Made by a program: the position numbers and the translations under genes. Shown in pieces: positions 1-64,000 of a stretch of DNA of 64,000 bases. Positions within the stretch are counted from its first letter, which is position 1. Every line of letters starts with the position of its first letter. The stretch spans positions 186,001 through 250,000 of the forward strand of contig JAWARJ010000001.1 of assembly GCA_038893495.1 (NCBI GenBank), read 5' to 3'. Origin of the DNA: Thermoproteus sp. Lineage in GTDB: Archaea > Thermoproteota > Thermoprotei > Thermoproteales > Thermoproteaceae. Under the pieces are notes generated by a model. It did not search any database and was not told the origin of the DNA. It was given only the letters and a program-made list of their open reading frames with translations.

Positions 1-81
1 GCCGAGGCTGACGGGGCCCTGTGCCTCTACCTCCTTCACCTCGACGGAATTCCCATCGAGGTCTATGAAGGCTACCTTCAT
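1..81 (-). CDS. N-terminal fragment of an unidentified gene, cut by the window edge
   Basis: An open minus-strand frame begins with ATG at 81 and stays open to the window edge, giving 27 residues that start MKVAFIDLDGNSVEVKEV. It is divergent from the CBS-domain gene at 168 and shares the 86-base promoter gap with it. The beta-strand-like opening (KVAFIDLDG) resembles many small alpha/beta proteins and does not identify a family. No function is proposed. Confidence 0.5.
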   Translation of the reverse strand, partial: MKVAFIDLDGNSVEVKEVEAQGPVSLG

Positions 82-167
82 GGGTGTACTTTGAGTTATT
101 CCTCTTATCCTTTATGGTAGACTCAATAATAATGATAAAACTTATTATAGGGAGTTTTAAGCACCAT

Positions 168-554
168 ATGGAGGTGAAGAACATAATGAACGACCGGGTT
201 GTCTTCTGCACCACGCGCGACACCATAAGATGCGCCGTCTCTAAAATGTACGCCTACAATATAGGGGCGGTTTTAGTAGTCGACGATTTGGGGAACCCGG
301 TGGGCATATTCACCGAGCGCGACCTAGTGAGGGCCGTGGCCGAGGGGATCAGCCTAGACACGCCGCTAGAGAAACTCGCGCCCAAGGAGCTCATAAGAGT
401 ACATCCAAACGACTCGGTGCTGATGGCGGCCCAAAAGATGATTGAACACAACATAAGGCATATACCGGTCGTAGAGGGCGGGAGGGTCGTGGGTATTTTG
501 AGCATAAGAGACGCGTTGAGGAGCTTAATGGCCCTAGAGGGGGCGTACCCCTAG
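168..554 (+). CDS. Stand-alone CBS-pair protein
   Basis: A 128-residue protein made almost only of two CBS motifs (Bateman module), roughly residues 5-60 and 68-125. Such pairs bind adenosyl ligands such as AMP, ATP or SAM and act as regulatory sensors. The start MEVKNIMNDRVVF is the typical first CBS strand-helix; GIFTERDLVRAVAEG and GILSIRDALRSL end the two halves. The frame is open from 84, but ATG at 168 is preferred: the TATA-like CTTATTATA at 141-149 lies about 25 bases upstream, which fits a leaderless transcript, and the extra upstream residues look non-coding. The ligand and partner are not deducible. Confidence 0.9.
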   Translation: MEVKNIMNDRVVFCTTRDTIRCAVSKMYAYNIGAVLVVDDLGNPVGIFTERDLVRAVAEGISLDTPLEKLAPKELIRVHPNDSVLMAAQKMIEHNIRHIPVVEGGRVVGILSIRDALRSLMALEGAYP

Positions 555-622
555 CCGGCTCGGAATATACAAGCCGGGGCCACGGCGGACTAGTCTTTTT
601 TATTCCGTAAATTGGGCGGGTC

Positions 623-1303
623 ATGAAGGCGGCCTTGGCGCAGAAGGCGGCGGAGTTCGTGAGGGACGGCGCTGTAGTGGGCCTGGGCTCTGGCTCGACG
701 GCTAAAGCCTTTATCGAAGAGCTCGCTAGAGTTGTGTTCGAGAGGGGGCTCAGAGTGACTTTAGTCTCGTCGAGTGTCGACAGTGAGATCAAGGCGGCGG
801 AGGTGGGGCTGGGGCCCTATTTGGCGCCTCTGTGGGCTGTCGACAGGATAGACGTAGCGGTGGACGGAGCTGACGAGGTGTCTAAAGATAGGGTCTTCAT
901 AAAGGGCGGGGGCGGCGCCATGGTCAGAGAGAAGATAATCGACTATAGGGCCTCAGTGTTAGTCATAATAGCTGAGGCCAGCAAGCTGGTCGACTTCGTG
1001 CCTGCCAGACATCCAATACCCATAGAGGTCTTGCCGCCTGCCTGGCGCCATGTGGCGCGCGAGGTGGAGAGGAGGTGGGGCGGCAAGGCTGAGCTCAGGA
1101 CTTGTAAGTGCGGCGGCAAGCTGGGCCCTCTGGTCACTGACAACGGCAACTATATAATCGACTGGACGCCGCCGGGGCCCATAGGCCCCTCCCTCGAGGA
1201 CGAGCTCAAATTGATGCCGGGCGTCGTGGACACCGGCATATTCGCCAAGAGGCGCGACGCGGTGGTCCTGCTGGCCGACGAGCGCGGAGTCTTTACGCTA
1301 TAG
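623..1303 (+). CDS. rpiA: Ribose-5-phosphate isomerase A
   Basis: Interconverts ribose 5-phosphate and ribulose 5-phosphate, supplying ribose for nucleotides where the oxidative pentose pathway is missing. The 226-residue length fits the RpiA family. Visible signatures are GLGSGSTA near residues 21-28 (phosphate-binding loop), VDGADEV with the catalytic Asp-Asp region near residues 80-86, and KGGGGAMVREK near residues 92-102. A T-rich TATA-like box at 594-602 sits about 24 bases before the ATG, so the mRNA is probably leaderless. Its 3' end overlaps the convergent radical SAM gene by six bases. Confidence 0.95.
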   Translation: MKAALAQKAAEFVRDGAVVGLGSGSTAKAFIEELARVVFERGLRVTLVSSSVDSEIKAAEVGLGPYLAPLWAVDRIDVAVDGADEVSKDRVFIKGGGGAMVREKIIDYRASVLVIIAEASKLVDFVPARHPIPIEVLPPAWRHVAREVERRWGGKAELRTCKCGGKLGPLVTDNGNYIIDWTPPGPIGPSLEDELKLMPGVVDTGIFAKRRDAVVLLADERGVFTL

Positions 1304-2338
1304 GAAAACCACCTCGGGTCTCGCCAAGAGGATATTGTCCTCGTCTTCTATAATCCTCACCACGGCCTCGGCCCCGGCCTCTAGCTCACGGCTAGAGACT
1401 ATTGTGACTGCCCGATCTAGTAGGGGATCTCCGGAGAGTTTGATGGGGACTGCGAGATATTCGCCCTTGAATATGCCGCGCCCCACTATCCTCACCTTGA
1501 CCTTTTGGCCGGCCCTTAAGGGCTTGGGGAGCGCCGGCCTCTTCTGGACGCCGAAGGGGTTCTCTCCACGCCAGTCCAACTTGACGCCGAGTTGTGCCTC
1601 CCAGGCCTTAATCTTCTCCCAGAAGGCGCTCCAGTCCACTGGCTTAACCCCTCTGGGGTGTCTGCCCCGCTTATGTGGTATGTACTTCTGTATCAATACG
1701 GCGGGCCACCTCTTGCCGAGCCCTGCCCCTACAGCCCACAGCGTTATTTTCGAGATCTCCTCGTCATTGAGGCCAGGAAGCCAGACGGGCGACACTATTA
1801 CGTCCATTTTTGTGTTCCTCACTGCGTGTTCCGCCAGAGCCATCGCCCGCCTCGGGTCGTAGTACTTAGCGCCGGCCAGCACAGCCGCGAGATCGGGGTC
1901 CGTCGCGTCGAGGCTTAAATTCATCCTGTCGAGCCCGGCCTCGGCCAGCTCCTCTATCTTCCGCTCGTTTAGGAAAAACGCGCGGGTCTGTATGGAGACC
2001 ACAGACACTCCCCTTATGGATTTCGCCTCTTGGACCAACTCAATTAAGTCGGGATATACCCCCGGCTCCCCCATGCCGTCTATATGCACCTCCACGCCGC
2101 CGCCTTTATATTTGGCCACTGCCCTCAGGGCCTCCACCAAGACGTCCCTCCTAACGACAAAATCAGCCCACCTCCTCGCCTCCAGCGGCCCCGCGGCGAC
2201 TGAACAAAAGGCACAGTTTAACGGACAGAGGCTAGTCGGCCTGACCTCCACAACATTGGTGCCTTGGTCGACCACTCCATAGTACCTAGTACCGACTTGA
2301 GGCAGGTCCTCGACGAAATATACCTCTCTACGCCCCAC
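1298..2338 (-). CDS. Radical SAM protein with C-terminal TRAM-like domain
   Basis: A 346-residue protein with the radical SAM cluster motif CPLNCAFC (C38, C42, C45) in the canonical CxxxCxxC spacing, binding a 4Fe-4S cluster that cleaves S-adenosylmethionine. DGMGEPGVYPDL around residue 88 is the usual GEP-type SAM contact. The last ~70 residues (from about LRAGQKVKVRIVGRGIFKGEYLAV) read as a TRAM-like beta-barrel, which in other radical SAM enzymes binds RNA, so a role in RNA modification is possible but not shown. The start is GTG at 2338, with a TATA-like ATATATTTTA at 2356-2365 upstream on this strand. The substrate is unknown. Confidence 0.8.
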   Translation of the reverse strand: MGRREVYFVEDLPQVGTRYYGVVDQGTNVVEVRPTSLCPLNCAFCSVAAGPLEARRWADFVVRRDVLVEALRAVAKYKGGGVEVHIDGMGEPGVYPDLIELVQEAKSIRGVSVVSIQTRAFFLNERKIEELAEAGLDRMNLSLDATDPDLAAVLAGAKYYDPRRAMALAEHAVRNTKMDVIVSPVWLPGLNDEEISKITLWAVGAGLGKRWPAVLIQKYIPHKRGRHPRGVKPVDWSAFWEKIKAWEAQLGVKLDWRGENPFGVQKRPALPKPLRAGQKVKVRIVGRGIFKGEYLAVPIKLSGDPLLDRAVTIVSSRELEAGAEAVVRIIEDEDNILLARPEVVFL

Positions 2339-2420
2339 AAGGGTCGTTTTGCCAATAAAATATATCCCCGCGGGCGCTCACAGAGCCGGCCCCGCCGGCC
2401 CTCCGCCCGCCAGTCCCGGC

Positions 2421-3146
2421 TTATTTAACTACATCTACTGGTATATAGACGTAGACCTCCGTCGAGTTGTCGTCTATATGGAGTCGCGCCTCTATGTGGG
2501 GGACGAAGGTCTCATTGAGGTAATAGCCCAGACAGTGTAGCTTCTGTCTCTCCAATAGGGTCAACGACCCCGTGAGGGTGCCCACATAGACGGAGCCCAG
2601 TCTGTACAACGTGCCCTCTAGATATCCCGTGAGGGCGAAGCCAGGCGGGACGTAGGTGGCCAGCCTCCCCGCCACGTCGCCCAAGTCGCCCTCTATAGAC
2701 GCCTTGGAGATCTCCGCGGCGGCGTCCATAAGTGTGGATGGCCCGAGCCAATTCACCTCTCCGTGGAGCGTCCAGTTGAGCATGTGGACATAAAAGATGA
2801 AGACCTCCCCGTCGAATCTAGCCCCGCCGTCGAGAGGAAACGGCAGTTCTCCTCTCAGGCCTCTAATAGTCGCATTGAATATATTGGCCGACGAGAAGTA
2901 TATAGCCTTATCCCCCATCGAGACCGCCCTAACGGCGTTTTCTTCCACCATACAGACAGTGGCGTTTGGCAGTTGGCTTTTGATCTCCTGCCAAGCCTCT
3001 ACGGCGATCTTAACGGGGAGATAGGCGCGGAGGACTTTGTCGTATACGTAATAGAGTGCGTAGAGTGCCACAAACGCCGTCAACATCAAGGCGAGCGCCG
3101 CAGTGGCGGTGATTGAATACACGAGACGTATATTGTATATATCCAA
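2421..3146 (-). CDS. Membrane-anchored protein of unknown function
   Basis: A 241-residue protein with one strong hydrophobic helix (about residues 10-35, ITATAALALMLTAFVALYAL) followed by a large polar domain, so it is probably a signal-anchored protein with an extracytoplasmic domain carrying several NxS/T sequons. No enzymatic motif is seen. It begins, probably with TTG, three bases after the ThiL-like gene stops, so it should be the last gene of a three-gene operon with the winged-helix and ThiL-like genes. A GTG at codon 9 is an alternative start. Confidence 0.6.
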   Translation of the reverse strand: MDIYNIRLVYSITATAALALMLTAFVALYALYYVYDKVLRAYLPVKIAVEAWQEIKSQLPNATVCMVEENAVRAVSMGDKAIYFSSANIFNATIRGLRGELPFPLDGGARFDGEVFIFYVHMLNWTLHGEVNWLGPSTLMDAAAEISKASIEGDLGDVAGRLATYVPPGFALTGYLEGTLYRLGSVYVGTLTGSLTLLERQKLHCLGYYLNETFVPHIEARLHIDDNSTEVYVYIPVDVVK

Positions 3147-3149
3147 CTT

Positions 3150-3995
3150 TCACTTGAAGTAAGACCAACCCCTATATTTCAACTCCTCTCCGTTATAATA
3201 GACTTTCCCCGCCCCCTCAACCACCTTGGCGAACTCCATATAGCCTTCAGGGACGCAACGGGGATCTACGGCGAAGACCGGAAGGAACTCCTCACCTGCG
3301 TTGAAGACAACCTCCTCAGGCTCTACGCCAAGTCTCGCCGCCTCGGACACCACCTCGTCGGGCGCAGGCAACCGCTCGATTATTATATCTACGCCCCTGG
3401 CCATAGTCCAAAGCACGTCGGCAAGCCCGTCGGAAGAATCCATAGAGGCCGAGATACATTGAGGAGGCGGCGGCTTGGGCCAGTTGAGGACAGGCCTTTT
3501 CAGCCACGAGACGCCTCTAGCCACTACGGGGGACGTCTCGTCCATAGCCAAAAAGGCGAGGCCCGTATAGCCGAAGAGAGGCGGCGTAATTAAGACGTGG
3601 CCGGGCTTCGGCTTTCTCCCTATCCTCACAGGCGCGGCCCCCGCGGCGGCTATATCCACTACGACCTCACGGCCTTGATTCAAATCGCCGCCTATATATC
3701 TAAGCCCGAAGAAGGTAGCCGCCTCCTTAATGCCTCTGAAGACCTCGAGAGCCTTCGTGGCGTCGGGCGCCGTTATGGAGCTAAGTATAATTTTCGGCGT
3801 TGCGAGCTTCACTAAGAGGTCGCTTAGAGTCGCGACGACCGCCCGCCACCCCAAGTCCTCGTATGTGTGGAAGGGCAGTTTGGCCGTACTTTCGGCGAAG
3901 CCGTCTATCTTTACGGCATACCCCTCAAAATAAGATACATCGTTGTCCTCCTCTCCCAGCTCGTCGAGAAAGGACCTCAACAGAATTTTCTCCAC
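3150..3995 (-). CDS. thiL: Thiamine-monophosphate kinase-like protein (AIR synthase superfamily)
   Basis: Looks like ThiL, which phosphorylates thiamine monophosphate to thiamine pyrophosphate. The 281-residue protein has the PurM/ThiL order: an N-terminal metal-binding stretch (KIDGFAEST, residues ~27-35), YEDLGWRAVVATLSDLL near residue 45 as in ThiL, GGDLNQG in the middle, and MDSSDGLADVL in the C-terminal half, matching the SDGL motif. The N-terminal DD pair usual in ThiL is replaced by KIDGF, so another AIR-synthase-fold kinase cannot be excluded. The start is GTG. Gaps to both neighbours are three bases. Confidence 0.65.
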   Translation of the reverse strand: MEKILLRSFLDELGEEDNDVSYFEGYAVKIDGFAESTAKLPFHTYEDLGWRAVVATLSDLLVKLATPKIILSSITAPDATKALEVFRGIKEAATFFGLRYIGGDLNQGREVVVDIAAAGAAPVRIGRKPKPGHVLITPPLFGYTGLAFLAMDETSPVVARGVSWLKRPVLNWPKPPPPQCISASMDSSDGLADVLWTMARGVDIIIERLPAPDEVVSEAARLGVEPEEVVFNAGEEFLPVFAVDPRCVPEGYMEFAKVVEGAGKVYYNGEELKYRGWSYFK

Positions 3996-3998
3996 TAC

Positions 3999-4382
3999 CT
4001 ATTCGACAGACCTATAGATTATATCAGTTACTTCCTCTACCGCGCCGTTCTTCAAGGGCTCCCAAAGCGGAGAGCGGTCCCTACAGATTATATATCTCAC
4101 CTTAGACCTACTATCATCTCTAACCACGAGCCCCCTCGCAGTGAGGCCTTCTAATATATGCTTGACGAGAGTCAACGCGATAGGAGCCGTCGTGTCGATC
4201 CCTGCAAACTCCAAGACGCGGCGCGGCGTGAAGGAGACGCAATTACCGCGAGCCTCCGAGACGATCTTATAGAGCCCTGTCGCCACAGTCCGAGTGACCT
4301 CCTTGAAGTCAGTAACGTTAAAGGCCTTCATGTATGGGGGAGCCCGACGTAAAATAAGCCTTGTAAATTGAATGGGATCCAT
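3999..4382 (-). CDS. Small archaeal winged-helix-like protein
   Basis: A 127-residue protein whose middle (CVSFTPRRVLEFAGID, then APIALTLVKHILEGLTARGLVVRD, then SKVRYIICRD) reads as a winged helix: recognition helix followed by a beta wing. It is probably a DNA-binding regulator or an RNA/protein-binding adaptor. It is the first gene of the operon with the ThiL-like and membrane proteins. ATG at 4382 is followed on the same strand without better alternatives. A TATA-like TATTTAAAC at about 4436-4444 would give a short leader. The target is unknown. Confidence 0.6.
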   Translation of the reverse strand: MDPIQFTRLILRRAPPYMKAFNVTDFKEVTRTVATGLYKIVSEARGNCVSFTPRRVLEFAGIDTTAPIALTLVKHILEGLTARGLVVRDDSRSKVRYIICRDRSPLWEPLKNGAVEEVTDIIYRSVE

Positions 4383-4459
4383 TTACCCCCACTCTCCCTG
4401 TATCACAGGTCTTGTTCTGTTGAGCTAAACGTACAGTTTAAATACGCCGAGCTGGAATA

Positions 4460-5206
4460 TTACAGGAGACTTGCAATTATATAGGCCAGGCCCAAGGCGC
4501 TTTCGACTATTAGATTTACTGTTTCATTAGTCAAATAGCCGAACGTCTTGTAGTTCTGACATCGAGGCTCGTCGTAAATAACGCCGTTGCAGATGTACTT
4601 CTTCTGGGCCACGGCGCCCAGGACGCTGTCTAGAATATCGCCGGCGAACCCCAGCCCGAACACCACGAGGGGGTTTAGGCTCAGGAGGAAGTACGATAGG
4701 GCCGCTATGGAAGCGGCTCCCGCTAACGATGCAACGAAGCCCGCCGGCGTGACTCCGCCCGAGGTGCCAGGCTCAACTTTAAGCCAGGGCTTTGTGATGA
4801 GCCTAGGCCTGCCGCCATAGGCCACTCCTATCTCGCTGGCCCAAGTGTCGGCGGTGGCTATGGCAATAGCCACGGCGGTCGCCGTCAATGCCGGCTCCAC
4901 GCCGGCTATATAGAGCAGGGCGAAGAGAGCCATGGGCGTGCCGACTCCCACCACCTGCGAGATGGACCGCCCCGCGACATCTTTAAGACCCCGCTCGGCC
5001 TTCCAAGAACTCCTTAGCCTAGTGAAGAGACTGGCCGAGACGAAGAAGAAGACGAAGAGCGAAAAGACGCCGAGTCCTGCCGCCTCGAGAGTCCAAGCCA
5101 CCAACGTCCCCACGACGGCTCCCTTCAGCTTTATGAAGCCGGCCCTATACGCGGCAAAGGCCAGCAGAGGGACTGCGGCGACGGCGGCCAGCAGTATTAA
5201 GTCCAT
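4460..5206 (-). CDS. DUF92 family integral membrane protein
   Basis: A polytopic membrane protein of about 248 residues with roughly six hydrophobic helices. It matches the DUF92 family, which includes plant VTE6 phytyl-phosphate kinase; a role with prenyl phosphates is therefore conceivable here. Family-like features are ATADTWASEIG in the middle, PGTSGGVTPAG, and GFAGDILDSVLGAVAQKKY near residues 190-210. The frame is open to 5236, but ATG at 5206 follows TATA-like boxes at 5224-5242 at leaderless distance, and the protein then begins directly with the first helix. A degenerate copy of its 3' end lies just upstream at 5261-5387. Confidence 0.8.
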   Translation of the reverse strand: MDLILLAAVAAVPLLAFAAYRAGFIKLKGAVVGTLVAWTLEAAGLGVFSLFVFFFVSASLFTRLRSSWKAERGLKDVAGRSISQVVGVGTPMALFALLYIAGVEPALTATAVAIAIATADTWASEIGVAYGGRPRLITKPWLKVEPGTSGGVTPAGFVASLAGAASIAALSYFLLSLNPLVVFGLGFAGDILDSVLGAVAQKKYICNGVIYDEPRCQNYKTFGYLTNETVNLIVESALGLAYIIASLL

Positions 5207-5260
5207 AGGCCCCAGTACCTCATGGTATATATCCATTTAAAAGGGCAGAAATATTCTACC

Positions 5261-5387
5261 GCTTCGTTGGTCAAATAGCCGAACGTCTCGTAGTTCTGGC
5301 ACCGAGGCTCGTCGTAAATGGCGCCGTTGCAGATGTACTTCTTCTGGGCCACGGCGCCCAGGACGCTGTCTAGAATATCGCCGGCGA
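5261..5387 (-). pseudogene. Degenerate duplicate of the DUF92 gene 3' end
   Basis: These 127 bases align at a fixed offset of 740 with 4521-4647 inside the DUF92 gene, with about nine mismatches. They encode the same stretch (FAGDILDSVLGAVAQKKYIC to FGYLTNEAV) but lack both the preceding membrane helices and the final helix. The flanking frame (5197-5472) is unlike DUF92. It is therefore a truncated copy, not a gene. Most differences are single substitutions, so the duplication is not brand new. Confidence 0.85.
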
Positions 5388-5589
5388 AGCCGGTGGCTGA
5401 TGCCAACGACGCCGTCCATACGGCACAACCGCATATACTGCCCAGAGATGCGTAGAAAGTCGGCACAGCCATCCTCTTTTTCCTACGCCGACAGCGGATG
5501 TCTTAACGCCCAAGAGGCGGCGGGCTATGACCGCCTTCTTCGCATGTTGTTTAATTTTCTAGGCTCTTTCAACCCTCCGCCTTTTATCT

Positions 5590-5793
5590 TCATAGTCTAC
5601 ACGCCGTTTTCAGTCCCTCGACGCACTCCGCCATTTCGCCTACGACGGCCTCTACTGCCTCCAGCCTGTAGGCCAGCTCGAATTAGTCCATCTCAACGTC
5701 GACCGCGTCCAGGCCGAAGGCGGCCTCCACAACGCCTCCAGCCCACGTGGCGGCGCCTTCTCCTTCAAGATAGGGGGCGGCCTCCCCTCGATA
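5590..5793 (-). pseudogene. Truncated pseudogene copy of the gene at 6101-6604
   Basis: Reading the minus strand from 5793 to the TGA at 5590-5592 gives residues that follow the C-terminal ~60 residues of the intact protein encoded at 6101-6604. For example TWAGGVVEAAFGLDAVDVE matches TWVRDVIEAVFDLDVVDVD, and RLEAVEAVVGEMAECVEGL matches RLEAVEGIIGEVASYVEGL. An in-frame TAA at 5683-5685 interrupts it, and the N-terminal two-thirds is missing. A tiny plus-strand gene lies upstream, the same order as at the intact locus, so the module was probably duplicated and then decayed. Confidence 0.8.
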
Positions 5794-5843
5794 TGTATTT
5801 AGTCGAGTGCACTGCATAGCCGCCAAGACGCGTCTATAACGCA

Positions 5844-5860
5844 AAAGATATATTGTATAG
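5844..5860 (+). promoter_or_regulatory. TATA-type promoter of the 29-codon gene
   Basis: The A/T stretch AAAAGATATATTG at about 5843-5855 sits roughly 24 bases before the ATG at 5874, the distance expected for archaeal leaderless transcripts. It supports expression of the tiny gene. Confidence 0.5.
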
Positions 5861-5873
5861 GAGATGTCATCTC

Positions 5874-5963
5874 ATGGTAGACGACAAAAAGAAGGAAGAA
5901 GAGAAAAAGGAGAGCGGAAAGAAGGTCACAGTGTTGAGGTTTGTCGAGAGCGGCATCTTCTAA
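5874..5963 (+). CDS. Micro-protein A (29 residues), paralogue of the one at 6846
   Basis: A very small gene. The product opens with a highly charged run (MVDDKKKEEEKKESG) and ends with KKVTVLRFVESGIF. The last 14 residues match the tiny gene at 6846 in the pattern KKVTVxRFVExGIx followed directly by TAA. Both have a TATA-like box at leaderless distance and both lie head to head with a copy of the 167-residue gene. Conservation at the protein level between two diverged DNA copies, with synonymous changes, argues for real coding. The function is unknown; a short regulatory or membrane-interacting peptide is a guess. Confidence 0.6.
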   Translation: MVDDKKKEEEKKESGKKVTVLRFVESGIF

Positions 5964-6100
5964 ACCCCCTTTTTGCGCCCCCTCTTTCGAGCCGCCCCCT
6001 CCATATCCTAGAACCCTTTTTGTGGGCGGCCCGGCGCGCCCGTTTGGGGAAGTGCGGGGCGTCGTGGACGCGGCTGTGTCGAGTTTGCCGAACGGCCCCC

Positions 6101-6604
6101 TCAGCCCAACTCTTCCAGCCGGCGGCCCCTCAGCCCTTCGACATATGACGCCACCTCGCCTATTATGCCCTCAACGGCCTCCAGCCTGGCCGCGAGGTCG
6201 AGGGGGTCCACTTCGACATCGACGTCTACTACGTCCAAGTCGAATACGGCCTCAATGACGTCCCTCACCCAAGTGAGGGCCGTGCCCCTCGGCCCCCTTT
6301 CCCTCGCCTTCTGCCTAAGGGCGTCGTAGACGGCCTTCACCACTGCGAACTCGCGCAAAAGCCTCCTCGCTGTCTTCTCCGCGGTGGACCACCCGGCCGT
6401 GCGGCCCAGCTCCGCCGTGGCCGAGACTATCCTGCCGGCCACCTCGTTGACGTCCCTCCCCAAGTATACCGTCTTCCTCTTTCGCCACCCGGCGTAGAGC
6501 TGTGCGTAGAGGTAGCGCACGCCGTTTCTTACAGCGGCCCATACGTACATCTTTATGGGGCCTACGCTCACAGACGCCAACACCCCGCCGTAGGCAAGAG
6601 GCAT
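6101..6604 (-). CDS. Unknown basic protein of the accessory region
   Basis: A 167-residue protein of unidentified family. The first part (YVWAAVRNGVRYLYAQLYAG, then RKRKTVYLGRDVNEV) looks like a three-strand sheet with basic residues, reminiscent of DNA-contacting sheets in integrase-associated proteins, but no catalytic recombinase motif follows. The rest is helical and ends acidic (VVDVDVEVDPLDL). ATG at 6604 is chosen over the upstream TTG at 6634 because TGTTAAATAG at 6625-6634 forms a TATA box at the right distance. An 8-bp inverted repeat lies just beyond that box. A decayed copy lies at 5590-5793. Confidence 0.65.
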   Translation of the reverse strand: MPLAYGGVLASVSVGPIKMYVWAAVRNGVRYLYAQLYAGWRKRKTVYLGRDVNEVAGRIVSATAELGRTAGWSTAEKTARRLLREFAVVKAVYDALRQKARERGPRGTALTWVRDVIEAVFDLDVVDVDVEVDPLDLAARLEAVEGIIGEVASYVEGLRGRRLEELG

Positions 6605-6634
6605 GTCTAAGCACCACACGCCTCTATTTAACAA

Positions 6635-6658
6635 TTTCGCCGATAAGAAACGGCGAAA
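6635..6658. repeat. Perfect 8-bp inverted repeat at the divergent promoter region
   Basis: TTTCGCCG (6635-6642) and CGGCGAAA (6651-6658) are perfect reverse complements around an 8-base centre, ATAAGAAA. The site touches the upstream edge of the TATA box of the 6101-6604 gene, where it could act as an operator. Part of it, GATAAGAAACGGCG, recurs exactly at 6713-6726. Confidence 0.7.
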
Positions 6659-6712
6659 CTATTGGCCTACTCCACTCAACATCTACACATATGAAATCTT
6701 GGCCTAGACGCA

Positions 6713-6726
6713 GATAAGAAACGGCG
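6713..6726 (+). repeat. Second copy of the 14-bp direct repeat GATAAGAAACGGCG
   Basis: The 14 bases at 6642-6655 recur without mismatch at 6713-6726, 71 bases downstream. Both lie in the intergenic region between two divergent genes. TTGGCCTA also occurs twice between and beside them. This suggests a pair of protein-binding sites. Confidence 0.7.
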
Positions 6727-6845
6727 TGGGGATGTGACTTAAGACAATCTTTAGGATTTCTACTCGACCGCCTCGGCCGTCGTGCGGCGCGGGCCTTGGG
6801 GCGCCCACACCGCATAAAATATATACCAATGGGCAGGCTAGGCCT

Positions 6846-6914
6846 ATGGCGGACGGCAAGGAGGGCAAAAAGAAGGTGACGGTAATTAGGTTTGTGGAGT
6901 TCGGCATCTCCTAA
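6846..6914 (+). CDS. Micro-protein B (22 residues), paralogue of the one at 5874
   Basis: Encodes 22 residues: a short charged start (MADGKEG) followed by KKVTVIRFVEFGIS and TAA. The C-terminal motif KKVTVxRFVExGIx is shared with the gene at 5874, while the charged N-terminus is seven residues shorter. TATA-like ATAAAATATATA at 6814-6825 is about 25 bases upstream of the ATG, so a leaderless mRNA is likely. It lies between the divergent 167-residue gene and the ParA-like gene that begins the DNA-transfer gene train. The function is unknown. Confidence 0.6.
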   Translation: MADGKEGKKKVTVIRFVEFGIS

Positions 6915-6961
6915 AGCCCGCGCGTGCGTTGCGGAGGGGGCAGTAGCTACGGCTCGCCTAA

Positions 6962-6972
6962 AGGCTTATATA
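6962..6972 (+). promoter_or_regulatory. Promoter of the ParA-like gene and the long gene train
   Basis: GGCTTATATAG places a TATA box at about 6964-6971, 24-27 bases before the ATG at 6993. It is the first clear promoter before the plus-strand gene series and supports the chosen start of the ParA-like gene. Confidence 0.6.
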
Positions 6973-6992
6973 GGCCCCAGCGAGGCCTATAT

Positions 6993-7568
6993 ATGTTGGT
7001 ACGGATCTGGCACCCGAAGGGCGGGACGGGCAAGACCACTGTCGCCACCTCCCTTGCCATCGCGCTTTCTAGAAGCTGGGGCCGTACTCTCTATATAGAG
7101 CTGGGCCCAGTCCCCCTTGGGGTGAAACTCCTCGGCGTCCCGCCAGACGGCCAGATACATGAGGGTAGGGGAGGCGTCTTGGCGGCATATACGCCGGACG
7201 TAGAGAAGGCCCGCCCCCTCCTCTCGGCAGAAGGCGCCATGGCCGTCGTCGTGGACTACCCGCCCTGCATAAAGCCCGAAGAGGGCGGCCTTTTGGTGCC
7301 AGTGGCCGACTGGCTCTCGGCATCGACGCTTGAGGCCTTCGGTAACGTCAAGATAGCCGTCCTCAATAAGGATAGGGGCTGGGAGTCGAAGTTGCCGACG
7401 CCCTACGAGCTTGTGAAACTGCCCTACTCCTACGCCGTGGAGAGGGCAGTGGCCGAGGGCGTCCCTCCCGTCCTCGTGAAGCCGCTGTCGAGCGAACACA
7501 GGCAGTTCGTGGAGGGGGTGAAGAGACTAGCGGACCGCATAATAGAGCTGGCCGGCGTCAAGAAATGA
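6993..7568 (+). CDS. ParA/MinD-type ATPase heading the transfer gene cluster
   Basis: A 191-residue P-loop ATPase of the ParA/MinD group. It has the deviant Walker A motif KGGTGKTT at residues 9-16, with the signature first lysine, and a VVVDYPP Walker B-like strand near residue 87. It is shorter than typical ParA, lacking much of the C-terminal half. In plasmids ParA moves DNA; in pilus clusters relatives position machinery at the membrane. ATG at 6993 is preferred over the upstream frame opening at 6924 because of the TATA box at 6964-6971. Its stop overlaps the next start by four bases, implying translational coupling. Confidence 0.8.
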   Translation: MLVRIWHPKGGTGKTTVATSLAIALSRSWGRTLYIELGPVPLGVKLLGVPPDGQIHEGRGGVLAAYTPDVEKARPLLSAEGAMAVVVDYPPCIKPEEGGLLVPVADWLSASTLEAFGNVKIAVLNKDRGWESKLPTPYELVKLPYSYAVERAVAEGVPPVLVKPLSSEHRQFVEGVKRLADRIIELAGVKK

Positions 7569-7963
7569 AGCTCCCGGCCGCAGTCGAGGACGCCGTCGGG
7601 AGACTCGCCAAGCTGTTTAGGCGGAGGAAAGAGCCGTTGATCTACAGATACCTCCGCGAGGAGGAGAGGAAGTATAAACGAGAGATGCGGGGAAAGCTGA
7701 AGTACGACGAGAGGTGGTTTAAGCCCTCCTGGAGGGACCGAGAGGCTTGGCGCCTCGCCCGTAGCTGTAAGGACCCGGAGAGGTGCTACCCCGCGATTAG
7801 GTTCATCGCGTATAGACACGGAAAGGAGGCCGTGCGGTTTCTTTGGCGCCTAGCCGAGAAGGACGTGGATCTAGACGCCGTGGTCCGCCTCGTGGAGAAA
7901 TACGGCGTGAATGACCGCCGCGTTGAGGACTGCATAAAGCTGGGACTCTGCGAGGAGGCGTGA
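7565..7963 (+). CDS. Small basic helical protein of the transfer cluster
   Basis: A 132-residue, strongly charged protein with Arg/Lys-rich helices (LAKLFRRRKEPLIYRYLREE near the N-terminus) and a C-terminal part with two cysteine pairs of moderate spacing (SCKDPERC and DCIKLGLC). No known family is recognised. It overlaps the ParA-like gene by four bases and precedes the membrane-anchored ATPase by four bases. The composition suits a nucleic-acid or membrane-surface adaptor, but this is inference. Confidence 0.65.
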   Translation: MKLPAAVEDAVGRLAKLFRRRKEPLIYRYLREEERKYKREMRGKLKYDERWFKPSWRDREAWRLARSCKDPERCYPAIRFIAYRHGKEAVRFLWRLAEKDVDLDAVVRLVEKYGVNDRRVEDCIKLGLCEEA

Positions 7964-7967
7964 CGCC

Positions 7968-9872
7968 ATGAGGAAGCTCGCCAAGAATTGGTACGACCTC
8001 TCGCTTTACGCCCTCGCCGGCTCGCTGGCGGGCGTCCTCTACAGCCCCGCCGCGTTTGTATTCACCGGGGCAGTCCTCTGGGCTCTTGGGGATAAGATAT
8101 TCGCCCGCTTGTCGCCGGAGCCCATCGAGCCTAGACGTGTGGAGAAGGCTCTGGGAGACCTCAAGGCCGCCTACGACCCGGACGCCAAGTGCTGGCACTT
8201 CCTCTGGAGGGCGGAGCCCCTTGTCAGCGCTCTGGGCGCCGAAAGCTACCCCGAAATACACAAGCTGATCAACGCCTTGGCGCTGGCGCCGAATGAGGCG
8301 TTTTCTTTTATCATGTTGGAGAAGAAGTACATTAGGTTTACCACATGCGGCGTCTCCGACAACGACGCCATGCGCAGAGCACTTGAAATAGAAAAGGCCA
8401 TAACGACGCAGTATACGCTAAAGAGAGAAGAGCCGTGGCTCGGCACGCGCAAGCCGCCGGCGGAGAGGCCCTTCTGGATTGTGCTGGGGGCCGTGCTCGC
8501 AATAGGCTTCCTGGCCAAAGCCCTCCCGTTCGCCATACCCGTCGCGGCCCTGGCATACTACAAATGGCACAAGTTCAAACGCCGCTACTCATATACGGTG
8601 CTCCCATTTGAAGCGTATGCGGCCTCCTTCGAGGGCTTCTACCAGTCGCCGTCGATTGTGGACCGCATTGCCGCCACGGAGGCCATGTCCTTCTCGCGGG
8701 CTCAGAAGTATTGGGCCGTTGTAATAACGCCGGCGCCGGACCACGTCATGATCAAGAAGTTCTCTAAGTACTACGAGTCTGTGAGGGAGAAAGGCCATAT
8801 CTACGTCAAGATGAGGAGATACGCCGAGGCTTTAGAGAGGATTCAGAGAGGCGAGAAGTTCCTCTACCTCATGGCCTTCGGCGAAAGCGCATACCGCGGC
8901 TCGACGACACAGTTGAAGAGGGCGCCGGGGGTGGCCGGCGCCATGTTTTGGAAGTTAGACCACTGGAAAGAGGCCTTCTCCTTCGACCTGGCTAGATTCC
9001 CCATCCTATACGGCGGGATGCACTTGGAGACGGAACGGCGCTACATCAACCTCGGCGTGGAGCACATATCCGGCAGAGACGTCGTTGTGGACATAGACTC
9101 ACTGCCGGCGCCCCACGTCCTCGTGTTCGGCGGTAGCGGCATGGGCAAGTCCAAGACCATGGCGTGGCTTATCCAGCAACTGAGGGACAAGGGGGTCAAG
9201 ATCGCAATAATCGACCCCCACGGGGACTACCGTTGTGTGGCTGAGGAGCTGGGCCTTAGGAGAATCCCGCAGAATTTGATACCGCCTCTAGACAGAGCCG
9301 CTCTTGCAAAAATCGCCGTGGAGTTCGGCTTCGGCAGGACTGAAGAAGCCCTCAAGGAGCTGGGCTTCGAGGTGGGCATGGACCCGCCGGCGGAGTACCA
9401 CATCTCGCTGTTGGGCATGGACCCAGTGCGCCAGAGCTTCGCAGTGACGGCGTGGACGCTGTACGAGTTGAATAGAGCGAAGGACAGAAGGTCCGAGAAG
9501 CTGGAGAGAGTCCTCGTGGTGGACGAGGCGTATCTGGCCAAAGGCCCCGTCCACGAGATGCTTGAGTTCATGTCGAGGGGAGCGCGTAAGTTCGGCCTCG
9601 CCGTCTTCTTGATAACGCAGTTGCCCATGGACGTGCCTAAGTCTCTCGTGGATATGGCGGCTGTGAAGTTGGTGTTGGGCGGCTCTAGTGAGTACATTGC
9701 GGACGCCGCGGCGTATTTGAACTTGACGCGTGAGGACGTGTCTTGGATAAACTCGGCGAGGGCGCCCAGAGAGAGCGGAGGCGTGGTGAGAGCCGTCGCG
9801 TCGCTTGCCCCCGGCGCCCTGAAACACCACGTGGAGATACAGCTACCAATGGAGGTCTTCCAGTGCACATGA
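7968..9872 (+). CDS. Membrane-anchored VirB4/HerA-like ATPase (CedB/TedB-like)
   Basis: A 634-residue motor ATPase. Hydrophobic helices lie near residues 10-45 and as a pair near 165-195, followed by a cytoplasmic HerA/VirB4-type domain with Walker A GGSGMGKSK at about 387-395, a Walker B region VLVVDEAYLA near 514, and a sensor-like stretch (AVFLITQLP). N-terminal membrane anchors plus this domain are the layout of CedB, the ATPase of the crenarchaeal DNA-exchange system, and its Thermoproteales counterpart TedB. It probably drives DNA through the membrane channel formed by the CedA/TedA-like proteins encoded downstream. The assignment rests on architecture and context. Confidence 0.8.
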   Translation: MRKLAKNWYDLSLYALAGSLAGVLYSPAAFVFTGAVLWALGDKIFARLSPEPIEPRRVEKALGDLKAAYDPDAKCWHFLWRAEPLVSALGAESYPEIHKLINALALAPNEAFSFIMLEKKYIRFTTCGVSDNDAMRRALEIEKAITTQYTLKREEPWLGTRKPPAERPFWIVLGAVLAIGFLAKALPFAIPVAALAYYKWHKFKRRYSYTVLPFEAYAASFEGFYQSPSIVDRIAATEAMSFSRAQKYWAVVITPAPDHVMIKKFSKYYESVREKGHIYVKMRRYAEALERIQRGEKFLYLMAFGESAYRGSTTQLKRAPGVAGAMFWKLDHWKEAFSFDLARFPILYGGMHLETERRYINLGVEHISGRDVVVDIDSLPAPHVLVFGGSGMGKSKTMAWLIQQLRDKGVKIAIIDPHGDYRCVAEELGLRRIPQNLIPPLDRAALAKIAVEFGFGRTEEALKELGFEVGMDPPAEYHISLLGMDPVRQSFAVTAWTLYELNRAKDRRSEKLERVLVVDEAYLAKGPVHEMLEFMSRGARKFGLAVFLITQLPMDVPKSLVDMAAVKLVLGGSSEYIADAAAYLNLTREDVSWINSARAPRESGGVVRAVASLAPGALKHHVEIQLPMEVFQCT

Positions 9873-10546
9873 GCAACCCCTCCGACTACCCCTATAGGGA
9901 CGTCTACCGCGACTCGGAGGACTGGACAGACGCCAGGAGGGAAGAGGCGCGCGAAACGCCGCCAGATGAGCCCCAACCGCCGCAACCGACGCCGCCTCCC
10001 CTACCGCCCCCTCCCCCACCTCCGCCTTCGCTATCCCCGACGGACGGCGTCGTGGTGAGGACGGGGAGGTTGGTCAAGGCCTACCTCCTCAAAACCCAAA
10101 CGCCGGAGGTCCACCCGCGGGAGGTGTTGGTGGTCGTCGGGCGCGAGTGGTACGTCCTTCGGCCGGTGGGGAGGCAAATCCCTTGGGTTTCAGACGACGC
10201 AATCAAAATTAGGGGTAGGCACATCAAGTTCCCCTTCGGAGTGATTATGCATAGGATGTTGTTAGACTACTCAAGCCTACTAGCTTGGGGCAAAATCGCG
10301 TTGATCGCCATGAGGTTGCCCCACCCCATACGCCTCGGCAAGCGGCTCGACCCCCGCCTCGCGCCCTATTCGAGGGAGGTCTACGAGATAGCCGCGTCGC
10401 CGGCCGTGGTGACGCTGGTGAGGCTGGGCGATAGAGGCCCCAACAAGACGGCAATCGGCTGGCTCAACAAAGGCAGTTACGCCTACTGCCACACCGTGAA
10501 CCAACTGCTGGCGCAAATCGGCGTCGGGGCGAGGCTGATATGCTAG
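9869..10546 (+). CDS. Unknown protein with a proline-rich linker
   Basis: A 225-residue protein in three parts: an acidic, Tyr/Asp-rich N-terminus (SDYPYRDVYRDSEDW), a proline-rich linker at about residues 35-60, and a ~165-residue globular C-terminal domain without recognised motifs. ATG at 9869 overlaps the ATPase stop in an ATGA junction, so translational coupling decides the start; the frame open from 9743 is only the ATPase region read in another frame. The flexible proline hinge suggests a tether between partners, perhaps the ATPase and another transfer component. Family unknown. Confidence 0.65.
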   Translation: MSNPSDYPYRDVYRDSEDWTDARREEARETPPDEPQPPQPTPPPLPPPPPPPPSLSPTDGVVVRTGRLVKAYLLKTQTPEVHPREVLVVVGREWYVLRPVGRQIPWVSDDAIKIRGRHIKFPFGVIMHRMLLDYSSLLAWGKIALIAMRLPHPIRLGKRLDPRLAPYSREVYEIAASPAVVTLVRLGDRGPNKTAIGWLNKGSYAYCHTVNQLLAQIGVGARLIC

Positions 10547-11289
10547 AGGTGATAGTCGGCGGCCTCCTGCCTCGCGAGGCCGACTACGTCCTCACGTTCT
10601 GCCCCTCCGATCGCTTCACTGGCATCGGCGTGCCGCTGGAGCCCGAGGCCTCGCTTTTGGTTTATGCTCTCACCATGCGCGCGAACCAACCGATAATGAT
10701 ACAACACACAAGGCAGTTGAGGGAATGCGCCTCGCCCCTCTGCCTACTGTTTCAGTTTGCAGACGTCTCCGACTTGGCTGTGGAGAGGGGAGTCGCCACA
10801 TACAAGGCGCCTCAGGTGGACCCCGCGTCTTTGATTACTGCCTTCGCTCTGGCGTTTACGCTAGAGCGCAGACTCGGCGGCTCGTGGCTGTTGGAGGTAT
10901 ACAGCGATATTTGGAGCGAGCACGTCGACCTGCTCCTCTACCTAAAGCCGTTGAGAGGCGTCGTTAGGATATACACGTCGACGCTCAGCGAAAAGGCGCA
11001 CGTCGCAGACCGAGTAGTCATAAACCACACCTTCAAGCCAGAAGCCCTTCCGCTCAGGGAATATAGAGGATACTCATGGTGTATGCCCTACGCCGCCCCT
11101 CCCGAGGAGGACGAGGCCGTTAGGGAGCTGGTGAGGACGGCGGTGGAGGGCGGAGGCTTCCTATCGCTGAAATACGCCCTAGAGGCCTTCGGTCAAGAGG
11201 TAGTCGCAAAGGCCGTTTCGAGGGGACTCCTCAGATACGACGCAACGACGCTCTCGCTGAGGGTGACTGAGCACGGGCTCGGCCTATGA
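10540..11289 (+). CDS. Unknown protein with a possible C-terminal winged helix
   Basis: A 249-residue protein overlapping the preceding gene by seven bases. The main body is alpha/beta with no recognised catalytic motif. The last ~60 residues (FLSLKYALEAFGQEVVAKAV, then SRGLLRYDATTLSLRVTEHG) resemble a winged-helix end. It is the last gene before the 14-bp tandem array. A role in DNA recognition within the transfer apparatus is possible but unproven. Confidence 0.6.
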   Translation: MLEVIVGGLLPREADYVLTFCPSDRFTGIGVPLEPEASLLVYALTMRANQPIMIQHTRQLRECASPLCLLFQFADVSDLAVERGVATYKAPQVDPASLITAFALAFTLERRLGGSWLLEVYSDIWSEHVDLLLYLKPLRGVVRIYTSTLSEKAHVADRVVINHTFKPEALPLREYRGYSWCMPYAAPPEEDEAVRELVRTAVEGGGFLSLKYALEAFGQEVVAKAVSRGLLRYDATTLSLRVTEHGLGL

Positions 11290-11295
11290 CGCGCT

Positions 11296-11421
11296 TAAAT
11301 GGCGCCGTTTATTCAACGTCGCGTATTCAACGCCGTTTAATCGGCGATGTGTATTCAACGTCGTTTAGTAAGCGGCGTTTATTCAACGTAGTGTACTCAA
11401 CGCCGCGCTTTCAACGATGAA
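11296..11421 (+). repeat. Nine-unit 14-bp tandem array (iteron-like)
   Basis: Units begin every 14 bases at 11296, 11310, 11324, 11338, 11352, 11366, 11380, 11394 and 11408. The best units read TATTCAACG followed by YCG or TAG and two variable bases; units 1, 4 and 6 are degenerate and unit 9 runs into the ATG of the next gene. Strict spacing despite mutated units implies repeated binding of one protein. It fills the whole intergenic gap before the helix-turn-helix gene, so it may be an autoregulatory operator, a ParA-linked centromere or a replication origin. Confidence 0.85.
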
Positions 11422-11788
11422 GGCGGTCGAGAAGGCCGCCTTCCTGTATTCGAAAGGCCTCACTGTGGAGGAGATTGCCGAAGTCCTCGACGTAAGCAAG
11501 AAGTACGCGAGGTGGCTGTTGTGGCAGGCGAGGAGGATGGGACTGCTGGCGGAGCCCAGAGGGGGGCCGGAGGCGAGGCGGCCGCCGCCACAAGCGGGCA
11601 CGCCGACGGCGGGCGCGGACGTCCCGGCTAGAGAGCCGTGTGCAGACGTCCTGGCCAGGCTGGAGGCTCTTGTCGCTAAGCTAGAGGCGTTGGCGGCCAG
11701 GATTGAAGCCGCCGGATCGAGGGAGGCGAGTCTCTTCGACAACGAGTGGGTTCGGTTGTTGCGGGCCCGTGGTCAAGATAAAACGTAA
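11417..11788 (+). CDS. Helix-turn-helix protein with C-terminal coiled coil
   Basis: A 123-residue protein. Residues about 5-45 form a helix-turn-helix of the resolvase/Sigma-70 region 4 type (LTVEEIAEVLDVSKKYARWL). A Pro/Gly-rich linker (about 48-75) leads to a coiled coil (ADVLARLEALVAKLEALAAR) that should oligomerise it. A DNA-binding head with a multimerising tail next to a 14-bp tandem array, in a cluster with a ParA-like ATPase, resembles a centromere-binding adaptor or an autorepressor. The ATG lies in the last array unit. The next gene overlaps its end by 20 bases. Confidence 0.75.
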   Translation: MKAVEKAAFLYSKGLTVEEIAEVLDVSKKYARWLLWQARRMGLLAEPRGGPEARRPPPQAGTPTAGADVPAREPCADVLARLEALVAKLEALAARIEAAGSREASLFDNEWVRLLRARGQDKT

Positions 11789-12182
11789 GGGAGTCGAGGT
11801 CAAGCTAGTCCCGACGTCGCTTGAGGCGTATCGATGCGTCTACGTGGACGTCTTCTCCGTGGCGGCGGCCCTCAGCGACCCCGAGGAGCTCTTTAGGGGC
11901 TTCGCAGAGACGGGGCTGAGGGCCCTCTTCGTCTTGGACGCCTGGCACGAGTCGCACATGCCGCTGGCCAGGAGGTACTGGAGGCTCTGCGAGGAGTGGC
12001 ACATCGAGTGCGTCCTCTCGGAGGACAGGCCGGCCGAGGAATACGCAGTGGAGCTGGCTTGCCGCGACGGCTGTGCTGTCCTCACTAGAGACGTCGACGC
12101 GGTGAGGAGGGCGAGGGAGCTTCAATGCGGCACGCCAATTCTCATATTCAACAGGGGCAGGCTCTGGCTGGCGCTCAGTTAA
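11769..12182 (+). CDS. PIN-like domain protein
   Basis: A 137-residue protein starting at GTG 11769, overlapping the previous gene. It reads like a PIN-type nuclease fold: a first strand with Asp (CVYVDVFSVAAAL), acidic helices (AEEYAVELACRDGCAVLTRD), then DVDAVRRARELQ and a closing strand PILIFNRG. The pattern of Glu/Asp before ALA-type helix and the LTRDVDAV strand is PIN-like, as in VapC or Mut7-C proteins, but not all catalytic acids can be assigned. Possible roles are RNA cleavage or a toxin; no antitoxin is evident apart from the preceding HTH gene. Confidence 0.5.
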   Translation: MVKIKRKGVEVKLVPTSLEAYRCVYVDVFSVAAALSDPEELFRGFAETGLRALFVLDAWHESHMPLARRYWRLCEEWHIECVLSEDRPAEEYAVELACRDGCAVLTRDVDAVRRARELQCGTPILIFNRGRLWLALS

Positions 12183-12213
12183 AGTTTTAATTCCTTCTGG
12201 TGGGGGAAGTGAT

Positions 12214-12747
12214 ATGGACTGGGGGAGGGCCGGCTGGGCCCTACTGGCCTTCTCGGCCTCCTCATTTCTGGCGTTTAGAGTGCTCCACATCCTCTCGGCA
12301 CTCCTCCTCCTTACGGGACATCTCTCCATGGAGCTCCTGCTGGCGGTTGGCGGCTTGGCCTTCGTCGGCTCTTTGGCCGCGGCGGCTGGCGCCTCTTGGC
12401 TCGGCGCTAGGGGCGTCGTCTGGCCCTTCTTCGTCTGGCTGGCCATCTCGCCGTTGGGCTTCCTCATATTCGCCCTGTCGATGCGGGCCTTGGCCCTACA
12501 CGACCTAGCCGCCTGGCTTCTGGCATACGCCTCGGCCGGCATGTACAACGCCGCGATGCACGTGCCCACGGCGCTCTACTACGCGAAGGCCTATAGGGCA
12601 ACGGGCGTCGAGGAGATGCGCAAGGCGGGCCGACGCGTGGTATACGGCGCGATCGCCGCAATAGCGATGCCGCTACTCCTACCGGCCTGCGCCTTAGGGG
12701 ACGCGCTCGCGTTGCGCACAGCCGTCAAGAAGGCGTTGGGCAGGTGA
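12214..12747 (+). CDS. Four-helix membrane protein of the transfer cluster
   Basis: A 177-residue protein with four or five hydrophobic helices (roughly residues 5-25, 30-60, 68-90, 97-120, 145-165) and a short basic C-terminus. It has no recognised family. TATA-like AGTTTTAATT at 12180-12190 lies about 26 bases before the ATG, so a second promoter may start here. Its stop overlaps the start of the next ATPase gene (GTGA). Position and topology suggest a membrane component of the transfer channel, but its relationship to CedA/TedA parts is not shown. Confidence 0.65.
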   Translation: MDWGRAGWALLAFSASSFLAFRVLHILSALLLLTGHLSMELLLAVGGLAFVGSLAAAAGASWLGARGVVWPFFVWLAISPLGFLIFALSMRALALHDLAAWLLAYASAGMYNAAMHVPTALYYAKAYRATGVEEMRKAGRRVVYGAIAAIAMPLLLPACALGDALALRTAVKKALGR

Positions 12748-13634
12748 GGGCCGAGCTGTTCTACTACCTAGTCACGGCGGCTGAGGGCAATGCGTTGGTG
12801 ACAGGTCTGCCGGGGTCGGGCAAAACCACATTGGTGAGAAAGGCACTGAGGTACGTGCCTCCTTCCCACTCAGTTGTCGTCATCGACTCGGCCGGCGACT
12901 TCCAGGGCCACTGCGACTACTACTACGCCTATCCCGTAAACCCGTTGGACCTCCCGCCCATGGCCGTGGTGGAGATTTTGGAGGAGTCGCTGAGGGCGAC
13001 GTATGGGGAGTACGGCTACGTCTGGACGCCGGCCATGTCTGAGCTCTTGTTGCTGACAGTCGAGAGGGGCGCCAAGTCGCTTAAAGACGTCTACGACAAG
13101 GTTTTGGAGGCGGCCCCCTCCTATATGACGGACACCGCCCTCGCCGTTAGGCGCCGCCTTTTGCATTTCCTTAGACAGTTCGAGAGGACTGAAGTCCCTC
13201 TAGAACAGGGCAAGTCCACTTGCATCGACGTCACCCGCCTAGACCGCGTGGCGAGGGTTGCGTACGTGCTCACGCTGTTGGAGCTCCAGCGCAGGGCGCA
13301 GAACGTCATATACGTCATCGACGAGGCGCACCGCTTCGTCTCGACGTACTACCCCCTTTTGATAGACCACCTTAGGACCGGCCGCCACCAACAACGGTTC
13401 TTCGTCTTGTTGTCGCACAGCCCTCGCGAATTCGCGAGGCATATGGGCTACGTCAAGGTCTGGGTCAGATTCGCCGAGTTCGACGTAGACGCGCGAAACG
13501 AGAGGCAGTGGCACCCCTCCGTCGCCTACGTGACCGTATATGCCGCCTCCCGCAGAAGCGCAGAGGCCTTGGCGAAGCTGGGAGTGCCCCTCCGTGGAGC
13601 AAAGGCCGAATTCACGCTTGAAGTCACCCCGTGA
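12744..13634 (+). CDS. Second HerA/VirB4-like P-loop ATPase
   Basis: A 296-residue soluble ATPase with Walker A GLPGSGKTT at about residues 20-28, an early IDSAGDF strand (about 48-54) and a Walker B VIYVIDEAHRF near 188-198, followed by a sensor strand (FFVLLSHSPREFARH). The order matches the HerA/FtsK-like group, reduced to its motor core with no membrane anchor. It starts at GTG in a GTGA overlap with the previous gene. Two motor ATPases in one cluster recall conjugation systems, where coupling and assembly ATPases are separate proteins. Confidence 0.8.
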   Translation: MRAELFYYLVTAAEGNALVTGLPGSGKTTLVRKALRYVPPSHSVVVIDSAGDFQGHCDYYYAYPVNPLDLPPMAVVEILEESLRATYGEYGYVWTPAMSELLLLTVERGAKSLKDVYDKVLEAAPSYMTDTALAVRRRLLHFLRQFERTEVPLEQGKSTCIDVTRLDRVARVAYVLTLLELQRRAQNVIYVIDEAHRFVSTYYPLLIDHLRTGRHQQRFFVLLSHSPREFARHMGYVKVWVRFAEFDVDARNERQWHPSVAYVTVYAASRRSAEALAKLGVPLRGAKAEFTLEVTP

Positions 13635-14206
13635 GGGACCCTCTCCGAAAGGCCGTCGAGCTTTTGAAAAGAGACTTCCCCGGCAAGTCGTATAGCTGGA
13701 TCCGCCGGGCTCTTTTGAGAATGCCCCACGTGAGGGAGGTTCGCGAAGGCCTCTACGTGGTGGAGGGGGTTAGGGAGCTGGGTGACTGGAAGCCTCTCTA
13801 TCAGGTGTGGTGGTCCGAGCGGGAGAGGCGTTGGTACTGCACCTGCTACTTCTCCCGATTCGGCCACGTGAGACAGAGGGGCATATGCACCCACGTCGCG
13901 TCGGTGATGCTCTACCGCCGCTATAAGCGAGTGTTAGAGGGACTGGAGGCGAGAAGGGTATACTTCGCCTCTGCCGAAGTGGAGTGCCTCAACGTGAAGG
14001 TGAGGGGCGCGGTCGAGCATAAGGTCAAGGTCGCCTCCCCCGCCAAGTCGCTTCTCGACTACGCGAGGCCGCGGCGGTATATAGTCTATATAATTGCCGA
14101 GGGGGAGGAGGCCGTCGTCGACTGCGACGGCCGCCAGATCCGCGTAAGGGGAGAGCCTCTGGACTACCGCGTGGCCAAGGCCCTCCTGGAGGAGTTAAGG
14201 ACATAG
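13631..14206 (+). CDS. SWIM zinc-finger protein
   Basis: A 191-residue protein with a SWIM-type zinc motif: C70-x-C72, then C86-x-H88 (WYCTCYFSRFG, then ICTHVASVML). SWIM domains bind DNA or proteins and occur in recombination factors such as SWS1 and in MULE transposases. The N-terminal 60 residues are basic and may form a separate fold. It overlaps the second ATPase by four bases (GTGA), so the two are probably made together and may work on the same DNA substrate. It is not known to be a standard Ced/Ted component. Confidence 0.75.
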   Translation: MRDPLRKAVELLKRDFPGKSYSWIRRALLRMPHVREVREGLYVVEGVRELGDWKPLYQVWWSERERRWYCTCYFSRFGHVRQRGICTHVASVMLYRRYKRVLEGLEARRVYFASAEVECLNVKVRGAVEHKVKVASPAKSLLDYARPRRYIVYIIAEGEEAVVDCDGRQIRVRGEPLDYRVAKALLEELRT

Positions 14207-14215
14207 GAACTATAA

Positions 14216-14228
14216 AGACTTTTAAATT
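14216..14228 (+). promoter_or_regulatory. Internal promoter of the pilin-like gene
   Basis: ACTTTTAAATTC, with TATA core at 14219-14226, lies about 24 bases before the ATG at 14247, in a 40-base AT-rich gap that is unusual for this packed cluster. It would let the pilin be made at higher levels than the machine genes. Confidence 0.6.
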
Positions 14229-14246
14229 CTCTATGGATAATATACT

Positions 14247-14726
14247 ATGCGGATGCAAAAGTCGAAGAGGAGGAAGTTCTACAGTCTGATGTTCATAGTT
14301 GCACTGGCCTCGGCGCTGGCCTACGCCCAGACCACCACCAGTAGTACAACCACAGCCGCAAACGCCACCGGCGGCGTCACTAGCGCCGGCTGGTGGCAGA
14401 ATACCGCTAAGAATATCGTGAACTTCATGAGAGACATACTCGCGGCGGCCTTCTGGGGCTCCCTCGCGTTGTTGCTAATGTACGCAATACTCACATGGAT
14501 AGGCCCCACCAAGTTCACTAGGCTCGGCGCCATGTACGACTTCATAGACACGGTGAAGGGCTGGTTGCTGGCGGTATTCGTGATATCGGCCGGCATAGTG
14601 GGGCTAGTCGCCGGCATATCGGCAATCACTGGCGCCTTCGGTGTCCAGACCACCGTAAATCCGGCGCAGGTGCTACATGACTTATTGGTTCAACCTATAC
14701 TCCAGGCGTTCGGCATAAGCTCATGA
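14247..14726 (+). CDS. Conjugative-pilin-like protein (TedC/CedA1-like)
   Basis: A 159-residue secreted pilin candidate. A basic start (MRMQKSKRRK) and hydrophobic core ending in ALAYAQ near residue 28 form a signal peptide. A Thr/Ser-rich stretch follows, then two long helices at about 65-85 and 105-130 joined by a short positive loop (GPTKFTRLGAMYD). Signal peptide plus two-helix hairpin is the architecture of VirB2-type conjugative pilins and of the archaeal TedC/CedA1 pilins. It has its own promoter and overlaps the next gene by four bases (ATGA). It probably forms the DNA-transfer pilus. Confidence 0.75.
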   Translation: MRMQKSKRRKFYSLMFIVALASALAYAQTTTSSTTTAANATGGVTSAGWWQNTAKNIVNFMRDILAAAFWGSLALLLMYAILTWIGPTKFTRLGAMYDFIDTVKGWLLAVFVISAGIVGLVAGISAITGAFGVQTTVNPAQVLHDLLVQPILQAFGISS

Positions 14727-15637
14727 GGAAACTCCCCTTTTCCCTCCTCCTCTCACTGCTTTTGTTGGCCCCTCTGGCGTACGCCCAGTACCCAGATGTG
14801 GTGGGCACAGGCGCCACAATTCTGGGGGGCTTCGCGGCATATGCAGGCATCCTCATGCTGACTGGCATCCGCAGGCTCAAAGAGGAGGCCTACGACGTGC
14901 TCTATAGGGGAGCCATCTCGGCGGCGCTCTTCGCCTTGGCGCTGGCCATCGGCCTCCTGGCGGCCCAAACCGCCACATACTTCGCCTCTAAACTAAACGC
15001 GACGGGCGGCTGCTTCAAGGCGCCGTCCTTCACGCCCGACAACTTAGCCCTCTACAGATACGCCGAGTGGGCATCCGCCGGGCTGAACTGCGCCGCGGGG
15101 AACTACAGCAAGTGGGTAGGAGACCTCGCCGGCTCTATCTCAACACTGCTGGCAATTGTGGGGGTCGGCGGGTCGGCCCCCATCCTACAGAACATGCTGA
15201 TAAACTTCGGCCAGATCCTCATGGCATATGTCAGCGCCGCCCTCACCCTGGGGCCTCTGGCAGTATCGGCATATGTGGCCTCCCTATTCGCCTCGGGCAT
15301 ATTGGGGACATCTCTGTTGCTGTACCTAGCGGCGCTTGGAGTCCTACACGAGAGGACTAGAGGCCTCGCCTCCGGCGTCCTCGGCGTATACGGAGCGTCG
15401 CCGACGCTCATATTGGGGGCAGACTTCCTAAAGGCGAAGATAGACGCGATGGGCGGCCTGTCTCTGCCCGCGTGGGACCCCTTCGTGCCTGTCTTCTGGG
15501 CCGATGCGGCGTCGAAGGCCTTCGACGTGATTGAGGTGGCCGCATACGCGGCGCTGGTCCTTGCGGTATACGGGGCGTTGGCATACGGCATATCGCGGAT
15601 ATTCGACCACGCAGGGGTCTCCCTTGCGGGAGAATGA
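14723..15637 (+). CDS. Multi-span membrane protein of the transfer machine
   Basis: A 304-residue protein with an apparent signal peptide (RKLPFSLLLSLLLLAPLAYA, cut near AYAQ) and about seven further hydrophobic helices. A Cys-containing external loop (about residues 90-130, with GGCFKAP and LNCAAGNYS) could hold a disulfide. It follows the pilin directly (ATGA) and precedes the giant gene directly (ATGA). The topology fits a VirB6/CedA-type channel subunit, and the giant downstream has a similar head, so this may be a partner of TedA. Confidence 0.65.
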   Translation: MRKLPFSLLLSLLLLAPLAYAQYPDVVGTGATILGGFAAYAGILMLTGIRRLKEEAYDVLYRGAISAALFALALAIGLLAAQTATYFASKLNATGGCFKAPSFTPDNLALYRYAEWASAGLNCAAGNYSKWVGDLAGSISTLLAIVGVGGSAPILQNMLINFGQILMAYVSAALTLGPLAVSAYVASLFASGILGTSLLLYLAALGVLHERTRGLASGVLGVYGASPTLILGADFLKAKIDAMGGLSLPAWDPFVPVFWADAASKAFDVIEVAAYAALVLAVYGALAYGISRIFDHAGVSLAGE

Positions 15638-18600
15638 GCTGTCAGGTCCCCAGCCCCTTCGGCGGGGATTTGCTACAGCTGGCCGTATACGCCTCGATAG
15701 CCCTAGGCCTCTTGAAGCTCTTCGTCTTTAGGGATTGGGAGGGCTGGTGGAGGCCCATAGTCGCCGCCCTACTGCCGACGGTGTTAATACCGGCGGCGCT
15801 TACGGCGGTGCTTAACGCCTTCGGCATGCCTACGCCACTCTACGGAGTAGACGGGCTCCACATGTACACGGTTGTCTCTAGCAACGACCTATGCCGCAAT
15901 CTGGCCGTGGCCGAATACGTCTACAACAAGCTGGAGTCCTCAACGCTCAGTCTGGTCAACACGTACGCCGCGGCGACCACGACGCTCACGGTGATAGACG
16001 GCATACTGACTGTAGTCACGGGAGGGGCGTGGCAGGCTTTGGACTACGCCGAGTCCGCCTTGAGGCTTATGGGCTTTCAGAACTGGGTCAACGCGCTGAC
16101 CCAGCCCATCCTGGCTATGGTCTACATCTACATGTCCCTCACCGTAATCTGGCACATCGTGGTGGTCATGGCGAGAGTCGCCCTATGGGCGCCCCTCCTC
16201 ATATCGGTGGGGGTGCCTCTAGTGGCCGTAAGGCGGACTAAAGACTTGGGCGGAGTCGCCATCGCCCTAGCCGCAATAGCGGTCGCCGTCTCCCACTTCG
16301 CCTTTTTGACGGCGCTTGACGTATATGGGATGGCGCTGTGGGGCGGCGCCTTCGCCCAAAACCTAAAGGACGCCGCAGGCGGCTTGCAGATAAACTCCAC
16401 GGCGGTGCCATACGGAGCGCCCCAGCTCGCCATATTCGGCGGCGACGGCGTTTACTACATCGTCTACAACAACACATACCACGCCTCGGCGGTGCAAAAG
16501 GCCATGGAGGAGAACCCATTCTTGACGACACTGGTAGACCAATACGCCAACAACACCTATTTGAAACAACTGGCAGAGGAGAGGAGGCAGGAGTACCTAA
16601 ACGTGCTGAAGAGCTGGCTGAATAAGACCTCCCTCTACGCCAAAAACGTAACGAACGGAGTCCTGGCGGCCGCCGGTCCCTCTGTGGGGGCCTTGGAGTG
16701 GGGCAATAAGGCGATGAACGCCTCCGCTTGGTACGACTGGCTGGAAATGGACGTGACGTTGAGCGTGGCCAAATGCAACTCCCTCATACCGCAGGAGTTG
16801 GAGGGCCTTTTCCAGATGGGGCGGGAGCTAAACAGCAACATCACAGCCATAGTGGAGCGAGCCGCAAACGAGACGTGCGCGTGGCTCCAAAAGGCGAATC
16901 TGACAGATCTAGTCTTCAACTACGCCGGTAGGTACAGAACGCTTGTTGCCGGCTATACCTACAGCCTATCAGCCATGTGGGGTAACTCTACCGCTTTGCT
17001 GAGTAGGTCCAACGCGAGCGGCGCAGTGGGGCTGTGGGATTGGGCTGTCGGCTACGGGCCAGATGGAGAGAAGTGCGTGGTGGCTGGCCACGTCGTTAAT
17101 TGCGACTTTATGAACGTCACGGCGTCGCTGGGGCGGCTCACGTACGAGATGCCGAACGGCACGTTGACGTGGATAGAGCCCGCGACCTACCCAGTCCAGG
17201 TCCAGTTCAACGCGTCTCTACAGCTGTCGTCGGGGAGGCCATACCCCACCGACAAGATACCTCTCTACAAGACCACTGAGATATGTACGTGGTGCGCCAA
17301 GTGGGTCAACGGCACTTGCGCCCAGTGGGCCTCGGCCTATAGGGACTGGTGGGAGGAGTATACCGCCAAAAAGGTGTTGTCTCGCGCCAACTACACTCTG
17401 CCGAGGCCCTACTCGCCAGAGCCTTGGCGCTACCCGCCGGGGACTGCCGGAGCCCTCAACGTGACGTATGTGGAGAGGACTTGGTCGATTAGCAAGTATT
17501 GGGTGTACGGCAGTTGGTATCCTCAAGCTCCGCCTCCAAACGCCACGTGCTACTTCACGAGCCCCTCCGTCTACAAGTACGTGGTGTTGCTACACGTGCC
17601 CCAGCCCTACGTACGTGTGGTGTACTACTGGGCTTGGCTCAGCGGCGCAAACATAAACGTGAGTCCCAGCGCACAGCCGACCCTCCCGGACACCCTCCCC
17701 GCGTCGGAAGTCCCGCCGGATGCGAGGCCTAAAGACGGGCTGCCGGCAGACTACTACCTCTGGGGCGCCGAGAATGCAGTATACTGCTCTTCCGCCGTCG
17801 TTGTCGGCGAGTACGAAGGGTGGAAAGGCATGCTTAAGGCTCTGCCGCTTGTCGACGAGATAAATAGGGAGGGCCTCTTCGCCTCTCTTGCGCTCCGCAA
17901 CGCCACGGCCTCCTACTACCAGGTGAGGCAGATTCCGAGCGGCATCCAGTGGCTGATCGGACTGGTGCAAGGCACTCCCGGCCAGTGGGCCGTCCCCGCG
18001 CTTGAGGAGGGGCTGGGGTACGCCAAGGGCAATTGGCACGGCTATTTGTGGCACCCCATGCCGGAGCCTGTGCCCTCCTCGTATAGGCTGTACCACCTAT
18101 ACGCCGCCTGTATAGTCTTCGAGTGGAACTCTACGAGGTGGCCTCCCGGCGGCGTGAAAATGCTGGGCGCGTTGAGGCTTACGCCAGGCAGAGAGGTCTG
18201 GGCAGTCGACGCGCCTTTTGCGTATTCCAACGCCACCTTGACGCTCCTAGACGTGACTAACACAATGTTACATCACTTTCTGACTAAGGGCTTCCTCCCG
18301 CCCGCGCCGGCCGAGGTCTGCATTCCGGTGGGCAACGGTAGCATATGTGGGGCGCCGTATCTGGCCGGGATGCTCACTGGAGTCTACTGGGGAGGGCCCT
18401 GCCCCTACGGGACGAACAACTGCGGCGGCTACGTCAGGCTGGACATGTTCCCGACGGGGCCTTGGGGAGTTCCCTTGGTTGGCAATTTCTTCTCGCAAGA
18501 GATGTACAACACCTTCGAGGTGGCTATGGCCTATGGGGAGGCTTGGAAGAGGCTTATCTTCGCCGGCATCCTAGTGCTGGGCGTCTTCGAGGTTATGGGC

Positions 18601-21600
18601 TTCCTATTCGGCTTCCCCACACCTGCACGCCTCCTGTACTCGGTGGCTTCCGACATCTTGTCGCAGTTGGGGTACTGGATGGGGTTCCGCATTGGCCTAA
18701 AGGCCAAGTTGGGCAGGAGGCTCATACAGCCCATAAGGGCCAGGCTGGTTAGGGCCTCCCGCCTCATAGCCGCAAAGTTGCCGAGGATAAAGCCGTTGGG
18801 ACTGCCCTCTAGGGAGTGGCTGAGAGACCCGCGGCGTTGGCTTTGGGAACGTGTGACCCGCCGGTGGGAGGAGGAGAGGCGGAGGCAGATAGAGGAGAGG
18901 CTGTCCAGCCCGGGCGGGAAGGAGGAGTGGGAGATACGCATGGAGCAAAAGCGCCGCTGGAGGGAAGAGGCAAGGGAGGCGCTCAAGAGGATATACCACG
19001 CCGCCCAGGCACACGACGTGGTGGAATTCGCCAGAAGGCTCTCTCCCCGCATAGACGCCTTCATCTCGAGAGTCGAGGAGAGGCTTGCCGAGAGGCATCC
19101 GACTCTCTACAAGCTTTACGTCTTGACGTATCGGGGGCAATACGGCTATCTCTACCTCCTCGCGGAGCCCGTGATACGCAGATGGGAGGCCGAGGGCAAG
19201 ATCACTAGGGCCGAGGCCGACCAGTTGCGAAAGCTGAGGGCGGCGTTGTGGGCCGCCGCGGCTGAGGCAAAAGCGAAGGCGGCTGAGGCCGAGAAGGGCG
19301 TAGACCCCAAGCACCTCAAACACGTCTTGGAGTATAGGGAGAGGTACGTCCAGTACGCCTTGAAGGAGCTGGAGCTTATGCGTTTCGCCAGGACTAAGGA
19401 GGAGCTGGAGGGGCGCCTTAGATATGCCGCCTCGCACCTACAGCGTATAGACCCCAAGGGCGCCTCCAGGCTTTGGGAGGCGCTAGAGGTGGCGGCTGAG
19501 GGCAAGAGGGTCGGCCTGAAGACCACTGGCGAAGTTGCGGAGTTCCTGTGGGAGCGCCGCGAGGGGCTTGACGTAATCGCCCAGAGGGCCAAGGAGCTGA
19601 TCGCGCAACACTACGCACACGCGCCTCTGTCGGTCAAGGACGTGGCGAGAGAGGAGGTATACAGACAGGTAATTAGGACGACGCCTCTACTTGAGGCACT
19701 GGCCAAAGCCCGTAGATACGCCGCAACTGGCGAGGGCATAGAGGACGTGGTACAAGCCCTTGAGGCGAGGGAGGTGAGAAGGGCCGCAAGGGCGGCCGAA
19801 GTGGAGCTGGGCGCGGTGAGGAGGGCCGCGGAGAGGGCGGCGAGGCTCGAAGAGGAGAGGGCCGGCCTACTATCCAAAATCGAGGAGTTGAGGGGGAGGG
19901 CTGAAACGCTGAGGGCGGAGCTTGAGGCGATGCGCCAGTCGGGAGTGTCCTTCAAGGAGCTTGAGGGGAGGCAGAGGCAGTTAGAGGAGGTGTACAAAGA
20001 AGTAGAGAGATTACAACAACGTCTCTCTCGCGTTGAGGAGAGGCTTGTCGAGGCGAGGCGTAGGCTGGCCGTAGAGGCGAGAGAGGCGCTGGAGAGGGCC
20101 GTCAGGTCCTACAGAGGGGTCTTGGAGGGAGTGAAGTACGAGACGGACCCCGCATATATCGAGCTGAGGAGGGCTTTGCTTGAAGGCCGCCTCGACGTCG
20201 CCTATAGGGAGCTTAGAGGGCGCTACGAGAGGGAGGGCAGAGACGTCAGGCAGGTGGACAGGCTGTATCAACAACTGAAGCCCTACGAGGCCCAGTTGCA
20301 AAGGGCGAGGGAGGAGCTTAGGGCCGCCGTCAAGGAGCGCGAAGAGGCCATTAGGGCCGAGGCGGCCAAACGTATGGAGGCCGTGACGTATCTAGAGTCT
20401 CTGTTCAAGGCCCTACCGACAGCCACAGAGGAGGACGTACGCAGAGGCGTCGAGATGGCGAGACAACTCGGCCTCGAGAGGACTGCCGCCTTTCTGGAGG
20501 AGTATCTGAGACACGGACAGGTTAGGGAGAGGTACGCCTCAGCCGCATCTACTGCGGCTGTGGCCTTGGGGAGGCTGGCCGGAATGCGCGAACAAGCGGC
20601 GAGAGAGCATCAAGCCGCCGAGGAGAGGCTAAAGCGCGTCTCGCTTGCTGAAGACGCCTTGAGGCGTATAGGCCATGCTACGGAGTTCGGACAGGCGGCG
20701 AAGGCCGCGAGGGAGGCCGGCCTGGAGAGGACGGCTTTATTCCTGGAGCGCTGGGCGGCGTTAAGAAGACAAGCAGAGGAGAGAGGCGGCCTTGAGGTAG
20801 TGAACAGATTGGGCAGAGCTCTGGCTGAAGGCAGGCTTGCCGAGGAGGCCTCCGCAATGGCGGCTGAGGGCAAGGCCCTCGGCAATTGGTACGGCAGAGT
20901 CGTGGAGCTCAGACCCCTCTACGAGGAGGCGGTCAAAGAGGCGGCCAAGGCCAAAGCCGAGGCCGAAGCCACCACGAAAGTTGCGGCCGAGCTGAAGGCT
21001 CTGATGGAGAAGGCTAGCGCCGAGTCGCCTGCCGACCTAATCGCAAGGGCGTCTAAGCTCGACGTAGGGGAGCTGAAGAGGGCCGCAGAGGCGGCCAGGC
21101 GGGCCGGTCTTGAACATACGGCCAGATACTTCGAGGAGCTTGCTGAGTTCGCGACGTCGGCAAAGGAGGGCGCCAAGGCGCTGGCTGAATACTCGAAGGC
21201 CGAGAGGAGGCTTAGGGCGTTGGAGGCCAAGGCTAGGGCCGAGCTCCAAAAGGCTGAGAAGGTCGCGGAGGGCCTCACAGCTCTGCTTGAGGGCAGAGAG
21301 TACGAGAGGCTGGCCCACGTGAGGTCTGCGCTTAAGGCCCTAGACGAAAAGACGAGTAAGGCGCTGGAAGGGCCTTTGGGGAGGCTGGCCGAGGTGAGGA
21401 GGGAGGTTGAGCTCCTTAGGGGCCACTACACCTACGAGGTTGGAGGGCCGGTCTGGCGTGAGTTGAGACAACGCGGTATAGACACCTTGTTGTTGAGGGC
21501 GCCGTTGAGCGCGTATGTGGCGGCCACGCTTGAGGGCTCCCTTCTGAGAGAGGCCGCCGAGGCCTTTAGGCCCTCCTTCTCGAAATATGAGCGCGAAGCC

Positions 21601-24600
21601 GCCACGACAATCGTATATCTGCCAGTGTCTGAGGGCGAGAAGCTGGGCCCCGTCATAAGCTGGGAAAGGGCCGTCAAGGGCGATGCCAGGCCCTACGTCG
21701 AGGAGATAGCCGAGACGAAGGCCCCCACCTTGAAACAAGCGGTCAAAGAGTATTACGCCGGCAGGGGCAGGCAGTACAGAGAGCTGGCCTACCTAGAGGC
21801 CAGGGCCGCAGAAGCGGTACTGGACGTACACGCCGCCCGGTACTTCCTTGAGAGGTACGCGAAGGAGGGCAGACAGGAGGATTTGGCGCTGGCGATTGCA
21901 CTCGCCTACCGCGCCGCCAAGGCCTACCAGAAGTATCAACACTCCGACCTCGGCCAGCTGGCGGAGCTGGTGGCAGAGATAAGGCAGAGGCTGGGCCTGG
22001 CCGGCAGAGACGTCACGACGGAGGCTCTGGCCGCGTCAATTCAACAACTAGGAGGAGATAAGGCCCTCAAAGAGGCCCTAAAACCGAAGAGCGTCGAGGA
22101 GGCCGTCAAGTGGCTTAAGGCGGCCTGGGCCGCAGTGGACTACAGAACGTTGGAGTCGAGGTTAGGCCTCACTCGCACCTACACAATACCGGAGCCCGAG
22201 ATGGCCCTTGAGTATACGGCCAAGGCCCTTACTCCTTCTAGAGCGGCCGCCCTGGCTGAAGGCAAGGTGGCTGAGGAGGCCTTCTCGGTCATGAGGGCCT
22301 ACTCCCTACTGAGGGAGTTCGAGAGGTTCGTGAGGGGGAGGCAGAAGGAGGTGGCGGCAAAAGCCGATCTGCGTGTGGCTAGGGCTTTGGAGAGGCCTCT
22401 GCCTTTGTTGCAGACCAGCGCTGTGGATAAAGCCGCCAAGGAGGCCGCAGCAAGGCTCGTGAGGGAGGCCGAGGCTCTGGCCCAGAGGTACGGCCTTCGC
22501 CACGTCGAGACGAAAGCCGTGTTGGAACAAATCAAAGAGCTTGTCAGAGTCTCGCCTGGGGCCTTCGGCGAGCTGGTAAGCGCCGCCTCTACGGCGAGAG
22601 GGCCCTTCAAGGAGTGGGCTAGGCAGTTGGTGGCTGAGGTGAGGCGCAACTGGGACTCCTATAGGGAGGGCTGGGAGGCGCCCGTACTGCAGAGGCTGGA
22701 GCTGTTGAGGAGAGTGCCGGCCGCCTCCGGGGCCGAGTCGCCTATTCCGAGAGAGCTTATCGCGCTGGCCCTCTGGGCCGAGCTGAACCCGAAGCTGGCT
22801 GAGTTGAAGCGGGCGGTCGGGGAGGTTTCTCCGGCCGCAGTAGAGGAGGCCTCGCTCATGGCGGAGGCCATTAGGGCGATTCAGAGGGATTTGGAGAGGC
22901 TGAAGGCCGTAGACTTGGAGAGGCCGATACGCCTCTCGTTCGAGGCGCTGGAGCGGAAGACGGCTGGAGGCGTCGAGAGGCTTGTCGTCGACGAGGCGGC
23001 CGAGTTGAGCAAGGCCTCTCGCTACCTACAACACTCAGACTTGCGCGTTAGGGAGGAGGCTGAGCTCCTGCTTAAATTCGCCCGTGGCGAAATTACGCGC
23101 ACTCAACTAAGGGAGGAGCTGGCGGGGCGTGGAGGCCCCGTGACTGAGGAGGGCCGTGAGGCCGTCTCCGTGGAGAGGAGGCTGAGGGACATACGTGCGG
23201 AGCTCGTGTCGCGTCTGGCCGTCAAGATGGCGGTCTTGAAGGACGTCGAGAGTCTGAGGAGGGACGCGCTTGGCGTGGCCTATTGGGCCGCAGTCAAGAC
23301 GGGCCTAGGCGACGAGAAGGCCGAGAGGGAGCTCCGCACGTTGGCGGCCATAAGCCCCAAGGCCGTAGAATACGCCGAGTCGCTAAAGCTGTTGCGAGTG
23401 CTGACCGAAGGCCTCGACCGCGTAGTGTACGAGCCCGAGCTGGCCAAAAGGCATCCAGAGCTCCGCGATGTACTGCTTGAACGCGACCGCGCGCTCAAGA
23501 AGGCCGAGGAGCTTGAGAGGTCGGGAGATGTGGAGAGGGCAGTCTTGGCCGGCCTGTTGAGGGAGTTCGCTGAGGGGCACGTCTCGCGCGGCCAGTTGCT
23601 CAAGGCGGCGGAGGAGAAGGGCGTCGACCTCTCCGAGTTCTCTAGAGAGAACATAGAGAGGATGCGCGGCATGGTGATGGAGCGCGTAAGGGAGATGGCT
23701 GTGGAGCTTTCTGCATATAGAGGAGAGTACAGGTCGCTTAGGGAGGCCCTTGAGGCGCGTCTGCCCATGGGCCTATATGCGGAGCTGGCGGGCGAGTTGA
23801 GGGTGAAGTTAGAAGAAGCCGCGGCTAGGGCCGGCGTGCCTCTCGAATATGCCAGTCACGGCGTCGTTGAGGGCGCCGCCAGATATGCAGTGGAGCTGGG
23901 CCGCCTCGCCTCGCGCCTCCCCGTGGAGGTTGAGGGGGTCCAAGCCGCTCTCGACTCGTTGCGGAGGGAGCTTTCCTCCATAGACGAGCCGAAGCTGATA
24001 GCGGAGCTGGCCAACGGCAACTACTCAACCGTGGAGAGGATAAGGAGGCGAGTCGAGGAGGTAGAGGCTGAAGTGGCCAGGGCGGCCCTCGAGGCGGTTC
24101 GTAGGTTTGGCGTGAGGGGGGTGCCGCCTGAGCTGTTGGAGCTGGCGGCCAGGGCCGAGTTCACGCCGGAGGAGCTTTCCTCCATTAGGGCAGAGCTCAA
24201 GGCCGCCTTGGAGGCCGCCGCGAGGGGAGGGGCATTCACATGGCCTCAGGCCGAGTATAGATCGTCCATATTCGCAACCACCGACGAGAAGGCGGCTAGA
24301 GCCTGGAGGCGCGGAGGAGGCCTCGTGCTTGAGGAGTATATACTCACGCAGTTCGGGCCCAAGAGGGTCTACATATTGGCGCCGAGGAACGCGCCCATTG
24401 AGGAAATCCGCGAGGCTCTCTACGCGCTTAGGGGCGTCGAGGTGATAGGTATGCCGAAGTGGCTCGCCGACTGGTCTGTGGCGGAGGCTTTGGGCTTTGA
24501 GGTGGAGCGCACCGATAGGGGAATCGCCTTGAGGTCGAGAGTAGAGGCCCTTATAGACTTGGAGAGGCCTCTGCCCTACCGTAGAGAGGTCTGGGAGGCA

Positions 24601-27600
24601 TTGAAGAGGGCTAGGCCCGACTTGGCGAGAGAGGCCGTAGGAGTCGGGTGGTCTGTAGTCCACTGGGAGGACGGCCTCGCGGCCGTCAACGCGTACCTCT
24701 TCTTGAGGAGGATGGCCAGGTGGGACTCATTCGGGCCTGCCGACGTGGAGAGGGCTCTTGAGGAGTATCGGAGGCGCTTCACGCCGGCCTTCGAGCGGCA
24801 TCTCCGCGCCATGTCCCTCGATAGGCTGGGCTTCGACGTGGTGGACTTCTTGAAGGGGGCATATGCCGTCGTTAGGAGGCTTAGGGGCGAGCTGGCAGTA
24901 TACAAGCCGCAAGACCCCGAGGCCTACGCCCGCCTCATCTGGTGGGCAAAGAGGAACGCGAGGGGTTCTCTCTATGAGCTCTTGGAGCCGGACTTTAGGA
25001 TTGAGGCCACGTTGAAGGCCCTCAACATAGCCGTCAAGGGCGGCTGGCTTTCGCTCTCGGAGGCCCTTTCGCTTTTCGATTCGTGGCGCCGCAACAACGA
25101 CGTGGCCAAATGGGACGAAGAGGCGCTGAGGATTGCCCTACGCGGGAACCTCCGCATGAAAGAGACAGAGGAGGCCATTAAGCGGTTCGTCGAGTCGATT
25201 AGGACGTCCAAACAGCTGGAGGCCGAGGAGGTAGCTAAGGAGAGGCTGAGGCTCATGGAGGAGCAGAAGAGGAGGGAGGAGGAAATGAAGAAAATTAGAG
25301 GTATAAGGGAGGCGAGGCCTAGGGCGAAGCCGGCAGAAGAGGCCGAGGCGTCTCAAAAGGAGGAGGCCGAGCAGGTCAAGAAGGAGGAGGCGGAGAGGGC
25401 CAGGCCTGAAGCTGGGGAAGCAATCAAGGCGGAAAGGCCTGAGGGGGCTAAGGCCGCGGTGCCGGAGGCCGAAGGGCCGGCTGAGGAGGTTAAGCCGGCT
25501 GAGGCCGAGAGGGCTGGGGAGGAGGTTTCCTACATAAAGCTGGGCCACGTCTACGTCAAGTCGACATACATGGAGAACGCCGTGGTTAGGGCGTTCGCGG
25601 TGGAGAATCCCGTCGAGTGGCACCACAAGCTGACGCCGGAGGCCTATCTGGAGCTTAGGGCCGGCCTTGCGCCGTTCGAGTTGGAGAGGCTCGAGGCCGC
25701 TAGGGAGAGGGCCGCCGAGAGGAGGAGGGCCCTTTCGCTTCTGGCCGAGCGCTACGGCTCGATCGCAGTGCCCGAGAGGGTTAGGAGGGAGGCCGAGAGG
25801 AGGGCCTACGCCGAATTTATGAGGCATTTCGCCCGCCTCGCGTCGTTGTACGACCCCGAGGCCGTGGAGGCCGTGAGGAACCGCCTAATGGCGCTTGTGG
25901 CGGAGTGGGTCGAGATGGAGGACGTGCCGAACGCCTACGAGTTCATCTACAACGTGATGTGGACTTGGGAGGGCGACCCCAAGACTAGAAATGTGAGGGA
26001 GGAGTGGGGCTACTGGCTATTCCGCGAAGACTTCAAGGCGGTGAAGGAGCTGGCTGAGCGCTACGGCGTAGACGCTATGAGGCTGTGGAACGCATACCGC
26101 TCCGCAGTAGACAGGTATCTGGACACAGTTACGTCCTACGGCGACGCGGTGAGGAGGGCCGTCACGACGGTAGACAGAGCCCTATATGTGGCGCTCACCG
26201 CGGCTGGCGGCGTCGCGCTGGCCGAGGCGTTGCACGGCGCCGTAAGGCCGGAGCTTGTCTACGCCGCCACCGCCGCGGCCTCGCTGGCTCTCGCCGGGAA
26301 GTACAGAGACGCCGTACGTGTAGTCAAGACGGCAGTGGAGAACGTCAAGGCTGTCGTCGAGAAGGCGGCTGAGGGCGTGAAGCTGGCCGTCGAGAGGCTG
26401 TACGAGGCGGTTGTCGAGACGGCGGCCCGTATAGTCCAATGGCTGGGCGGGCACTGGAGGGCCGTTGCCCTTATCGCCGCAGCCGCGGCGGCCGGGCTGA
26501 TCGCCTGGACGGCGGCCCACCAGATGCAACACGCGCTGTTTATCGACCACGCCGCAATTCTCGCCAAGGCCGGCTTCTTGGGCGTAGGCGGGGTCGCAGA
26601 GGACAGAGACGCGTTGCGCCGGCTGTGGAGCAAGGCGCTGGAGGACTGGAGCCTCGCGGCCGCAGGCGAGAAGGTCGAGGCGGTTAGGGCGTTGATGAGA
26701 GACAAACCCGTCTTAGCGGATAGGTTCGAACAAGCCGAGAGGTCCGCCGCAGAGGAGGCGAAGCTGAGAGCCGCCGTCCTCAAGAAGGCGCTTGAACTGC
26801 GCTGGGAGCCCACCGCCGAGAGGGCTGTGGGGACGTTGGTGGAGGAGACGGTGGGCCCGTCCTTGAAGGAAGAGGAGCTGGGGGCCTTCGGCGTGTGGAA
26901 GGGCGTTAAAGGCTTCCTCTATAAGCTACACGGCGAGGGAGGGGGCGTTCTGAACGTCGGCGGCATCGAGGCGAGGGGGCTATACGCGATAATCGCAAAG
27001 ACCGGCGGGAAGACAATACGCGTTGAGGTGTACGCGAGGGAGGTAAACGACAAGAGGTTTGAAGAGGTGGAGACCCCCATCGGGAGGCTCTACAGGCTGG
27101 CCTCGTTAAGCGTGTCCGTGACGAAGGGCGGCGAGCCGAGCACGTCCACCCTCAACTTCACTGCCCCGATTGAGCGGGAATACCGCGTTGGGGTGGAGCT
27201 TGGCGAGGAGCAGATAGGTAGCGAGAGACGGATAGGTAGCGAGGAGCAGAAGAGGAGCGGGCTCTACGGGTTCGTGTTGACAGACATCGGCGAGAATATG
27301 CTGAACAGCCCCGACCTGTCGCTACACATGTCGCTCGGCCTATTCGCCAACATCAAGAAGATGTACATCGACGACGCCCCCCTCACAGACGCAGGCCTAT
27401 CGCTACATATCGTCTCTAAGATCGAGGAGAAGTTCCCGCCTAAAGTCTTCTTCTGGGAGGCCATGATGGGCGCGATTAGGGAGGCCTTGGGCCAAGAGAA
27501 GCTCGAAGACCCCAACAGGGTCCTTGAGGCTCTGTGTGGAGGTCCCTGTGTGGACGAGAGAGGCCGCCCGAGTGTCGAGCCTCTCTTGAGGGCCCTTAGG

Positions 27601-30207
27601 GAGCACTTCGCTGGGTTGAAGGAGCTTAAGGCCGTGGCCCGCAAGAAGGAGTGGCGCCTCTACGTGAGGGACGACATAGACAAGGCGATAGTCAACGAGA
27701 AAAAGAGCGTGGCGTATGTGCCGCGCCGCATGTTGTTCGAGCTTGCGGAGGCCATGAGGAGGCCCGAGTTCTGGCTGACGTTGCTTGAGGGAGACGGCAT
27801 GCCGGCCATACACAAGGAGATGCTCGGCCTGGCCGTCAAGGAGGGCTACGAGGACGTAGCGGCACTGCTAATGGGGGCCTTGGCGCTGAGGTACGGCATA
27901 GAGCCAAGGCTGATAAAAGGCGAGCGCGCCGCCTACCTGGACGCCGAGACCTCCCGCGTCGTTTCGCTGTTGTTGATACACGAGCTAAAGAGAGTAGGCG
28001 TGAGGGCGTTGGAGGAAGACGAATTAACCAAAAGGTCTGCCCGATGGGGGCTTGCCGGCGCGACGGCGCTGATAGCTAGGCGCTGGCTCGACTGGGGAAT
28101 GCCCGGCGGTAGGGACCCGCCCAAGCTGATATCGATATTGGCCTTTTACGAGAGGTCGCTGGCCAGGCTGTACGGCCAGTACCAGAGGTACCTGAAGGGC
28201 GAGGCCGAGAGGCCGCCCTACCTCCACCTAGTGGAGGAGGTGCTGAAGGAGGAGGGGGAGGCGCCTTTCTACGTGAGGGAAAGGATTTTGCCCACTACCG
28301 CATTCGACCTTAGGATGAAGTACCTCGACAGAGAGTTTAAGCTGGATGTAGAAAGGGCGTGGAGGGAGCACGGCACGGCGATGGCTTTAGCCTATAGGTC
28401 GTACGTCCTGTCGGCCGAGCTAGACGAGAAGGAGGCCTCAGCCGAACTCATGGTCCCTGTGGAGGTTGCGGGCGGCGTTAGGTGGCAGAGGGTTGAGGTG
28501 AGGACGGACTGGAATCACTACTGGGTGTCCTGCTCCGGCGCCCACTGCGACGTGGCGAAGAGGGCTTTGGGCGTTAAGGAGCGCGGATTGGACTCGACGC
28601 TGAGCCGGGCCGTCATATATACCTCCCTCAAGCGCCTCGAAGGCTCTTTGGAGGTTGGCCAGTGGCCCGAGGGCGTCAAGAGATGGATGAGGGCGCCGCT
28701 CCGTATAGAGCTGTTGGAGGTCAGGGACAACGGCGACGTAAGGTTTAGGATTTGGTACTACAGATGGCTCGACACGAGGCCGCACCAGCCCTATGTCGAC
28801 GTCGAGATGAAGTACGTCAAGCGGGGCGAGGGAGGAGGGCAGTTTGTCGGCTGGCTTAACAGAAACGAGGCCGAGGGCATATACGCCGAGCATTTGGAGG
28901 AGATCCACAAGATGCTTGAGGCTGAGGGGCTACATACGACCCTCGCGAAAAGGGAGGAACACGCCGTGAGGATAGACTTCACCGGCGGTTTCCGCAAGGA
29001 GCTGTTGAGGCGCGTCGGCTATGTGCCGGAGCGCGCGGCGGCTGAGCCTGCCGCTATTAAGTACCTCGGCGATCTGCACTTTGAGGTTGAGGGACGCGTG
29101 GTGGAGTTCGGCGTACAGCAACGCGGCGTCTGGCAACAGCCCTACGCCGTATTGCAGTTCGACACAGCGGAGGCAACCGCCAACTTCTACAAACGCTTAA
29201 AAGCCGCTGGAGTGTACGCAGAGGTGAGGGGTAGCGAGGTGAGGCTCGACGAAGAGTCATACTGGGGCTTGGTGACTACAAGCGGAGTAACGCCTGAGGG
29301 CTGGCAACGCCTATACCCGCTTGAGAAAGACCAGTACAGGGACCTCTACGTCTTTAAGCGGGTAGATGCAGGCGGCGTCTACTACCAGTTCGTGGTTAAG
29401 GTAGGGGATGTGTGGCGGGCCACCGGCGGCTGGTACGACGAGAAGAGGCTCATAATTGCGCTGACCCACTCAGAGCGCGCAGTCCTTGAGGCGTTGAGAG
29501 AAGCCGTCAAAAAAGCGGTGGACGCCGAGCTAGGCGAGGTAGGCGTTTTGAAAAGCGGTGTATACTACCTATACGCTTACCGCCCAGTCCTCGCCGCCTT
29601 TGAGGAAAGGGCCTTGGAGGCAAGGCCGTCCGAGAGGCCAGCTGTATATGTAGAGGACGACGCCGTGGTGGTCAAGCACGGCGGCGTGGAACATAGAGTC
29701 GAGTTCTCGCTTGTGAAGCAAAACCGGAGCATCTTCATACCCGACCCGGCGCTCCAACCGGCGTTAAGGGCATTGGGCGTGCCGTTTTTGTGGACTCCTG
29801 AGGGGGCGAAGGTGTATAGAGACGGCTTGTGGGGCCTGCTTGCTACCGCTGTAGAGGACTCCTTAAGGAGGGGTGTGCAACCGACGCTACCAAGCGGCGT
29901 CTCTTTAATTACAGCTAGACCCGATAGGGACCACTACGTATTTCGCGTCGACGCCGAAGACGGACCGCATATATACTCAGTACTGAAGGTAGACGGCGTG
30001 TGGACCGCCATGGGAGGAAAGGTTAGGAAAGACGGAGTGGTTGTTATGCAACACTCCGACGAAAAAGTCGCGAGGGCACACGCCGAAGCCCACAACGAAC
30101 TGCTGGCACGTTGCATAGCCGAGGGGCGTTGCGCGAAGAAGGAGGCTAAAAGGAGGCCTGACGGCAAGGGCTGGTACTTCTATCTGCATATAGAAAGCTT
30201 GAAATAG
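15634..30207 (+). CDS. Giant TedA/VirB6-like protein fused to a coiled coil and PaREP2b-like tail
   Basis: An uninterrupted 4857-codon gene. Residues 1-240 hold several membrane helices (LLQLAVYASIALGLLKLFVF near 12; others near 40, 150-200 and 205-235), like CedA/TedA/VirB6. Residues ~240-965 form a Trp-rich external domain with many NxS/T sequons and several cysteines. Another helix at ~973-995 returns the chain to the cytoplasm, where an Ala/Arg/Glu-rich helical region runs to ~3230, followed by a low-complexity Lys/Glu/Ala/Pro linker (~3233-3296). Two more hydrophobic segments occur at ~3516-3556 and ~3608-3631. The tail resembles PaREP2b proteins of Pyrobaculum (for example RIWYYRWLDTRPHQPYVDVE near 4371) and ends in a ~190-residue tandem duplication. 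It starts in an ATGA overlap. It is probably the core transfer channel with a huge cytoplasmic arm. Confidence 0.85.
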   Translation: MSCQVPSPFGGDLLQLAVYASIALGLLKLFVFRDWEGWWRPIVAALLPTVLIPAALTAVLNAFGMPTPLYGVDGLHMYTVVSSNDLCRNLAVAEYVYNKLESSTLSLVNTYAAATTTLTVIDGILTVVTGGAWQALDYAESALRLMGFQNWVNALTQPILAMVYIYMSLTVIWHIVVVMARVALWAPLLISVGVPLVAVRRTKDLGGVAIALAAIAVAVSHFAFLTALDVYGMALWGGAFAQNLKDAAGGLQINSTAVPYGAPQLAIFGGDGVYYIVYNNTYHASAVQKAMEENPFLTTLVDQYANNTYLKQLAEERRQEYLNVLKSWLNKTSLYAKNVTNGVLAAAGPSVGALEWGNKAMNASAWYDWLEMDVTLSVAKCNSLIPQELEGLFQMGRELNSNITAIVERAANETCAWLQKANLTDLVFNYAGRYRTLVAGYTYSLSAMWGNSTALLSRSNASGAVGLWDWAVGYGPDGEKCVVAGHVVNCDFMNVTASLGRLTYEMPNGTLTWIEPATYPVQVQFNASLQLSSGRPYPTDKIPLYKTTEICTWCAKWVNGTCAQWASAYRDWWEEYTAKKVLSRANYTLPRPYSPEPWRYPPGTAGALNVTYVERTWSISKYWVYGSWYPQAPPPNATCYFTSPSVYKYVVLLHVPQPYVRVVYYWAWLSGANINVSPSAQPTLPDTLPASEVPPDARPKDGLPADYYLWGAENAVYCSSAVVVGEYEGWKGMLKALPLVDEINREGLFASLALRNATASYYQVRQIPSGIQWLIGLVQGTPGQWAVPALEEGLGYAKGNWHGYLWHPMPEPVPSSYRLYHLYAACIVFEWNSTRWPPGGVKMLGALRLTPGREVWAVDAPFAYSNATLTLLDVTNTMLHHFLTKGFLPPAPAEVCIPVGNGSICGAPYLAGMLTGVYWGGPCPYGTNNCGGYVRLDMFPTGPWGVPLVGNFFSQEMYNTFEVAMAYGEAWKRLIFAGILVLGVFEVMGFLFGFPTPARLLYSVASDILSQLGYWMGFRIGLKAKLGRRLIQPIRARLVRASRLIAAKLPRIKPLGLPSREWLRDPRRWLWERVTRRWEEERRRQIEERLSSPGGKEEWEIRMEQKRRWREEAREALKRIYHAAQAHDVVEFARRLSPRIDAFISRVEERLAERHPTLYKLYVLTYRGQYGYLYLLAEPVIRRWEAEGKITRAEADQLRKLRAALWAAAAEAKAKAAEAEKGVDPKHLKHVLEYRERYVQYALKELELMRFARTKEELEGRLRYAASHLQRIDPKGASRLWEALEVAAEGKRVGLKTTGEVAEFLWERREGLDVIAQRAKELIAQHYAHAPLSVKDVAREEVYRQVIRTTPLLEALAKARRYAATGEGIEDVVQALEAREVRRAARAAEVELGAVRRAAERAARLEEERAGLLSKIEELRGRAETLRAELEAMRQSGVSFKELEGRQRQLEEVYKEVERLQQRLSRVEERLVEARRRLAVEAREALERAVRSYRGVLEGVKYETDPAYIELRRALLEGRLDVAYRELRGRYEREGRDVRQVDRLYQQLKPYEAQLQRAREELRAAVKEREEAIRAEAAKRMEAVTYLESLFKALPTATEEDVRRGVEMARQLGLERTAAFLEEYLRHGQVRERYASAASTAAVALGRLAGMREQAAREHQAAEERLKRVSLAEDALRRIGHATEFGQAAKAAREAGLERTALFLERWAALRRQAEERGGLEVVNRLGRALAEGRLAEEASAMAAEGKALGNWYGRVVELRPLYEEAVKEAAKAKAEAEATTKVAAELKALMEKASAESPADLIARASKLDVGELKRAAEAARRAGLEHTARYFEELAEFATSAKEGAKALAEYSKAERRLRALEAKARAELQKAEKVAEGLTALLEGREYERLAHVRSALKALDEKTSKALEGPLGRLAEVRREVELLRGHYTYEVGGPVWRELRQRGIDTLLLRAPLSAYVAATLEGSLLREAAEAFRPSFSKYEREAATTIVYLPVSEGEKLGPVISWERAVKGDARPYVEEIAETKAPTLKQAVKEYYAGRGRQYRELAYLEARAAEAVLDVHAARYFLERYAKEGRQEDLALAIALAYRAAKAYQKYQHSDLGQLAELVAEIRQRLGLAGRDVTTEALAASIQQLGGDKALKEALKPKSVEEAVKWLKAAWAAVDYRTLESRLGLTRTYTIPEPEMALEYTAKALTPSRAAALAEGKVAEEAFSVMRAYSLLREFERFVRGRQKEVAAKADLRVARALERPLPLLQTSAVDKAAKEAAARLVREAEALAQRYGLRHVETKAVLEQIKELVRVSPGAFGELVSAASTARGPFKEWARQLVAEVRRNWDSYREGWEAPVLQRLELLRRVPAASGAESPIPRELIALALWAELNPKLAELKRAVGEVSPAAVEEASLMAEAIRAIQRDLERLKAVDLERPIRLSFEALERKTAGGVERLVVDEAAELSKASRYLQHSDLRVREEAELLLKFARGEITRTQLREELAGRGGPVTEEGREAVSVERRLRDIRAELVSRLAVKMAVLKDVESLRRDALGVAYWAAVKTGLGDEKAERELRTLAAISPKAVEYAESLKLLRVLTEGLDRVVYEPELAKRHPELRDVLLERDRALKKAEELERSGDVERAVLAGLLREFAEGHVSRGQLLKAAEEKGVDLSEFSRENIERMRGMVMERVREMAVELSAYRGEYRSLREALEARLPMGLYAELAGELRVKLEEAAARAGVPLEYASHGVVEGAARYAVELGRLASRLPVEVEGVQAALDSLRRELSSIDEPKLIAELANGNYSTVERIRRRVEEVEAEVARAALEAVRRFGVRGVPPELLELAARAEFTPEELSSIRAELKAALEAAARGGAFTWPQAEYRSSIFATTDEKAARAWRRGGGLVLEEYILTQFGPKRVYILAPRNAPIEEIREALYALRGVEVIGMPKWLADWSVAEALGFEVERTDRGIALRSRVEALIDLERPLPYRREVWEALKRARPDLAREAVGVGWSVVHWEDGLAAVNAYLFLRRMARWDSFGPADVERALEEYRRRFTPAFERHLRAMSLDRLGFDVVDFLKGAYAVVRRLRGELAVYKPQDPEAYARLIWWAKRNARGSLYELLEPDFRIEATLKALNIAVKGGWLSLSEALSLFDSWRRNNDVAKWDEEALRIALRGNLRMKETEEAIKRFVESIRTSKQLEAEEVAKERLRLMEEQKRREEEMKKIRGIREARPRAKPAEEAEASQKEEAEQVKKEEAERARPEAGEAIKAERPEGAKAAVPEAEGPAEEVKPAEAERAGEEVSYIKLGHVYVKSTYMENAVVRAFAVENPVEWHHKLTPEAYLELRAGLAPFELERLEAARERAAERRRALSLLAERYGSIAVPERVRREAERRAYAEFMRHFARLASLYDPEAVEAVRNRLMALVAEWVEMEDVPNAYEFIYNVMWTWEGDPKTRNVREEWGYWLFREDFKAVKELAERYGVDAMRLWNAYRSAVDRYLDTVTSYGDAVRRAVTTVDRALYVALTAAGGVALAEALHGAVRPELVYAATAAASLALAGKYRDAVRVVKTAVENVKAVVEKAAEGVKLAVERLYEAVVETAARIVQWLGGHWRAVALIAAAAAAGLIAWTAAHQMQHALFIDHAAILAKAGFLGVGGVAEDRDALRRLWSKALEDWSLAAAGEKVEAVRALMRDKPVLADRFEQAERSAAEEAKLRAAVLKKALELRWEPTAERAVGTLVEETVGPSLKEEELGAFGVWKGVKGFLYKLHGEGGGVLNVGGIEARGLYAIIAKTGGKTIRVEVYAREVNDKRFEEVETPIGRLYRLASLSVSVTKGGEPSTSTLNFTAPIEREYRVGVELGEEQIGSERRIGSEEQKRSGLYGFVLTDIGENMLNSPDLSLHMSLGLFANIKKMYIDDAPLTDAGLSLHIVSKIEEKFPPKVFFWEAMMGAIREALGQEKLEDPNRVLEALCGGPCVDERGRPSVEPLLRALREHFAGLKELKAVARKKEWRLYVRDDIDKAIVNEKKSVAYVPRRMLFELAEAMRRPEFWLTLLEGDGMPAIHKEMLGLAVKEGYEDVAALLMGALALRYGIEPRLIKGERAAYLDAETSRVVSLLLIHELKRVGVRALEEDELTKRSARWGLAGATALIARRWLDWGMPGGRDPPKLISILAFYERSLARLYGQYQRYLKGEAERPPYLHLVEEVLKEEGEAPFYVRERILPTTAFDLRMKYLDREFKLDVERAWREHGTAMALAYRSYVLSAELDEKEASAELMVPVEVAGGVRWQRVEVRTDWNHYWVSCSGAHCDVAKRALGVKERGLDSTLSRAVIYTSLKRLEGSLEVGQWPEGVKRWMRAPLRIELLEVRDNGDVRFRIWYYRWLDTRPHQPYVDVEMKYVKRGEGGGQFVGWLNRNEAEGIYAEHLEEIHKMLEAEGLHTTLAKREEHAVRIDFTGGFRKELLRRVGYVPERAAAEPAAIKYLGDLHFEVEGRVVEFGVQQRGVWQQPYAVLQFDTAEATANFYKRLKAAGVYAEVRGSEVRLDEESYWGLVTTSGVTPEGWQRLYPLEKDQYRDLYVFKRVDAGGVYYQFVVKVGDVWRATGGWYDEKRLIIALTHSERAVLEALREAVKKAVDAELGEVGVLKSGVYYLYAYRPVLAAFEERALEARPSERPAVYVEDDAVVVKHGGVEHRVEFSLVKQNRSIFIPDPALQPALRALGVPFLWTPEGAKVYRDGLWGLLATAVEDSLRRGVQPTLPSGVSLITARPDRDHYVFRVDAEDGPHIYSVLKVDGVWTAMGGKVRKDGVVVMQHSDEKVARAHAEAHNELLARCIAEGRCAKKEAKRRPDGKGWYFYLHIESLK

Positions 30208-30225
30208 GGGGATTACGAACTCACC

Positions 30226-31227
30226 ATGGACATCTTGACGAGACTCCACGAGAAATACGGCGCGGAGATCGAGAACGCCCTCGTGAAATACCTCTCCATC
30301 GACTTGGCCCCCGACTTTAGGGAAGAGGTCCTTTATCAAATAACTACAGGCGGGAAGAGGCTTAGGCCCATCTTGACCTTGACTGTGGCCGAGGCGCTGG
30401 GCGACTTCAAGAAGGCGGTGCCCGCGGCGGCCATCGTGGAGCTCATACACAACTACTCGCTTATATACGACGACATAATAGACCGCGGAGAGGTGAGGAG
30501 AAACAAGCCGACCACTAGGGCGGCCTTCGGGGACTACGCCGCAATACTGATAGGGATATGGTATAGAGAGGCCATAGAGGAGGCCGTGTTAGAGACGCCC
30601 AAGCCCCTCGAATTTGCGCGAGATGTGGCTAACGTAATAAAGGCCATAGACGAAGGCGAGAGGCTTGACATACTCTTCGAGCTCGCCGGGAGGGACGACC
30701 CCTATTTCGTCAAGGCCAGATGGCCCGAGGTGAGGCTTGAGGACTACATCAAAATGGTCTCCTTAAAGACCGGCGCCCTAATAGCGGCGGCGGCCAAATG
30801 GGGCGCCATGAGCGTCGTCGACGACAAGGCACTAATAGAGTCGGCGTGGGACTTCGGGATGAACGCCGGCATCGCCTTCCAGATTATAGACGACGTATTG
30901 GACATATTCGGAGACCCCAAGAAGTTCGGGAAGGAGATAGGCAAAGACGTCAAGGAACACAAAAGGGGCAACATCGTGATCCTACTCGGCCTTGCGGAGC
31001 TCGATGGGGACGCCAAGACGGAGCTCCTTTCGATATTGTCCCGACCTGTCGTCAGCGACGAAGACGCCAAGAGGGCAGTTGCCCTATTGGAGCGCACTGA
31101 CGCCAAGGAGAGGGCGTTGAGGCTCGCCGACGAGTATAGAGAAAAGGCCTTAAGGAGCTTGGAGAGGTTGCCCCACTCTAGGGACTTGGAGGAGCTGGCG
31201 GCCTTTATAGTCCAGAGGCAGTTCTAA
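30226..31227 (+). CDS. Geranylgeranyl-type polyprenyl diphosphate synthase
   Basis: Condenses isopentenyl diphosphate onto allylic diphosphates to make the C20 (or longer) chains of archaeal lipids. The 333-residue protein has the first aspartate-rich motif DDIID at 82-86, GGKRLRP at 42-48 and the second motif DDVLD at 222-226, typical of E-prenyltransferases. Exact chain length is not readable. It begins only 18 bases after the giant gene; no convincing TATA box fits a leaderless start, so read-through from upstream or a promoter inside the giant gene end is likely. It is convergent with isopentenyl phosphate kinase, overlapping by four bases. Confidence 0.9.
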
Positions 31228-31940
31228 GGCTCTATTGCGGTACAGGTATCCGGGCTTTCCCCCCTTGTTATCTTCCTGACGGCGTCGACGTCGTCGATAG
31301 AGCAGTAGTAGACGGGGACTCCCAGTTCCGCGATCTTGCGGCCAGCCTCAATCTTCTTGGCCACGCCGCCCGTGACGTCGATGCCGGCGGCGCCGCCTTC
31401 GACCACAGCGCTGGCGATAGTACGCAGTTTAACCGCCCCCGGGGTTCCGGGCTCTGCGGTGTATATGCCGTCTACGTCCATCAAGAAGACCACAGCGTCG
31501 GGTCTGTACAATGCGGCGAGCTCCACGGCTATATCGTCACCGCTTATGACGACATACCCGCCATCTGAGGGCACTATGTCGCCGTGGAGGAGGGGATATA
31601 GGCCGGACGATAGGGCGGAGTCCAGAGGCTCCCGTCGGACCAGCCGCATGCCCCAAAAGACGTCGCTAGGCTCTACGGGCATGGCGTAGATGCCTACAGC
31701 GGCTAGATCCTCGACGACCATAGCGGTTTGCCTCCTCAACGCGGCTTTGGTGTAGGAAATGCCCATAGGCGTAACGCCGAAAGTCCTCACGTGAGGATGG
31801 GCGAAACTGCCAGCCCCATGTATCAAAATAGCCGCGTGGCCCCTCAACGCGCTGGCTGCCGCCCTCAATCTGCCCCACCTATAGGTATAGGGCCTCTTCT
31901 TGTCTGTTATCGCCGAACCGCCAAACTTAACAACATACAT
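31224..31940 (-). CDS. ipk: Isopentenyl phosphate kinase
   Basis: Phosphorylates isopentenyl phosphate to isopentenyl diphosphate, the last step of the archaeal mevalonate pathway. The 238-residue amino-acid-kinase-fold protein has [12 protein letters not shown] at the N-terminus, [10 protein letters not shown] near residues 40-49 with the substrate-binding His, and a C-terminal [13 protein letters not shown] stretch. Its product is the substrate of the convergent prenyl diphosphate synthase, so the pair forms a lipid-precursor locus. Confidence 0.88.
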
Positions 31941-32006
31941 AGAGGCACCTCTCTCCTCGATTTTTTAGGGTGGCGCCTCTTAGTCCCTTTACGAAGCGCC
32001 GAGGTC

Positions 32007-32291
32007 TCAACAGGCGGGGTACCAGGCGGCGGCCCCGCCCGTAGTCAAATAGATAGCCAAAACCACAAATATAAGTAATAGAAATACGGCGACACCCCAC
32101 AACAGCGCGTTGTTCCTATCCTGGGCGTAAAATATCACCACCGCGAGCAGAACGCCAAGGACGGTGTACCACAAAAGGCCTCCACAAGCCGATATGGAGA
32201 GGACGATAGACCAGAAGCCCTGTAGGAATAGTGAGACCAATACGGCAGACACGACCACTATGACTAACGCCACGGTGTCGGTCTTCCTCAT
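32007..32291 (-). CDS. Small three-helix membrane protein
   Basis: A 94-residue protein with three hydrophobic helices (ALVIVVVSAVLVSLFL, then LLWYTVLGVLLAVVIFY, then LLWGVAVFLLLIFVVLAIYL) and a short tail. The frame is open much farther upstream, but ATG at 32291 follows ATTTAAAT at about 32313-32320 at leaderless distance, and the upstream residues look non-coding. It is divergent from the ZPR1 gene. No family or function recognised. Confidence 0.65.
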   Translation of the reverse strand: MRKTDTVALVIVVVSAVLVSLFLQGFWSIVLSISACGGLLWYTVLGVLLAVVIFYAQDRNNALLWGVAVFLLLIFVVLAIYLTTGGAAAWYPAC

Positions 32292-32370
32292 GGGGGCGGG
32301 TATGCCCCGCTTATTTAAATATTGTCTAAAAGGGCGGCAATGATTTATAAGGTATGCGACCGGCCTGTTC

Positions 32371-32958
32371 GTGGCCGGTAGCGAGGACTTAAGGGAGGGG
32401 GAAGGCAAGCCGCCGCAGTCGGGCGCCACAATCTTAACCCAAACTACAGCCCGATGTCCGGTATGCGGAGCCGCTACGTTCTACTACACGGAGTTCCTAT
32501 ACGAGGCGCCGTATTACGGAAATATAGTGGTCTCTGTAGGAGTCTGTAGGACTTGCGGCTATAGGTTCTTCGACGTGGACTACGTAGAGGCCGGCAACCC
32601 CACTAGGGTAATATTCAAGGCCGAGGACGGCGACGACGTCGCGAAGTCCATAGTGGTCAGATCGAAGACGGGCGCCATACGGTCGCCCGACCTGGGCTTC
32701 AGCCTCGAGCCAGGCCCCCAGGCGGAGCCCTTCGTCACCACAGTCGAAGGCGTGCTCTACAGGGCGTTGGACTACGCCGAAAGCCTAAAGGTGCTCGAAC
32801 CCGAGAGCTCCGAGAAGGTAGACGACTTCATAAAGAGAGTACAAAAGGCGATAAATTCGGGCGGATTCACGTTAGTAGTCGAGGACCCTCTGGGGAAGAG
32901 CCTAGTAATACCGAGGAGGCCCGATTCCATTAGGGTAGAACGCCTTGACAGTACCTAG
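32371..32958 (+). CDS. ZPR1 zinc-finger domain protein
   Basis: A 195-residue protein with a ZPR1-type zinc finger: C29-x2-C32 (CPVCG) and C59-x2-C62 (CRTCGYR), followed by the acidic beta-rich domain typical of archaeal ZPR1 proteins. Eukaryotic ZPR1 binds translation factor eEF1A; the archaeal role is unknown. The start is GTG at 32371, with ATTTATAAG at 32343-32351 about 24 bases upstream. The 3' end overlaps the convergent HD-domain gene by 29 bases. Confidence 0.85.
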   Translation: MAGSEDLREGEGKPPQSGATILTQTTARCPVCGAATFYYTEFLYEAPYYGNIVVSVGVCRTCGYRFFDVDYVEAGNPTRVIFKAEDGDDVAKSIVVRSKTGAIRSPDLGFSLEPGPQAEPFVTTVEGVLYRALDYAESLKVLEPESSEKVDDFIKRVQKAINSGGFTLVVEDPLGKSLVIPRRPDSIRVERLDST

Positions 32959-33460
32959 CTAGGTACCTCTCTAAGAGTTGCGGGTAGGGTTCTGGATATC
33001 TCGACAGCCGTCGCCTAAAGGCGTCGATAAGGTCCTTGGTGTCGTAGCCCCTCTTCGCGTATCTACAAGCCCTTATGAGGGTGGCTAGCTTGTCAGCAAA
33101 AGACACGAGAGTCCCCAATTCGCCCTTAGAGGACCTATAGGCCTCAAAGAGCCCGTAGAGGTGGGGATAGAGCCTCCGCATGGCGTCAAGCTCCAGTCCC
33201 TCCCAATCGACGGCTGACCTGACGCCGTTCCCCGGATGTCCCAACTCGGCCTCAGCTAAGTCGTGAATAACAGCGGCGGCCACCGCATACGCCGGATCTA
33301 CGTCGCGCCCCGCCTCTCTAAGCTCCGCCGCTATTTCGCCAGCCAACAGCGCGACTAGGAGCGAGTGTTGGCAGACAGTCTCCGCGTTTTCCACGCCCCT
33401 CTGGAGCCAACCGACCCGCCTTATGCCGCAAAGCGTGTCCACTACGTCGACCAGGTCCAT
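32930..33460 (-). CDS. HD-domain hydrolase, YfbR/HDDC2-like
   Basis: A 176-residue HD-superfamily metal-dependent phosphohydrolase. Motifs are HSLLVALLA near residue 32 (first His), IHDLAEAELGH near 64-74 (the HD pair plus acidic helper) and FADKLATL near 120 (last Asp). Relatives YfbR and HDDC2 are 5'-deoxynucleotidases, which fits nucleotide-pool clean-up. The gene begins at the base next to the GatD stop, so it is probably co-transcribed with GatD. Confidence 0.8.
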   Translation of the reverse strand: MDLVDVVDTLCGIRRVGWLQRGVENAETVCQHSLLVALLAGEIAAELREAGRDVDPAYAVAAAVIHDLAEAELGHPGNGVRSAVDWEGLELDAMRRLYPHLYGLFEAYRSSKGELGTLVSFADKLATLIRACRYAKRGYDTKDLIDAFRRRLSRYPEPYPQLLERYLARYCQGVLP

Positions 33461-34738
33461 TTACAGCTCCCCTATGAAGGCCTCCGGCTCGCTCCTCGGC
33501 GTAATCTCGTAGGCCACCGGCGTCCTTAAGACCGCGGGGACTTCCTCCCGCTTGAAGTTGGCGAGAGCCCAAGACATCTTGACATAAGCAGTCTCCGGCA
33601 ACATGTCCTCAAGCGGAACCACGCCGAGGGACAACAACTCCCGCCCCCTCCTATAGACATAGAGGTCCACACGGCCATATATAGTCTGGCTGGCCATAGC
33701 CACCACCACGCCGGAGTCCACCGCCCTCTTTATCGAAGGCAGTAAGGCCTCCCTCACGTGGCCGAACCCAGTGCCCTCTATCACGACCCCCTGGACGCCC
33801 ATCTCGACGAGCGCGTCGAAGAGGCGGGGGTCCATTCCGGGATAGAATTTTATCAAGGCGGCCTTATCGCTGAAGTTAGCGGTGTACGACAGCCCGCCTC
33901 TCGGCTTGTAGGGACTTAGGAGCATGTTGATCGACTTGTTCTCTACGTCTATCTCGGCCAGGGGGCTCACGCCTATGCTCCTAAAGGTGTCGCGCCTTGA
34001 CGTGTGCATCTTCCTGACTCTAGTGCCCCTATGGGCGTAGGCCTTCCCATCGCTAGAGGCTTTATGCATGACCACCACAGACTCGGCGAAGGGGGCCGAC
34101 GTAGCAGTAATTATCGAGGCCAACAGGTTCTGGAACGCATCGCTGGAGGGTCTGTCGCTCGACCTCTGCGAGCCCACTAGGACTATGGGGCCCGGCGCCT
34201 CCTTAAAGGCGAAGGCCATCGCCGCAGAGCTGTAGTGCATTGTGTCCGTGCCGTGCATCAACACGACGCCGACGGCGCCTCCCCTAAAGGCCTCGGCCAC
34301 CTTTTCCGCCATGAGGGACCAGTCGGCGGGCGTCATGTCCTCGCTGAACTTAGAGGAGAGCGCCTCGACCCTAATTGAGGCCAGCTCCGCGGCGTCTGGG
34401 ACCAGCTCGAAGAGGAGGGCGGGATCCGTCGAGGGGTACACGGCGCCGGTCGTATACTCCACGCGCGACAATATGGTGCCGCCAGTGGCGATTATGTGGA
34501 CCCAAGGCCTGCCGGTATCCACCTCCCTCTTCTCGCCGGCCTTCACGCCGGTGGCCACCTCGCCCAGCTCCTCTATCTTTGTTACCTTGCTCTTTGCGAA
34601 GCCCACATTGTAGCCGTTTTTCAACTTGACCACATATATGTCCGGGTCGGAGTAGGCGGTAGGCGGCAGTAAGACCCCCTCGACCACCTCCCCAGTGTTG
34701 AGATACAGCCTGACCTTCTTATAGCTCTCCACGCCCAT
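33461..34738 (-). CDS. gatD: Glutamyl-tRNA(Gln) amidotransferase subunit D
   Basis: Asparaginase-like subunit of the archaeal GatDE amidotransferase, which converts Glu-tRNA(Gln) to Gln-tRNA(Gln) by releasing ammonia from glutamine. The 425-residue protein has an N-terminal barrel (about 1-75) followed by the L-asparaginase fold with IIATGGTI (first catalytic Thr) near residue 85 and MHGTDTMHYS near 160 (second Thr and Asp). ATG at 34738 is used; TTTTATATA at 34750-34758 fits a leaderless start. The longer frame upstream to 34903 is not supported. No gatE is present in the window. Confidence 0.9.
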   Translation of the reverse strand: MGVESYKKVRLYLNTGEVVEGVLLPPTAYSDPDIYVVKLKNGYNVGFAKSKVTKIEELGEVATGVKAGEKREVDTGRPWVHIIATGGTILSRVEYTTGAVYPSTDPALLFELVPDAAELASIRVEALSSKFSEDMTPADWSLMAEKVAEAFRGGAVGVVLMHGTDTMHYSSAAMAFAFKEAPGPIVLVGSQRSSDRPSSDAFQNLLASIITATSAPFAESVVVMHKASSDGKAYAHRGTRVRKMHTSRRDTFRSIGVSPLAEIDVENKSINMLLSPYKPRGGLSYTANFSDKAALIKFYPGMDPRLFDALVEMGVQGVVIEGTGFGHVREALLPSIKRAVDSGVVVAMASQTIYGRVDLYVYRRGRELLSLGVVPLEDMLPETAYVKMSWALANFKREEVPAVLRTPVAYEITPRSEPEAFIGEL

Positions 34739-34758
34739 TAAGGGCGGCCTATATAAAA

Positions 34759-35373
34759 CTAACCGGCGTTCGTGACGACCGAGACAACTCTGCCGTTTGC
34801 CACCGTGACCTCTACGGGGAGGTAGTTCAATATTTGGGCCAAGAGCTGGGTCCCCGTCGCCGTGATAGTGGCGTTTCCGAGAGACATCGCGTCTAATACC
34901 CACTGGAACACTGTAGTAGCTTGGCTTTGTTGTTGGCCCGGCATGATGAGGAAAACTCTATTTTGATACCTAGAGGCGACAGTGTAGTTTCCGCCGAAGG
35001 CAGTATTGTAGAAATAATTAGCTGCGTTGAAGGAGTAGGGGCCGTATATGGGGTCCAACATGAGGACATACACAGGCACGTCCGAGTTCAAGACCGCCTT
35101 GGGGAGAGGCAGGCCCGCCACCGTGATCACAACTATGGAGTTATTGTAGAGAGGCGGAGGGCTCGCGCTGGGGGCATAGCCCCTCTGCGTCAAGACCCAC
35201 AACTGGGAGTTTTGGACCAGCTGTCTCAATTGGAGCTGTGGAGGTCTCGAAAAGCCGAAATGTATGCCGGAAGTGCCCAAAATCCAGCCGACCTCGGCAA
35301 AAACTATGGCGAGAATCGCTATTATGAAGATCCTACCGCGCCTTTTAGACCTACTCTCGCGCCTTTTGGCCAC
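34759..35373 (-). CDS. Signal-anchored extracytoplasmic protein
   Basis: A protein of about 204 residues with a very basic start, one hydrophobic helix (IFIIAILAIVFAEVGWIL) and a beta-rich domain with NxS/T sequons, so it is probably anchored with the bulk outside. No catalytic motif is recognised. GTG at 35373 is preferred over GTG at 35385 because ATATTAAAAC at about 35393-35403 then lies at leaderless distance. It is divergent from another secreted protein, sharing a 60-base promoter region. Confidence 0.6.
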   Translation of the reverse strand: MAKRRESRSKRRGRIFIIAILAIVFAEVGWILGTSGIHFGFSRPPQLQLRQLVQNSQLWVLTQRGYAPSASPPPLYNNSIVVITVAGLPLPKAVLNSDVPVYVLMLDPIYGPYSFNAANYFYNTAFGGNYTVASRYQNRVFLIMPGQQQSQATTVFQWVLDAMSLGNATITATGTQLLAQILNYLPVEVTVANGRVVSVVTNAG

Positions 35374-35433
35374 GGCCCCTCCCACCCGCTAGTTTTAATA
35401 TTTTTCCTTTTAAAGGGGGCCGTATCTCCCCAC

Positions 35434-36345
35434 ATGAGGAGATACCTAGCGGTTGCGGCCGCAGTCCTTATAGTTGCGATTCTGCTGGCCATTATGGCGT
35501 CTAGAACGGGCGGGAAACCCCAAGAGGTCCTGCTCGTGCCCAACGGGACTACGCCGGTGTCTGCGATCTCCAAATCGCCCGGCGAGATGATGACGGCGTA
35601 TTATATAGGCAACGGCGCCGTCATGTTGACGCCCTACCCCTGGAACATGAAGTCTTGGAGCGGCTCCGTCGAGGTCTCCTACAACGGCTCTGTCGTGACG
35701 GCTAAGGTCGACGTGGTCTATACGGAGAAGTACAACCCCTACGCGCCGGTCCTGGGCTACCCCAGCCTACGCTACGGCTGCGACCCGCTATTCGGCGCCT
35801 GCACCCAATCGACGCCGCCGCTCAAACTGCCCACGCCGGCGTTAAACGCAGACGCGCTGATGACGTTGGAATATAGGGTAGATCCTGGCACCTGCAATAT
35901 AACCGACTTCTCCTACGACATCTGGCTCACCAAAGGCTCCGGCCTAGGCCCAGGCGACCTCGAGCTGATGGTCTGGCTCTTCTACACGACTCCTCTCGCC
36001 CAGAGCGCGCCGAGTCCCTATTGGAGCTATAGGGGGTCCTACGCCCTCCCGGTATATATAAACGGGTCTCCGGCCAGCGAACACGTCTATGCGTATCTGC
36101 ATCTAGACCAATCGAGCTGGTCGGTACTCATATTGGCGTTCGAAAAGCCCATACAAGGCGGCTCGGTGGCCATACCTCTAGGCGACCTCATGAAGACAGC
36201 CGAGGCCGTTCTGAACGGCACCTCGATAGACCTAAAGGCCCTGCGGCTCTCCTCCATAGATGTAGGCCTCGAGTTCGACGGCGCGCCCGGCGCCAGACTC
36301 GTCTGCTCTTACAGTGTGTATAGGTGGGCCCTGGAGGGACATTAG
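35434..36345 (+). CDS. Signal-anchored extracytoplasmic protein
   Basis: A 303-residue protein with an N-terminal hydrophobic segment (YLAVAAAVLIVAILLAIMAS) and a beta-rich, glycosylatable exterior domain. It resembles archaeal proteins predicted to bind ligands or sugars outside the cell (strings such as PSLRYGCDP and PGTCNITDFSYDIWL suggest a jelly-roll, possibly disulfide-linked). No family assigned. ATG at 35434 follows CTTTTAAAG at 35407-35415; the frame upstream to 34921 is the antisense of the divergent gene. Confidence 0.65.
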   Translation: MRRYLAVAAAVLIVAILLAIMASRTGGKPQEVLLVPNGTTPVSAISKSPGEMMTAYYIGNGAVMLTPYPWNMKSWSGSVEVSYNGSVVTAKVDVVYTEKYNPYAPVLGYPSLRYGCDPLFGACTQSTPPLKLPTPALNADALMTLEYRVDPGTCNITDFSYDIWLTKGSGLGPGDLELMVWLFYTTPLAQSAPSPYWSYRGSYALPVYINGSPASEHVYAYLHLDQSSWSVLILAFEKPIQGGSVAIPLGDLMKTAEAVLNGTSIDLKALRLSSIDVGLEFDGAPGARLVCSYSVYRWALEGH

Positions 36346-36379
36346 CGAAAGCTTTTTATCCGAACACAAACCGTAACAT

Positions 36380-36673
36380 ATGCTATTGTTCATAACAGGC
36401 CAGGACTGGCTCATAATCCTCATAGCCGTCGTGATCTTGCTCATATGGGGCCCCACCAAACTGCCCGCCCTAGCCAGAGGCCTCGGACAGGCCCTACACG
36501 AATTCAGAAGGGCCTCTCAAGGCGTCGTGACCTCTGAGGACGAGGAGTACAGAAAACTCGTCGAGGTAGCCAAAAGCCTCGGCATAAGCACCGAAGGCAA
36601 GACCAAAGAGCAGTTGCTAGAAGAAGTCAACCAGAAAGTCAAAGAAATGAACAAAAAGATAGCGCTAGGCTGA
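36380..36673 (+). CDS. tatA: Twin-arginine translocase TatA/E-like subunit
   Basis: A 97-residue protein with a short N-terminal transmembrane helix (DWLIILIAVVILLIWG), the hinge GPTKLPALARGLGQALHEFR amphipathic helix, and a charged C-terminal tail. This is the TatA/TatB architecture; TatA oligomers form the pore that exports folded proteins. GCTTTTTATCC at 36350-36360 is a plausible TATA region. TatC is not in the window. The neighbouring secreted proteins show no twin-arginine signal. Confidence 0.85.
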   Translation: MLLFITGQDWLIILIAVVILLIWGPTKLPALARGLGQALHEFRRASQGVVTSEDEEYRKLVEVAKSLGISTEGKTKEQLLEEVNQKVKEMNKKIALG

Positions 36674-36855
36674 CCTTCTATCCACACGCCCGAACTGACC
36701 AGCTCCGATGTCCCTTCGGCTCAATAACTGTATAGCAACGCACCGGCCCCTACGCGGGCGCTGGTAGCCACATCGCCTACACGTCTCATTTACTAACTAA
36801 GACGAACGGCGGCGATCTATAGGGTTGATTTTTTAATAGTTGTTAAGGGAGGGTT
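36674..36855. other. Intergenic spacer without identified gene
   Basis: This 182-base spacer between tatA and the PLD-like gene holds a TATA-like ATTTTTTAATAG at 36828-36839 that serves the downstream GTG start. ACCAGC and GCTGGT occur as a loose inverted pair, but no tRNA, C/D box RNA or open frame with support was seen. Confidence 0.4.
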
Positions 36856-37935
36856 GTGGCTTGCCGAGGTCCTGTCGAGGTGGTCTACGAGCCTTTGGCT
36901 CACTACCTGCGCGGGCTGGGCATACGCGGCGTGAAGAGCGTGTTGCTGGCGTCTGCATTTATGAGGTACGACGGCGTTAAGACGATCGCAGAGGCTCTCG
37001 GCGGCGTTAAGGATGCCGTCGAGCTGAAGGCCATCTTCAGGGAGGCGACCCCCAAGGCGTATAGGCACTTAAAAGAGTTGGGTTTCGACGCGAGGGTAAA
37101 CGAGAGGCTCCACGCGAAGTTCTACCTCTTCACTCTCGATGACGAGTACCTAGCCGTGATAGGGTCTTCGAACTTGTCAATACACGGCCTCGTAGCCAAT
37201 AGAGAAATAAACGTGATAATTAAGGGCCGCCTAGACAGCCCCTTTTACAGATGCCTACGGGCCGTGTTCGACGAGCTGTGGGGCGAGTCGAGGGCCCCCT
37301 CGCCGGACGACTTGAGGCGTATAAGGCTGAAGAGAGCCGCCAGAGTCAAGTCGTTTATCGCCGAGCTGGACGAGGCGCTGAGGAGGATACTTGCCGTCGA
37401 GATCCAGCCGGGCAGGGACAGGCGGGAAACCATACCCGCCATATACAAGGGGCTGGCGAGGTTTAGGAAGAAGGCTGAGGAGGTCGGGCTCGTCGAGGAG
37501 GAATACGTCCGGCGCTACGTGGCGGAGATGTACGGCGGCCCTGGTCGGTTAAGCGAGAGGTTGGCGGAGTCGTGTAGAGAGGCGCCGGGAGCGTACCTCC
37601 TCGACGTGCCGTGCCTTTTGGTCTACGCCGCATACGAGGCGGTACAAGATGCGCAGAGACGAGGCGGCGGGGTCCTATTTCAGACGGGCATAGACTTCTA
37701 CAAGGCGGCCCTAGAAAGGGCGATAAGTCTCGCCGAGGGGGCGGGCGATGCCGTGAGGCAGTATGTTTATCATGAATACCAAGCGGTCAATAACGACAAG
37801 GAGTACAGAGAGCAAGTAGTGGAGCGCAAAATAGGGGCCGTGATACTCCCTCTGGTCCTAACCCTCCCCCGCAGCTGTAGAGTAGACTTCGAGAAGGTAA
37901 GCAATAGGAGAGTGAGGAAGGTAGTGTGTATGTAG
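36856..37935 (+). CDS. Phospholipase D-like (single HKD) nuclease-like protein
   Basis: A 359-residue protein with one PLD-superfamily motif at about residues 95-120: LHAKFYLF, then IGSSNLSIHG, matching HxK(x)4D/E plus GSxN. A single HKD half-site implies dimerisation, as in the NgoFVII/Nuc nucleases. The C-terminal ~220 residues are helical and unassigned. It starts with GTG at 36856, 25 bases after a TATA-like box. A role in DNA processing or defence is possible; two methyltransferase-like genes follow but lack the NPPY/DPPY motif of DNA methylases. Confidence 0.75.
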   Translation: MACRGPVEVVYEPLAHYLRGLGIRGVKSVLLASAFMRYDGVKTIAEALGGVKDAVELKAIFREATPKAYRHLKELGFDARVNERLHAKFYLFTLDDEYLAVIGSSNLSIHGLVANREINVIIKGRLDSPFYRCLRAVFDELWGESRAPSPDDLRRIRLKRAARVKSFIAELDEALRRILAVEIQPGRDRRETIPAIYKGLARFRKKAEEVGLVEEEYVRRYVAEMYGGPGRLSERLAESCREAPGAYLLDVPCLLVYAAYEAVQDAQRRGGGVLFQTGIDFYKAALERAISLAEGAGDAVRQYVYHEYQAVNNDKEYREQVVERKIGAVILPLVLTLPRSCRVDFEKVSNRRVRKVVCM

Positions 37936-37972
37936 CGGCTTGGACAGTTGTTTAAAAGGGAGCTACATAGTC

Positions 37973-38473
37973 GTGTCGCGTCTCCGCGTCGTAAAAGTCA
38001 GATCTCCCTTCACTAGGCAGAAGGTGCCCGCAATATTCGACCAGGCGGACTTCCTCGGCGCCGTCGTGGCGGACGTGGGGGCGGGCTACGGGGCCAAGGG
38101 CGAATACGCCGTAAGGCGCGGGGCCCGCTACGCGGTCCTCATAGACGTAGACGAGACCGCGTTGAGGGAGAGAGACGGGCTTGGCCTGGACAGGGTGGTC
38201 GCCGACGCGCATATGCTCCCCCTAAGAGACCGCTCAGCAGACGTAGTCATCTTCTGGAACGTCCTCCAGTTCCTACACGACGAAGAGAGAGCCCTGGCCG
38301 AAGTGGCGAGGACGGCGAGGCGCCTTATCCTCTTCTCTGTGTACAACGCCGTGAGCGGAAGGCGGTATACGTGGGGTGAGTTTTTGGAGAGGGCTGTGAG
38401 GCTTGGGTCCCTCGTGAGGTGGAGACGTCTTGGCAATGTTCAGTTCCAGGCTGTGATTCGCCGTGAGGATTGA
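37973..38473 (+). CDS. Class I SAM-dependent methyltransferase
   Basis: A 166-residue Rossmann-fold methyltransferase with motif I VADVGAGYGAKG, an acidic end of strand 2 (VLIDVDETAL) and motif IV region DVVIFWNVLQFLHD. It is short but complete for a small-molecule or RNA methylase; the substrate is unknown. GTG at 37973 is preferred over TTG at 37940 because TGTTTAAAAGG at 37948-37958 is then the TATA box. It overlaps the next methyltransferase-like gene by 11 bases. Confidence 0.75.
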   Translation: MSRLRVVKVRSPFTRQKVPAIFDQADFLGAVVADVGAGYGAKGEYAVRRGARYAVLIDVDETALRERDGLGLDRVVADAHMLPLRDRSADVVIFWNVLQFLHDEERALAEVARTARRLILFSVYNAVSGRRYTWGEFLERAVRLGSLVRWRRLGNVQFQAVIRRED

Positions 38474-39128
38474 CGTACTTCGTGGGGAATACTGCGCCAA
38501 CTGCCGTATAGTTAGGCGGAGCCCTAGGAGTACTGGGGTGAGGCTGTTGTTGGAGCTAGTCAAGTCGCCGTCGGGGCTGAGGGTTATGGACTTCGGCTGT
38601 TCGAATTGGCGCAATTCGGCGTATCTCGAATCGCTTGGCGCCCATGCGGTGCGGATCGACGCCGTGGCCTACACGAGGCCCGACGTGGTGGCGTACCCCA
38701 CGCACCTCCCATTTAGGGATCGCGCCTTCGATGCGGCCCTCTTTACGCACATCTTCATGTTTCTTGAAGATAAGGCGCACTGGCCCGCGGCGGCCGCCGA
38801 GTTGAGGCGGGTGTCTAGGCGCTATGTTGTCGTGGAGACCTACGCGGTTAAAAACCCAGCGGCGCTTAGGTACGACCCCGCCGAGGTGGAGCGGCTGTTC
38901 GGGAGGTCCGCCAGGAGGGGCCGTGAGGCCGGACCTACAGGTCTACCTCTTCGACCTCGCCACGTGAGAACCGCGGTCGGCCGCGGCCCTCATCCCGTCG
39001 GCCCTCGCTCCTTCCTTATGCCTACGAGCTCCTTTAGGGCTCTGGCCGCTGTGGCCAGCTTCCTATTGCCTTCGGCCAGGTCCTCCAACACGTGGGCGGC
39101 CATAGAGAAAAGCCCGGCCTCCATATAG
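38463..39128 (+). CDS. Methyltransferase-like protein, possibly frameshifted
   Basis: The first ~155 residues read as a class I methyltransferase-like domain (VMDFGCSNWRNSAYLE, then RIDAVAYTRPDVV and FDAALFTHIFMFLED), with an N-terminal CANC pair. After about 38915 the frame becomes Arg/Pro-rich and runs 139 bases into the antisense MobA-like gene, which looks non-coding. A shift to another frame gives a plausible end (RPDLQVYLFDLAT) stopping at 38965-38967, just before the convergent gene. The true end is therefore uncertain. The start is GTG, overlapping the preceding methyltransferase. Confidence 0.6.
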   Translation: MRIDVLRGEYCANCRIVRRSPRSTGVRLLLELVKSPSGLRVMDFGCSNWRNSAYLESLGAHAVRIDAVAYTRPDVVAYPTHLPFRDRAFDAALFTHIFMFLEDKAHWPAAAAELRRVSRRYVVVETYAVKNPAALRYDPAEVERLFGRSARRGREAGPTGLPLRPRHVRTAVGRGPHPVGPRSFLMPTSSFRALAAVASFLLPSARSSNTWAAIEKSPASI

Positions 39129-39799
39129 GTTCTGAGCTCGGCCCAGAGGGCATCTCTAGACCCTGTGGAGAGATAGAGCGCCAGCGGGGGGTCCCACTCC
39201 AACACTAAATCCTCTAGGAATTCCCCGCTGGCCTCCAGCTCGGAGGCATCTATGTCTTCACGGAAGTTGACGTTATGTAGCTCTTTCGGCGCCACGCCGT
39301 GTTTCGCTATGCTCAAATAGGACACGGCTCTAGAGAGCCTAAATATGTCGTCTAGCCTCCCCCGCCTTCTGGCCAGAAGGGCGGCCATCCTCCTTACCTC
39401 TTCGGCTTCGGCCTTGAATATGTGCGACTCCACGAGGCCGTTGGGCATTACATATACGGCGGTGCCCTTCGCCTCCAACAGCTCCTTGAAGGCCTTAGGC
39501 GTTATGTACGGCACATCGCAGGGGGCGAAGAGCAACGTCCCGTCGAACCTATAGGCGGCCGACACAACAGCCGCCATGGGGCCTGAGAACTGTGGGTGGT
39601 CCTCCACGACGGGGAGCCCGAAGGACTCGTTCCGCCCCGGCGCTATGTAGACCTCGTCCACGAGACCCCTCGCGGCCTCTATCACGGCCTCTATCATGGG
39701 CCTCCCTCCCACTGGATATCCGCATTTGTTGACCCAAGGCTCGCCCGGCCTCTGAAATCGACGCGATTGGCCGCCGGCAAAAACAACAAGTCTGATCAT
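38990..39799 (-). CDS. MobA-like NTP-transferase domain protein
   Basis: A 269-residue protein. The first ~190 residues are a nucleotidyltransferase of the MobA/GlmU type: LVVFAGGQSRRFQRPG (nucleotide-binding loop) at the N-terminus, the lysine of NKCGYPVGGRPMIE, and LLFAPCDVPYIT with the metal-binding Asp. It may attach GMP to molybdopterin, or act on another phosphorylated substrate. The C-terminal ~75 helical residues are extra to MobA. The start overlaps the stop of the FAD oxidoreductase gene by four bases, so the two are translationally coupled. Confidence 0.75.
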   Translation of the reverse strand: MIRLVVFAGGQSRRFQRPGEPWVNKCGYPVGGRPMIEAVIEAARGLVDEVYIAPGRNESFGLPVVEDHPQFSGPMAAVVSAAYRFDGTLLFAPCDVPYITPKAFKELLEAKGTAVYVMPNGLVESHIFKAEAEEVRRMAALLARRRGRLDDIFRLSRAVSYLSIAKHGVAPKELHNVNFREDIDASELEASGEFLEDLVLEWDPPLALYLSTGSRDALWAELRTYMEAGLFSMAAHVLEDLAEGNRKLATAARALKELVGIRKERGPTG

Positions 39800-41073
39800 A
39801 GGTCTCTCAATACGGTCTCCGCCGCGTTTAGGCCTGGAACTCCTGTTATCTGCCCGCCGGGCCAAGTCCCGGCGCCTCCTAGGTAGAGCCCTCTTATCGG
39901 CGTCCTGTAGCCCCAACCGCATACAGGCCGGCAGAACAAGAAGTCTCTAGTTAGGGGCAGGTGGTTCACGTAGGCCCCCCTCGCGTTGAACGCCCTCTGG
40001 TAGTCCTCCGGCGTCCAGAACTCGAAGGCCTTCGCCTTGCCCAAATTCTCTATGTAGGTCTCCAACGTCTCTATTTCGGGCTGTCCGACCACCGAGACCT
40101 TATTGCCCTCTACCACCATTTCGCCCATGGGCAGTTGAAATATGGAGTCGCGATAGGGGGCGAGGCCCCTCCTCGATCTGGCCGCCTCGGAGAGGACTAC
40201 GTTAAGCCTATACGGCCCCGCGGCCGTAGAGGCCTCTTCGAGCCTAAGCCTCACGCTCTTGTCTACCTCCCCCACTAGGTCCAAGAGGGTGTGTATCGGG
40301 CTTGCGGTGGAGATGACGGCCTTGGCCTCTACGATCTTGCCGTAATCCAGCTCCACGCCCTTGACCGCACCCCCCTCGACTATAATCCTCTTCACGCCGA
40401 CCCCCAAGACCGCTTTAACGCCAGAGGCCAGCGCGGCCTCGTACAGCGCCTTCGAGAGCGCCTGTATCCCCTCCTCTCCCCTCCATACGGGCCTCCCCCA
40501 GCCCTCCGGCGGGTTGAAGTAGGCGAGGAGGTACGCCGGCTCGTCCCACAGATGTTCGTAGAGGAACATGGGCCAGAACTCTCGGGGGAGGTACTGCGCC
40601 AAGATGTCTCTGGCGCTCCTCCTCACCAAGTCGGCGGCCTCCGGGTCCTCTAGCAGTTGTCGCTCCGTGGGGGGCTCGCCGAAGAAGTACTTGCGCATGG
40701 CCCTATTGAGCGAGACCAAGCGGTCCCAAAAGGCGGATATCTCGTCGCCGAGCCCCCACTGCCTGAACTCCTCCACGCGCCTCGTGGGGTCGCGCCACCA
40801 CCTTACGTACTGGCCGTCGAGCTCGTATACGGCTATGGGGTCCGGCACCTTTATGTCGAGACTTACGCCTATCCGGCTCAACACCTCCTTCGGCATTATC
40901 CCCACGACGTAGGCGCCAACTCCCACCTCCACGCCGCCGAGCATGTGATATCCCGCCAGCCCGCCGGGGTGGAGGGCTTTGTCGAAAACCGCCACGTCGA
41001 GGCCGGCTTTGGCGAGCCTTATGGAGGCTATGAGGCCGTTGTGTCCAGCCCCTATGACTACTACGTCGACCAC
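39796..41073 (-). CDS. FAD-dependent oxidoreductase, phytoene desaturase-like (PYROXD2 group)
   Basis: A 425-residue flavoprotein with an N-terminal dinucleotide fold VVIGAGHNGLIASIRLAKAG and a C-terminal FAD motif (GLYLGGAGTWPGGQITGVPG). The order matches the carotenoid desaturase-related NAD(P)/FAD oxidoreductases (CrtI/PYROXD2). The substrate is unknown; saturating or desaturating isoprenoids is one option. GTG at 41073 is chosen because ATATTAATATA at about 41091-41101 fits a leaderless start; the extra N-terminus to 41199 overlaps the LysE-like gene. Confidence 0.8.
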   Translation of the reverse strand: MVDVVVIGAGHNGLIASIRLAKAGLDVAVFDKALHPGGLAGYHMLGGVEVGVGAYVVGIMPKEVLSRIGVSLDIKVPDPIAVYELDGQYVRWWRDPTRRVEEFRQWGLGDEISAFWDRLVSLNRAMRKYFFGEPPTERQLLEDPEAADLVRRSARDILAQYLPREFWPMFLYEHLWDEPAYLLAYFNPPEGWGRPVWRGEEGIQALSKALYEAALASGVKAVLGVGVKRIIVEGGAVKGVELDYGKIVEAKAVISTASPIHTLLDLVGEVDKSVRLRLEEASTAAGPYRLNVVLSEAARSRRGLAPYRDSIFQLPMGEMVVEGNKVSVVGQPEIETLETYIENLGKAKAFEFWTPEDYQRAFNARGAYVNHLPLTRDFLFCRPVCGWGYRTPIRGLYLGGAGTWPGGQITGVPGLNAAETVLRDL

Positions 41074-41087
41074 GAAGGGGCCTCGGG

Positions 41088-41693
41088 CTATATTAATATC
41101 TTGAGCGAGAGGTATACGAAATAGACGCCGAACGCCGCCAGTGTGGCGACCGAAAACGCCTTTATGGCGAGCCAAGTCCCCCTGCTGTTGAGCCTCCACC
41201 CGGCCCTAATGGCCGCCGGGAATGAAGTTATCCAAGTCGCTATGGCCGAAAAGAGCCCGGCCGCCCAATAGAGGCCGAAGGAGCTGATGGAGCTGAGGCC
41301 TACTGTCAGCCACCAGCCGAGCTGGTACGGGTTGGCCAAGCCCAAAGTTAGCCCCAATAGGTAGCCCCTAATTGCCCTCTCAGACGCCGCGCCGTTTTTG
41401 ACCTCAGGGGGGCGGGCCAGCGCTATTTTATATGCGATATACAGCAGGAAGAAGGACCCCACTAGATATATAATCGCTATATATCTCGAGTTGACGAAGG
41501 AGAGGACTTCGGCGTATAGCAGAAGCGTAACCAACATGAATATAAAGTCGGCCGTCATGGCGCCCGCGCCTACCGCCACGCCGTGCCTAAAGCCCCTGAG
41601 GGCCCACGAAGCTATCAACGCGTTCATGGGCCCCGGCGGCACCGCGAGGCTGTAGCCCAGCGCGAGGCCCGCCGCGAATTGGGCAAGGCTCAT
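41088..41693 (-). CDS. LysE/RhtB family amino-acid exporter-like protein
   Basis: A 201-residue protein with six hydrophobic helices and the LysE signature LAVPPGPMNALIASWALRGFRHG near the N-terminus (residues ~17-39), plus GLANPYQLGWW in the middle. LysE proteins export amino acids or similar small molecules. Its ATG overlaps the stop of the upstream phosphoesterase gene by four bases. The actual substrate cannot be inferred. Confidence 0.85.
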   Translation of the reverse strand: MSLAQFAAGLALGYSLAVPPGPMNALIASWALRGFRHGVAVGAGAMTADFIFMLVTLLLYAEVLSFVNSRYIAIIYLVGSFFLLYIAYKIALARPPEVKNGAASERAIRGYLLGLTLGLANPYQLGWWLTVGLSSISSFGLYWAAGLFSAIATWITSFPAAIRAGWRLNSRGTWLAIKAFSVATLAAFGVYFVYLSLKILI

Positions 41694-42193
41694 ATCTCCA
41701 CCACCTCGGCCTCAAGCCTCTCTAGGTCCACGAGCGCGACGGTCCTCCTCCCCGTCAGGTAGCCGCAGAGCTCGCCGGGGTTTACGACCAACGTGGAGCC
41801 CTCGCGCCTCACGTCGACCTTATGGGTATGGCCGTAGACCACCACGTCGAACATCCCCGATTTTATCATAGCCTTAGTCAACAGCTCTGAGGTGCCGTGG
41901 TAGACGCCGATGCGCCGCCCTCCGATCTCTAGGAGCCCCGCATCGCCTAAAATCTCCACGTTGAATTGGGAGGCGACCCTCTGGAAGTATAGGAGCTCCC
42001 CCTCGTTGTTGCCCCACACGCCCACTATCCTCGGCTCCGGGCCCAACGCCTCCCTAAGCGCCTTCGCGCTGAAGGGCGCGACCCAATCGCCGGCATGTAC
42101 GACGAGGCCCACCCCCCTGGCCTTGAACAGCCTCGCGGCGCTCCTTATGGCCTCTAAGTTGTCGTGGCTGTCGGATATGACGCCTACAAGCAT
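41690..42193 (-). CDS. YfcE/MJ0936-type metallophosphoesterase
   Basis: A 167-residue calcineurin-like phosphoesterase. Metal-binding motifs are VISDSHDN (D and H), VHAGDW (GD), VWGNNE (GNxE), VYHGTS and VYGHTHK (GHTH), all in the order of the YfcE/MJ0936 family, which act on phosphodiesters in vitro. ATG at 42193 gives the family start MLVGVISDSH; a TATA-like TATTAAAAC at 42212-42220 supports it over the frame opening at 42223. Confidence 0.88.
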   Translation of the reverse strand: MLVGVISDSHDNLEAIRSAARLFKARGVGLVVHAGDWVAPFSAKALREALGPEPRIVGVWGNNEGELLYFQRVASQFNVEILGDAGLLEIGGRRIGVYHGTSELLTKAMIKSGMFDVVVYGHTHKVDVRREGSTLVVNPGELCGYLTGRRTVALVDLERLEAEVVEI

Positions 42194-42267
42194 AGACGAA
42201 AATAAATACGTTTTAATAACCAACGGCCCGCTCGCGTCGAATAAATTAAAAGGTCCTTTTATGGGCC

Positions 42268-43743
42268 ATGGACTCTAAGGTGGCGGAGTGGCGTAAACTC
42301 ATCGAAAGCTTGAGGAGCTCCGGCGTGGAGCCTTACCCCCACAGCTTCAGGGTGACCCATACAGTGAGGACCCTCAACGAGTTGAGGAGACAAGCCCTGT
42401 TGGACCCTTGGGTCGGCGTCTCTATAAGCACGGCCGGAAGGGCCACCGACATTAGGCGCCACCCCAACGTCGTATTTATCGACCTCTATGAGGACGGGGC
42501 GAGGTTTCAAGTCATGGCGGACCCCAAGAACCCCGCCTTGGAGTACATCTGGCGCGGCGACTACGTCGGGGTGTCGGGAGTTATAGTCAAGACGCAGAGA
42601 GGCGACTATGCGGTGAAGGCCGAAAAGATAGTGTTGTTGGCTAAGGCTGTGCAGTCCCTCCCCGAATGGGGCAAAGTGGATAGGGAGTCTCCCTTCTATA
42701 TGCGCCACCGCTCCGTCTCCATGATACTTGACATACAGTTGCGCTGGAGGATATACGTCAGGGCGCGTCTCATCCAGGCCTACCGCGAGGCCTTTTGGCG
42801 TAGGGGATTTGTGGAGATACCGACTCCAGTCCTACAGCCAATCTACGGCGGTGCCGCCGCCAGGCCCTTTACGACCCACATATGGGCCATAGACGAGGAC
42901 TGGTACCTCCGCATATCGCCTGAGCTCTACCTGAAGCGCTACATAATAGCGGGCTTCTCCCGCGTCTTCGAAATAGGGCCACAGTTCCGCAACGAAGACA
43001 TAGACGCGCTCCACAACCCCGAGTTCTGGTCTCTAGAGGCGTATCAAGCCTACGCCGACTACAACGACATGATGAAGCTCATGGAGGAGACCACCTACGA
43101 GGCGTTACAGTCGGCGTTGGGCACTGCCGTGGTCAAATACGGCGGGGCGACGATAAATTTCAGCCCGCCGTGGCGCCGTATAACCCTCCACGACGCCTTG
43201 AGGGAATTCGGCGGGGTGGACCCCGACAGGCTCACAGACGACGAGATAAAGGAGAAGTTGAGGGAGCTACAGGTGCCCCTCAAGGTGTACAACCGCGGCG
43301 TGGCGTTGGTGAAGCTCTTCGAGAAGCTCGTAGAGAAGAAGCTGGTGGAGCCGACCTTCGTCATGGATTACCCCGAGGAGTCCACGCCTCTCTGCAAGCC
43401 CCATAGGCAGAAGCCCGGCCTCGTTGAGCGCTTCGAGGCGTTCGCCGGAGGCCACGAGCTCGCCAACGCATATACGGAGCTCAACGACCCCGTGAGGCAG
43501 TACGAGTTCTTCAAGAGGGAGGAAGAGCTCTTCCCGAAGGAGGAGGCGCATCCCCTAGACTACGACTTCGTCGAGGACCTATCCTTCGGCATGCCGCCTA
43601 CGGGCGGAATAGGCATAGGCATCGACAGACTCGCCATGATAGCTACGGGGGCCGAGTCCATCAAGGACGTAATTCCGTTCCCCATAGTCGCCAGGAGAAG
43701 CCTCGAGAGGGACTCGGCTAAATTCTCCGAAGGCAAGACGTAG
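42268..43743 (+). CDS. lysS: Lysyl-tRNA synthetase, class II
   Basis: Charges tRNA(Lys) with lysine. The 491-residue protein has an N-terminal OB fold for anticodon binding (about 1-150) and the class II catalytic core: motif 2 FEIGPQFRNEDIDALHNPEFWSLEAY in part (with FRNED near 245), FAGGHELANAYTELNDP and motif 3 GIGIDRLAMI near the C-terminus. Many archaea have a class I enzyme instead; the class II form is found in Thermoproteales and Sulfolobales. ATG at 42268 lies 24 bases after AAATTAAAAGG. Confidence 0.93.
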   Translation: MDSKVAEWRKLIESLRSSGVEPYPHSFRVTHTVRTLNELRRQALLDPWVGVSISTAGRATDIRRHPNVVFIDLYEDGARFQVMADPKNPALEYIWRGDYVGVSGVIVKTQRGDYAVKAEKIVLLAKAVQSLPEWGKVDRESPFYMRHRSVSMILDIQLRWRIYVRARLIQAYREAFWRRGFVEIPTPVLQPIYGGAAARPFTTHIWAIDEDWYLRISPELYLKRYIIAGFSRVFEIGPQFRNEDIDALHNPEFWSLEAYQAYADYNDMMKLMEETTYEALQSALGTAVVKYGGATINFSPPWRRITLHDALREFGGVDPDRLTDDEIKEKLRELQVPLKVYNRGVALVKLFEKLVEKKLVEPTFVMDYPEESTPLCKPHRQKPGLVERFEAFAGGHELANAYTELNDPVRQYEFFKREEELFPKEEAHPLDYDFVEDLSFGMPPTGGIGIGIDRLAMIATGAESIKDVIPFPIVARRSLERDSAKFSEGKT

Positions 43744-43798
43744 GAATAGCCAAACCAGAAGACTTCCGTCTAAGCTCTCGGCCGAAGACGCCTCCGCC

Positions 43799-43822
43799 GG
43801 CCGCAGTTGCCCCTGTGCGGCC
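43799..43822 (+). terminator. Hairpin downstream of lysS
   Basis: GGCCGCA (43799-43805) and TGCGGCC (43816-43822) are perfect reverse complements around a ten-base loop, 56 bases after the lysS stop. No T-run follows directly, so it may stabilise the 3' end or pause transcription rather than act as a classical terminator. Confidence 0.35.
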
Positions 43823-43877
43823 TTAACCTCAGCTGTTTATATAGCTAGGCTTAAATATCGAGTTAGACCTATCTCTC

Positions 43878-44315
43878 GTGGAGTCCGTCCTCGGGCCGGT
43901 CCTCGACAAGTCTCTTGAGGTAGTCCTCAAGAAGGTGGAGAGGGGCGAGAAGCTTAAGACTGAAGACCTCTTCCTCTTGACTCTTGCCATCCTGAGGGAG
44001 CAGAATAGGAGGATCGACGAAACCAACAAGAGGATAGACGAGACCAATAAACGCGTAGATGCTGTCGTCGAACAGATAGCGGAGTTGCACAAGAGGATAG
44101 ACGCCCTTGCGGACCAGTTGAATAGGCGTATAGATGAGACTAATAAGCGTATCGATGAAACCAATAAGAGGATTGATGCTCTTCAGGCTAGGCTCGACGA
44201 AATGAACAAGCTCATCCTCGAGCTACAGAAGGTCATGGTGGAGAACCAAAAGATCCTTCTGGAGATCCACAAGACCCTCATAGACGCCGCAAGTAAGCGG
44301 GGACAGGCCACATAG
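43878..44315 (+). CDS. Coiled-coil protein with RIDETNK repeats
   Basis: A 145-residue protein: a helical head (LGPVLDKSLEVVLKKVERGE) followed by a long coiled coil dominated by seven-residue units RIDETNK, four exact or near-exact copies with variants such as RIDALAD and RVDAVVE. The heptad periodicity suggests a rigid oligomeric rod; at DNA level it forms 21-base imperfect repeats. GTG at 43878 follows GCTTAAATATC at 43848-43858. Similar small coiled-coil proteins are common in Thermoproteales, often near decayed repeat genes; the function is unknown. Confidence 0.7.
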   Translation: MESVLGPVLDKSLEVVLKKVERGEKLKTEDLFLLTLAILREQNRRIDETNKRIDETNKRVDAVVEQIAELHKRIDALADQLNRRIDETNKRIDETNKRIDALQARLDEMNKLILELQKVMVENQKILLEIHKTLIDAASKRGQAT

Positions 44316-44657
44316 CGTTACGTCGTCCTTGCCCTCTCGGCGCACGGCATCCACAAGGCGCTATTCGGCGAGGCGCGGAGCCCTCGTGAGGGACGCATGG
44401 AGCTTCTAGCGGAGAGGCGTTATACGGCCGTACTCTGCGTGAGGCGGCTTACGGCCGGGCCCTCATAGAGGCCGAGCAGGCCCTGGAGCCTCCGAGAGAG
44501 GTTGCTAGAGGCGCGGCATCACGACGGAGCCCCAAAGTCTTCGGTCGCTAGCGCCGTCGGCCGGATCCTGCGTGATGTGGGATGGGGACGGCGCGAGGTT
44601 TGTAGCGGTGGCGAGGCGCCTCGGAGTGGGGCCGGACTGATGCTTGAGGCGGCCGGG
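44316..44657 (+). pseudogene. Degenerate coding remnant in a gene-free stretch
   Basis: This 342-base stretch has protein-like frames that break repeatedly on the plus strand. One runs from about 44320 (YVVLALSAHGIHKALFGEAR) to a TAG near 44468; after a one-base shift near 44435 another continues as LREAAYGRALIEAEQALEPP to a TAG near 44551. The helical, Ala/Glu-rich composition recalls PaREP1-type repeat genes of Pyrobaculum, but this identification is weak. No RNA gene was found. Confidence 0.35.
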
Positions 44658-46241
44658 CTATTTGCTGACTAGATAGAGCCCGTAGAGCAGTACGGCCAGT
44701 AGCCCCAGAGCGCTTAGGGCGAAGCTCCACATATGTGTAGCTACGGCCCACGCCGATACGGCCGCCACGGCGCCCGTATATATCAACTCCGGCGCCAAGC
44801 TCTCCCTAAACGAGAGCTGGCTCGAGCCCTTGGGGGTGACCCTCCAAGTTATGGAGTCGCGGAAGAAGCCCATCAACATATACACGAAGGCAGTTATGTC
44901 GATCAACATGGAGACCACGCCGTTTTGGGCGGCTATTGCTAGAGACTCCAAGACGCCGTAGCCCTCCCTCCTCGCCAGGAGTACTACATATCTCAATAGG
45001 ACCAAGGTGGCCGCCGCAAGCGCGCCCTCGAGGGCCAAGACGGGGAGAGGCGGGACGATGTAGCCGGTATAGGCGGCCGCGAGGCCGACCACTGGGAGGA
45101 AGACCGTAGTGGTCACCAACAGCGGGTGTTGGATTATGGTGAGGGCGAGGCTCAGCCTATATCTAAGCGGCAGTTTAGACTTGAACACCTCGCCTAGGTA
45201 CTTCCTGGCGATGTATGAGGAGTTGAAGACCCACCTGGCGAACTGCCTCCTAAACGCGAAGTAGGTGGCAGGTATCTCGACGACTATAGGGGCCCCGCCG
45301 TCGTATACAATATGCCCCCCGGCCAGCAACACCTTTAGGGATATGTCGTAGTCGTCCGCCACGCAGTCGCAGAAGCCGCCGGCCCTCTTGAGCAGGTCTT
45401 TACTTATAGCTATCCCGGAGCCCAAGGCCAGCACCAAGTCGCCAGAGAGCGCGCGGCCTAGATATGCGCCGTAGAGCAAAAAGTACTTATATATAAATCT
45501 AAGGAGCTTCCCCAGTCTAGTAAATAGGGAGATATATCCGTCCCAGCCCAGAAATATCAGCGTCTTGCCGTCGGCGGCCGCCGCGGCTCTCTTGGCTATA
45601 TCCCTCGGCAGTCTGCTGTCCACATCCAAAAAGACCAAGACGTCGTATTTAGCTATGTCTGCGGCCCAATTGAAGGCCGAGCCTCTATATCTGCCTCCAG
45701 AAGTCCTCCTAAGGGCCCGGGCGTCTATGCCGAGCTCCCTGGCGAGAGACTCTACGAGGATTTTTATTTTGTCGAAATATTTGGGGTCGTCGTCCGAGAC
45801 GACCAACACCTCGAACATATCCTTTGGGTAGTCAAGATCCGAGAACCTAACCAACATGGCCGATATCACGTCAAGGGGCTCGTTCTTAACCGGCACGATA
45901 AACGAAATTGGCGTCGGGTCGTCAGTCGCGATGTTGCCCGCGTCGCGGCTTCGCGCATTCAATATGTTTCGATAGTATTTAATAAATTGAATAACTAATA
46001 TTATATCTAAAAATAATAAGATAGAATATATAAAATAAATAATGAATAAGCCTTGTAAGGTCAAATGTGGAGCCTCCGGGCCCTTACAGCCGCTTACTAT
46101 ATTACTAGAATTAATGCAACTGATAACAGAGGTCAAATTAGATGGATAAATGCTGACATTATGAATATATCGGCTTATATTCGATATATGTATAGTTATA
46201 TTCAACAGGTCTGTGAGGTTGCCGTAGCTCAACAAGGCCAC
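44658..46241 (-). CDS. Membrane-bound family 2 glycosyltransferase
   Basis: A 527-residue GT-A enzyme related to cellulose- and hyaluronan-synthase-like transferases. After an N-terminal stretch and a helix (LQGLFIIYFIYSILLFLDII) comes the catalytic domain with SFIVPVKNEPLDVI, FLDVDSRLP (DxD), DDYDISLKVL and RRQFARW (Q/RxxRW), then about four C-terminal helices. It may build an exopolysaccharide or glycolipid. GTG at 46241 fits the TATA-like GGATATAAG at 46261-46269; the first ~90 codons are unusually AT-rich compared with the rest. It lies directly after the phosphohexomutase gene. Confidence 0.8.
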   Translation of the reverse strand: MALLSYGNLTDLLNITIHISNISRYIHNVSIYPSNLTSVISCINSSNIVSGCKGPEAPHLTLQGLFIIYFIYSILLFLDIILVIQFIKYYRNILNARSRDAGNIATDDPTPISFIVPVKNEPLDVISAMLVRFSDLDYPKDMFEVLVVSDDDPKYFDKIKILVESLARELGIDARALRRTSGGRYRGSAFNWAADIAKYDVLVFLDVDSRLPRDIAKRAAAAADGKTLIFLGWDGYISLFTRLGKLLRFIYKYFLLYGAYLGRALSGDLVLALGSGIAISKDLLKRAGGFCDCVADDYDISLKVLLAGGHIVYDGGAPIVVEIPATYFAFRRQFARWVFNSSYIARKYLGEVFKSKLPLRYRLSLALTIIQHPLLVTTTVFLPVVGLAAAYTGYIVPPLPVLALEGALAAATLVLLRYVVLLARREGYGVLESLAIAAQNGVVSMLIDITAFVYMLMGFFRDSITWRVTPKGSSQLSFRESLAPELIYTGAVAAVSAWAVATHMWSFALSALGLLAVLLYGLYLVSK

Positions 46242-46270
46242 GAGGTAGAACAAAAACAGTCTTATATCCC

Positions 46271-47572
46271 CTACGCCAGCCCCAAAGAGCCGAGTCGCCC
46301 CTTCAGTTGGGCCAGCTGGGACGGCTCGCGGGCCTCCAGCTTCACTCTGATGAGAGGCTCCGTGTTGCTGGGCCTCACCAGCACTCTGCCCCCGTCTTTG
46401 AACCTCACGTCTACGCCGTCTATCTCGTATACGTCGACGCCGGCCATGGTCCTCACGGCCGCCCTCACTCTCTCCATCACTCCCCTCTGGTCCTCGACGC
46501 GTATGTCGAGCCTCTCCTCATAGACTTTAGGCGCCTCTGCTAACAAGCCGTCTAGCGTCTTGCCGAGGGCGCTGGCTATCTGGAGTACCTTCAGCGCTGT
46601 GTATATCCCGTCGTCGAAATAGTGGTGGTCCTTAAAGCCCACGTGGCCGCTGTACTCAGCCCAAAACAGGGCGTTGTTCTTGACCGCGGCGGGCTTCTGG
46701 AAGGAATGGCCGACTCTCTCTCTGACCACCTTGACGCCTCTCTCCTGCGCTACCTCCTCTAGGTACAGCGGCATGGTGGCGTCCAGCACCACCACGTCGC
46801 CCGGCTTGGCGTAGTGCTCAATGAGCATGTAGGCTATCTTCTCCGCCCTAAAGACCTCGCCTCTGGCGGTCACCAGACCCACGCGGTCGCAGTCGCCGTC
46901 CAAGGCGATCCCCGCGTCGAGCCCCTCCCTCCTGACGAGCTCCGACAGTTGCCTCAAATTCTCGGGCTTCTCGGGGTCCGGCGGATGTGAGGGGAACCTC
47001 CCGTCGGGCACGCCGTTTATGACCACGACCTTCTTGAAGATGCGCTCCAACAGGGGCCTCAAGATCACGCCTGCGGCGTTCGCCGGGTCGAAGCCGACGG
47101 CCATGTCGAGTCTCCCGAACCTCTCGGCCATGTACTCCACGTAGTTAGTCAACACGTCGCGCGTATAGACGACGCCCCGCCGCTCTTGAGGCGGAGGCTC
47201 AAGCATAGAGGCCAGTTGCTGTATCTCGCGGCTCTCTAGGTCCAGCCCGCCGCGCCTCATGACCTTCATACCGTTGTATTCGGGCGGGTTGTGGGACGCC
47301 GTTATCATAACAGCCGGCTTGTTGAGGACGAGCGACGCGTAGTGGGTAAGCGGCGTCGTGGCGGTACCTATAAACACCACGTTTCCCCCGGCGAGTAGCC
47401 CTCTAGACAGGACCTCGGCGATCCTGAAGGAGTGGGTCCTCACGTCCATACCCAATATCACGTCCTCCCTGCCGAAGAATTTAGATATGGCATATCCAAT
47501 TCTCTCCACGAGGTCCATGGTCAGGTCTTTGTCCACCACGCCGCGGATGTCGTAGGCCTTAAACACGCTCAT
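46271..47572 (-). CDS. Phosphomannomutase/phosphoglucomutase family enzyme
   Basis: A 433-residue alpha-D-phosphohexomutase. The catalytic serine loop MITASHNPPEYNG is at about residues 89-101 (Ser93), the metal loop ALDGDCDRVG near 240, the sugar-binding loop near residue 320 (WAEYSGHVGFKD) and a C-terminal phosphate-binding loop RPSNTEPLIRVKLE. It interconverts hexose 1- and 6-phosphates (Man, Glc or GlcN), feeding nucleotide-sugar synthesis, which fits the glycosyltransferase gene that follows. A TATA-like GTATAAATC at about 47600-47608 lies upstream of the ATG. Confidence 0.9.
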   Translation of the reverse strand: MSVFKAYDIRGVVDKDLTMDLVERIGYAISKFFGREDVILGMDVRTHSFRIAEVLSRGLLAGGNVVFIGTATTPLTHYASLVLNKPAVMITASHNPPEYNGMKVMRRGGLDLESREIQQLASMLEPPPQERRGVVYTRDVLTNYVEYMAERFGRLDMAVGFDPANAAGVILRPLLERIFKKVVVINGVPDGRFPSHPPDPEKPENLRQLSELVRREGLDAGIALDGDCDRVGLVTARGEVFRAEKIAYMLIEHYAKPGDVVVLDATMPLYLEEVAQERGVKVVRERVGHSFQKPAAVKNNALFWAEYSGHVGFKDHHYFDDGIYTALKVLQIASALGKTLDGLLAEAPKVYEERLDIRVEDQRGVMERVRAAVRTMAGVDVYEIDGVDVRFKDGGRVLVRPSNTEPLIRVKLEAREPSQLAQLKGRLGSLGLA

Positions 47573-47754
47573 ATCGAGACGCCACTCTGGGGAGATTTAT
47601 ACTCTTCGTCTCTTTTTCATCATATATTACACATGCTTCATAAAATATATTACAATTAAAATTTATTTTTATATTAAAATAATTAATGTGATTATTGTTC
47701 TGCCATTTTTAAAATAGATATGAAGATATTTAATCAAGACTAGATCCATATGGC
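47573..47754. promoter_or_regulatory. AT-rich divergent promoter region
   Basis: The 182 bases between the divergent phosphohexomutase and CDF genes are far richer in A/T than their surroundings. They contain GTATAAATC (about 47600-47608) for the minus-strand gene and GATATTTAATC (about 47725-47735) for the plus-strand gene, with long A/T runs between. No open frame or RNA gene is supported. Confidence 0.5.
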
Positions 47755-48654
47755 GTGAAGCCCTCGATGAGGCTCTGGCTGGCGGCCCTCTACCTCTTCA
47801 TAATGGGCACAATCTCGCTGGCCTATACGCTAGTCGAGTTGCTCTTCGGCATCACATATAGAAGCCTTTTGGTGACCAGCGACGCGCTCCACGGAGTTAT
47901 GGACGTCGCGATATCCTACGTCGCGGGGTTCGGCCTATATTACGCATCGCGGAGAGGCCGTTCGTTCCCCTGGGATATGTACAGACTCGAGAGCCTCCTC
48001 ACATTGCTCTTGACGTTGATAGTTTTGGGGTTCTACACCTATCTGTTGGTCACATCGATAGAGCCGGCCGGCGCGCCGACGCCCCTCTGGATGACCCTAT
48101 TGTTGCTGGCCGGCGGCGTTATGACGTTCGTCATGTACCTCTGGGAGGGGCACAACTACCGCGTATTGAGACTAGACATCTTGAAGGCAGACGCGGCGCA
48201 CGCCAAAATGGACACGTTCCTCTCAATCGTCTCGGCGCTGGCGGTAATTGTAAGCAATTTCTTTCACATAGTGCTCGCCGAGACGGCCGCCGTGCTCCTC
48301 ATATACGGATATGTGCTCTACGAATTCACAAAACTCTCTAAAGACGCGACTTATGGAATTTTGGGCGCCCTGTATAGAGACCAAGCCCTCGAGGAGAGGA
48401 TTAGAGGCGTCTTGAGCGATTTGGGGAAGCCCATAGACGTGAAGGTCAGAAGGGCCGGTAGCTTCCTCGTGGTGTATTCGCTAGTGGCCGTAAGCCCCGA
48501 CGTCACGATAGGCAGATTGCACGCGCTTAGGGCGAGGGCCATACGGGCCATCTCCAAATTGCATCCGCTTATAATCCACGTGGACATAAAGTTCGTGCCC
48601 AGGCGTAGAGAGAAGAAGGCCAGACGCGCGGCTATATTGAGAGAAAGCGATTAA
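47755..48654 (+). CDS. Cation diffusion facilitator (CDF) transporter
   Basis: A 299-residue metal/proton antiporter of the CDF family with about six helices and a C-terminal cytoplasmic domain (ferredoxin-like, residues ~205-280). Metal-site helices are visible: SDALHGVMDVAISY in helix 2 (D and HxxxD) and DAAHAKMDTFLSI in helix 5. The likely substrate is Zn, Fe or Mn; the motif variants do not decide. The start is GTG at 47755; ATG four codons later is an alternative. Confidence 0.82.
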   Translation: MKPSMRLWLAALYLFIMGTISLAYTLVELLFGITYRSLLVTSDALHGVMDVAISYVAGFGLYYASRRGRSFPWDMYRLESLLTLLLTLIVLGFYTYLLVTSIEPAGAPTPLWMTLLLLAGGVMTFVMYLWEGHNYRVLRLDILKADAAHAKMDTFLSIVSALAVIVSNFFHIVLAETAAVLLIYGYVLYEFTKLSKDATYGILGALYRDQALEERIRGVLSDLGKPIDVKVRRAGSFLVVYSLVAVSPDVTIGRLHALRARAIRAISKLHPLIIHVDIKFVPRRREKKARRAAILRESD

Positions 48655-48675
48655 AACCTAGACGTCGAACATCAC

Positions 48676-49803
48676 GTGAGGCTTGGCGGATATGCGGACC
48701 TTCCGTTGCACGTGGGCCACGTGCCCCCTTGGCTACTCGCAAGGATGAAGAAGCTGTCGGCCCTCCTGTTGGAGATAATGTACGACCTCTGGGGCGAAGA
48801 GGGCATATTGGTCAGGCTGGCGAGCCCCGTCTTCTTCCAGGCGGTGAACGACCTGATAGGGATGGACTGGGACTCCAGCGGGAGCACCACGGTGACGACC
48901 GCCGTGTTGAAATACGCGATGGCCAAAGCCGACCTCCCCATAAGGATCGCGGGGGGCAAGGGCGAATACGCCTTGAGGACCCCCGAGGAGTTGAGGGAGA
49001 TAGCGGAGCGCTGGGGCCTAGACGGGGAGGCGCTCGTCGAGGTGTCCAGGCTGGCCGCCAAGGTCGACAACGCGTTGGTGCAGGACGGCTATACGATATA
49101 CCACCACGCGTTTATCGTGACGGAGCGGGGAAAGTGGGCGGTGATACAGCAGGGCATGAACACGGCGGCCAGAATGGCGAGGAGGTACCACTGGCTTGAG
49201 ACAGACAGGTTCTTCGACGACCCCCATTCGGGCATAATGGGCGTCAAGGCCCGAGGAGTTTTGAACCTAGCCTCCTCCAAAAGCGCGGACAATAGGTCGA
49301 CCATAATGGACATAGTGTCGTCGGGCCCCCAGAAGGTCGCCAGAGACCTCCTCCTCCTGACGGGCCAGACCACATTGGTGCCGTACTACCACCCCTACGT
49401 CGACGTCAAGGCCGTGAGGGCTGAGATAGGGGATCCCAGACGCATTGCCGCGTCTATACCTAGAGACGTCTCCAACTTCAAGGAGTTGATATTGAGCAGA
49501 GGCGTCGGCCCCAAGACCCTCAGAGCCCTCGCGTTGGTGGCCGAATTGATATACAGGAGCCCTGCCGACTGGGCCGACCCCGCCAATGTGGACCCCTTCA
49601 AGTTCTCCTTCGCGGTCGGCGGAAAGGACGGAGTACCCTACCCAGTAGACAGAAAGACCTACGACGAGCTGATATCGTTGTTGGAGGCCATGGTCGAGGC
49701 CGCCAGGCGGAGCAGCGAGAGGGGGATATACAGCTATTTATCGCATTTGGCCAAAAAGGCCGAGGGGTGGCAGTACCCCAAGGACTACAAGAGGCCCACA
49801 TAG
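48676..49803 (+). CDS. DUF763 protein
   Basis: A 375-residue protein matching DUF763, a family of archaea and some thermophilic bacteria whose role is not established. Conserved stretches include the start MRLGGYADLPLHVGHVPPWL, GWAVIQQGM-type text (WAVIQQGMN), ETDRFFDDPHSGI and the HhH-like SRGVGPKTLRALALVAELIY near residue 280, which suggests DNA contact. The start is GTG at 48676, 22 bases after the CDF gene, so they may be co-transcribed. Confidence 0.85.
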   Translation: MRLGGYADLPLHVGHVPPWLLARMKKLSALLLEIMYDLWGEEGILVRLASPVFFQAVNDLIGMDWDSSGSTTVTTAVLKYAMAKADLPIRIAGGKGEYALRTPEELREIAERWGLDGEALVEVSRLAAKVDNALVQDGYTIYHHAFIVTERGKWAVIQQGMNTAARMARRYHWLETDRFFDDPHSGIMGVKARGVLNLASSKSADNRSTIMDIVSSGPQKVARDLLLLTGQTTLVPYYHPYVDVKAVRAEIGDPRRIAASIPRDVSNFKELILSRGVGPKTLRALALVAELIYRSPADWADPANVDPFKFSFAVGGKDGVPYPVDRKTYDELISLLEAMVEAARRSSERGIYSYLSHLAKKAEGWQYPKDYKRPT

Positions 49804-49856
49804 CCGCGAGACCTATTGGCGTAATTTCTTATATACGAATGTCTGTATGGAACGAG

Positions 49857-50387
49857 ATGGAGATAGTCCTCGAGGGGCCACAAGAGTTCGTGGGCAGGGA
49901 CGGGAGGAAGTACGTCCTCCGGGAGTTCAAAATGCAGGACCTAAACGCCGTAGTTTCGATAAATAGGAGGGTCTTGCCCGAGAACTACCCCGAGTGGTTC
50001 TTTGTGGAGCACCACATGTCGTTCCCCAAGGCCTTCATAGTGGCCGAGATGGACGGCGAGCTGGTGGGCTACATGATGAACAGGGTGGAATACGGATGGA
50101 GCTATATACATAGAGGCAAGGCCGCCCATAAGGGCCATGTGGTGTCCATCGGCGTCCTCCCCCACGCAAGGAGGCTCGGCATAGCCACCAACATGATGTT
50201 GAGAGGCATGAAGGCCATGAAGGCGTTCTACAGCGCCGAGGAGGTCTTCTTGGAGGTTAGGGTGAGCAACGCCCCCGCAATAAGCCTCTACAGGAAGTTG
50301 GGCTTCGAGGTGGCGGGCAGGATACCCCGCTACTATTCAGACGGAGAGGACGCCTACATAATGGCCAGAAGCCTGGCCGAGCTTTAA
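49857..50387 (+). CDS. Ribosomal-protein/N-terminal acetyltransferase (Ard1/RimI-type GNAT)
   Basis: A 176-residue GNAT acetyltransferase close in pattern to archaeal Ard1: LPENYPEWFFVEHHMSFPKA, HVVSIGVLPHARRLGIATNM (acetyl-CoA loop, RRxGIA), EVRVSNAPAISLYRKLGFE and RYYSDGEDAYIM. It acetylates protein N-termini. ATG at 49857 is chosen because CTTATATA at 49826-49833 places transcription start right there; the earlier ATG at 49839 would be too close to the TATA box. Confidence 0.88.
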   Translation: MEIVLEGPQEFVGRDGRKYVLREFKMQDLNAVVSINRRVLPENYPEWFFVEHHMSFPKAFIVAEMDGELVGYMMNRVEYGWSYIHRGKAAHKGHVVSIGVLPHARRLGIATNMMLRGMKAMKAFYSAEEVFLEVRVSNAPAISLYRKLGFEVAGRIPRYYSDGEDAYIMARSLAEL

Positions 50388-50477
50388 AGTTATATTTTCA
50401 GGTGTAGCTACCTACGGGCCGGACTCCCGCGGGCTCGCGGAGCGGAATGAAAGGCCCGCCCGCGGCCGAGCCGCATA
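50388..50477. other. GC-rich convergent spacer with imperfect inverted repeat
   Basis: Between the convergent acetyltransferase and phosphoglycerate mutase genes lies a GC-rich stretch in which CGCGGGC and GCCCGCCCGCG form an imperfect inverted pair. It may serve as a two-way transcription end; no gene is seen. Confidence 0.3.
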
Positions 50478-51713
50478 TCACTCGCCGAACTTTTCGGAAA
50501 GGCCCAAATAGCTAGCCAGTATCGGCATTACGTCCAGGCCTCTGAGCCTCCCCAAGGCGCCCTTCCAACACGTCAGCTCCGAGAGCTTCGTCACGTCGTC
50601 CCTAACGACGTCTGGGCCATATATCAAGAGGGGCACCGGCTCTCCCGTGTGTTCTCTTACCTGTATGGGGGTAGCGTGGTCAGATGTAACAACTACGTAG
50701 TTTTCCTCGAGGACCGCGTCGTAGGGCCTCAAGGCGGCGTCGAGCCTCTCTATTACGTCCACCTTGCCCCTGAAGTCCCCGTCGTGGCTCGCGCTGTCGG
50801 TCCCCTTGACGTGTAGAAACACCAAGTCGTACCTCTTCATGAGCTCTACGGCCAGCTTCACGGCCTCTTCGAACTTGTCGAACTTAGTGCCGGCCAGCCC
50901 CTCGGCGCTATAGACGTCCATCCCCACCGCCTTGGCGACGCCTCTAATTAGGGCGACTCCGGCTATTGCGGCCGCCCTCACGTTGTATTTATTCCTAATG
51001 GGCTCTATGTTGGGCATATAGCCGCCTCCCCTCACCAATATGGCGTTTATGAGGGGGTCGCCCTTGGAGGACCTCCTCCTGTTGGCCTCCAGCTCCTTGG
51101 AGTACGCCGTGAAGGCCTCCGACACGTAGTTCACCACATCGGCGGTACTCTTGGCCTCCTTCGTCGCCTCGAGGGGCTCCGACCGCCTCAACGGCTCGCC
51201 GACCTTATGGGGGTCCGTATCGGAGACCCTATGGGAGACAGGGCCCCTCAAGACCAAGACGCCTCTGTGCTCCACCGTGGACTTATAGATTAGAGACACG
51301 CCGAACTTCTTTTCTACTTCCTCGCCTATTTTCGCCATCACGGCCTCGACTTCCCGCGCCTCTTCCGGCGCGACGTAGCGCCCGGCCCTCCTATCCACTA
51401 CAATCCCCCTTGCGTCTATAGTGGCTAGGTTGGTCCTAAAGGCCACGTCGCCCGGCTTCAACTCTATGCCGGCCCCAAGCGCCTCGAAGGCGCCTCTGCC
51501 CGTGTAGTACCTATAGGGGTCGTAGCCGAAAAGCGCCAAGTGGGAAGTGTCGGAGCCCGGCCTTACGCCCGGCGCTATGGGGTCTAACACGCCGCACGAG
51601 CCCAGAGCCGCCAGCTTGTCTATCACCGGCTTCAACGCCACGTGGAACGGCGTAACGCCGTTTTTGGGGCGGTCGCCGCCGCCGTCGAACAACACCCAGA
51701 GTACAGACGGCAT
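50478..51713 (-). CDS. apgM: 2,3-bisphosphoglycerate-independent phosphoglycerate mutase, archaeal type
   Basis: Interconverts 3- and 2-phosphoglycerate in glycolysis and gluconeogenesis. The 411-residue alkaline-phosphatase-superfamily protein has LWVLFDGGGDRP (metal-binding Asp), GSDTSHLALFGYDPYRYYTGRGAFEALGAG in part as family signature, HVKGTDSASHDGD and VVTSDHATP near the C-terminus, all archaeal iPGM features. It is the last gene of the minus-strand group that begins with the TauE/SafE exporter; the gap to CutA is 31 bases. Confidence 0.93.
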   Translation of the reverse strand: MPSVLWVLFDGGGDRPKNGVTPFHVALKPVIDKLAALGSCGVLDPIAPGVRPGSDTSHLALFGYDPYRYYTGRGAFEALGAGIELKPGDVAFRTNLATIDARGIVVDRRAGRYVAPEEAREVEAVMAKIGEEVEKKFGVSLIYKSTVEHRGVLVLRGPVSHRVSDTDPHKVGEPLRRSEPLEATKEAKSTADVVNYVSEAFTAYSKELEANRRRSSKGDPLINAILVRGGGYMPNIEPIRNKYNVRAAAIAGVALIRGVAKAVGMDVYSAEGLAGTKFDKFEEAVKLAVELMKRYDLVFLHVKGTDSASHDGDFRGKVDVIERLDAALRPYDAVLEENYVVVTSDHATPIQVREHTGEPVPLLIYGPDVVRDDVTKLSELTCWKGALGRLRGLDVMPILASYLGLSEKFGE

Positions 51714-51744
51714 GATGCCTAGTGGGCCTAGTTTATAAAGAATG

Positions 51745-52050
51745 TCACCTAGTAGCTTCTTCTAACCACCTCAAATAGTCTGGATTTCCATCTACTATGG
51801 GTAGCGCGATTATTTCGGGCACTTTGTAGGGATGTACGGATTTCAACTCCCTTATAAGTTCCGGAAGCCTCTCGGCCCTCGTCTTAATTATGAGGAGGGC
51901 CTCTCTATCCCTCTCGACCCTGCCCTCCCACCTATATATGGAGTCGACCTGCGCGATGTTGACACAGGCGGCCAGTTTCCTCTCCACCAAAAACTGGGCG
52001 ATTTTCTCCCCCTCGGAGGGCGGGGCTGTGACGTAGACCACCACGCTCAT
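51745..52050 (-). CDS. cutA: CutA1 divalent-ion tolerance protein
   Basis: A 101-residue trimeric CutA protein. Family marks are YVTAPPSEGEKIAQFLVE, ACVNIAQVDSIYRWEG and HPYKVPEIIALPI, ending in YLRWLEEA. CutA proteins bind metal ions and are very heat-stable; the physiological role is still debated. ATG at 52050 gives the family start MSVVVYV; the frame extends four codons upstream. It follows the DUF2250 gene by eight bases. Confidence 0.92.
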   Translation of the reverse strand: MSVVVYVTAPPSEGEKIAQFLVERKLAACVNIAQVDSIYRWEGRVERDREALLIIKTRAERLPELIRELKSVHPYKVPEIIALPIVDGNPDYLRWLEEATR

Positions 52051-52058
52051 GGAGGAGA

Positions 52059-52550
52059 TCAACGCGGGGCTTTATTTACCTCCCGGCCGCATTTGGGCTC
52101 TATGAGGGCCGCCACGGCCGCCCCCAATCCCGTCGGCGCGCCTCTGGGGTCCAATAAGCCCATCTCAACGAGCGAAGGAGGCGTCTCGTCGGCCGCGCCC
52201 AGACAGGCCTTGACGAGCGCCTTGCGCTCCTCTGGGCTCAACGCCTCGACGTAGGCGGAAGGCCCGCGCCTTTTGAGACATCTGACGAGCATCTCGCCGC
52301 TCCTCGACAGCCTGTAGTACACATGGTGTTTTCTGACCTCGCGGCTCAGCTTCATCTTGGCTTTAGTGTTCTTGAGAGTATGTCCTCCAACCCGTTCTAC
52401 CAGACCAACGGCCTCTAGGTCCTCTAGGGCCTTCAAGATTTGGTCGAGTGGTCTCTCCAGTCTCCTGGCTATGGACTTGCCGTAATCGATTTCGGCCAGC
52501 TTTAAGTGATATAAAATATCCACATAAATCTTTTTCCTTAAAATATTCAT
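52059..52550 (-). CDS. DUF2250-like winged-helix protein
   Basis: A 163-residue protein whose N-terminal half is a winged helix (VDILYHLKLAEIDYGKSIARRLERPLDQ in part, then LEAVGLVERVGG and VYYRLSRSGEMLVR wing). It matches the archaeal DUF2250 pattern. It is a likely regulator of its operon. The start overlaps the DUF1634 stop by four bases. The C-terminal half is helical and unassigned. Confidence 0.7.
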   Translation of the reverse strand: MNILRKKIYVDILYHLKLAEIDYGKSIARRLERPLDQILKALEDLEAVGLVERVGGHTLKNTKAKMKLSREVRKHHVYYRLSRSGEMLVRCLKRRGPSAYVEALSPEERKALVKACLGAADETPPSLVEMGLLDPRGAPTGLGAAVAALIEPKCGREVNKAPR

Positions 52551-52924
52551 TTAAGTAATATAGGTATTATAAATATTGCGAAAAATAGATTAAATAGGAC
52601 AATAGATGTTATGACGACATATATGACATTTCTCTCCCGGGCGAATTGAATTAAGCCGAAGACGACTCTTAGGACTGGCGTGGCTATTAGCACCATCAGC
52701 CCCAACAAAATTACGTCGAGGCCGTTCAACGAGCTCGTTCCGGCCAGCGCCGCGAGAGGGCTTATGGAGGATGTATTTATTAGAGATCTGGGCTCGGCGA
52801 GCTGGCTCAATATGTGGGGCGCCGGCGGCTTTATTACTAATAACACCAGGCCAGCCAATATGAGCGCTACGCTGATTATCACGCCGATCCTCAACGTATA
52901 GCCGATTATGTCTTCGAGCTCCAT
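52547..52924 (-). CDS. DUF1634 three-helix membrane protein
   Basis: A 125-residue protein with three hydrophobic helices (VIISVALILAGLVLLVI, then VILLGLMVLIATPVLRVVFG, then VIYVVITSIVLFNLFFAIFI) and the TPVLRVVFG motif typical of DUF1634. Members are nearly always beside TauE/SafE permeases, as here with a two-base gap, and are presumed accessory subunits of the exporter. Confidence 0.82.
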   Translation of the reverse strand: MELEDIIGYTLRIGVIISVALILAGLVLLVIKPPAPHILSQLAEPRSLINTSSISPLAALAGTSSLNGLDVILLGLMVLIATPVLRVVFGLIQFARERNVIYVVITSIVLFNLFFAIFIIPILLK

Positions 52925-52926
52925 GG

Positions 52927-53787
52927 CTACGGATAGAGCCCCAGGCCCCTTAAGATCATCTGTACGCCCAATATGGCCAATATCGCCATGAAGATATAGC
53001 GGATAGTGACGTTCCTCAACCGCATTAGGACTTTGCTACCTATAAAAGAGCCGGCGAGGACGCCCATGGCGGTGGCGGCGGCGAAGAAGGGCTGTATGTA
53101 GCCGAAGAACCAATATATGGAGCTCCCGGTTGCGGCGGTCACGCCTATCATGAAATTGCTGGTGGTCGTGGAGACCTTCATGGGGAGGTTCATAGCCCAG
53201 TCCATGCCCAACACCTTCAGCGCCCCACTGCCGATCCCGAGGAGGCCCGATATGACGCCGGCCACGAACATTATGAGCTCGCCGAGCCACCACCTCACTC
53301 CGTGGTAGTCGACCTCTTTGCCCAACGCCGGGTCGTAGTACCTGCCGTACAGTTGTAGCCACTTGGTCCATTTGTCCGGCGGCTTGGGCTCCGGCAGCTC
53401 GTATTTCGACCTAGTTATCTGGGTATATATCGAGGAGAGGAGGACCACGCCGAAGACTATATATATTATGTGCTGGAGGCCGTGTTGATAGACCCAAGCA
53501 GCCGTCAACGAGCCCACTATGGAGCCGCTAGTGGTGGCTATCTCGAGGGACATACCTATACGCACATTGGTGACGCGGTCCCGCACGTAGGCGGAGCCGG
53601 CGCCGCTAGACGTGGCTATAGTCGATATGAGGCTGGAGCCCGCCGCATATTGTATCGGTATCCCCAAGAAGAGCACGTAGATGGGCACCAGGAAGGTAGC
53701 CCCTCCCAAGCCTGTCAGAGACCCCATGAATCCGGCCGCCATACTGGCCAGAACCAGCACCAGGAAGAGCGTCAGCACGTCGAGCAT
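52927..53787 (-). CDS. TauE/SafE family sulfite/anion exporter
   Basis: A 286-residue permease with about eight helices. GFMGSLTGLGGATFLVPIYVL near the N-terminus (residues ~18-38, in part) and VISGLLGIGSGALKVLGMD in the second half are the repeated TauE/SafE signatures. Members carry sulfite, sulfoacetate or other sulfur-containing anions. It is first in a minus-strand group with DUF1634, DUF2250, CutA and perhaps phosphoglycerate mutase. A divergent HD-domain gene starts 65 bases away. Confidence 0.87.
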   Translation of the reverse strand: MLDVLTLFLVLVLASMAAGFMGSLTGLGGATFLVPIYVLFLGIPIQYAAGSSLISTIATSSGAGSAYVRDRVTNVRIGMSLEIATTSGSIVGSLTAAWVYQHGLQHIIYIVFGVVLLSSIYTQITRSKYELPEPKPPDKWTKWLQLYGRYYDPALGKEVDYHGVRWWLGELIMFVAGVISGLLGIGSGALKVLGMDWAMNLPMKVSTTTSNFMIGVTAATGSSIYWFFGYIQPFFAAATAMGVLAGSFIGSKVLMRLRNVTIRYIFMAILAILGVQMILRGLGLYP

Positions 53788-53852
53788 AAAGCCTCTATTT
53801 TGTCGGCATATAAGCTTAGTTATGGTTTATATTACCAGTCGAGAGGGAATAA

Positions 53853-54680
53853 GTGACGTCGCTAGAACGCCTTTACGAAGTAGGCGTGAAGCTCATAGAT
53901 GAGACCCTGCCTAGATACGACAAAGTCGTAAAGGCCTGGGAGATATTGACGACGGACGAGGAGATAGAGGCCTATCTGGAGATGTCCAATGTCTTCACCG
54001 TCAAGCGCCTGTACTACAACGACCACGGCCCCGTCCACTCCAGGATAGTGGCGGGAAGCGCCATGGCCATATACGGCATATTGTACAACAGCGGCTTCAA
54101 GCCCAGCGTCGTCAAGGACGGCGTGGGCGACCTGGAGGACTCGTTAGTGGTGACGCTCATGGGCGCCTACCTACACGACATAGGCAATTCGGTCCATAGG
54201 ACCCACCACCCCATATATTCCGCCATGATAGCAGACCGCGTGGCGTTGAAGGTGTTGGAGCCCATATATGGCGCGACGAAGAAGGCCTACATGTTGAAAC
54301 AGGAGGTGATGCATGTAGTCTTCTGCCACGACGAGGCCTACAACTGCCTCACCTTCGAGGGGGCCGTGGCCAAAATAGCGGACGGCACCGATATGGCCGA
54401 GGGGAGGGCCAGAATGCCCTACGAGATAGGCAAAAACGACATCCACGCGCTGTCGGCGTTAGCCATAAGGCGGGTCTATATAGGCAGAGGCGAGAAGAGG
54501 CCGCTCGCCATATATGTATATATGGACTCGGAGACCGGCATATTCCAAGTCGACGAGGTGCTAGGCAAAAAGATCGCCACGTCGGGCCTGGCCCCCTATG
54601 TCGAAGTCAAGACTTTCGTCCAGGGCAGGCCCTGGATAACTAGGACCTTCGAGACAACCCACGTGATAAAAGTCTCCTAG
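53853..54680 (+). CDS. HD-domain metal-dependent phosphohydrolase
   Basis: A 275-residue HD-superfamily protein. Motifs: NDHGPVHSRIVAGSA (first His, residues ~55-70), YLHDIGNSVHRTHHP (HD pair plus extra His), VVFCHDEAYNCLTFEGAVAKIADGTDM in part (third metal-site region). The HxxHxH-rich pattern suggests a di- or trinuclear metal centre. The substrate, probably a nucleotide or phosphate ester, is unknown. GTG at 53853 follows GGTTTATATTA at 53823-53833. Confidence 0.82.
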   Translation: MTSLERLYEVGVKLIDETLPRYDKVVKAWEILTTDEEIEAYLEMSNVFTVKRLYYNDHGPVHSRIVAGSAMAIYGILYNSGFKPSVVKDGVGDLEDSLVVTLMGAYLHDIGNSVHRTHHPIYSAMIADRVALKVLEPIYGATKKAYMLKQEVMHVVFCHDEAYNCLTFEGAVAKIADGTDMAEGRARMPYEIGKNDIHALSALAIRRVYIGRGEKRPLAIYVYMDSETGIFQVDEVLGKKIATSGLAPYVEVKTFVQGRPWITRTFETTHVIKVS

Positions 54681-54701
54681 AGGGCCGGCCTACTGCCGAA
54701 G

Positions 54702-54737
54702 AGGTCCCCTATTGTCATCTATATTGATCGGGGACCT
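54702..54737 (+). terminator. Perfect 8-bp inverted repeat after the HD-domain gene
   Basis: AGGTCCCC (54702-54709) and GGGGACCT (54730-54737) are perfect reverse complements separated by 20 bases, starting 22 bases after the HD gene stop. As RNA it would form a GC-rich hairpin, so an mRNA 3'-end or terminator role is likely; a protein-binding site is an alternative. Confidence 0.45.
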
Positions 54738-55033
54738 ACACGCTATTTGATACGAGAACTCCATCAGCTATAAGAATATCTAAAGTGATATACTAAATGT
54801 GTAGAACGAAAAGAATCCTCTCTGTTTTTCTATATTAAACTGATAAAATTAATATGATTGTTATATAAAACTAAAAGAGAAAATATATAAATTATTATAT
54901 GGAAATAAAAAACCATATAGTATTGATAAAACATAACTCTATTTTATATGATCTAGGATATATATGACAAAACTTTCAATTTTCTTTGTCCTTTATAGAA
55001 CTATCGATTTATAATCTTCTTCTCTCCCTAGAC
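54738..55033. other. AT-rich gene-free stretch
   Basis: About 300 bases of strongly AT-rich sequence, contrasting with the GC-rich surroundings, between the HD-domain gene and a secreted-protein gene. The only support for function is a TATA-like GATTTATAATC at 55005-55015 for the downstream ATG. No tRNA, repeat array or credible coding frame was seen. It may be a foreign insertion scar. Confidence 0.4.
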
Positions 55034-55912
55034 ATGGGGATACTACGTGATTATTTAACTGAAAGAGAGAAATACGCAATTGTGGCGGCTATTATAGTCA
55101 TCGTGGCAGTCGCCACAGTGTTGGTAGCATTTTCCTTTAGACATCCCTCCCACACCACTACGGAGGAGACAACTAGCACATCTAACCCTATATTAGTAAC
55201 CTCCACGAGCAACTCGTCTATTTTCGTCATAACGCCTTCAGATGTGGGGAAACCGGTGCCGAGTTGGGTGCTACAAGCCGCAATGACGAGAAGCTACTCT
55301 TGGTTTAAGGCCGAGGGCTGGCCGGTAGACATCCGCTATTGTGCCGCCACAGTAGTACTGAACAGGACTACATACTACTGGACCAGTTCGCCCCAGCCGT
55401 TTGTCGCCGATGGCGTGGCCACCGGCGTGTTTATCGCCGATGTCGCCAACTTCAACGAGTCGATCCATACAGGTGTAGGTATAGCCGGACCGATGCGGGG
55501 GAGCACCATGTCAATTTACTGGACTAACGGATATGGCTACCTTAAAGTAGGAAATGACGTCGTAGCCGCCTCGCCGTTCTTGACCTACCTATTCAACATA
55601 TCGCAGATATCATCGCCGACGGCGAAGGTAGTGGTCCTCTTTTCGTTTATATTTAATGGTACCCCCAACATACGGGGCGCCTATGTGGCGGACTTCAACC
55701 TGGCTGGCGCCGACATGCCGTGCATAGTGGACATAGTGGAGGGGCCTCCAGCTACAGCTGCACTCGGCACGCAATATATAGCAGCATGGATGCCGAATCC
55801 CTGTGAGTACATTAATTGGCGTGCCGACCAATTATGGACAACTACATTAAATACAAATGCATATTACAACGAAAAGCCCGTAGGAGATCTATATAACCTC
55901 TATTGCAAATAG
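55034..55912 (+). CDS. Secreted or membrane-anchored glycosylatable protein
   Basis: A 292-residue protein: short charged start, one hydrophobic helix (YAIVAAIIVIVAVATVLVAF), a Thr/Ser-rich stalk (TTTEETTSTSNPILVTSTSN) and a large beta-rich domain with NxS/T sites and four Cys residues toward the C-terminus. This is the layout of a cell-surface protein. ATG at 55034 is chosen because GATTTATAATC lies 24 bases upstream; the frame opens at 54986. Base composition is lower in GC than its neighbours, hinting at acquisition. No family recognised. Confidence 0.65.
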   Translation: MGILRDYLTEREKYAIVAAIIVIVAVATVLVAFSFRHPSHTTTEETTSTSNPILVTSTSNSSIFVITPSDVGKPVPSWVLQAAMTRSYSWFKAEGWPVDIRYCAATVVLNRTTYYWTSSPQPFVADGVATGVFIADVANFNESIHTGVGIAGPMRGSTMSIYWTNGYGYLKVGNDVVAASPFLTYLFNISQISSPTAKVVVLFSFIFNGTPNIRGAYVADFNLAGADMPCIVDIVEGPPATAALGTQYIAAWMPNPCEYINWRADQLWTTTLNTNAYYNEKPVGDLYNLYCK

Positions 55913-56059
55913 AAATATTTTCTCTCTTTTTCATTATAGCGATTTTTATCCCTAGCAATCTCTATCTTTCGGCGATCTCTATAATATGGAGTCGGCCTTC
56001 GTTTAAATTATGGCGAGTTGGAGATAAGGCGTAGGTAACGTCCCGCCTCTCGTTGATGG

Positions 56060-57025
56060 TTATGTCTCCAGCTTGATGATGCGCGATGCCTTTTCTAAAT
56101 CGGCTCTGACCACCTCGACGAAGGCCTTCGCCTTATAGCAAGGCGGCTGGCCCTCTAATATGGGCACTATCTTTATGTAAAATTCATATTCACCCTCGCC
56201 GGCAAGCCCGTCTAGGCTCCGCGATACATCTCTAAGCTTGCCCACTTGTGCGCCCTCTATCGGGTCCGCCAGGGCGACGAGCCCCACCAGCTTGTTTGTC
56301 TCACGCACCACTACCTCATAGACGCCGTCCCTGGCCTTCACAAGTGCTAAATGTATGGGGAGGACTGAGATGTCCAGCCTCTCGAATAGGTCCACGATGC
56401 CGTAGATCACTTTCTCCACCACTAAGTTGCTACAACCGGCCAGCGCCGCCTTGTCGACACAGTTGAGGTCGCAGGGGGCGCACCGCCCCTCTATGAGCTT
56501 CACGAACTCGGCGGTGTATTTCATCTCGTCGTAGCGGGGAGACTTGCCGTAGCTCCTCAACACGGCCTCAACCGCTTGGGGCAACTCTTTACACTCGTCG
56601 TCGAGCCTTTGAATTATATCGGTCACCACGCAGTTCTTCAGGGCTGCCTCGCGGAGAAGGGAAAGGGCCTCCTGTCTCTTGCCTTCATAGAGGAGCCTCC
56701 CCACCTCCAACGCCTGTCTTGAGAAGACGCCGCCGGCCGACAGCCCCAACGCGCTTAAGGTCGGCGTTATGGTCCTCGCCAAGCTCTTACTCAACCCTAA
56801 CTTCTCTAGGTGCCTCCCCACGACGGAACTCACGTCGGCCTCGCCCCTCAGATAGGCCGTATAGGCGTCGACGAGTATCTCCAAAAGCCTCTCGGGGGGC
56901 ACTCTGATGTACCAAGACTTGTACGTACATCTCGGCTCCAAGGCGCTTCTCAGCTCTGCGCAGATCGCCTCCAAGTCGGCTTGGCTCCTCACCTCATAGA
57001 GCCTATCGCCTATCCTGACCTGCAC
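56060..57025 (-). CDS. Unknown cysteine-containing protein
   Basis: A 321-residue protein without a recognised family. The central part contains CAPCDLNCVDKAALAGCSN, four cysteines in about 15 residues, and an N-terminal RCTYKSWYIRVPPERLLEIL, so a metal or iron-sulfur site is possible. The start at 57025 is a GTG; helices dominate the first 190 residues and strands the rest. It is divergent from the 125-residue gene at 57156. It is probably specific to Thermoproteales, which is inference. Confidence 0.55.
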   Translation of the reverse strand: MQVRIGDRLYEVRSQADLEAICAELRSALEPRCTYKSWYIRVPPERLLEILVDAYTAYLRGEADVSSVVGRHLEKLGLSKSLARTITPTLSALGLSAGGVFSRQALEVGRLLYEGKRQEALSLLREAALKNCVVTDIIQRLDDECKELPQAVEAVLRSYGKSPRYDEMKYTAEFVKLIEGRCAPCDLNCVDKAALAGCSNLVVEKVIYGIVDLFERLDISVLPIHLALVKARDGVYEVVVRETNKLVGLVALADPIEGAQVGKLRDVSRSLDGLAGEGEYEFYIKIVPILEGQPPCYKAKAFVEVVRADLEKASRIIKLET

Positions 57026-57155
57026 GGCAGTATCGCGCCATGAATTATAAACCGAACGAAGAAGCCAGGAAAATACACCACCGGCTAGACGCGGAGGCTT
57101 GCGCCGACGGCGGGAGCCGGCGTGAACTCAATATTATAGTCCCAATATTTTTCCG

Positions 57156-57533
57156 ATGTCCTTCGACAGCCTGGCGGGCGAGGTCGTAGAGGTGCTGGCG
57201 GCTAAAGACGTAGCGAGGGCCAAGGCCCTCCTCAAGCGTATCCACGACGAGAAGACCTTCGTGCTGGCCGACTATTATATAGGCGGGGACGTCTTGGACG
57301 AAGCGGCTAGGCTCCACGCCCTCCATATAGCTCTACTCTCGATGTTCGTAAAAGGCTCCGCCGGCGGGGTGACTGGAATCGACCTACTTCTAGCCGGGGC
57401 GTTCTCGGAGGCGCTTGCGGGATGTAGGGACGTAGAGCCGCCGCGGGGGCTACAGGGCGACCTCGCCAAATTCTACTCCACGGCGGTCGAAGCCCTAAAC
57501 GGCCTTCTAAGGCGGCTATGCTCGAAGAGCTGA
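57156..57533 (+). CDS. Unknown small helical protein
   Basis: A 125-residue mostly helical protein with no recognised motif; FDSLAGEVVEVLAAKDVARA and a C-terminal FYSTAVEALNGLLRRLC helix suggest a helical bundle. TATA-like CAATATTATAG at about 57128-57138 supports ATG at 57156. It overlaps the next small gene by 16 bases and probably shares its mRNA with that gene. Confidence 0.6.
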   Translation: MSFDSLAGEVVEVLAAKDVARAKALLKRIHDEKTFVLADYYIGGDVLDEAARLHALHIALLSMFVKGSAGGVTGIDLLLAGAFSEALAGCRDVEPPRGLQGDLAKFYSTAVEALNGLLRRLCSKS

Positions 57534-57691
57534 TAAGGAAGGGCGTCGAGGCGGCTAGGAGGAGCGGGAGGCAGGGCTGGGTCCTATTAAGGCTGGCGGA
57601 TCTTACGATAGTTGGGGCCTTCAAGAGCCCGCAGGAGGCGCGAAGGGCCGCCGACAAGCCCGGCCTCTACCTACTCGTAGAGGTGTCGTAG
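57518..57691 (+). CDS. Unknown 57-residue protein
   Basis: A short gene starting at ATG 57518 inside the end of the preceding gene and stopping at TAG 57689-57691. The product starts MLEELIRKGVEAARRSG and continues with strands (GWVLLRLADLTIVGAF) and a helix before a final strand (YLLVEVS), a plausible compact alpha/beta fold. Overlap with an upstream gene, a regular protein-like pattern and the short gap before the next promoter support it. No function is recognised. Confidence 0.6.
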   Translation: MLEELIRKGVEAARRSGRQGWVLLRLADLTIVGAFKSPQEARRAADKPGLYLLVEVS

Positions 57692-57722
57692 TATATTTTT
57701 AACTGGCCGCCTCAAGCCCTAT

Positions 57723-58589
57723 ATGTTATTGTTGAAAGATGTAGACAGCTTGGTGGACCCGGCCGGCCTGGTAGAAGACATCAAGGCCGCCTTGACGGCC
57801 CCGAAGAAAGTCCTGCCGAGGAGGGCCCTGGAGCACCAAGGGCTTTGGTTCGCCCCCATGGCGGCATATGTCGAGGGCATGGGCATAGGGGCAAAGCTCG
57901 TGGGTATATATCCAAAGGCGCGTCCGCCCGTAAAGGCCATCTCGGCCCTAATCGATGTGGAGAACGGCGAGGTGTTGGCAATCGCCGACGGCACTAAGCT
58001 GACGGGCTGGAGGACCGCCGCCGCGAGCGCGCTGGCCGTAAGGCTGTTGGGGGCCAGACCCGACATAATTGGCGTAATAGGCGCTGGAGTCCAGGCTGAG
58101 CACCACGTGAGGGTCTTCAGGGAGGTCTTCAAGCCCTCTAGAATTCTCGTCTACAGCAGATCTCGAGCTGTCGAGTTCGCGAAGAGGCTCGGCGTGGAGA
58201 CGGCTACCTTGGAGGAGGTGCATAGGGCTGATTTAGTGATAGCGGCCACCAACAGCAAGGAGCCTGTGGTGTTTGGGAGGCTCTTGAGGCCGGGCGCCGC
58301 CGTGGTGTCTGTCGGCGCTCCGAAGCCCGTTCGGGAACTGGACGAAGAGGTCAAGAGGAGGGCCAGATGCGCCGTGGCCGACAGCCCTGAGGCGCGGGAG
58401 GAGACCGACGACCTCTCAGGCCTCGACGTCGTGTTGCTTGAGGACTTGGCGTCCGGCAGAGGGGAATGCCAGAGGGGCGAAATAGCCCTATATAAATCTG
58501 TGGGATATGCGCCTTTCGATACGGCGGCCGTTTTCCACATTTACAAGAGGGCCCTCTCGGCCGGAGCCGGGATGAAGGTAGAGCTCTGA
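57723..58589 (+). CDS. Ornithine cyclodeaminase / mu-crystallin family dehydrogenase
   Basis: A 288-residue NAD(P)-dependent enzyme of the OCD/mu-crystallin family, which includes ornithine cyclodeaminase, archaeal alanine dehydrogenase and imine reductases. LTGWRTAAASALAVRLLG (substrate region), GVIGAGVQAEHHVRVF (dinucleotide loop near residue 118) and DLVIAATNSKEPVV are typical. In archaea the alanine dehydrogenase activity is the best-known case, but the substrate here is open. TATA-like GTATATTTTTAAC at 57690-57702 lies upstream of the ATG. Confidence 0.85.
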   Translation: MLLLKDVDSLVDPAGLVEDIKAALTAPKKVLPRRALEHQGLWFAPMAAYVEGMGIGAKLVGIYPKARPPVKAISALIDVENGEVLAIADGTKLTGWRTAAASALAVRLLGARPDIIGVIGAGVQAEHHVRVFREVFKPSRILVYSRSRAVEFAKRLGVETATLEEVHRADLVIAATNSKEPVVFGRLLRPGAAVVSVGAPKPVRELDEEVKRRARCAVADSPEAREETDDLSGLDVVLLEDLASGRGECQRGEIALYKSVGYAPFDTAAVFHIYKRALSAGAGMKVEL

Positions 58590-58645
58590 TCAGTTCGTCT
58601 CTTCCTAGCTTCATCTATCTATCCATCGACCCGGTCATCATTGTC
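58588..58645 (-). ncRNA. Candidate C/D box sRNA
   Basis: On the minus strand, box C ATGATGA (58635-58641) and box D CTGA (58590-58593) are 52 bases apart end to end, the size of archaeal C/D box sRNAs. A C'-like TAGATGA lies between them. TTTATAAT-like sequence at about 58661-58669 stands 20-28 bases upstream and could be its promoter. Its 3' end touches the end of the OCD-family gene, as seen for many Pyrobaculum sRNAs. Weak points are an imperfect C' and no clear D'. The guide target was not sought. Confidence 0.35.
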
Positions 58646-58779
58646 GTTATGAGGCGCTGATATTATAAATGTATCCGAGCTAAATTCGATATATCAAAAT
58701 ATAATTATTTTCCTTTATATATTTTTGATGTTTCGCCGGGACGACTATATTTATTAATGGGAAACCAAATATATTATTA

Positions 58780-60414
58780 ATGCCGTGGGAGTTCGTCCTC
58801 ACGGCGGATAGAGCCTCCTTCACCGACTACGGAGGCGCCACGTCTCTTGGCTATGTCGCCTGTATGCCCGCGAGGTTAGTACCTCGTCTCTTCATGGATA
58901 GGTTCTTCACGCCGCCCATAAAGGCCGACAGGGAGGGCAAGGCGCTCTATGCCCCCTACGCCTTGAGGAAGGTGGAGGCCGTGTTGATCAACGCCGGATA
59001 TAAAGACGTGGCGGTGGTGCCCCCCGAAAGGCTGGAAAGAGCAGTGGGCCCCAAGACCAAGCTTTTAGGCGTCAGCGCAGGCCACGACCCCTACGGCCTC
59101 TCTCCCGTCAGCACCTTTTTGACTACGATTTTGGGCGGAGGCGAGACTTGGACCTATAGGTTCTTCAAGGAGCTGGGCGACAAGGTGGAGAAGCTGAAGG
59201 AGAAGTACGGCTTTAAGGTCGTAGTGGGAGGCCCGGGCGTGGAGCAGTTGATGAGGGCCGGCAGGCCCAAATGGGCCGACGTCATATTTATTGACGACGT
59301 AGAGGTTACCCTCCCCAAATGGTTGCCCAAAATATTGGCGGGGGAGGAGGTTCCGCCGGTCATAAGGCCGGGCGTGAACGAATATCCGGCGGCTGAGGAC
59401 ATACCGGCCATAGTGAACCCCGCAAGGCTCGGCGAGGTGCAAATCACTAGGGGGTGCCCCCGCGGATGTCAATTCTGCTCCGTCACGCCAATAACCTTCA
59501 GGTCCATACCCATACCGACAGTGGTCAAGGAGGTGGAGGTCAACCTAAAGGCTGGCTGGACCCAAGCCGATCTGATAACCGACGACGTCCTGCTCTACGG
59601 CACCTCGCCCTACGGCCCCGACAGGCTGAAGGTCAACCACGACGCCATAGTCAAGCTCTACCAAGCGATTAGATCCGTAAGGGTCGGCGACAAGAAGGTG
59701 GAACATATATTCTTCAGCCACGTCTCGGCCGCGCCGGTGGTCGAATCACCCAAGACGGTAAAGGCCATAGCGGAGCTCGGCGGCTTCGGGCCCGACAAAG
59801 GCGACACGCCAGTGATAGGCCTAGAGACCGGCAGTGTTAGGATTCTCAACAAGTACATGAGGAACAAGGCCTATCCCTTCCCGCCGGAGAGATGGCACGA
59901 CGTCATAATTGAGGCCACGGCAATCCTCAACGAGAACTACATCTACCCGGCCTACACCATGACCATAGGGTACCCCGACGAGACCGAAGACGACATAAAG
60001 CAGACCTTAGAGATCGTGGAGAAGATAGTCGACCACGACTTCATAGCCTGGGTCTTCCCGCTCCCGGTAATCCCCATGTACACTTCGGCCCTTAGGCACC
60101 TCAAACACCCCACGCTGGACCTACTGCCCGATGGCTTTTGGGATATCCTCTACGTCAGCTGGAGGTACAACCTCAAGGTCACTAGGCGCCTCGCCCCCAT
60201 CATACTGCAGAACTCGCGGAACGGGATCGTAAGTAAGATAGTCAACTACATGATAGATAAGGTCTTCAACTCCATCGAGTGGATGTTCCAACAGCTGAAG
60301 GAGACCAGGGGCAGGTCGTCCCTCGCCCTATCGCCTATAACTCTAGACAACGCGCTGGGCGTCCTGAAGGCCATATATTGGCTGACCAGGATATCTTTCG
60401 CCAATAAGAACTGA
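58780..60414 (+). CDS. B12-binding-type radical SAM protein
   Basis: A 544-residue radical SAM enzyme. Residues ~60-215 look like a cobalamin-binding-type Rossmann domain (LLGVSAGHDPYGLSP, VVVGGPGVEQLM, ADVIFIDDVE), followed by the radical SAM core with C226, C230 and C233 in GCPRGCQFC. The C-terminal ~120 residues are helical. Such proteins often do methylations or tailoring; the substrate is unknown. ATG at 58780 is preceded by a long A/T stretch with TATATTTATTA at 58746-58756. Confidence 0.8.
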   Translation: MPWEFVLTADRASFTDYGGATSLGYVACMPARLVPRLFMDRFFTPPIKADREGKALYAPYALRKVEAVLINAGYKDVAVVPPERLERAVGPKTKLLGVSAGHDPYGLSPVSTFLTTILGGGETWTYRFFKELGDKVEKLKEKYGFKVVVGGPGVEQLMRAGRPKWADVIFIDDVEVTLPKWLPKILAGEEVPPVIRPGVNEYPAAEDIPAIVNPARLGEVQITRGCPRGCQFCSVTPITFRSIPIPTVVKEVEVNLKAGWTQADLITDDVLLYGTSPYGPDRLKVNHDAIVKLYQAIRSVRVGDKKVEHIFFSHVSAAPVVESPKTVKAIAELGGFGPDKGDTPVIGLETGSVRILNKYMRNKAYPFPPERWHDVIIEATAILNENYIYPAYTMTIGYPDETEDDIKQTLEIVEKIVDHDFIAWVFPLPVIPMYTSALRHLKHPTLDLLPDGFWDILYVSWRYNLKVTRRLAPIILQNSRNGIVSKIVNYMIDKVFNSIEWMFQQLKETRGRSSLALSPITLDNALGVLKAIYWLTRISFANKN

Positions 60415-60442
60415 GCTTTTTTATTGTGGCTCTGGCCCTATA

Positions 60443-61579
60443 GTGTATTCACTCTGCGCTAAGTGTCAGGGCAGAAGGATGTTGTGCGGACTGCCTCGGT
60501 GCCCCATAGTCGAGAGGATCAACGCGCTTAAGGCCTCCTACTTCAAGATAAGGGGGCGCGACATATTCGGCGCGACTCCGCCCGCCGCGGTGGTAGGGGA
60601 GGCGGGTTGGCCTCGCGTGAGGGTCTACATTGGGGAGCCCCCGGAGGTCTCGGGCGAGGAGGCCCGCGCCTACGACGACCCCAAGCTCCTTTGGGGCAAG
60701 GAGCTCGAGGAGATTTTGAGGCTTAGGAGCTATATGGCCTTCGGGTATAGACAGGCCGGGAGGCCTTGGGAGTTGGGCGAGCTTCCCCTCCTCGCGGTGT
60801 CGGAGAGGCCCGTGGATGTGGAGGTCAAGCTGGCGAGGCAACCCGCGTTGGCTCTGAAGTTCGACTTGAGGGAGAAGCCCATGGGCCCCAGGGCGCCTCT
60901 GGAGTCCATAAGGGTGGTCGATAACCCCGCCGTGCCGAGGCCGCTCGACTCGATGATGGAGGACGACGTCAAGGCCGGAGAGGCCGCGGTGGAGCTCTAC
61001 GAGAAGGGGGTGGACCTATATATCATACAGAGGGCCTTCGCCTTAGGCCTATTGGGGGCGCGGGCCAGGAGGAGGCTGGTCCCGACCCGTTGGGCTATAA
61101 CTGCCGTTGATTCCATAATCGGCGACGCTCTGGCCGAGAGGGTGAGGTACGCGCCTGAGGTCTCGCAGGCGCTCTACGGATATGCCGAATATCTCGACAA
61201 TAGGTACCTGGTCCTCGTGTCGCCGGGGCCCCTAAGGTTTTTCTACCTAGAGAGGTGGATATATGGCGGTAGGGCCATCGAGATAGAGGTAGTTGAGGAC
61301 CCTCGGGGGAGGAGGAGCACTATGGATGGGGGCTACGAGGCGGCGAGGTTGGCCGTATTGGAGAAGCTGGTTGCTCTAAACCGCAGGGGGACTGTGTCTA
61401 TAGTGAGGAGGATTGGGGAGAGATACTACGTCTCTGTGGGCAACTGGCAGATAAGAGAGACCCTCCGTAGGATGCAACTAAGGCCTCTAGACGAGGAGTA
61501 TAGGAGGTATGTAGAGCCCGTAGGCAGAGATCCGTCCTCTCTCATAAGGGCTCCTCGCCGCCTAGACGAGTACTTCTAA
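60443..61579 (+). CDS. nreA: NreA-type archaeal DNA repair protein
   Basis: A 378-residue member of the archaeal Nre family, PCNA-associated proteins linked to DNA damage repair. The N-terminal zinc-finger-like cysteines are C5, C8, C15 and C20; GRDIFGATPPAAVVGEAGWP is the Nre N-domain pattern and LVPTRWAITAVDSIIGD the C-domain pattern. The extreme C-terminus RRLDEYF has the spacing of a PCNA-binding motif, though incomplete. GTG at 60443 follows AGCTTTTTTATTG at 60413-60425. Downstream, the stop overlaps a palindrome that precedes the permease gene. Confidence 0.85.
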   Translation: MYSLCAKCQGRRMLCGLPRCPIVERINALKASYFKIRGRDIFGATPPAAVVGEAGWPRVRVYIGEPPEVSGEEARAYDDPKLLWGKELEEILRLRSYMAFGYRQAGRPWELGELPLLAVSERPVDVEVKLARQPALALKFDLREKPMGPRAPLESIRVVDNPAVPRPLDSMMEDDVKAGEAAVELYEKGVDLYIIQRAFALGLLGARARRRLVPTRWAITAVDSIIGDALAERVRYAPEVSQALYGYAEYLDNRYLVLVSPGPLRFFYLERWIYGGRAIEIEVVEDPRGRRSTMDGGYEAARLAVLEKLVALNRRGTVSIVRRIGERYYVSVGNWQIRETLRRMQLRPLDEEYRRYVEPVGRDPSSLIRAPRRLDEYF

Positions 61580-61596
61580 CTCACTTAAAGTGAGTT
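61578..61596. promoter_or_regulatory. Perfect 19-bp palindromic operator candidate
   Basis: AACTCACTTAAAGTGAGTT is a perfect inverted repeat of nine bases around one central base. It lies directly upstream of the TATA-like GAATATATT (61598-61606) of the permease gene at 61628, the usual place for an archaeal repressor or activator site. It overlaps the NreA stop codon. Confidence 0.6.
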
Positions 61597-61627
61597 CAGA
61601 ATATATTCGGGGGAGGAACCCACGTAA

Positions 61628-62863
61628 GTGTTCGAGGAGTTCCAACTGGCCTGGAGGGCCTTATGGGAGAGGAAGGGGAGGACTATAGGCACCATAGTGG
61701 GCGTGATGATAGCTTTCGTCGCCCTCTCGCTGGCCGTGTCGGTCGGCAACGCCTTTAAGGCTTCGACCCAGTCCTTCTTCACGAGTAGCTTCGGCACGAA
61801 CAACATATACATCGTGGGGCAACAGTTCACAGACGCCGACGTGTCCGTGATAGCGTCCTATATATCGCCCTACGCCACGGCTGTGGTCCCCGTGGCGTCG
61901 GCGCCGGCCACAGCCCAAGTGCCCGGCGGCAACAGCATAGCTGTGACTCTATACGGGGTGCCGGCTCAGAACATATCGGCGCTGTTGCCCAACACGGCCC
62001 TCTACGATGGGACGAATGCGGTGGCAGGCTCTATAGCCCTCATGGGCTACTATGTGGCGTTCGACGAGACGACGGGGACGCAGAGGCTCTACGTGGGTAC
62101 ACCCATAGTGTTGAGCTATAGGGGCAAAACATACACATTGGTCACCGGGGGCATAATAGCGGCGGGGACCCCCAACCCCGCCCTCAACACCATGACGGCC
62201 GTAGTGGTGGACATAAACGAATTTAGGGCTATCACCGGCATCACGACATACCGCACAATTGTCGTGACGTTAAAAAACCAGAACTACGTAACTCAGGTAC
62301 AGAACGTCCTCAAGGCGATCTTCCCAAACGCCGAGGTCTTCTCGCCGCAGTCCATCGCCCAGACAATAACTGCGTTCTTCACTGGCCTTGAGTTGTTTTT
62401 GGGTCTTGTTTCTGGTGTTTCTACTGTCATTACGGCGCTTTGGCTTTATGACACTATGACTATATCTGTCATACAGAGGACGAGAGAGTTTGGCATATTG
62501 AGGGCTATAGGCTTCAAGAAGAGACAAATAACGGCTATGATGCTATATGAAGCCCTCATAATAGCCGCCATAGGCATAGCCGCAGGAGCCGCCATAATGG
62601 CCCCACTAAGCCTAGTAAAGATAAACTTCTTCTCTCTCGCCGGGCAGAACACGGCCGCTACCGCCATAACCGCCGCTCCGAGAGGCCCGCGGGGCGGCCC
62701 GTTTGGAGGGGCCAGCCAGCTTGGCACTGTGTCACTTTCGCCGGATCCCAGAATAGCCGCTATAGCGGCCTTGATAGTACTTGCCGTAAATCTAGTAGGC
62801 GCGTTGGTCCCAGCGGTGAGGGCAGGGAGGCTCAACCTAGTGGACGCCTTGAGGTACGAGTAG
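61628..62863 (+). CDS. ABC transporter permease, FtsX/MacB type
   Basis: A 411-residue permease with the MacB layout: one N-terminal helix (KGRTIGTIVGVMIAFVALSL), a large external domain (~45-255), then three C-terminal helices within the FtsX domain (LFLGLVSGVSTVITALWLYD, MLYEALIIAAIGIAAGAAI and IAALIVLAVNLVGALVPAV). TISVIQRTREFGILRAIGFKKRQI is the typical cytoplasmic coupling helix. No ATPase gene is adjacent in the window. A T-rich patch at about 62390-62470 differs in codon use from the rest of the gene. Start GTG at 61628; a palindrome and a TATA box precede it. Confidence 0.85.
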   Translation: MFEEFQLAWRALWERKGRTIGTIVGVMIAFVALSLAVSVGNAFKASTQSFFTSSFGTNNIYIVGQQFTDADVSVIASYISPYATAVVPVASAPATAQVPGGNSIAVTLYGVPAQNISALLPNTALYDGTNAVAGSIALMGYYVAFDETTGTQRLYVGTPIVLSYRGKTYTLVTGGIIAAGTPNPALNTMTAVVVDINEFRAITGITTYRTIVVTLKNQNYVTQVQNVLKAIFPNAEVFSPQSIAQTITAFFTGLELFLGLVSGVSTVITALWLYDTMTISVIQRTREFGILRAIGFKKRQITAMMLYEALIIAAIGIAAGAAIMAPLSLVKINFFSLAGQNTAATAITAAPRGPRGGPFGGASQLGTVSLSPDPRIAAIAALIVLAVNLVGALVPAVRAGRLNLVDALRYE

Positions 62864-64000
62864 CTAAGTGATCCACGTGTTTTTCGACGAGAGGTCGGGA
62901 TAGACGCCTCTCCTCACCTCAAGGGGGGAGAGCCCCAGTTCCTTCAAGGCCCGGCCGACACAGTCCTCTACCTCCCTAATTTTCCTCCGCCTTATCACAT
63001 AGACTCTAGACCCCACGACGAAGGGCCCCACGACGTCGGCCCCCGCATATTTCTCCACGAATTTATCCACTGCGTCTTTATAGACAGGAGGCCCCTCGTG
63101 GAGCTCGTATTCGGGCAACGTCGGAGATTCGACTAAGAAAACCAAATCCACATAGGTCTTCTCGTCGCTTTCCACGCCGACCCTTAAGACCTTAAAGCCG
63201 CATTCCCTCAACTTGTTCCCTAGGGCTCTAGCGTACCTCTTATACATCCCCCAGACCACATCGGGAGGCCTTTGGGGATAGGAGAACTTCACGACCACTG
63301 CAGGCACGGAGAGGGCCCCCTCGACTCTAGGCGGAGAGAAGTAGGAGATAGAAGGCCGCTGGAGGAAACGCCTGGCGGCAAGGACGAAAGTGGACATAGA
63401 GGTTAGAGACACGGCGGCCGCCACGTTCCTATTGGGGTCCACCGGGTCTATTACCACCAGCGGGCTTTTGAACTTCCGCGCGGCCGCTTTGAGGTCTTTG
63501 TAGTGCCCTTCGGGATCTATGACAGTCCTGTAGGGCCTCCATCGAGCCGCCGCCTTTAAGACCTCGACGAAAGAGCCGTAGTGGACAGCCAGGAGCTCCG
63601 CCAGATATCCCGAAAAGCCCTCTACCTTCACCTCGGCCCCGTAGACGCCTATGCTCTTCATGAATTTCTTCAACAGGCGCACCTCAAGTCTCAACTGGTC
63701 GTTGAGCCTCGTCGTTAGGTATCTGTGATGTAGAGGTGACCTGTCCGCCGCGGTCAACACGGGCTCGCCCGGCCTCATCTCGAAACAGGGCACCACGTCG
63801 ACCTCTACGCCGTCTTCATACACCACCAGATAGGGATGTTCGGCGTATCTAGTCTCGACATTCAGACCGTCTCTCTCCATCTCCGACTTGATGGCGCCGA
63901 TCAGCCGATCTAGATAGCTCTTTTCGTGCCCCCTAGGCAGTATTACGAATACGTCCACGTCGACCCCCTCGGGGAGCCACGTCCCTCTGGCCGAAGAGCC
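62864..64000 (-). CDS. cca: Archaeal CCA-adding tRNA nucleotidyltransferase, N-terminus beyond window
   Basis: Adds CCA to tRNA 3' ends without a template. At least 379 codons are present, running off the window at 64000; the frame reads through the edge, so any start inside the window (for example at 63958) is false. The nucleotidyltransferase signature GSSARGTWLPEGVDVDVF, with the catalytic DxD, is encoded at about 63947-64000. The rest is the class I (archaeal) layout: a body with EVDVVPCFEM (third acidic residue) and a C-terminal domain. It is convergent with the permease gene, with no gap. Confidence 0.9.
   Translation of the reverse strand, partial: GSSARGTWLPEGVDVDVFVILPRGHEKSYLDRLIGAIKSEMERDGLNVETRYAEHPYLVVYEDGVEVDVVPCFEMRPGEPVLTAADRSPLHHRYLTTRLNDQLRLEVRLLKKFMKSIGVYGAEVKVEGFSGYLAELLAVHYGSFVEVLKAAARWRPYRTVIDPEGHYKDLKAAARKFKSPLVVIDPVDPNRNVAAAVSLTSMSTFVLAARRFLQRPSISYFSPPRVEGALSVPAVVVKFSYPQRPPDVVWGMYKRYARALGNKLRECGFKVLRVGVESDEKTYVDLVFLVESPTLPEYELHEGPPVYKDAVDKFVEKYAGADVVGPFVVGSRVYVIRRRKIREVEDCVGRALKELGLSPLEVRRGVYPDLSSKNTWIT

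Follow-up and report, generated by a model that had tools for sequence, protein, structure and literature searches.

Predicted micro-proteins of Thermoproteus and Pyrobaculum as truncated paralogues of a small single-helix membrane protein

The window, which is the whole stretch of 64,000 nucleotides analysed here from a genome of Thermoproteus sp. (GCA_038893495.1, contig JAWARJ010000001.1, positions 186,001 to 250,000), carries near its beginning two tiny open reading frames, m1 and m2, in front of genes for two ATPases and a pilin. Both ORFs are present where a sequence-only reading of the same DNA had put them, in position and in strand.

5608-5754, minus strand: decayed C-terminal remnant of a 167-residue gene, upstream of m1 (tblastn, 57% over residues 109-159)
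5749-5975, plus strand: duplicated segment with m1, other copy at about C1:1876.54-1876.86 kb (blastn, 91-94%)
5844-5853, plus strand: TATA-like element of m1, 30-21 bases 5' of the ATG, seen in the sequence and aligned in 16 of 16 family members
5874-5963, plus strand: m1, micro-gene 1, ORF of 29 codons, product MVDDKKKEEEKKESGKKVTVLRFVESGIF
6101-6604, minus strand: 167-residue gene, divergently oriented to m2, without a Pfam or PHROG family and with further copies in the source genome
6816-6825, plus strand: TATA-like element of m2, 30-21 bases 5' of the ATG, seen in the sequence and aligned in 16 of 16 family members
6846-6914, plus strand: m2, micro-gene 2, ORF of 22 codons, product MADGKEGKKKVTVIRFVEFGIS, member by family profile (E 1.7e-8)
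6993-7568, plus strand: ParA/VirC1-like ATPase gene (Pfam CbiA, 3.9e-6; PHROG ParA-like), starting 78 bases after the m2 stop
7968-9872, plus strand: HerA/VirB4-like ATPase, candidate TedB
14247-14726, plus strand: TedC pilin (PDB 8dft, E 1.7e-26)
14723-15637, plus strand: multi-span membrane protein with six hydrophobic stretches, directly 3' of tedC, candidate TedA

The sequence-only reading placed a copy of one 167-residue gene head to head with each micro-gene. This is correct for m2, which diverges from an intact copy, but not for m1, which has only the decayed C-terminal remnant upstream. The 167-residue gene is kept beside one of the three other micro-gene copies in the source genome (G000). 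Its family, without known relatives, is represented several times in this genome, by copies that are intact or decayed (window 6101-6604; loci L042, L043 and L044), and the model of its protein was all-helical at low confidence (pLDDT 50), with no usable fold. Just upstream of the m1 region, positions 5197-5472 on the minus strand partly repeat the C-terminal portion of the gene at 4460-5236 (45 residues, 93% identical); the region is thus pieced together from duplicated gene ends.

The products of m1 and m2 have in common the motif KKVTV[LI]RFVExGI[FS], with the stop codon directly after it. This sharing is far above chance, as a degenerate 38-base pattern of the motif matched five sites in the 2.0 Mb source genome with up to three mismatches, versus none for the reversed pattern. 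The differences between the two motifs had been called synonymous and conservative; four codons do differ synonymously, but the three residue changes (L/I, S/F and F/S) are conservative only in part. Besides m1 and m2, the pattern search gave two more micro-genes and a 45-residue protein as the remaining match, and a fifth micro-gene was found by reading the stretches around related loci. These genes and a larger paralogue of the source genome are located as follows.

C1:1876552-1876641, minus strand: third micro-gene, 29 residues, protein identical to the m1 product (motif pattern search)
C1:1046064-1046120, minus strand: fourth micro-gene, 18 residues, MADKRKVTVLRFVKFGVF (motif pattern search)
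C1:1065404, plus strand: fifth micro-gene, MADCKEEKRRVAVIRFVEFGVF
C1:693037-693171: gene of the 43-46 residue membrane protein, product MTASQTNKKVTVLRFVEFGIFALVLVLAAVGVIKPTGTNSGFGIF

In total, 16 micro-genes were found, five in the source genome and 11 in other Thermoproteaceae, with products of 18-36 residues. Four genomes of the same genus (G002, G003, G004 and G005) and seven of a second, Pyrobaculum-like genus (G006, G007, G008, G009, G010, G011 and G015) have a single micro-gene apiece; the product in G007 is, for example, MSEESKEKKEHEKKGLKVVKRYETYITVVKMEVL, and those of G006 and G011 are identical. The search found none in G001, G012 and G013, and no convincing one in the rest of the order, where only the profile of the larger paralogue was used. 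Most of the relatives in other genomes are likewise small ORFs ending at the same motif position, and the architecture is constant in both genera: a polar, usually K/E-rich tail, the shared segment and the stop. The micro-proteins of G005 and G003 retain KVVEL- or RVVVL-like residues, which resemble the Pyrobaculum-like segment. By these searches, a micro-protein family, unnamed until now, occurs in most sequenced Thermoproteus and Pyrobaculum.

A TATA box at leaderless distance had been noted for m1 and m2, and it holds for all 16 micro-genes. Positions -25 to -21 before the ATG are all A/T in 16 of 16, versus 3.8% of random ATGs in the window, in a count whose orthologues are not independent of each other. 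Since a TATA box would stand here if transcription began at the ATG itself, the promoters are probably of the leaderless type. Moreover, m1 and the other 29-residue copy differ by six synonymous and no nonsynonymous changes (p 2.6e-4, transition-weighted), and the micro-genes of G008 and G015 by four and none (p 0.005). Close copies differing only in synonymous positions point to coding sequences instead of RNA or chance ORFs, and by this measure m1 and m2 are genuine protein-coding micro-genes under purifying selection. The proposal of paralogous protein genes with leaderless-type promoters was therefore borne out, and as related genomes do contain more copies, the sequence-based half of the refutation named for it does not apply.

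A protein of 43-46 residues, for which one membrane helix is predicted, carries the motif as well, as its N-terminal half. This protein was found in 14 genomes, namely in 13 and, as a diverged candidate recognised by position, in G013; its start codon is uncertain in G007. In the carrying genomes, its gene is convergent with a gene for a KaiC-like ATPase, which in G001 is represented by a fragment at the end of a contig, identified by inspection alone. Four genomes (G014, G016, G017 and G018) and the rest of the order gave neither a close KaiC-like match nor a 43-46 residue protein at the thresholds used, and no convincing similar small membrane ORF stands alongside the second-closest KaiC-like paralogues. 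G008, G010, G012 and G015 have 5-6 KaiC-like paralogues per genome, including a second ATPase close to the one adjoining the membrane protein gene. For the G002 protein, AlphaFold2 run on the single sequence gave one helix at residues 3-32, followed by a flexible tail. When wider genome contigs were searched with the Thermoproteus-like subset of the membrane-protein alignment, one named record was obtained, Thermoproteus sp. CP80. Neither the micro-protein nor the membrane protein has a Pfam family or, at the cut-off, an NCBIfam model; solved structures gave nothing significant for the two (best E 0.21 and 2.3, respectively), and a literature search found no paper on such genes.

All micro-genes have their stop codon at the homologue of the position where the membrane segment of the 43-46 residue protein starts. 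Every member is paralogous in sequence to one portion of a larger protein encoded in its own genome and lacks the effector part of that protein. The alignments identify the micro-proteins as truncated paralogues of a core membrane protein of Thermoproteaceae that has a single predicted helix. Proteins this small are difficult to establish from sequence data; it is conservation, promoter position and the larger paralogue in combination that mark the predicted products of 18-36 residues as conserved proteins.

To get insights into the relation between the two paralogues, we compared their shared segments within and between genomes. In five Pyrobaculum-like genomes, the segments of one genome have an identity of 0.72-0.94, with a mean of 0.79; permuted pairings average 0.62, and a fraction of 0.008 of the permutations reach the observed mean, in a test over 14-18 residues of few and related genomes. 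When G011 is included, whose pair is mismatched (22% identity), the own pairs average 0.69 versus 0.58 (fraction 0.022). In the Thermoproteus-like genomes alone, own-genome pairs are not singled out. At the matching codons of own-genome pairs, 6-10 of 13-17 differ synonymously, which disfavours recent gene conversion as the source of the similarity. These comparisons suggest that the micro-protein and the membrane protein of one genome evolve in step, and paralogues that track each other in spite of many synonymous differences suggest a shared partner. We infer one old duplication followed by matched change in both proteins, or there may have been separate duplications in each genus.

The reading we prefer, at a probability of roughly 0.4, is that the micro-protein acts as a soluble competitor or adaptor that shares a partner with the membrane protein. 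The shared segment would be the site by which both proteins bind one common partner; the membrane protein would hold this putative partner at the membrane, and the micro-protein, expressed from its own promoter, would bind it in the cytosol and so compete for it or relocate it. The KaiC-like ATPase may be the best candidate partner, from gene neighbourhood alone, because it is the constant neighbour of the membrane protein gene. The extra copies in the source genome arose by duplication, partly around the Ted locus described below, and may simply raise the dose. Several observations count against this reading: micro-genes do not adjoin the KaiC-like gene, the membrane protein is present in G001, G012 and G013, where no micro-gene was found, the G011 pair is mismatched, and own-genome pairs do not stand out among the Thermoproteus-like genomes taken alone.

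Evolution in step would also be expected if the micro-protein were a subunit packing on the membrane protein through homotypic shared segments, or a stoichiometric small subunit of the same complex, with no regulatory competition. The matching tetrapeptides of the membrane protein (see below) could pack in such a homotypic way, and every micro-gene-carrying genome outside the source genome has a single copy. On the other hand, the loci are independent with separate promoters, and the micro-gene was not detected in the three genomes named above. We regard a subunit as rather unlikely.

The membrane protein has a further peculiarity, that is, the tetrapeptide ending the shared segment resembles its own last four residues. 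The inner and C-terminal tetrapeptides read FGIF/FGIF, LGIF/LGIF, GGIF/GGIF, ISVL/ISIL, FAIL/FDIL, FAKL/FEKL and YMVF/YEIF. In 13 proteins, 38 of 52 positions are identical, whereas 21.3 are expected by permutation and 23.6 by permutation within genus; other offsets gave at most 14. The observed value was reached by none of 100,000 permutations, and the resulting p of about 1e-5 is optimistic, as the pattern was noticed before testing, the comparison took in about 25 offsets and the proteins are relatives of one another. This covariation is unexplained. A prepilin-like (class III) signal peptide was considered for the membrane protein and rejected, as the residue before the cut would be M in one genome and the matching C-terminus would be left unaccounted for.

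The covariation leads to two further proposals. One extends the competitor reading to a lineage-wide two-part switch in archaea, in which a single pocket would be contested by the tiny membrane protein and the truncated, soluble paralogue. This pocket would read a short hydrophobic tetrapeptide in the helix of the membrane protein, at its C-terminus and at the C-terminus of the micro-protein, and all three occurrences would evolve with the pocket in each species. We consider this extension speculative and unlikely to hold as a whole. The other supposes that the membrane protein is cleaved by a putative protease behind its inner tetrapeptide (e.g. FGIF), which would release an N-terminal peptide ending like the micro-protein, that the micro-gene encodes this peptide ready-made and that one pocket reads all ends. 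The covariation of the two tetrapeptides at that offset only and the homologous end position of the micro-proteins are in its favour, but the inner site lies inside the predicted helix, and the ends of the micro-proteins match the core tetrapeptides only loosely. Processing of this kind thus seems improbable.

The sequence-only reading proposed that m1 and m2 could encode signalling peptides, toxins or small membrane regulators of an element. The gene content of this element is that of a locus for Ted, the Thermoproteales exchange of DNA; Ted loci usually include a ParA-like gene, and tedA lies after tedC (PMC9905601). Directly 3' of the candidate tedA, a single ORF of 4857 codons occupies window positions 15634-30207, with several hydrophobic stretches near its N-terminus and no Pfam match in its first two thirds. 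A second locus of the Ted type is present in the source genome at about C1:95-106 kb (L045, C1:95001-110000); it also contains the start of this giant ORF and is 86-94% identical to the window locus in most matching proteins; there, tedC, tedA and the giant-ORF start are opposite in orientation to the ParA-like and TedB-like genes.

The association of micro-genes with such a locus is in line with a peptide of the element, as three of the five copies in the source genome adjoin a ParA-like gene or its remnant, namely m2 and two further copies that lie next to decayed ones. However, the second Ted locus has no micro-gene, and the relatives occupy ordinary chromosomal sites in Thermoproteus- and Pyrobaculum-like genomes. 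The ParA-like, TedB-like and neighbouring genes of the Ted locus were not found beside the micro-genes of other Thermoproteus-like genomes, where the neighbourhoods were searched; those of Pyrobaculum-like genomes were read by eye. As in the published Ted system (PMC9905601), the ParA/VirC1-like gene is part of the locus, and m2 stands directly 5' of it in the source genome; the micro-gene differs in that the other genomes examined do not have it beside this gene and the second locus lacks it, which argues against a conserved component of Ted. An association with Ted thus seems confined to the source genome. In G002 and G005, the micro-gene is head to head with a nitrilase-family gene, and in G007, G008, G009 and G010 it lies about 110-280 bases from a tRNA gene. 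This tRNA proximity (loci L104, L117, L118 and L120) may explain the change of the gene's position between species. The neighbours vary between genomes, none being an evident exporter or antitoxin by inspection. Moreover, the N-termini of the micro-proteins are charged, without a signal-like stretch, and the 29- and 22-residue products have no membrane segment, so that a small membrane regulator does not fit them. A viral or phage origin was rejected, as phage and viral-contig collections gave no match. An element-specific peptide is therefore disfavoured, and we hold it to be quite improbable.

Least of all do we expect a conserved RNA or chance ORFs instead of protein genes: ORFs of this length are often spurious and transcripts of such size would resemble small RNAs too, but close copies differ only synonymously, the ORFs keep their end but differ in length and in the sequence upstream, and Rfam had no match in window 5000-7600 (E 0.1) and, at nine other micro-gene loci, gave tRNAs alone and nothing over the micro-genes.

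Finally, the predicted competitor can be compared with known small proteins. MicroProteins, which are known best from plants, are truncated paralogues with the role of competitors. Like these, the archaeal micro-proteins would be short proteins keeping only the binding segment of a larger paralogue under their own promoter, but the larger paralogue is here just 43-46 residues, membrane-bound and archaeal, and competition or dimerisation is putative. CydX, KdpF and AcrZ are small membrane accessory proteins, which the core paralogue resembles in size and in its one predicted helix; the micro-proteins, on the other hand, end ahead of the helix, and neither protein matches the families in Pfam or, at the cut-off, NCBIfam. 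If the evolution in step holds, these genes would offer a good archaeal system in which to study how truncated paralogues compete. The repeated tetrapeptide is a specific putative binding site open to testing, and several hyperthermophiles with these genes are in culture, so that expression can be checked directly.

Follow-up and report, generated by a model that had tools for sequence, protein, structure and literature searches.

Does an open reading frame of 4857 codons at the end of an archaeal Ted locus encode one real protein, and does that protein connect DNA exchange with the PaREP2b elements, the 'junk' gene repeats of heat-loving archaea that have been known for over 20 years? The frame lies in a 64,000-nucleotide stretch of a Thermoproteus sp. 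genome (contig JAWARJ010000001.1), referred to here as the window. An initial annotation had read it as a single gene joining a membrane channel, a long helical arm and a PaREP2b-like tail. The features identified in the window are listed in Table 1.

Table 1. Features of the Ted island and of the giant protein in the window (res, residues of the giant).
Feature	Coordinates	Strand	Basis or remark
DUF92 gene, left flank of the island	4460-5236	-	
Ted island, ~25 kb	5241-30207	.	Inserted between divergent DUF92 and GGPP synthase genes
177-aa ORF, dispersed repeat, left end of the island	6101-6634	-	No Pfam match; copies elsewhere in own genome
ParA/MinD-like ATPase	6924-7568	+	PF01656 E=5.4e-6; 68% identical to a P. 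calidifontis Ted-locus gene
TedB, VirB4/HerA-type ATPase	7968-9872	+	PF01935 E=1.2e-13; 51% identity to P. calidifontis
HerA-like AAA ATPase	12744-13634	+	55-74% identity to genes of other Ted loci
Weak SWIM zinc-finger protein	13631-14206	+	PF04434 E=0.0046, under its cut-off; 53-70% identity, conserved across Ted loci
TedC pilin	14247-14726	+	phmmer vs PDB 8dft E=1.7e-26
TedA, 304 aa, about 7 TM, VirB6/CedA-like channel gene	14723-15637	+	Follows tedC immediately, like its P. calidifontis counterpart; TM pattern
Giant protein, 4857 aa	15634-30207	+	Single uninterrupted ATG ORF, homologues, selection
Head TM core, TedA/VirB6-like (putative), res 1-235	15634-16338	+	hhalign vs TedA family
Ectodomain, res ~240-968, rich in sequons, Trp, Pro and Cys	16351-18537	+	
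Last head TM, res ~970-992	18541-18609	+	Followed by a stretch with net charge +21
Helical/coiled-coil arm, res ~1000-3450, Ala/Glu/Arg-rich	18631-25983	+	No Pfam family
Conserved ~165-aa module with hydrophobic helices, res ~3492-3656	26107-26601	+	hhalign 98.7-98.9
Exchangeable C-terminal tail, res 3660-4857	26611-30204	+	dN jump between own giants; orphan copies
LAGLIDADG-like motif FWLTLLEGDG, res 4046-4055	27769-27798	+	PF14528 match of own2 tail at this place
GGPP synthase gene, right flank of the island	30226-31227	+	

A conserved giant gene within the Ted locus

The start of the giant overlapped the end of the preceding gene by 4 nt (ATGA), and co-linear giants with open frames of 4.2-5.1 kaa were found in six Thermoproteus and Pyrobaculum genomes (G000, from which the window derives, G005, G007, G009, G014 and G016). 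Intact copies measured 5058 aa in P. calidifontis (G009, whose TedC matches PDB 8dft), 4372 aa in P. oguniense (G014) and 4594-4642 aa in G016, which had three, while those of G007 and G005 measured at least 4436 aa and at least 4239 aa, respectively. The genome of the window carried, besides the giant of the window (own1), a second one (own2) of 4417 aa counted from its ATG. Broken copies were present in G003 and G017, and G016 additionally had one split copy. Purifying selection was detected in every segment of the giant (dN/dS 0.12-0.37, own1 versus own2). Together, the open co-linear homologues and these dN/dS values point to a single coding frame under selection and away from an artefact of chance or fusion, a result that concerns the frame and not the number of mature chains. 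The giant ORF is thus confirmed as a real, conserved gene, as the initial annotation had argued from the ATGA junction and the codon bias.

In contig 143 of G003, a relative of the giant (L137) was spread over three adjacent frames corresponding to the end of the head (331 aa), the arm (2337 aa) and the tail (1122 aa), which may reflect a real split, decay or an assembly error. Direct Pfam and PHROG scans of the window giant gave no useful match, and the head had no relatives in the viral and plasmid collections. Against the genome-contig collection, the head gave 0 matches as a single-sequence query and one MAG as an alignment query; the head relative L261 belonged to a MAG labelled Candidatus Calditenuaceae and could be mis-binned Thermoproteaceae DNA.

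The pair tedC-tedA was located directly 5' of the giant in every locus whose upstream sequence was covered. As the gene following tedC is the one called TedA in the description of the Ted system (PMC9905601), TedA corresponds to the gene preceding the giant and not to the head of the giant. Full-length TedB and giant heads were found in the identical 8 of 19 Thermoproteaceae genomes (Fisher p=1.3e-5): TedB was present in 8/8 genomes with a head and in 0/11 without one. The giant is therefore encoded together with TedC, TedA and TedB and linked to the Ted system.

A Rad50 has been mentioned for Pyrobaculum Ted loci (PMC9905601). Its identification with the giant was not supported, since the giant had no SMC/Rad50 Pfam match and the Ted island of P. 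calidifontis possessed a separate Rad51-family gene (L022:10227-11165, + strand; PF08423 E=8e-38). Likewise, the ABC ATPase heads that flank the coil in Rad50/SMC proteins had no Pfam match in the giant.

Membrane head, ectodomain and helical arm

Six TM segments were located in the head (residues 13-31, 42-60, 154-172, 175-193, 207-225 and 974-992), around an ectodomain of ~730 residues. This ectodomain, described in the initial annotation as Trp-rich and glycosylatable, indeed contained 22 of the 25 N-glycosylation sequons of the protein (within residues ~250-970).

Compared with the TedA family by hhalign, the TM core of the head obtained a probability of 96.2 (E 2.5e-9), the match covering mainly a ~50-residue TM hairpin with the RxRxLG signature. 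Controls stayed at 0.3-0.4 for reversed profiles and at or below 0.5 for nine unrelated polytopic membrane proteins. Remote homology, as detected by this profile comparison, supports the head as a putative distant TedA/VirB6-like paralogue; the head as TedA itself was rejected, that role belonging to the short ~7-TM gene upstream (Table 1).

Other Thermoprotei families also possessed Ted/Ced-like loci in which a second protein resembled TedA. With 839-1431 aa, it was built from a TM core, a sequon-rich ectodomain, a further TM and a cytoplasmic part that is positive and rich in charges. At several of these loci (L129, L130, L133, L135), a short TedA-like gene was located immediately 5' of it. 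Given these shorter proteins of the same plan, the giant looks like the Thermoproteaceae version of a more widespread second channel protein, with the arm and the tail as extensions.

The arm matched the long Ala/Arg/Glu-rich helical region initially annotated, with heptad-like periodicity peaking at residues 1250-1750 and 2250-2500. No internal arm repeat was matched in a BLAST self-comparison; one 10-residue motif occurred three times in the arm, in own1 only. Patches of raised divergence between own1 and own2 were observed at residues 2040-2340, 600-660 and 1500-1560 amid similar regions, suggesting gene-conversion mosaics, and an arm segment of ~340 residues (own1 residues ~2365-2704) was missing from own2.

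The tail and its probable relationship to PaRep2b and LAGLIDADG proteins

The ~165-aa module that precedes the tail was common to all tail types and to the Pyrobaculum stand-alone tails. The Pfam PaRep2b model (PF07775) had no match in the window giant or anywhere in its own genome at E<=10, but was matched above cut-off and in frame at the giant C-termini of G005, G007, G014 and G016 (E=2.1e-107 for the P. oguniense giant tail and 1.3e-17 for the G016a tail). Full-length profiles of own-type and PaRep2b tails shared a ~160-aa module (98.7-98.9) with no match beyond, and submodules of the two tail types matched at 89.9 and 76.6, which makes remote homology between them likely, short of proof. 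The initial annotation had expected both a TedA-like head and a PaRep2b match in the tail: the first was supported by the profile match, and the second failed for the window giant as far as Pfam is concerned. 'PaRep2b-like' holds by descent, through the in-frame PaRep2b domains of the orthologues, and probably by remote similarity, through the submodules (77-90%).

The LAGLIDADG-like motif of the window giant (Table 1) was the one GDG motif seen in its tail. At the same place, the own2 tail matched LAGLIDADG_3 (PF14528) below threshold (E=0.0011/3.4e-4), and own1 had no match to this HMM. Motifs of the FWLTLLEGDG type were also found in PaRep2b-type tails, 8 of 23 of which matched LAGLIDADG_3 (best E=1.4e-6), and the acidic motif residue D178 was nearly invariant in 23 tails. 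Modelled with AlphaFold, a PaRep2b-type tail (pLDDT 77) displayed alpha-beta-beta-alpha-beta-beta units, and five of its six best Foldseek matches in the PDB were LAGLIDADG endonucleases, with weak E-values (0.01-0.1); the best natural ones were, at such E-values, I-OnuI, I-DmoI, PI-SceI and I-SceI. The own1 tail model (pLDDT 71) gave similar but weaker LAGLIDADG matches, and its N-terminal ~240 residues, motif included, were of low confidence and unreliable. Over both models, the top matches had E-values of 0.01-0.2 and low TM. As PaRep2b matches LAGLIDADG_3, the tail probably represents a degenerate DNA module of the homing-endonuclease type. A hydrophobic helix at residues 3610-3628 leaves the topology of the tail ambiguous.

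These tail data bear on a different reading of the giant, as a structural or adhesive scaffold whose tail would bind TedB, ParA or RNA instead of DNA. The large conserved ectodomain rich in Trp, Cys and sequons, the long arm and the presence of a ParA-like ATPase in the island would all suit such a scaffold, and the evidence for DNA binding is remote; however, the LAGLIDADG_3 matches among relatives of the tail and the near-invariance of D178 argue against it, and this reading is considered unlikely.

Tail exchange between giants

Along most of residues 1-3660, own1 and own2 differed by a dS of ~0.2-0.7 and a dN of ~0.05-0.15. From residue 3660, dN was mostly 0.4-0.9 and dS high or saturated, the change at that residue being abrupt, with dN rising from ~0.1 to 0.6-0.9. 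Compared with the own2 tail, the orphan cassette L077 was nearer to the own1 tail (dN 0.17, dS 0.75). The two paralogues thus differ by a tail switch at residue 3660; no comparable switch was found in the giants of G016 and G007.

A sharp switch of this kind, together with orphan tails, is also what would be expected if the tails were exchangeable cassettes, similar to polymorphic effectors, that a T4SS-like machine delivers to partner cells. This appears highly improbable, as the tail is encoded in cis with a multi-TM channel head and the G016 and G007 giants lack the switch.

The own2 giant ended about 80 bp from the apparent 3' end of a tRNA in opposite orientation (L020:1558-1591), this tRNA being a sub-threshold tRNA-like Rfam match.

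Insertion of the island and dispersed PaREP2b copies

In four other Thermoproteus genomes (G004, presumably T. uzoniensis, G001, G005 and G003), the DUF92 and GGPP synthase genes were divergent neighbours 25-240 bp apart, whereas 25 kb of Ted genes filled this gap in the window. Another genome, G002, is presumably T. tenax. The Ted locus is thus an island, with its empty site visible in these four genomes. Its junctions (5224-5241 and 30205-30226) fell inside the short divergent DUF92/GGPP synthase promoter, the left one retaining promoter sequence (GGTATATATCCATTTAAA), and the stop codon of the giant lay 18 bp 5' of the GGPP synthase start, which makes the 3' end of the giant the right end of the island. 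There was no clear target-site duplication at the junctions, and Pfam detected no integrase among the island ORFs scanned. Several Ted islands were present in some genomes. The P. oguniense Ted locus fell within the region at 485-530 kb that, according to PMC3558965, P. arsenaticum lacks. Two of the further own-genome copies of the 177-aa left-end ORF were located beside orphan tails (L080, L081).

Dispersed PaREP2b tails retained their 3' end and differed at their 5' end. In G016, all 17 non-intact copies (17/17) had the 3' end, one of them being the 3' part of the split giant, and all but one were truncated within 2.1 kb. These dispersed copies are thus truncated at the 5' side. A TATA-like sequence (AAAAACTTAAAAAC) was often found 3' of them; a shared 3' UTR as the copied unit was rejected, the homology among dispersed copies ending with the coding region.

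A same-strand tRNA gene started ~30-60 bp 3' of the tail copy in 4 of 17 cases in G016 (L193, L196, L204, L206) and in 6 of 18 in G007 (L212, L213, L214, L217, L221, L225), far above the chance level of ~0.0006 per site; G016 and G007 being closely related, their tRNA-adjacent copies are not independent. Rfam was used besides ARAGORN, which misses intron-bearing tRNAs; for some of the adjacent tRNAs, introns meant that the call relied on A/B boxes or on Rfam scores below threshold. The P. oguniense copy L088 was located 45 bp before a tRNA-Leu, and 0 of 20 P. aerophilum copies were tRNA-adjacent. A decayed P. calidifontis tail copy (L093) lay ~0.5 kb upstream of the 16S rRNA gene and in opposite orientation to it.

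The genome of P. aerophilum (presumably G012) contained 59 PaRep2b stretches and lacked giant heads as well as full-length TedB, as expected if these stretches are relics of lost islands. It also contained a 2785-aa open frame (L085:2324-10681) with arm and PaRep2b tail and without head, a large 5'-truncated relic.

PaREP2b elements are best explained, on the strength of these sequence comparisons, as mostly 5'-truncated copies of the right end of Ted islands. The initial annotation had proposed that PaREP2b proteins may belong to DNA-transfer machines or be their relics; this proposal is strongly supported by the tails of the orthologues, the copies keeping the 3' end, the co-occurrence of TedB and heads, and the empty site. 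The polarity of the relics fits interrupted transfer, end-primed copying and homing alike.

The insertion data could also mean that the tail is a selfish homing or mobility module, spreading Ted islands and itself by cutting near promoters and tRNA genes rather than serving DNA exchange, and that the giant is a fusion of transfer and mobility functions. This would account for an island without integrase among its scanned ORFs at an otherwise empty site, for several islands per genome, for copies that retain the right end and lie next to the 5' ends of tRNA genes, and for the LAGLIDADG-like modules of the tails. No target-site duplication could be defined, however, and in two genera purifying selection has maintained head, arm and tail as a single frame, so that a function of the whole protein is favoured; the selfish module is regarded as a doubtful alternative. 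A bolder version, in which Ted islands are actively mobile with the 3' end of the giant always arriving first, the tail acts as the equivalent of a relaxase that the arm tethers to the channel, and the PaREP2b copies beside tRNAs are fossils of interrupted transfer or LINE-like copying, is decidedly unlikely.

Proposed role of the giant

The reading preferred here, which we hold to have about an even chance of being correct, sees in the giant a second channel subunit, VirB6/TedA-like, very large and DNA-gripping, within a Ted system that is mobile. The head would join the membrane channel beside TedA, and the glycosylatable ectodomain would project below the S-layer toward the pilus or the partner cell. 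The arm of ~2450 residues would reach into the cytoplasm, where the C-terminal degenerate LAGLIDADG-type units would bind, and possibly nick, chromosomal DNA and deliver it to the channel. PaREP2b copies that are still open may constitute a pool of tails exchangeable into a giant. The architecture and context of the protein are direct observations, whereas the VirB6-like head and the LAGLIDADG-like tail are supported by remote homology. From this homology we infer the gripping or nicking of DNA; the role as a tether and the direction of transfer are likewise inferences.

This second-subunit reading draws on the order tedC-tedA-giant, the co-occurrence of TedB and heads, the shorter proteins of the same plan and the profile match between head and TedA. 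It further draws on the PaRep2b tails of orthologues, their LAGLIDADG_3 matches and LAGLIDADG-rich Foldseek list, purifying selection, the tail switch and the empty site. Counting against it, the LAGLIDADG support of the window's own tail consists of a motif, in a part modelled with low confidence, and a sub-threshold match in the paralogue; the weak Foldseek E-values, the helix at 3610-3628 and the split copies also weigh against it.

Comparison with known systems

The window contains the same type of locus as the published Ted system (Thermoproteales exchange of DNA; PMC9905601), with ParA, the VirB4-like TedB, a HerA-like ATPase, the TedC pilin (8dft) and TedA. The main text of that paper describes no giant after TedA and no second TedA-like subunit, and the giant appears to be a previously undescribed addition to the archaeal DNA-exchange machinery. 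Ted was called domesticated there; here it is an island present in several copies in some genomes and lacking from its site in four close relatives.

In Saccharolobus, CedE is a second CedA-type paralogue, with 5 TM only (PMC11868833). With the CedA, CedE and VirB6 channel proteins, the head probably has in common the TM core and the hairpin signature ([P]RxRxLG), as seen in the profile comparison with the TedA family. Unlike CedE, the giant adds an ectodomain, an arm of ~2450 aa and a tail. The nearest analogy to this plan would be the extended VirB6-like proteins of Rickettsiales and of Gram-positive plasmids. The tail is a candidate for the DNA-processing step of Ted, for which we know of no relaxase.

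The literature has treated PaREP2b exclusively as repeats or as putative transposable elements (PMC3558965). Here, PaREP2b (PF07775) was found both as the C-terminal part of orthologous giants and as dispersed stand-alone copies, the own1 tail being too diverged for the Pfam model, and the repeats would thereby derive from Ted islands, as remnants of their right end that carry a LAGLIDADG-like domain. With LAGLIDADG endonucleases (PF14528; I-OnuI, I-DmoI), the tails appear to share the GDG motif and alpha-beta-beta-alpha-beta-beta units, with weak HMM and fold matches; unlike these enzymes, the tail comprises several degenerate units within a giant membrane protein, and its endonuclease activity is putative.
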